A stretch of 11,744 nt of DNA, taken from assembly GCA_016213455.1 (NCBI GenBank), contig JACRAG010000128.1, positions 1 through 11,744 on the forward strand. Direction: 5' to 3'. The notes under the pieces are model-generated. The model had not been told where the DNA came from. It searched no databases and saw only the letters and a program-made list of their open reading frames with translations. Positions 1 to 11,744 of this stretch are shown here, in pieces (within the stretch, counting starts at the first letter, position 1; each line of letters opens with the position of its first letter). This DNA comes from Anaerolineae bacterium. GTDB lineage: Bacteria; Chloroflexota; Anaerolineae; Anaerolineales; Anaerolineaceae. A program made the position numbers and the translations under genes.

Positions 1-1182
1 ACCCACCGAGAAGCGAACCAGCCCGTCCGAAATGCCCATCGCCAGGCGCGTTTCCTTCGGCACCGCCGAGTGGGTCATGCTGGCGGGGTGGCAGATCAAC
101 GAGTCGGTGTTGCCGAGACTGACCGCCAGGGTGGAGACGCGCACGCCTTCCATCAGGCGTATCCCGGCTTGCAGCCCGCCTTTCAGCTCAAAGGAGACCA
201 TCCCGCCAAAGTCGTGCATCTGCGCGCGCGCCAGGGCGTGCGTGGGGTGACTTGCCAGCCCGGGGTAGTACACCGCGGCGACAGCCGGGTGCCCTTCCAG
301 GCGCTGCGCCACCGCCAGCGCATTGGCGCAGTGACGCTGCATGCGCAGCTCAAACGTCTTCAGGCCCAGGTTGGTCAGCCAGGCGTCGAAGGGGCTGGGG
401 CAGCCGCCGTAGATTTTGAGTGAAGTGAAGACCTGCTTGTTCACCCAATCCAGGTGCGGGCTGACCACCGCGCCGCCGATTACCACGCCGTGCCCAGCCA
501 GGTATTTGGTGGTGGCGTGCAGCACCCCATCCGCGCCCAGGCTGAGCGGGCGCTGGCAGTAGGGTGTGGCGAAAGTGTTGTCCACAAACAGCCAGGCGCC
601 AAAGCGGTGGGCAATTTCGGCGGCGGCGCGCAGATCCACCACCTGCAGGGTGGGGTTGATCGGCGTTTCGGCGTAAGCCAGCACGGCCTGCGGGTTGGCT
701 TCAAAGGCTGCCTGCCAGCCATCCGGCCCGGCGTCCTTGACCCACACCACGCGGATGCCGTAGCGTGGGGCCACATCCTGCAGGAAGTTGTAGGTCGCGC
801 CGTAGAGCGACTCCTGCGCGATGATGGTCTGCCCGGCTTGCACGCGCGCCAGCACTGCGCCGGTGATGGCAGCCATGCCGGAGGAAAACAGGCGCGCGGC
901 GGCGACCTGCTCCGGCGGGCGGGCGGGGTCGGCGCGCAGCAGGTCCAGCGCTTCCAGCGCAGCCAGCTTGGCGCTCACCTGGCGAAAGTTGGGGTTGTCG
1001 TAGCGGGTATAAATAAAACCGTCTTCCTCGCCGCGGAACATGGCGGCGCCAGTGTCCACGTCGGGAAAACGGAAGGTGGAGGTTTGATAGATGGGCGCGA
1101 TATGCGCGTTGCGCGGGTCAGCCTGTTCGCCGACGTGGTTGACCAGCGTGCCTAGTCCGCAGCGGGAGGGGATGGATGTCAT
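1..1182 (-). CDS. Cys/Met-metabolism PLP-dependent enzyme (cystathionine gamma-synthase / gamma-lyase family), 3' end cut off
   Basis: Reading from ATG at 1182 gives 394 codons with no stop before the window edge. The family is usually about 380-430 residues, so only a short C-terminal tail is missing. The fold-type I trans-sulfuration signature is clear: N-terminal APIYQTSTF, then YTRYDNPN (family YxRxxNPT), SSGMAAI, AETPINPT, DNTFATPY, and the PLP-lysine loop TTKYLAGHG with K226 as the Schiff-base lysine. SLGNTDSLICHPASMTHS is the usual C-terminal substrate loop. Family members act on cystathionine, O-acyl-homoserine or methionine in the cytoplasm; sequence alone does not choose among them. 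The GHG is followed by V-V-I instead of the more usual S/G-D. The start follows the rhodanese stop by 5 bases and has an AGGGGG Shine-Dalgarno inside that gene's end, so the two are co-transcribed. Family call very sure, substrate unknown. Confidence 0.93.
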   Translation of the reverse strand, partial: MTSIPSRCGLGTLVNHVGEQADPRNAHIAPIYQTSTFRFPDVDTGAAMFRGEEDGFIYTRYDNPNFRQVSAKLAALEALDLLRADPARPPEQVAAARLFSSGMAAITGAVLARVQAGQTIIAQESLYGATYNFLQDVAPRYGIRVVWVKDAGPDGWQAAFEANPQAVLAYAETPINPTLQVVDLRAAAEIAHRFGAWLFVDNTFATPYCQRPLSLGADGVLHATTKYLAGHGVVIGGAVVSPHLDWVNKQVFTSLKIYGGCPSPFDAWLTNLGLKTFELRMQRHCANALAVAQRLEGHPAVAAVYYPGLASHPTHALARAQMHDFGGMVSFELKGGLQAGIRLMEGVRVSTLAVSLGNTDSLICHPASMTHSAVPKETRLAMGISDGLVRFSVG

Positions 1183-1187
1183 GCCCC

Positions 1188-1643
1188 CTATTCTACCGGA
1201 TATCCGGCCGACTGCCAGGCTTGAATTCCGCCGTTGACGCTGGTGACCTGCGAATAACCGGCCTGCAGCAGAATGTCGCGCCCGGCGTCCGAGCGGTTGC
1301 CGGAGCGGCAGATGACCACCACCGGCTTGTCCGCCGGCACCTCGTTCACGCGGCTTTCCAGTTGATCCAGCGGGATGAGTGTCACGCCTGGCACATGCTG
1401 CGCGTCATACTCTTCCTGGGTGCGCACGTCCAGCAAAAAGGCGCCGTCCTGTACCAGTTGGTAGGCTTCGTCCACGTCGATCTCTGCCGGCAGCGCGGCA
1501 GGAGCGCCGGCTGCGGGTGCGCCGCTGCCCGGGTTGGACAGGACAGCGAAGGCTGCAATCAGAACCACCGCCAGGCCAAGGATGGCGATCAGCCAGGCGG
1601 GAAAGCGTTTTGCGCTCGGGGTGGTCGTTTTGGTTTTGCTCAT
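1188..1643 (-). CDS. Membrane-anchored single-domain rhodanese
   Basis: This 151-residue protein has a charged N-terminus, one hydrophobic segment at about residues 16-36, an Ala/Pro/Gly linker to about 52, and a rhodanese domain from about 55 to the end. Domain landmarks are LLDVRTQEEYDAQHVPG (70-86) and the active-site loop CRSGNRS starting at C112, the cysteine that would carry persulfide sulfur. The single anchor suggests the domain faces outside, with uncleaved anchoring; this is inferred. I chose ATG 1643 over an upstream in-frame ATG at 1700 because the hydrophobic segment then sits at the usual place and an AAGGA lies about 11 bases upstream. The 114-bp gap to nadE holds only a weak 5-bp hairpin (1702-1716), so linkage to nadE transcription is uncertain. 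The PLP enzyme follows 5 bases after the stop, suggesting a shared role in sulfur transfer. Confidence 0.9.
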   Translation of the reverse strand: MSKTKTTTPSAKRFPAWLIAILGLAVVLIAAFAVLSNPGSGAPAAGAPAALPAEIDVDEAYQLVQDGAFLLDVRTQEEYDAQHVPGVTLIPLDQLESRVNEVPADKPVVVICRSGNRSDAGRDILLQAGYSQVTSVNGGIQAWQSAGYPVE

Positions 1644-1757
1644 CAGGGTGTGTTTCCTTCCATGCTTAGGTTCTAAAGGTTTGGATTCACAGGCAGGCAA
1701 AAGGTTACTTCAACCTGCTTGCGAAAAAAGTGGAATCCACACCGTATTCCGACGGGT

Positions 1758-2588
1758 TCACGTGCCCCAATCGCGCAGGTACAGGAAGTCGTAGCCGATG
1801 GTGCGGTTGGTCAGCTTGGCGATGGGCGGCAGCACGCGCTTGAACTGGTTGCGGCGGATGCGTTCCACCACCGAGCGCACAAAGCCATCGGCAAAACCGG
1901 CCTCAATGCACTCCTCCGGGGTGTAGCGTTCGTCAATCAGCAGGTAGAGCAGCTTGTCCACCTCGGCGTAGGTATAACCCAGCTCGCCTTCGTCGGTCTG
2001 CCCCGACCACAGGTCCGCGGAGGGCGGCTTGTCGATGATCGCCGCCGGCACGCCCACCGCGCGCGATAGCTGGCGCACCTGGGTCTTGTACAGGTCGCCG
2101 ATCGGGTTGAGCGCGCAGGCCGAGTCGCCATACAGGGTGGAATAGCCCAGCAGGATTTCGGTTTTGTTGCCCGTGCCCACCGCCAGTCCTTTGAAGGCTG
2201 CGGTCTGGTCATACAACACGATCATGCGCATGCGCGCCATGATGTTACCCTTGCGCATGGCGTCCATGTCGGCGAAGTTGTTGATCAGCGGGTCAACCAT
2301 GGGGGTGATGTCCACGGTCATGCTCTGCACGCCCAGGTCGTCGATGACCATCTGCGCATGCTCCAGCGAGTCGGCTGAGGAGGTGCGGTAAGGCAGGCGG
2401 ATAGCCAGCACGTTCTGCGGGCCGAGCGCCTCGGCTGCCAGGTAGATTGCCAGGGCCGAGTCGATGCCGCCGGAGAGGTTGATCACCGCGCGGGTCAGGC
2501 CCGTGCGGGTGATCTCGCTGCGGATGAAGCCGGTCAGGATGCGTTGGGCCAGTTCGGTGTTGATGGTGAGATCCGGTGAAGCGTTCAC
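1758..2588 (-). CDS. nadE: NAD+ synthetase, ammonia-dependent type (synthetase subunit)
   Basis: This 276-residue cytoplasmic enzyme amidates deamido-NAD to NAD+ using ATP. The N-type ATP pyrophosphatase P-loop SGGIDSA is at residues 39-45, the GTGNKTE motif at 138-144, and KPPSADLWSGQTDE near 188-201, all diagnostic of NadE. Length fits the synthetase-only form, without the fused glutaminase domain. The start is GTG at 2588: no in-frame ATG fits, and GGGAGG lies 7 bases upstream inside the last codons of the preceding gene, whose TAA ends 2 bases before. Such spacing points to translational coupling and equal production with the preceding nitrilase-family gene, the likely glutaminase partner. 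The last residues are RDWGT. No strong terminator follows. Confidence 0.96.
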   Translation of the reverse strand: MNASPDLTINTELAQRILTGFIRSEITRTGLTRAVINLSGGIDSALAIYLAAEALGPQNVLAIRLPYRTSSADSLEHAQMVIDDLGVQSMTVDITPMVDPLINNFADMDAMRKGNIMARMRMIVLYDQTAAFKGLAVGTGNKTEILLGYSTLYGDSACALNPIGDLYKTQVRQLSRAVGVPAAIIDKPPSADLWSGQTDEGELGYTYAEVDKLLYLLIDERYTPEECIEAGFADGFVRSVVERIRRNQFKRVLPPIAKLTNRTIGYDFLYLRDWGT

Positions 2589-2590
2589 GG

Positions 2591-3460
2591 TTACCTCCCG
2601 GAAGAACGCGAGCGGTCGGAAAGGATGCGGCCCATCTCGCGCGAGACCAGCGCGGTGCGCTCGTCGCGCAGCAGGGGCAGGCGCGCGCGGGTGCGGTGCA
2701 GCTGGTTCAGGTCGAGCTGGACCAGGGTCAGGGCTTCTTCAAAGGCGGGGCCTTCGATGAGCTGGTTGCCATTGGGGTCATACACCGCCGCCGAACCCCA
2801 GAAGTTCAGCCCGTCTTCAAAACCCACCCGGTTGGTGTGGGCGACGAAACTGGTGTACAGGCTGGCGTAGGCGCGCAGAATGTGATTGACCCAGCGCGCC
2901 GAATCCAGGTCAGGCTTTTCGGAAAGCCCGCGCCCTGGCGAGGCGGATTGGAACAGGAACAGGTCGGCGCCGTCCAGCCAAAGCAGGTAGGAGGGGGAGG
3001 CGTGCCAGAAATCCTCGCAGATGAGCATGCCCACCCGCCCAAAGCGCGTGTCGAAGGCCTGTACCGAGTCGCCCCAGGCAAAGAAGCGTCCCTCGTCAAA
3101 CAGGCCGTAAGTGGGCAGATACACCTTGCGATGCACATGCAATACCTGCCCGCGCGAGAGGTAGGCCGAGGCGATATAAAAGCGGTTGCGCTCGTCTTCT
3201 TCCACAAAGCCGACCATTAAGTCCAGCTTCTGGCTGGCTTCCAGCAGCGGGCGGAAAACCGGGTCGTCATCGCGCGGGTGGCAGGCCACGGTGGGCACCA
3301 GGTCCTGCAGCACATAGCCGGTGAGCGAAAGCTCAGGGAAGATGAGCAAGTCGGCGCCGCGATCGCTGGCTTGCTGGATCAGGGCGAGATGTTTTTGCAG
3401 GTTCTTCTGCACATTTCCCAGCGTGGTGTTGATCTGCGCCAGGGCGAGGGTCATTTTCAT
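2591..3460 (-). CDS. Nitrilase-superfamily amidohydrolase, probable glutaminase subunit of NAD+ synthetase
   Basis: The 289-residue protein carries the complete carbon-nitrogen hydrolase triad: E43 in FPELSLTGY, K112 in HRKVYLPT and C148 in LICEDFWH. The LTGY after the Glu, the YLPTYGLFDEGR segment and the CEDFWH elbow resemble the glutaminase domain of glutamine-dependent NAD synthetases more than generic nitrilases. The gene directly precedes nadE with a 2-base gap, so I infer it releases ammonia from glutamine and feeds it to NadE, the two forming one enzyme from two chains. Its ATG overlaps the stop of the upstream Lgt-like gene (TGATG, one shared base), so it is probably translated by coupling. 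An alternative is an independent amidase, which the gene order makes less likely. Confidence 0.9.
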   Translation of the reverse strand: MKMTLALAQINTTLGNVQKNLQKHLALIQQASDRGADLLIFPELSLTGYVLQDLVPTVACHPRDDDPVFRPLLEASQKLDLMVGFVEEDERNRFYIASAYLSRGQVLHVHRKVYLPTYGLFDEGRFFAWGDSVQAFDTRFGRVGMLICEDFWHASPSYLLWLDGADLFLFQSASPGRGLSEKPDLDSARWVNHILRAYASLYTSFVAHTNRVGFEDGLNFWGSAAVYDPNGNQLIEGPAFEEALTLVQLDLNQLHRTRARLPLLRDERTALVSREMGRILSDRSRSSGR

Positions 3461-4179
3461 CAGGATTTCCCTTTCTCTTCCCGCCGGGCTTTAAAGGTCA
3501 GCGCGGCGAGTCCCCCGAAGAGGGGGATGAAGAGTGCGACGTAGGTCCAGCTCTCCAGGCGAAGCTGGTGCCAGATGGGCAGCGGATCGGCGCGCAGCAG
3601 TGAGGCGACCAGGCCGACCAGGGTCAACCAGCTGGCAGCCAGGCAAAACAACCAGCCGGAGGGACGCGGCAGCGGGGTGAGCCGCTCCATTAAGATATAG
3701 AAGATCACCAGCGCCGAGGCCGCGCCCAACTGGACGGGCACGCGCAGAGCCAGCGCACCGCTTTCATCCATTGCGGGCAGGCCCCACCAGGTGCCAGGCG
3801 GCAGCAGCGCGCCGTAAGCCACGCCGTTCAACCAGCAGCCCAGCCAGGCGCCCACCGCCATCGGCGGAATGAGCGGGTAGTACCAATCCGCCAGACGCAG
3901 CGGGTTGACCCGCAAGATCAGCGCCGCCAGGAGGATGCCCAGCAGCCCACCCGTCAGCGCACCCGGGGCAGACAGACCACCCAGCCAGATCTGCAGGCTT
4001 TCCAGCGGATGGGCTGAAAAGTACGCCCAGTTGGCCAGCGCATAGCCGGCGCGCGCGCCCAGCAGTGCGCAGAATAAAACCAACAAGGCCCCATCCAACC
4101 ACTGCCCCGAACGCTGGCGGCTGATGCGGTACAGTCCCAACGTGGCCCCCAGGCCAATGGCGATTGCGTATTCGTTCAA
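3460..4179 (-). CDS. Lgt-like polytopic membrane protein lacking the family's key residues
   Basis: With a TTG start at 4179 the protein has 239 residues and about seven hydrophobic segments. It aligns by eye with prolipoprotein diacylglyceryl transferase (Lgt): GARAGY (41-46) for GARLGY, the hydrophobic stretch to GGLSAPGALTGG (67-78) for GGxSFHGGLxGG, WLNGVAYG (116-123) for FINGELYG, and RVPVQL (146-151) for the RxPxQLY segment. However, the conserved His is Pro72, and the Arg, Asn and Glu of the GRxGNFxNGE motif are Trp112, Cys115 and Val120. So it may not transfer diacylglyceryl, or does another job. The TTG is chosen because GGGGGAG lies 7 bases upstream and a -10 element lies about 32 bases upstream; longer in-frame starts would lie in or before that promoter. 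The stop overlaps the next ATG by one base. Confidence 0.72.
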   Translation of the reverse strand: MNEYAIAIGLGATLGLYRISRQRSGQWLDGALLVLFCALLGARAGYALANWAYFSAHPLESLQIWLGGLSAPGALTGGLLGILLAALILRVNPLRLADWYYPLIPPMAVGAWLGCWLNGVAYGALLPPGTWWGLPAMDESGALALRVPVQLGAASALVIFYILMERLTPLPRPSGWLFCLAASWLTLVGLVASLLRADPLPIWHQLRLESWTYVALFIPLFGGLAALTFKARREEKGKS

Positions 4180-4211
4180 GACGGCGCTCCCCCGAAGTTG
4201 ATCTTGGCTGA

Positions 4212-4240
4212 ATGATACCATAAGGATCTGGCCGGAAAAC
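4212..4240 (-). promoter_or_regulatory. Probable extended -10 promoter of the Lgt-like/nadE run
   Basis: On the minus strand TGGTATCAT gives an extended -10 (hexamer TATCAT at 4217-4212). The -35 region 17 bases further up is poor (GTTTTC). The predicted transcript would start near 4205, leaving a leader of about 26 bases with the GGGGGAG ribosome site before the TTG start at 4179. The fit between promoter, leader and start is the main support. Confidence 0.45.
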
Positions 4241-4457
4241 CCTTTTGTCTTTCCCTGGTCCCGCTCAAAACATGCCAGGAAGCAACTGAACCCTGTCGTT
4301 GCCAACGAGGCACTGCGCGCGAAGCAAGCTTGCCTTGAATCTGGGCTATAAAGTGAGTTTGCAGTGGTTCTCGCAACGACACCCCCCCACATGTCATCGC
4401 GTCATTTCGGGTAGATTGGGTGAAGGGCGGTCAAAACCTGATGAATTTTCGAAATGG

Positions 4458-4504
4458 GCCCGCCCGGAACCCAACATCCATCCCAGGAGTGTTGGGATGC
4501 GGGC
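4458..4504. repeat. Imperfect long hairpin
   Basis: Outer arms GCCCGC (4458-4463) and GCGGGC (4499-4504) and inner arms CCCAACA (4470-4476) and TGTTGGG (4490-4496) are each perfectly complementary, separated by small internal loops. No T-run follows on either strand, so it is not an obvious terminator. It is probably another palindromic element of this repeat-rich stretch. Confidence 0.5.
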
Positions 4505-4583
4505 GCGCCAACGGCGCAATTGTCCGAGACTCGACGCGCCCTCCTCCCAACCTACAGGAAAAGAGCACTTCTCCGCGTGCTCT

Positions 4584-4617
4584 GGTGCGTTGGCCCAAAG
4601 CGGCCAACACACCCTAC
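4584..4617. repeat. Palindromic dispersed repeat, copy A (GGTGCGTTGGCC type)
   Basis: GGTGCGTTGGCC (4584-4595), loop CAAAGC, and GGCCAACACACC (4602-4613) form a 12-bp stem with one C-A mismatch, followed by CTAC. The loop and both arms recur at 4766-4799 with the mismatch absent, so this is a diverged copy of the same element. Repeats ending in GTAGGGTGCG / CGCACCCTAC are known as dispersed palindromes in many bacterial genomes. Confidence 0.75.
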
Positions 4618-4651
4618 GCAGAAAACCCCGATGTTAACCACCCACCCCGCA

Positions 4652-4693
4652 TGTCATCGCGAGCGAGCCCTCTGGGTGAGCATGGCGATCTCC
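4652..4693. repeat. TGTCATCGCGAGCGAG-type dispersed repeat
   Basis: The segment starts TGTCATCGCGAGCGAGCC and ends GGCGATCTCC. ATCGC (4656-4660) and GCGAT (4685-4689) are complementary. This matches the plan of a widespread intergenic repeat of the form TGTCATTGCGAG...GAAGCAATCTCC, with the internal T/A pair changed to C/G on both arms, a compensatory pattern. The identification is from memory of that family. Confidence 0.6.
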
Positions 4694-4716
4694 CGCTGTG
4701 CAACCGTTCGGCTCCG

Positions 4717-4799
4717 GTAGGGTGCGTTGCTTCAACGCACCATCTTTTCATGCCGGAAATAAGATGGTGCGTTGGCCCAAAGCGGCCAACGCACCCTAC
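4717..4799. repeat. 83-bp nested palindromic element with 13-bp perfect terminal inverted repeats
   Basis: GTAGGGTGCGTTG (4717-4729) and CAACGCACCCTAC (4787-4799) are exact reverse complements at the ends. Inside, CAACGCACCATCTT (4733-4746) and AAGATGGTGCGTTG (4761-4774) are also exact reverse complements. The same bases can instead form two side-by-side hairpins: 4721-4741 (9-bp stem, loop CTT) and 4766-4795 (12-bp stem, loop CAAAGC). It has no room for a gene, so it is a REP/MITE-like non-autonomous element. Confidence 0.8.
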
Positions 4800-4890
4800 G
4801 TAGAAAAATCCCACGGCACGCCCCCCACCTCACCGGTCCCCGCGAGGCCAGGGCCGGGTCGGATGTGTTGGGTACGGGTTAAAGCAAACA

Positions 4891-4934
4891 ACGAAAGGGT
4901 GAGGAGTGCTCGAAAGCACTCCTCACCCTTTCGT
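4891..4934 (-). terminator. rplS terminator hairpin
   Basis: A perfect 20-bp stem (4891-4910 with 4915-4934) closes a CGAA tetraloop, 27 bases after the rplS stop. On the minus strand the stem is followed by TGTTTGCTTT, a moderate T-rich tail; on the plus strand no T-rich tail follows. It therefore terminates rplS transcription and shields the following repeat region. Confidence 0.85.
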
Positions 4935-4961
4935 ACAGGGCGATTCAATCAGCCGGTCAGT

Positions 4962-5309
4962 TTAGAAACGCTGCTTGAGGCGGGCGCTCTTGCCGGTGCG
5001 GCCGCGCAGGTAGAACAGGCGCGCGCGGCGAACCTTGCTGTGTCGCTCCACCACCACCTTGTCGATGCGCGGGGAGTAGGTGAGGAAGGTACGCTCAACG
5101 CCAACGCCGTTGGTCGCGATGCGGCGAACCGTGAAGGAGGAACCAGCGGCAGCGTTCTTGGTAAACAGAACGGTGCCCTTGAACTCCTGAATGCGCTCGC
5201 GGGTGCCTTCTTTGATTTTTACGTGCACACTGACCACATCGCCGGGGCGCAGGGCCGGAATTTTTTCGTTCGGCTGCGATTCAATGGCCTTCAAGATTTG
5301 TTCACTCAT
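4962..5309 (-). CDS. rplS: 50S ribosomal protein L19
   Basis: The 115-residue protein matches L19 over its whole length. It has the N-terminal helix, then [19 protein letters not shown], the [11 protein letters not shown] segment, [37 protein letters not shown] and a [13 protein letters not shown] end. L19 lies at the 30S-50S interface. The ATG at 5309 has AAGGA 10 bases upstream and gives the standard N-terminus. It stands alone here with its own promoter and terminator; the frequent neighbours trmD and rimM are not in this window. Confidence 0.98.
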
Positions 5310-5365
5310 AGCTTCACAATCCTTACGCTTAATTTTTACTTCAGCGCCCGTAAGCGCGAGGCAGG

Positions 5366-5394
5366 ATTATAACACGGGTACTTTGAATCCGCAA
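5366..5394 (-). promoter_or_regulatory. rplS promoter (TTGCGG-17-TATAAT)
   Basis: On the minus strand a consensus TATAAT (5371-5366) is preceded at exactly 17 bases by TTGCGG (5394-5389). The predicted start near 5359 gives a leader of about 50 bases that is GC-rich at first, then contains AAAAATTAAG and the AAGGA ribosome site. Strong -10 and ideal spacing fit a ribosomal protein gene. Confidence 0.8.
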
Positions 5395-5439
5395 GCTCGA
5401 TTCGTGTAGTGTTTTCTGGCATGTTCAACAAAATGTCAG

Positions 5440-5485
5440 ACAATTCTATCACCTTGACCCCTCCGGCGGAAGGGTGGCGAATTGT
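5440..5485 (-). terminator. Possible terminator or spacer hairpin after the lipoprotein gene
   Basis: ACAATTC (5440-5446) pairs with GAATTGT (5479-5485), and inside it CCCCTCCGGCGGAAGGG (5458-5474) folds into a 7-bp stem with one G-T pair. It lies 40-85 bases after the lipoprotein stop and before the rplS promoter. There is no T-run, so factor-independent termination is doubtful. Confidence 0.35.
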
Positions 5486-5524
5486 TGTCCAGCGTTCTTG
5501 AACCATTGTTCCGCTGGGATGCCC

Positions 5525-6970
5525 CTACGGGTTGGGCGGGATGACCAGGCGTTGACCCACGCGCAGCGCGTCGCCGGGCTGCAGCCCATTGGCGGCGGCG
5601 ATCTGCTCGGGCGGGGTCTTCCAGCGCGCGGCGATCAGCGGCAGGCTGTCGCCGGGGCGCACGTCAATTTCCGCCGCCTGCCCGCTGATGTCTTTGGCGC
5701 GCCAGGCCCAACGGAAGACCTCGAACCCGCCGTCGCCGGTGCGCCCGTTCAGGCGGTCTTTGGCCCATTCGTTGCGATAAAAGCCCGCGCCGGGGTCATT
5801 GGCCGCATACAGCAACACGCGCTGGATGGTGGTGAGTTCAAACGGCTTGACCTTGACCACGTTGGTGACCGAAAAGCGATTGCCGTCGGCGTCGCAGTCG
5901 GTGACCACCAGCAGGTGGTCGAAGCCATCCTGGCGCGAGTAGGTGTACACCATGTCGCCGGCCTCCAGCGGGTACTGCGAGAAATCCACGCTGCCGGTCG
6001 GCTCGGAGAAGCGCCGCACCACGTAGGTCTCGGGATCAAACAGCGACCAGGGCCGTCCGTTTTCGCTGGGCTTGGGCAGCCAGAAGGTCTTGGGCGCATT
6101 GACCCACGCGCCGTAGCCGGGCGGGAAGGCCCCCGCCGCGTTGGTGATGGCCCAGGTGAGCGGGCCGCACATCAACCCCGGCGCTTCGGTGCGCCCATCC
6201 AGCCAGCCGATGCCGTGTGCCACGGCGCTGCACTGCTCGGTGGTGCTGGCGATGAACGGCTCCGCCGCGGCGGCAAAATCGGGCTGGCGCCAATCGACCT
6301 GCTCCAGCTCGCCCACGGGCAGGTCCGGAGCCAGGCCCGCCTGCACCATCCAGCGGCAGGGTGACAGGCGTAATGCCGGCAGGATGCGCGTCTCACCCTC
6401 CGGCACGCCTCCAGCCTGAAAGAAAGCGCTCACATAGGGCGCCCAGGCGCTTTCCAGCATATCCGGGGCCAGGCGCACCGCCAGGATGTGCTCGCCAAAC
6501 TGCTCGTCGCTGCGCAGCCAGGCGGCGAAGCCCGCCACATGCAGGGCGTTGAGCATATCCTGGATGCGGTAGCGGTTCTGCACCCCGCCGGTGGAAAAAG
6601 CCAGCACGTCCTGCCCGGTCCACACCAGCGCGCCGGTCAGGTTGTTGCGCGCCTGGTTGAGCTGGCGGCGCGCCAGGGGCGTCTCCAGGGTCAGCAGGCT
6701 TTCGGCGTATGCCAGGCGGTCGGCGGCGCTTTGATTGAGCGATGCCGGCTGGCAGCCGGCTGGTTCGGCGTAGCGCGGCGGTTCCAGGGGAGTGGGCGTG
6801 GGGGTGGCGGCGGCAGCCGGCGCTTCAGGGGTGAGGGTGGGCGGCGGGGTAAAGGTGGCGCGTGCGCGGGTGGGCGCGCTGGTGACGGCAGCAGGCGGCG
6901 TTGGAAGCGGCATGCAGCCGGTCAGATTCACCCAAACCACCACCACCAGGGCAAGCAACGCGCGTTTCAT
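5525..6970 (-). CDS. Secreted LysM lipoprotein with a cysteine-hydrolase-like core
   Basis: The 481-residue protein starts with a lipoprotein signal: MKRALL, a hydrophobic core and the lipobox LTGC with C19. A Thr/Pro/Ala linker (about 23-65) follows, with a TPTPTP run. Residues about 75-430 form the main domain. It holds a Cys-led helix MCGPLTWAI (C268) and, downstream, GDMVYTY (338-344) and FDHLLVVTDCD with H352, an order and spacing that recall NlpC/P60- or CHAP-like papain-fold hydrolases. That relation is inferred, and I cannot name the family. Residues about 435-478 are a LysM peptidoglycan-binding domain (DVRPGDSLPLIAARW ... LRVGQRLVIP). A wall-remodelling or glycan-bound enzyme outside the membrane is likely. 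The start is ATG 6970, just after a -10 box; no clear Shine-Dalgarno is visible. Confidence 0.85.
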   Translation of the reverse strand: MKRALLALVVVVWVNLTGCMPLPTPPAAVTSAPTRARATFTPPPTLTPEAPAAAATPTPTPLEPPRYAEPAGCQPASLNQSAADRLAYAESLLTLETPLARRQLNQARNNLTGALVWTGQDVLAFSTGGVQNRYRIQDMLNALHVAGFAAWLRSDEQFGEHILAVRLAPDMLESAWAPYVSAFFQAGGVPEGETRILPALRLSPCRWMVQAGLAPDLPVGELEQVDWRQPDFAAAAEPFIASTTEQCSAVAHGIGWLDGRTEAPGLMCGPLTWAITNAAGAFPPGYGAWVNAPKTFWLPKPSENGRPWSLFDPETYVVRRFSEPTGSVDFSQYPLEAGDMVYTYSRQDGFDHLLVVTDCDADGNRFSVTNVVKVKPFELTTIQRVLLYAANDPGAGFYRNEWAKDRLNGRTGDGGFEVFRWAWRAKDISGQAAEIDVRPGDSLPLIAARWKTPPEQIAAANGLQPGDALRVGQRLVIPPNP

Positions 6971-6978
6971 CGCCGCCC

Positions 6979-6984
6979 ATTATA
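6979..6984 (-). promoter_or_regulatory. -10 element of the LysM lipoprotein gene
   Basis: A consensus TATAAT on the minus strand ends 8 bases before the ATG at 6970, so the transcript would begin only a couple of bases before the start codon, which also lacks a Shine-Dalgarno site. The -35 at 17 bases (TGCCCG) is poor. A near-leaderless mRNA is inferred. Confidence 0.5.
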
Positions 6985-7034
6985 ACGGCAAAGCCGCTGA
7001 CCGGGCACGGCTGCGCGCGCAGCTGCCCCAACTT

Positions 7035-7043
7035 TGCTATACT
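7035..7043 (+). promoter_or_regulatory. Extended -10 promoter of the DUF1905 gene (leaderless)
   Basis: TGCTATACT fits an extended -10 (TGnTATAAT type). Only six bases (TACCCC) separate it from the ATG at 7050, so the predicted transcription start coincides with the A of the start codon, and there is no room for a ribosome site. It faces away from the lipoprotein promoter about 50 bases to the left. Confidence 0.6.
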
Positions 7044-7049
7044 TACCCC

Positions 7050-7343
7050 ATGAACTTCACCTTTGAGGGCGAAATATTCTACTGGCGTGGCCCGGCTCCC
7101 TACCTGTTCGTCGCCGTTCCGGACGAGCCGAGCCAGGAGATCAAAGCCGTCGCCGCCGTGGTCAGCTACGGTTGGGGCGTCATCCCCGTGCGCGTGCGTA
7201 TTGGGCGCACCGAGTGGAAGACCTCGCTGTTCCCCAAGCAGGGGCGCTACCTGGTGCCCATCCGGGTCAGCGTGCAGGAGGCTGAAGCCATTGGCGTGGG
7301 CGACGAGGTGGAGATCCATCTCGAGGTGACCCGGGGGCGTTGA
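7050..7343 (+). CDS. DUF1905-family small protein
   Basis: The 97-residue protein matches the DUF1905 plan from end to end: F-E-G-E-I-F-Y-W-R-G start, FVAVPDEPSQEI, a G-V-I-P-V-R-V-R-I-G strand pair, EWKTSLFPKQGRYLVPI, then VQEAEAIGVGDEVEIHLEV. The family is a small beta-barrel of unknown biochemical role. The ATG at 7050 is chosen over a longer open frame because the extension crosses the divergent promoter region and an extended -10 ends 6 bases before the ATG. Base use matches the GC-rich left part, so it is probably the last native gene before the accessory block. Its stop lies inside the loop of the S1 hairpin. Confidence 0.85.
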   Translation: MNFTFEGEIFYWRGPAPYLFVAVPDEPSQEIKAVAAVVSYGWGVIPVRVRIGRTEWKTSLFPKQGRYLVPIRVSVQEAEAIGVGDEVEIHLEVTRGR

Positions 7344-7393
7344 AAATCGCCCCCGCCCGCGTTTACTCGCCGGATGGACCGGATTTAAAATGG
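7313..7393 (+). repeat. Intergenic unit S1: gene 3' end, hairpin, promoter-like box
   Basis: S1 spans the last codons of the DUF1905 gene and what follows. GGGGGCG (7333-7339) and CGCCCCC (7348-7354) form a perfect 7-bp hairpin whose 8-base loop contains the TGA stop. It is followed by GCGTTTACT (7359-7367), readable as -35 TTTACT, and after 18 bases TAAAAT (7386-7391). The whole 81 bases align with S2 (8470-8549): 45 of 63 positions match without gaps from 7331 on, and GATCC..CTCGAGGT is shared before one indel. Confidence 0.7.
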
Positions 7394-7598
7394 TGAAGAG
7401 AAAATTACCAGGGCTTGCGTATGGGGGATAAAACGCGATTTAATGGTATTGGATATATGGTTGACCGGCCAATTATTCACACCTGCCGGGGTAGGAATAC
7501 GGAAAATTTCGACGTATGATGAGGCTGAATCGTTAATGGTTGGGCGATGACTTTGCAACGGATTTGACCTCTGACACAACCGAAACTCGAGGTGTTGC
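7394..7598 (+). other. AT-rich leader before the CPBP gene, no gene seen
   Basis: These 205 bases separate the S1 promoter-like box from the ATG at 7599. No frame with a ribosome site and recognisable product is present, apart from a 13-codon frame opening at 7390. Base composition switches from G/C-rich to A/T-rich here. If S1 drives the CPBP gene, the leader would be about 200 bases, unusually long compared with S2. Confidence 0.4.
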
Positions 7599-8399
7599 AT
7601 GGAAGCGTTACGCCAATTAGCAACCAATCTTCCGATCGTTTTTGGATTGCTTACAACGATCGCCGTTTTTGTCTTCTCAATCGTTTCGTTCGTGCTGGGT
7701 ATGGCTTTGCCCGCTGGCAGCTACAAACCATACATCGGCCAGATACTGGGAAGGCTGCTGACAACCCTGCTCTTCGTTTTCATTCTTTCACGCTTTGGCT
7801 GGTTATCAGCGGTCGGGTTTACCCGGTTTGCTGAATGGCAATCATGGTTGCCGATCCTCCTGTTGTTGGTTTATACCATGGTTGCAGCCGTCTATGCCTT
7901 TTTCGGTGACTTTAAATTGGAACTCTCAAAGCCTAAACTGGTTGGTGTGGTGGCTTTGGATCAAATGACCATCGGCTTGTTGGAGGAAATCGCGTATCGC
8001 GGGATCATCCTGTATACCTTTGTTCGGATTTGGGGAGACTCAAATTGGGGTTTGGTGGGGAGCGTCCTGCTCTCCGCTGCGCTTTTTGGTGCATCGCATC
8101 TGGTATGGGTGCTATTTGGAAAACCGCCGCTTCAAAGTATGTTGATGAGTCTGAGTGCTTTCGAAGCAGGCATATACTACGCAGTCTTTGTGCTGGCAAG
8201 TGGGAGTATTTGGCCTGCGGTTCTCTTTCATGGGTTGGTGAATGCGGTGGTGAATGTCAAGTTGATTGATCAACCCGATTACAAAGAGACGGTATCGTCA
8301 GGCGTACGAATGGCTCTGCTGGGTATTCCCGTGGTTGCGTATGGCGTGTATCTTCTTTGGAACATGCCTCCACTTGCTACAATTCCGAATGTCCCATAA
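7599..8399 (+). CDS. CPBP-family intramembrane metalloprotease (Abi/CAAX-like)
   Basis: The 266-residue polytopic membrane protein has about seven hydrophobic segments. The three CPBP motifs appear in order: EEIAYRG (E129, E130, R134), LFGASH (F163, H167) and HGLVNA (H211, N215). These supply the glutamate and histidines of this intramembrane protease family (Rce1-like). Substrates of bacterial members are mostly unknown; proposed roles include bacteriocin self-immunity and peptide maturation. GAGGT sits 5 bases before the ATG. It stands alone between S1 and S2 and is much richer in A/T than the genes to the left, which suggests acquisition. No toxin or bacteriocin precursor is recognisable beside it. 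Confidence 0.88.
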   Translation: MEALRQLATNLPIVFGLLTTIAVFVFSIVSFVLGMALPAGSYKPYIGQILGRLLTTLLFVFILSRFGWLSAVGFTRFAEWQSWLPILLLLVYTMVAAVYAFFGDFKLELSKPKLVGVVALDQMTIGLLEEIAYRGIILYTFVRIWGDSNWGLVGSVLLSAALFGASHLVWVLFGKPPLQSMLMSLSAFEAGIYYAVFVLASGSIWPAVLFHGLVNAVVNVKLIDQPDYKETVSSGVRMALLGIPVVAYGVYLLWNMPPLATIPNVP

Positions 8400-8469
8400 G
8401 AAATGAGCAGAATGCAGGCAACACTAGACGCTGGGGAGTGCGATCCCACAGTATTCCCACCCGTGAAGT

Positions 8470-8549
8470 GATCCGGCTCGAGGTAGCCGGAGGCGTAAAA
8501 TATTGCCCCCGTCCGCGTTGGCCTGCCAGGTGGGTCGGGTCTATACTGG
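8470..8549 (+). repeat. Intergenic unit S2, second copy of S1
   Basis: S2 repeats S1 with about 70 % identity, including a diverged copy of the DUF1905 3' coding end: in one frame it reads VIRLEVAGG where the gene reads VEIHLEVTRG. The hairpin remains with one A-C mismatch (8489-8494 with 8505-8510). The box GCGTTGGCC (8515-8523) gives -35 TTGGCC and, after 18 bases, -10 TATACT (8542-8547), the best promoter of the set. Transcription would start near 8554, 18 bases before the next gene's ATG. A 6-bp hairpin, CCGGCT/AGCCGG (8473-8490), also overlaps the unit. Confidence 0.7.
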
Positions 8550-8571
8550 GATGAGATGATAGGGTATTTGT

Positions 8572-9039
8572 ATGCAGGCTAAAAAAGAGAATCAGCAAGC
8601 ACCTGTTTGCCCGTCTTGTGGTCAGCCTGTGAAACCAGGCCTGTTACAATTTAAGCTGAACGGCAAAGCCAAAATACTGGTGTTTGTGTTCTTACTTGGG
8701 TACATCACCTTGAGCATATTCCTGCTGCTTCTGAGTGTGCCGCCTGAGTTGAGAAGGGGATGCGGCGGCTTTGATCGGCGCTGGGCGATCCCTTTCACCA
8801 CGCCCAATCCAGAGCGATGCCGTGATACCCAGTTTGATATCATGATGAAGCCGCTGTATCAGGCGCCGGCTTTTCAGGTGTTTGTGGGAAGCGGAGTAGC
8901 TGTTGCTGTTCTTCTTTTCTATTGGGATGGGTTGCAAATGATGTATCAAAATTGGCAAACCAGGCGAGGACCACAAAACCAAAGGCGTGAGAAAATTTAC
9001 CGGTATGCGTGTCGTCGTTGCGGAAAACAATGGGATTGA
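8572..9039 (+). CDS. Two-TM protein with a CxxC at each end (possible split zinc ribbon)
   Basis: I do not recognise a family for this 155-residue protein. It begins with a zinc-ribbon knuckle CPSCGQP (C13, C16), has hydrophobic segments at about 34-55 and 102-118, and ends with a second knuckle YACRRCGKQWD (C147, C150). With two membrane passes both ends lie on the same side, so the two CxxC pairs could build one four-cysteine zinc site. The loop between the passes holds C64 and C83, which could form a disulfide outside. ATAGGG lies 7 bases before the ATG and the S2 promoter 25-30 bases upstream. A role in membrane sensing or assembly is possible but unproven. Confidence 0.7.
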   Translation: MQAKKENQQAPVCPSCGQPVKPGLLQFKLNGKAKILVFVFLLGYITLSIFLLLLSVPPELRRGCGGFDRRWAIPFTTPNPERCRDTQFDIMMKPLYQAPAFQVFVGSGVAVAVLLFYWDGLQMMYQNWQTRRGPQNQRREKIYRYACRRCGKQWD

Positions 9040-9088
9040 CGCAGGAAACAACCGTTGAACCGCACTTTGGATCAGAGCACTTTGTTTG

Positions 9089-9192
9089 ATTCAACGCCGC
9101 GTGCACGCGTTGACTCACCGGACGGGCCTGTTTAAAGGAAAGCGCTGCCTCGCGGCAATATTGCCGATGATGGTGAGCCGGCAGAAGGATTG
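9089..9192 (+). repeat. Intergenic unit S3 with an 86-bp segment repeated at S4
   Basis: TCAACGC (9091-9097) and GCGTTGA (9107-9113) form a perfect 7-bp hairpin overlapping the box GCGTTGACT (9107-9115). -35 TTGACT is followed after 17 bases by TAAAGG (9133-9138), or at 15 bases by TTTAAA. The segment 9107-9192 recurs at 10139-10225 with five substitutions and one inserted base, all in its first third; the final 56 bases (9137-9192) are identical. That part contains the palindrome GGCAATATTGCC. It ends 24 bases before the hydrolase ATG. Confidence 0.75.
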
Positions 9193-9216
9193 CGTAAAAA
9201 GATTGTAGGATAACTT

Positions 9217-10095
9217 ATGGAATTGTTTCATCCTTTCCGGTCTGAGTTAGCCAAAAAAGAATATTTAACATTCTATGACCAACGAGCATTGGGCTGGAAT
9301 GTGCCATCAGAAACAAAAATGGTTGACACTTCTTTTGGTCAAACCTTTGTGCGGATTAGCGGTCTGAATAACACTTCTCCACTTGTTCTATTGCCAGCCA
9401 GTGTCTTCAATTCGTTGATGTGGATTCCGAACATAGCGGACTTATCCCAAAAATATCGAACCTATGCCATTGATAATATTTACGATTGTGGTCGCAGTAT
9501 TTACACACAAACACTTTCAAGCCCGGAAGATCTGGTGGGCTGGTTAGATGAATTGTTTACCGCACTAGAACTTGATGACAGAATTAATTTGATGGGACTT
9601 TCATACGGTAGTTGGCTGGCTCACCAATACGCTCTTCGATTCCCAAAAAGGTTGAGAAAATTAGTGCTTTTGGCACACCCCACGATAGTCCCGATGAATC
9701 CGACCTTTATACTTCGCCTTATGTTATCCTTTGTCTCCCCTCGCTTTTTCAGGAATTTCGTCTATTGGCTATTTCTGGACACAGCTAGATATGAGCATTC
9801 CAAAAGTGTGGTTGAAAGTGTTTATGAAGACATGCGACTTGCAGGAAAGTGCTTTAAGCCAAAGGCGATTATCAATCCAACGGCAATAAAAGATAGTGAG
9901 ATAAGCAACTTTCAACTCCCCACATTATTTTTAGTGGGCGAAAACGAAAAAACTTTCTCGCCACAGAAAGCCATTCAACGTTTAAACAAAATTGCGCCTC
10001 AAATTAAGACAAAAATGATTCCGCAGGCAGGTCACGATCTTAATTTTGCACAGGCAAACCTGGTCAACCGTGAGGTGCTTGAATTCCTGGAATGA
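9217..10095 (+). CDS. Alpha/beta-hydrolase fold protein
   Basis: The 292-residue protein has the ordered landmarks of the fold: oxyanion-hole strand LVLLPAS (56-62), YAIDNIYDCGRS (83-94), nucleophile elbow GLSYGS with S129, a cap region at about 155-230 rich in Phe and Leu, the acid strand TLFLVGENEKTFSP (236-249) and AGHDLNF with H273. At the usual catalytic Asp position it has Glu (E244, or E242), a permitted but less common acid. The substrate cannot be told; esterase or lyase-like activity on small molecules fits. AGGA lies 6 bases before the ATG. Codon use is strongly A/T-rich (AAA, AAT, ATT), the most foreign-looking gene of the window. S3 lies before it and S4 after it. Confidence 0.88.
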   Translation: MELFHPFRSELAKKEYLTFYDQRALGWNVPSETKMVDTSFGQTFVRISGLNNTSPLVLLPASVFNSLMWIPNIADLSQKYRTYAIDNIYDCGRSIYTQTLSSPEDLVGWLDELFTALELDDRINLMGLSYGSWLAHQYALRFPKRLRKLVLLAHPTIVPMNPTFILRLMLSFVSPRFFRNFVYWLFLDTARYEHSKSVVESVYEDMRLAGKCFKPKAIINPTAIKDSEISNFQLPTLFLVGENEKTFSPQKAIQRLNKIAPQIKTKMIPQAGHDLNFAQANLVNREVLEFLE

Positions 10096-10103
10096 TCAGG
10101 TTT

Positions 10104-10225
10104 GCAAAATGCACCCAGCACCGGTTGCATTGGACTTTGCGTTGACCTGCCGGACGGGGCTGCTTAAAAGGAAAGCGCTGCCTCGCGGCAATATTGCCGA
10201 TGATGGTGAGCCGGCAGAAGGATTG
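10104..10225 (+). repeat. Intergenic unit S4
   Basis: GCAAAATGCA (10104-10113) pairs with TGCAT (10126-10130) and TTTGC (10136-10140), an interrupted hairpin. The box GCGTTGACC (10139-10147) follows, then after 17 bases TAAAAG (10165-10170), then the block identical with S3 (10170-10225). The segment 10111-10140 also resembles 11614-11643 (23 of 30 positions), so the piece just after a stop codon recurs at the end of the methyltransferase gene. Confidence 0.7.
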
Positions 10226-10281
10226 TGGGGCGCTTGAACCTGGATGAAACGACGTTCAACTCGCAAGACCCGTCCATTGTG
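10226..10281 (+). other. Short spacer between S4 and the tandem promoter repeat
   Basis: These 56 bases hold no recognisable gene or motif. Confidence 0.4.
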
Positions 10282-10351
10282 AAAATGATGGCTGCTCCGG
10301 CAGTTGACTATAATGAAGGCTCATAAGATTGCAAACGTCATAAACCGATGA

Positions 10352-10372
10352 AACGGGTACTATGTACCCGTT
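10352..10372 (+). promoter_or_regulatory. Hairpin at the end of the first leader copy
   Basis: AACGGGTAC (10352-10360) and GTACCCGTT (10364-10372) form a perfect 9-bp stem with a TAT loop, followed by CAATATAAAAATG. It would end or stall transcripts from the first promoter copy, or pair with the GGGTAC of the second copy. The tail is not a clean T-run, so terminator activity is uncertain. Confidence 0.5.
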
Positions 10373-10406
10373 CAATATAAAAATGATGGCTGCTCCGGCA
10401 ATTGAC

Positions 10407-10412
10407 TATAAT
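10407..10412 (+). promoter_or_regulatory. -10 element (TATAAT) for the VOC/methyltransferase pair
   Basis: A consensus TATAAT in the second leader copy (twin at 10309-10314). The -35 region at 17 bases (TGATGG) is poor, so an activator or another sigma factor may be needed. The leader to the ATG at 10472 would be about 53 bases. Confidence 0.5.
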
Positions 10413-10471
10413 GAAGGCTCATAAGATTGCAAACGTCAGAAACCGATGAAACGGGTACAAAGGAGAAAACA

Positions 10472-10870
10472 ATGACTCTGGGCGCGACTTTGTATGTTAA
10501 AAACAGTGTCGAGGCGGTTGAATTCTATCTCGATGCCTTTCATATGACACTGGGCTACAACGTGAAAAACAGTGACGGTTCATTCCTTCACGCAGAACTG
10601 ATGAAGGGAGACGTAACCGGCTTTGCGGTTAGCGAAAATCAGGATGAAGAGATCGTTCGATTGATGTTAGCGGCGAAACAACCGACCATGAGCCTCGGCA
10701 TTAATCTCGACAACAACGATGAGCTCCAATATGCGTATCAAACGCTCATCGAGGGCGGGCACATTTTGAGGGAACTGGGTTCGCTACCCTGGAGCCCATC
10801 TTCCGCTGATGTTGTCGACAAGTATGGCGTGTGTTGGTATATCTATGTTTCACAGCATCGACCAGACTGA
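10472..10870 (+). CDS. VOC-superfamily (glyoxalase/PhnB-like) protein
   Basis: The 132-residue protein has the PhnB-type VOC layout: a first module beginning TLYVKNSVEAVEFYLDAFHM, a GSFLHAELMKGD strand, and a second module SLGINLDNNDELQYAYQTLIEGGHILREL ending WSPSSADVVDKYGVCWYI, where PhnB-like proteins have DxFGxxW. VOC members bind metal and act as lyases, dioxygenases or drug-binding proteins; the residues here do not settle which. The ATG at 10472 is chosen over an earlier TTG because AAAGGAGA precedes it at a good distance. A short upstream frame starting at 10447 ends with a TGA overlapping this ATG. The methyltransferase gene follows after 21 bases, so the two form an operon. Confidence 0.85.
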   Translation: MTLGATLYVKNSVEAVEFYLDAFHMTLGYNVKNSDGSFLHAELMKGDVTGFAVSENQDEEIVRLMLAAKQPTMSLGINLDNNDELQYAYQTLIEGGHILRELGSLPWSPSSADVVDKYGVCWYIYVSQHRPD

Positions 10871-10891
10871 ACCGCGAAGTTGGAAAATCTT

Positions 10892-11605
10892 ATGTTCGCT
10901 CGATCAGCCAACTATTACGACGTCATCTACGAGACAATGGGCAAAAACTATGAACTCGAATCCAGTCGCCTTTTGTCTTTCGTAAAAAAATATGGAAGTG
11001 GTTCCTGCAAAACCCTGCTCGATGTTGCTTGCGGGACGGGCGAACACCTGAAATATCTCCAAAAGGATTTTTCGGTTGAAGGGCTTGACCTCGACCAGGA
11101 AATTCTAAAGATCGTTGCGCAAAAACTACCCCATATTCCGGTCCACCACGCCAATATGCTTGATTTCACTTTGGCGCGCAAATATGATGTGGTTGCTTGC
11201 CTGTTCAGTTCAATCGGCTATGCCGTTACCAGGGAAAACCTCTTCCTGGCGATACGAAACATGCAAAAGCACACCTCCGCAGGCGGCTTATTATTCGTGG
11301 AGCCCTGGCTCAGTCCAGAGCAATTTTTTCCAGGCACCGTACATGCCGTGTTCGTCAATCAACCAAACCTAAAAATAGCGCGGATGAATGTGAGCGAAGT
11401 AATAGACTCCAGGATATCCGTGTTAAATTTTCAATATTTGGTTGCTACACCAGACGGCGTTCAGCACTTTTCTGAACGTCATGAATTGGGATTATTCACC
11501 CGGGAAGAATATTTGTCGGCTTTTCGAGAATGCGGGATGAAAGTATTGGTGGATGAAGAAGGCCTGGATGGACGCGGGCTTTATATCGGCATCAACCCTT
11601 CTTGA
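10892..11605 (+). CDS. Class I SAM methyltransferase, DesVI/TylM1-like (aminosugar N-dimethyltransferase family)
   Basis: The 237-residue protein has SAM motif I LLDVACGTGEH (42-52), the acidic strand end GLDLD (64-68), ANMLDF (87-92) and YDVVACLFSSIGY (98-110). The later segments LLFVEPWLSPEQF, VQHFSERHELGLFTREEY and GLDGRGLYIG follow the order I know from dTDP-3-amino-sugar N,N-dimethyltransferases such as DesVI, so an N-methyl transfer to a small amine substrate is the best guess. No sugar pathway genes are visible here, so the real substrate could differ. The ATG at 10892 (GGA 8 bases before) is preferred over a TTG at 10880, and gives the N-terminus MFARSANYYD. It ends just before the box resembling the S4 piece. 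Confidence 0.85.
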   Translation: MFARSANYYDVIYETMGKNYELESSRLLSFVKKYGSGSCKTLLDVACGTGEHLKYLQKDFSVEGLDLDQEILKIVAQKLPHIPVHHANMLDFTLARKYDVVACLFSSIGYAVTRENLFLAIRNMQKHTSAGGLLFVEPWLSPEQFFPGTVHAVFVNQPNLKIARMNVSEVIDSRISVLNFQYLVATPDGVQHFSERHELGLFTREEYLSAFRECGMKVLVDEEGLDGRGLYIGINPS

Positions 11606-11744
11606 CCATAACCGCACCCAACACCGCGCGCAGCGGACATTGCCCCGCTACGCAGGGATTGTAAACCGTTAGGGGCTCGGTCTATTCCAGAATAGCAAAA
11701 AGTGCAATATGATGAAATGAGTTTCGAAGCAACATCACGATGAT
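11606..11744 (+). other. Non-coding end of window with an S4-like box
   Basis: The segment 11614-11643 matches 10111-10140 at 23 of 30 positions and starts 9 bases after the methyltransferase stop. AGCGG (11632-11636) and CCGCT (11645-11649) can pair. Further on is CCGTTAGGGGC and a short CTATT/AATAG palindrome. No S1-S4 type GCGTTGAC box is present. Any gene beginning here is cut off, and I see no convincing start before the edge. Confidence 0.4.

Follow-up and report, generated by a model that had tools for sequence, protein, structure and literature searches.

Promoter-like border repeats in co-oriented arrays of probably foreign genes in an Anaerolineae bacterium

Introduction

At the att sites of integrative elements, a repeat runs from the 3' end of a gene into the adjoining intergenic region. 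Short promoter elements may also spread on their own, and the original mobile-promoter study is said to have found near-identical promoters ahead of non-homologous genes. The idea is described in PMC8049555, which cites Matus-Garcia 2012 and van Passel 2014. Integron cassettes, according to PMC11014356, usually have no promoter and rely on that of the platform; cassettes with promoters of their own are also on record (PMC8618304, PMC11014356). In attI-type (delta-attI) cassettes, as portrayed in PMC12901181, a copy of the platform-side site, and not attC, stands at either end of the gene.

Here we describe a window, that is, the whole analysed stretch of 11,744 nt (contig JACRAG010000128.1, assembly GCA_016213455.1), from an Anaerolineae bacterium of the Anaerolineaceae. 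The initial annotation of this DNA had compared it to a cassette array in which one repeat serves both as recombination site and as promoter of the next gene. A limited literature search found no description of this exact arrangement.

Results

The array begins at unit S1, directly 3' of the DUF1905 gene, where GC content falls from 65% to 49% (Table 1). The boxes of the four border units (S1-S4) were recovered at 7359, 8515, 9107 and 10139, all on the + strand, as had been reported, and the genes between them proved to match their description as an unrelated CPBP protease, CxxC membrane protein and alpha/beta hydrolase. Six additional units, each ahead of co-oriented modules, lie on contig C89 of the same genome (G000; 3.03 Mb in 594 contigs, 61.6% complete), bringing the total to ten. 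All 16 module genes, as delimited here, share the direction of their units, and they span 36.5-67.2% GC. Some units precede more than one gene: S4 is followed by a pair, and two of the six C89 units by three or four genes. The CxxC membrane protein belongs to a rare family, for which five homologous proteins were found; the first is probably the protein itself, and the remaining four, of 152-156 aa, show 51-73% identity. An additional copy of the ~98-nt element found in tandem behind S4, 76% identical, lies on contig C177 of the same genome. The contig of the window ends at 11744.

Table 1. Features of the array in the window.
Feature	Position	Strand	Description
DUF1905 gene	7050..7343	+	PF08922 3.3e-24; 64.6% GC; last native-looking gene
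Unit S1	7313..7401	+	DUF1905 3' end, GC-rich stem, predicted -35 TTTACT 7362-7367, -10 TAAAAT 7386-7391
Module 1, CPBP (Rce1-like) intramembrane protease	7599..8399	+	PF02517 3.9e-14; 49.1% GC
Unit S2	8470..8556	+	Predicted -35 TTGGCC 8518-8523, -10 TATACT 8542-8547
Module 2, CxxC membrane protein, 155 aa	8572..9039	+	No Pfam/NCBIfam match; 49.6% GC
Unit S3	9107..9192	+	Predicted promoter TTGACT..TTTAAA, then ~55 nt leader
Module 3, alpha/beta hydrolase	9217..10095	+	PF00561 1.6e-16; 41.4% GC
Unit S4	10139..10225	+	Predicted promoter TTGACC..TTAAAA, then leader
Tandem element pair	10268-10360, 10366-10458	+	~98 nt each, inverted-repeat ends, 94% identical
Module 4a, glyoxalase/3-dmu-9_3-mt-like protein	10472..10870	+	PF06983 1.3e-5; 48.6% GC
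Module 4b, SAM-dependent methyltransferase	10892..11605	+	PF13649 6.2e-12; ~46% GC; start is the first ATG of the ORF, picked by eye
attC-like site	11606..11674	+	Directly after methyltransferase stop codon; CCATAAC...GTTAGGG

The units are related by sequence. S3 and S4 are identical at 81 of 87 positions (score 141) and S1 and S2 at 65 of 89 (73%, score 52), where 300 shuffled pairs reached 29 at most; the upstream flanks of S3 and S4 are dissimilar. Across the ten units (mean column identity 64%) the conserved columns form a promoter core, with the sigma-70-type consensus TTGAC(T/C)-N15-18-TATACT-like, embedded in GC-rich sequence of which part can form hairpins. A -10-like hexamer 17-18 bases on had been proposed at all four borders; S1 and S2 each have a -35/-10 pair with 9 of 12 matches, and S3 and S4 have imperfect -10 elements (TTTAAA/TTAAAA-like), read by eye. 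Judged from their sequence, the units are related copies of a putative sigma-70-type promoter.

Of the plan shared by the four borders, the repeat copies and the promoter-like core proved real and the common hairpin did not: the stems of S1 and S2 are related, that of S3 is different and S4 has no clear counterpart. Across the ten units covariation lent the stem no support, with 263 of 500 shuffles pairing equally well, and the hairpin was rejected as the conserved element. An intrinsic terminator fused to the promoter was likewise rejected: terminator-like sites numbered 6 in window positions 7000-11744 against 5.3 in shuffles and 7 in array locus L009 against 13.6, and only units Cd and Ce were listed as terminator-like in the direction of the array. 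MerR-type operator-promoters have a spacer of 19-20 bp with an inverted repeat; this type, prompted by a sequence in genome G002, was excluded, the spacers of 17-18 at the seven units listed being too short. An Rfam scan of the window and L009 gave a c-di-GMP-II riboswitch on L009 as its sole match above gathering, and no tRNA was found as a target in array loci L009 and L010.

Several observations bear on how the borders arose. The repeat common to S1 and S2 starts within DUF1905, 31 nt before the gene ends (7313-7343), and continues into the intergenic region, and by alignment S2 is a diverged copy of S1 that contains a degraded copy of this gene end. Border similarity is highest between neighbours, with permutation p values of 0.012 within arrays and 0.0006 over all (200-nt flanks). 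Within arrays the result depends on the flanks chosen, with p of 0.012, 0.011 and 0.016 in three of the five settings, 0.037 with downstream flanks alone and 0.087 with upstream flanks alone. Both the shared last 31 nt of DUF1905 and the likeness of neighbours are expected if insertion duplicates the border, although the latter may also come from plain tandem duplication or gene conversion. Between unit Ca and its present gene lies a 44-nt piece that matches internal sequence of an Imm5-like gene at 84% identity. The promoter copies at the module borders suggest that adding a new gene involves copying of the border. We favour, with a probability of roughly one half, a cassette-like array of foreign genes with a duplicated promoter at each border, grown by insertion with duplication.

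The gene pool of the arrays extends to other genera. Homologs of module 4a occur in the arrays of G135 and G059 (72% and 79% identity), G135 holds the glo, MT and Imm5a genes within 3.5 kb, and in G143 the nucleoside hydrolase and a broken hydrolase lie ~1.3 kb apart. In two other genera, homologs of modules drawn from both arrays thus cluster, in other combinations; as two candidates were scored per genome, the module homolog counts are lower bounds. Around the DUF1905 genes of G002, G157 and G114, none of the 12 other window proteins tested was found nearby.

Repeated gene ends also occur elsewhere in this family, at DUF35 loci. Downstream copies of the DUF35 3' end, as coding repeats, are present at 22 of 49 loci, compared with 8 of 271 control ORFs, a count that includes 12 loci known before the test was designed (six with the repeat; 16 of the remaining 37), and with intergenic-only repeats added the figures are 24/49 and 25/271. 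The sample comprised 51 loci (L192-L242), two of which were too short and were dropped; L184-L191, picked for fragments or integrase pieces, were left out of the 49, and twelve loci chosen for fragments, IntI or modules were left out of the count altogether. About a dozen of the 49 come from genomes met earlier for modules or integrase pieces (G002, G003, G006, G053, G060, G065, G067, G068, G084, G092, G142, G146), and the selection leaned towards loci with higher identity to the G059 protein. On mixed loci, an earlier test had found 8/10 against 10/225, and integron integrases adjoin DUF35 in two genomes. It is possible, if doubtful, that the window is one case of lineage-wide arrays at gene 3' ends, an attC-less cassette system in which the promoter-bearing border repeat would itself be the recombination site.

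We consider it unlikely that the locus is a chromosomal integron, or a cluster of cassettes without an integrase, in which the cassettes happen to have promoters of their own; on this view the S units would mark where cassettes begin, following degenerate attC sites, and IntI would have been lost or left unassembled. In its favour, the module genes are of kinds often met in cassettes. The similarity between S3 and S4 and between Ca and Cb starts within 2 nt of G^TT, and S4 has a 7/7 R''/R' pair. An attC site spans about 55-140 nt, its R'' (RYYYAAC) pairing with R' (GTTRRRY). Yet none of the ten unit boxes fits GTTRRRY, and a full 7/7 R'' arm is present in one of the ten units (S4), compared with 6 of 361 control GTT positions, so that the units do not qualify as integron attC sites. 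The sixth-base C of the boxes had been taken to indicate a different or diverged system; the C in the third purine place is by itself weak counter-evidence, since one attC of the relative G144 ends in GTTAGCC.

IntI exceeds the TIGR02249 cut-off of 265 bits in 4 of 147 family genomes, and attC sites are present in G144; no IntI over this cut-off was found in the 61.6% complete assembly G000, whose best match reached 45.9 bits (6.9e-12). A strict attC scan returned none in either array, though just one in the G144 control. The looser scan showed no surplus over shuffles for C89 (0 against 1.1, at score 15.5) and a weak one for the window (3 against 0.7). These scans are crude: in the looser one the three G144 sites take ranks one, two and four amid many false hits. 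The attC-like site at 11606-11674, behind the final gene of the window, fits an attC in its sequence, its place and its RNA-parameter fold and would count for an integron, and its inner part GACATTGCCCCGCTACGC resembles GACATTACTCCACTACGC of a G144 attC; with DNA parameters the fold is unexceptional (z=-0.30, 65 of 200 shuffles as good). Among 2643 ORF ends, a set that includes overlapping frames and one locus repeating the window, 6 distinct sites of this kind were found, this one included, in a test that misses all three G144 sites (too far from the stop, ATT for GTT, or C as third purine). Comparison of this site with 20 plasmid records gave short, chance-level matches only.

Genome-wide occurrence ahead of native genes, which the initial annotation had set against its own reading, was not seen. 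The core CGCGTTGACTCGCCGG, with at most one mismatch, has six genome sites, all on C89 and the window (2 of 594 contigs; control 0), and TTGACT-N16-18-TATAMTG has six sites in 3.03 Mb, five of them on C89. With a ten-unit profile (R1), the ten score 28-46 bits, the next site of the own genome 13.4 and the best match among 146 relatives 19.2 (E 0.004); stricter filters were used, and 37 first-look candidates were scored per genome (of 981 in G000). As R1 was built from the ten units that it found, only the absence of others is informative: among the candidates scored in the own 61.6% complete genome and the 146 relatives, none further rose above chance level, and the unit is therefore not a genome-wide native promoter. 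A wide search returned seven singletons in GTDB contigs of seven organisms, near relatives of the window possibly being excluded from it, and no match in viral contigs. The genomes searched contained no close strain of this bacterium. Promoters of similar consensus are present singly in 39 of 400 genomes of the order.

This confinement also weighs against a mobile promoter, a short non-coding element copied ahead of genes already in place and leaving them unmoved. The idea is a described one (PMC8049555), and nearly identical promoters do stand ahead of unrelated genes here (S3/S4 and Cd/Ce/Cf, 83-93% identical). It is nevertheless improbable for this locus: the copies are limited to two arrays of foreign composition and not dispersed through the 61.6% complete assembly, border-repeat breakpoints vary from pair to pair, and S1 and S2 contain gene 3'-end sequence. 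Ordinary strong promoters of the lineage, alike through convergence and plain tandem duplication, are very improbable: GTTGACTCGC...CTATACTG promoters exist in relatives (e.g., G003, from the same genus, has three GTTGACTC matches) and Cd/Ce and S3/S4 are long enough for simple duplicates, but the consensus is nearly exclusive to the arrays within its own genome and identity extends beyond the hexamers.

Discussion

What stands of the cassette-array reading are co-oriented, compositionally foreign genes, a promoter-like repeat ahead of the next gene and confinement to the arrays; attC identity does not. In the insertion-with-duplication reading that we favour, the window would hold one edge of a chromosomal island made up of co-oriented modules gained by horizontal transfer, with a species-specific border repeat whose conserved core would be a sigma-70-type promoter. 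As the border core is a putative promoter, we propose that the copy at its border drives transcription of a module, while the GC-rich stem at some borders may provide weak insulation from the upstream gene. A module entering at a border would come to have a border copy on each side, so that the array grows by insertion and duplication; border copies may exchange by homologous recombination, or the agent may be a recombinase supplied in trans. We infer this step and its agent, as well as the mechanism of transfer. The likeness of neighbouring borders, the DUF1905 3' end in S1 and S2 and the other combinations of module homologs in other genera lend indirect support to a role of the repeat in recombination.

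Were the border both copied with each insertion and equipped with a strong promoter, it would account for expression of acquired genes at any place in an array. If the attC-less reading is true, the recombination site would be an attI-like site or a patch of homology, a captured gene would be duplicated in and switched on at once, and the 3' end of the anchor (DUF1905 here, DUF35 in many relatives) would be copied along with the modules. The DUF35 loci offer a hot spot that can be tested throughout one bacterial family, and they could reveal the relationship of chromosomal integrons to arrays that have no integrase.

Like a sedentary chromosomal integron, the locus has co-oriented, mostly single-gene foreign modules between species-specific repeats, and a gene pool that is common to several genera while the repeat is not. 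In contrast to such integrons, the repeat is a promoter-like core without demonstrable R and L boxes, neighbouring border copies are the most alike, the array has a single attC-like site, and the assembly has no IntI over the cut-off. With attI-type (delta-attI) cassettes, as described in PMC12901181, it shares a gene placed between copies of a platform-side site; those cassettes keep a GTTRRRY core, whereas no attI or IntI is known here. As in integrative elements at gene 3' ends, a repeat begins within a gene end, but the S1-S2 piece is only ~1.16 kb long, is without a recombinase gene and has repeats of 73% identity. Finally, near-identical promoters ahead of non-homologous genes are shared with the putative mobile promoters of PMC8049555, from which this locus differs in that its copies are clustered in arrays of acquired genes and that S1 and S2 include flanking gene-end sequence.

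Border units and their genes

The initial annotation placed four border units (S1-S4) in the window in a single orientation, and both positions and orientation were borne out. In pairwise alignments with 200 nt on each side, S1 and S2 are identical at 65/89 positions and S3 and S4 at 81/87, and 300 shuffled pairs all scored 29 or less. The S3 unit used as query against the own genome (G000) led to contig C89, which carries six further units (Ca-Cf), all on the same strand; in five of the six the promoter reads TTGACT-N17/18-TATACT or TATAAT. Both arrays are enriched in promoter-like sites, with 12 in window 7000-11744 against 5.4 expected and 15 in the C89 array locus (L009) against 6.9. Each C89 unit is followed by genes that have no relation to those of the others (Table). 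With gene limits set by us, the two arrays contain 16 module genes, all co-directional with their own units. Modules consist of a single gene behind four of the six units on C89 and three of the four in the window; the remaining units head more than one gene.

The window is one complete contig (C577, 11744 bases) of the G000 assembly, and its genes suggest a member of the Anaerolineae. Positions 1-7343 of the window hold ordinary high-GC genes, by Pfam name a Cys/Met metabolism enzyme, LGT, ribosomal protein L19, a LysM protein and DUF1905, and, named by eye, rhodanese, NAD synthase and nitrilase. Gene GC falls from 64.6% (DUF1905) to 49.1% just downstream, and all genes beyond DUF1905 stay below 50%. 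Judging from sequence, the gene that follows the contig end is probably of the DUF1801-like kind, and the leader at the contig end (Table) may be a conserved RNA.

Table. Features of the window, the C89 array and loci in relatives (G135, G144, G036)
Locus	Position	Feature
Window, + strand	7359, 8515, 9107, 10139	Boxes of S1-S4
Window	4565-4625, 4718-4800	Short repeats around GTGCGTTG...CCAACGCACC, long intergenic region (by eye)
Window	10268-10458	Two tandem copies of a ~98-nt element with ends GTACCCGTT/AACGGGTAC, 5' of glyoxalase-like gene
L180, another contig	4910-5011	Third copy of this element, 76% identical, behind URO-D-like gene (by eye)
Window	11606-11674	attC-like (CCATAAC...GTTAGGG), directly behind last gene
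Window	11667-11742 (contig end)	78% identical to leader of DUF1801-like gene (by eye) in G067, L178 about 1500-1576
L009	10278-10376	c-di-GMP-II-GAG riboswitch (46.8 bits, above gathering), 5' of phosphodiesterase/pyrophosphatase-like gene at one end of the C89 array
C89		Genes behind units: DUF2268 peptidase, SnoaL-like, isochorismatase, two Imm5-like, DUF6144, nucleoside hydrolase, GNAT, PEMT-like methyltransferase, SAM methyltransferase, one unknown protein
L130 (G135)	2139-2196, 4996-5055, 10895-10943; 2377, 8809	Terminator-like and promoter-like repeats recurring at gene borders; promoter-like repeat with AGAATATATGTTCT, which we take to be LexA-like
L105 (G144)	8785-10253	Integron integrase gene, directly behind and convergent with DUF35
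L107 (G036)	8067-9527	Same, interrupted
L105 (G144)	11300-11427, 13016-13075, 14579-14671	attC sites

A promoter-like repeat confined to two arrays

The hairpin thought at first to be shared by the units did not hold up. The stem CCCCCGCCCG/CGGGCGGGGG varies from unit to unit: Cc, Cd and Cf form it strongly and S1, S2 and Ce more weakly, no such stem is visible in Ca, Cb or S4, and S3 has a different hairpin. Its pairing over the ten units is no better than in shuffles, of which 263 of 500 pair as well. As the conserved columns of the ten units are the promoter columns, and terminator-like sites show no excess in window 7000-11744 or L009, we regard the unit as primarily a promoter.

A promoter serving native genes genome-wide should not be restricted to the arrays. 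With at most one mismatch, the core CGCGTTGACTCGCCGG is present at six genomic sites, of which C89 has four and the window two; the reversed core as control has none. At up to three mismatches there are 70 sites against 47 for the reversed control, and among 16 off-array sites inspected by eye only one, on contig C339, has a promoter-like -10 nearby. The perfect promoter pattern has six own-genome sites, five of them on C89. A profile trained on the ten units scores these same units at 28-46 bits and, with 37 candidates scored per genome, no other G000 site above 13.4 bits; the best among 146 relatives reaches 19.2 bits (E 0.004). Within what is assembled, confinement of the core and the profile to the two arrays speaks against a genome-wide promoter. 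The unit is a genuine border repeat, promoter-like and limited to the arrays. The pattern GTTGACTC-N14-17-TATAMTG occurs in 39/400 genomes of the order, mostly once, with G000 the richest (four) and G003 having three on three different contigs; at 14 of these loci, inspected by eye, varied genes lie behind the site. The consensus is thus a property of the lineage, but within G000 it forms a repeat of the two arrays. Nothing like a promoter-bearing border-repeat array was found in the literature searched. Related papers are PMC8049555 on mobile promoters, which cites Matus-Garcia 2012, PMC11014356 and PMC8618304 on the promoters of integron cassettes, and PMC12901181 on attI-type cassettes.

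Proposed growth of the arrays and probable insertion at gene ends

The units most alike are neighbours (S1-S2, S3-S4, Ca-Cb, Cd-Ce-Cf). With 200-nt flanks, the adjacent-pair similarity sum is reached by 1.2% of within-array permutations (1.1%-8.7% over five flank settings, the highest for upstream flanks alone) and by 0.06% of permutations over all units. The S1/S2 repeat starts at 7313, 31 nt inside DUF1905 (gene end 7343), so that the end of DUF1905 is present a second time, in degraded form, in S2 downstream of the CPBP gene. A 44-nt piece between Ca and its gene, 84% identical to the interior of one of the array's Imm5-like genes, may be left over from a previous occupant. With two candidates scored per genome, C89 array DNA had matches in at least 22 of the 147 genomes and window-array DNA in at least five, G000 included in both. 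Modules of both G000 arrays stand together in two of 14 loci compared, in G135 (glyoxalase-like 72%, SAM-dependent methyltransferase 65% and Imm5-like 73%, within 3.5 kb) and in G143 (nucleoside hydrolase 60%, broken hydrolase 67-72%). A role of the unit in recombination is likely, as we infer.

The arrays of the relatives G135 and G059 stand behind a DUF35 gene whose 3' end is repeated. The pattern was noticed in relatives' loci L107, L130, L181, L184-L186 and L191-L242 (family named by eye). In the 49 loci counted, taken from L192-L242, the DUF35 3' coding end recurs within 9.5 kb downstream in 22, against 8/271 control ORFs of the same loci; restricted to loci retrieved specifically for this test, the figure is 16/37. 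In 16 of the 22, one or more copies begin 23-47 nt ahead of the gene end, and several loci have two to four copies. Four loci were read in detail, and two of them, L221 and L224, have copies spaced at 0.9-1.4 kb that enclose single genes. In the loci scanned, GCG(G/A)ACCRRGTCG stands directly 5' of a DUF35-like end in 12 of its 14 matches, across nine loci, and several of these 12 arms follow CCGTTAG- or CCATTAG-like ends. The DUF35 3' end resembles a hot spot for insertion across the family, with its copies separated by single genes. S1/S2 at DUF1905 has the same geometry, although the sequences have no evident relation, and by analogy gene-end insertion with duplication becomes more likely for the window too.

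Relation to integrons

As attC sites the units themselves failed: GTTRRRY is not matched by any box, and the 7/7 R'' arm occurs in one of ten units (S4), against 6/361 control positions. One attC of G144 ends in GTTAGCC, departing from the consensus at the same place as the S boxes. A strict attC scan gave no site in either array, and a single one in the G144 control; a looser scan (score >=15.5) gave three candidates in the window array, S4 among them, against 0.7 in shuffles, and none in C89 against 1.1. The attC-like sequence behind the last window gene, whose inner part resembles a G144 attC, is one of six distinct such sites at 2643 ORF ends in a test that misses the three G144 sites; its DNA fold does not surpass shuffled sequences in stability (z -0.30). 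From this sequence, at least one window module may be an integron cassette.

No IntI above cut-off was found in the G000 assembly (3.03 Mb, 594 contigs, 61.6% complete), and four relatives have one. A gap of 75 nt separates the G144 integrase from the DUF35 gene ahead of it, and after the integrase come cassettes whose attC sites can be recognised; G036 has the identical DUF35-IntI order. Without claiming membership, we regard integrons as the nearest system by manner of working. Chromosomal integrons draw their genes from a common pool but have borders specific to the species, and the G000 arrays are like them in both.
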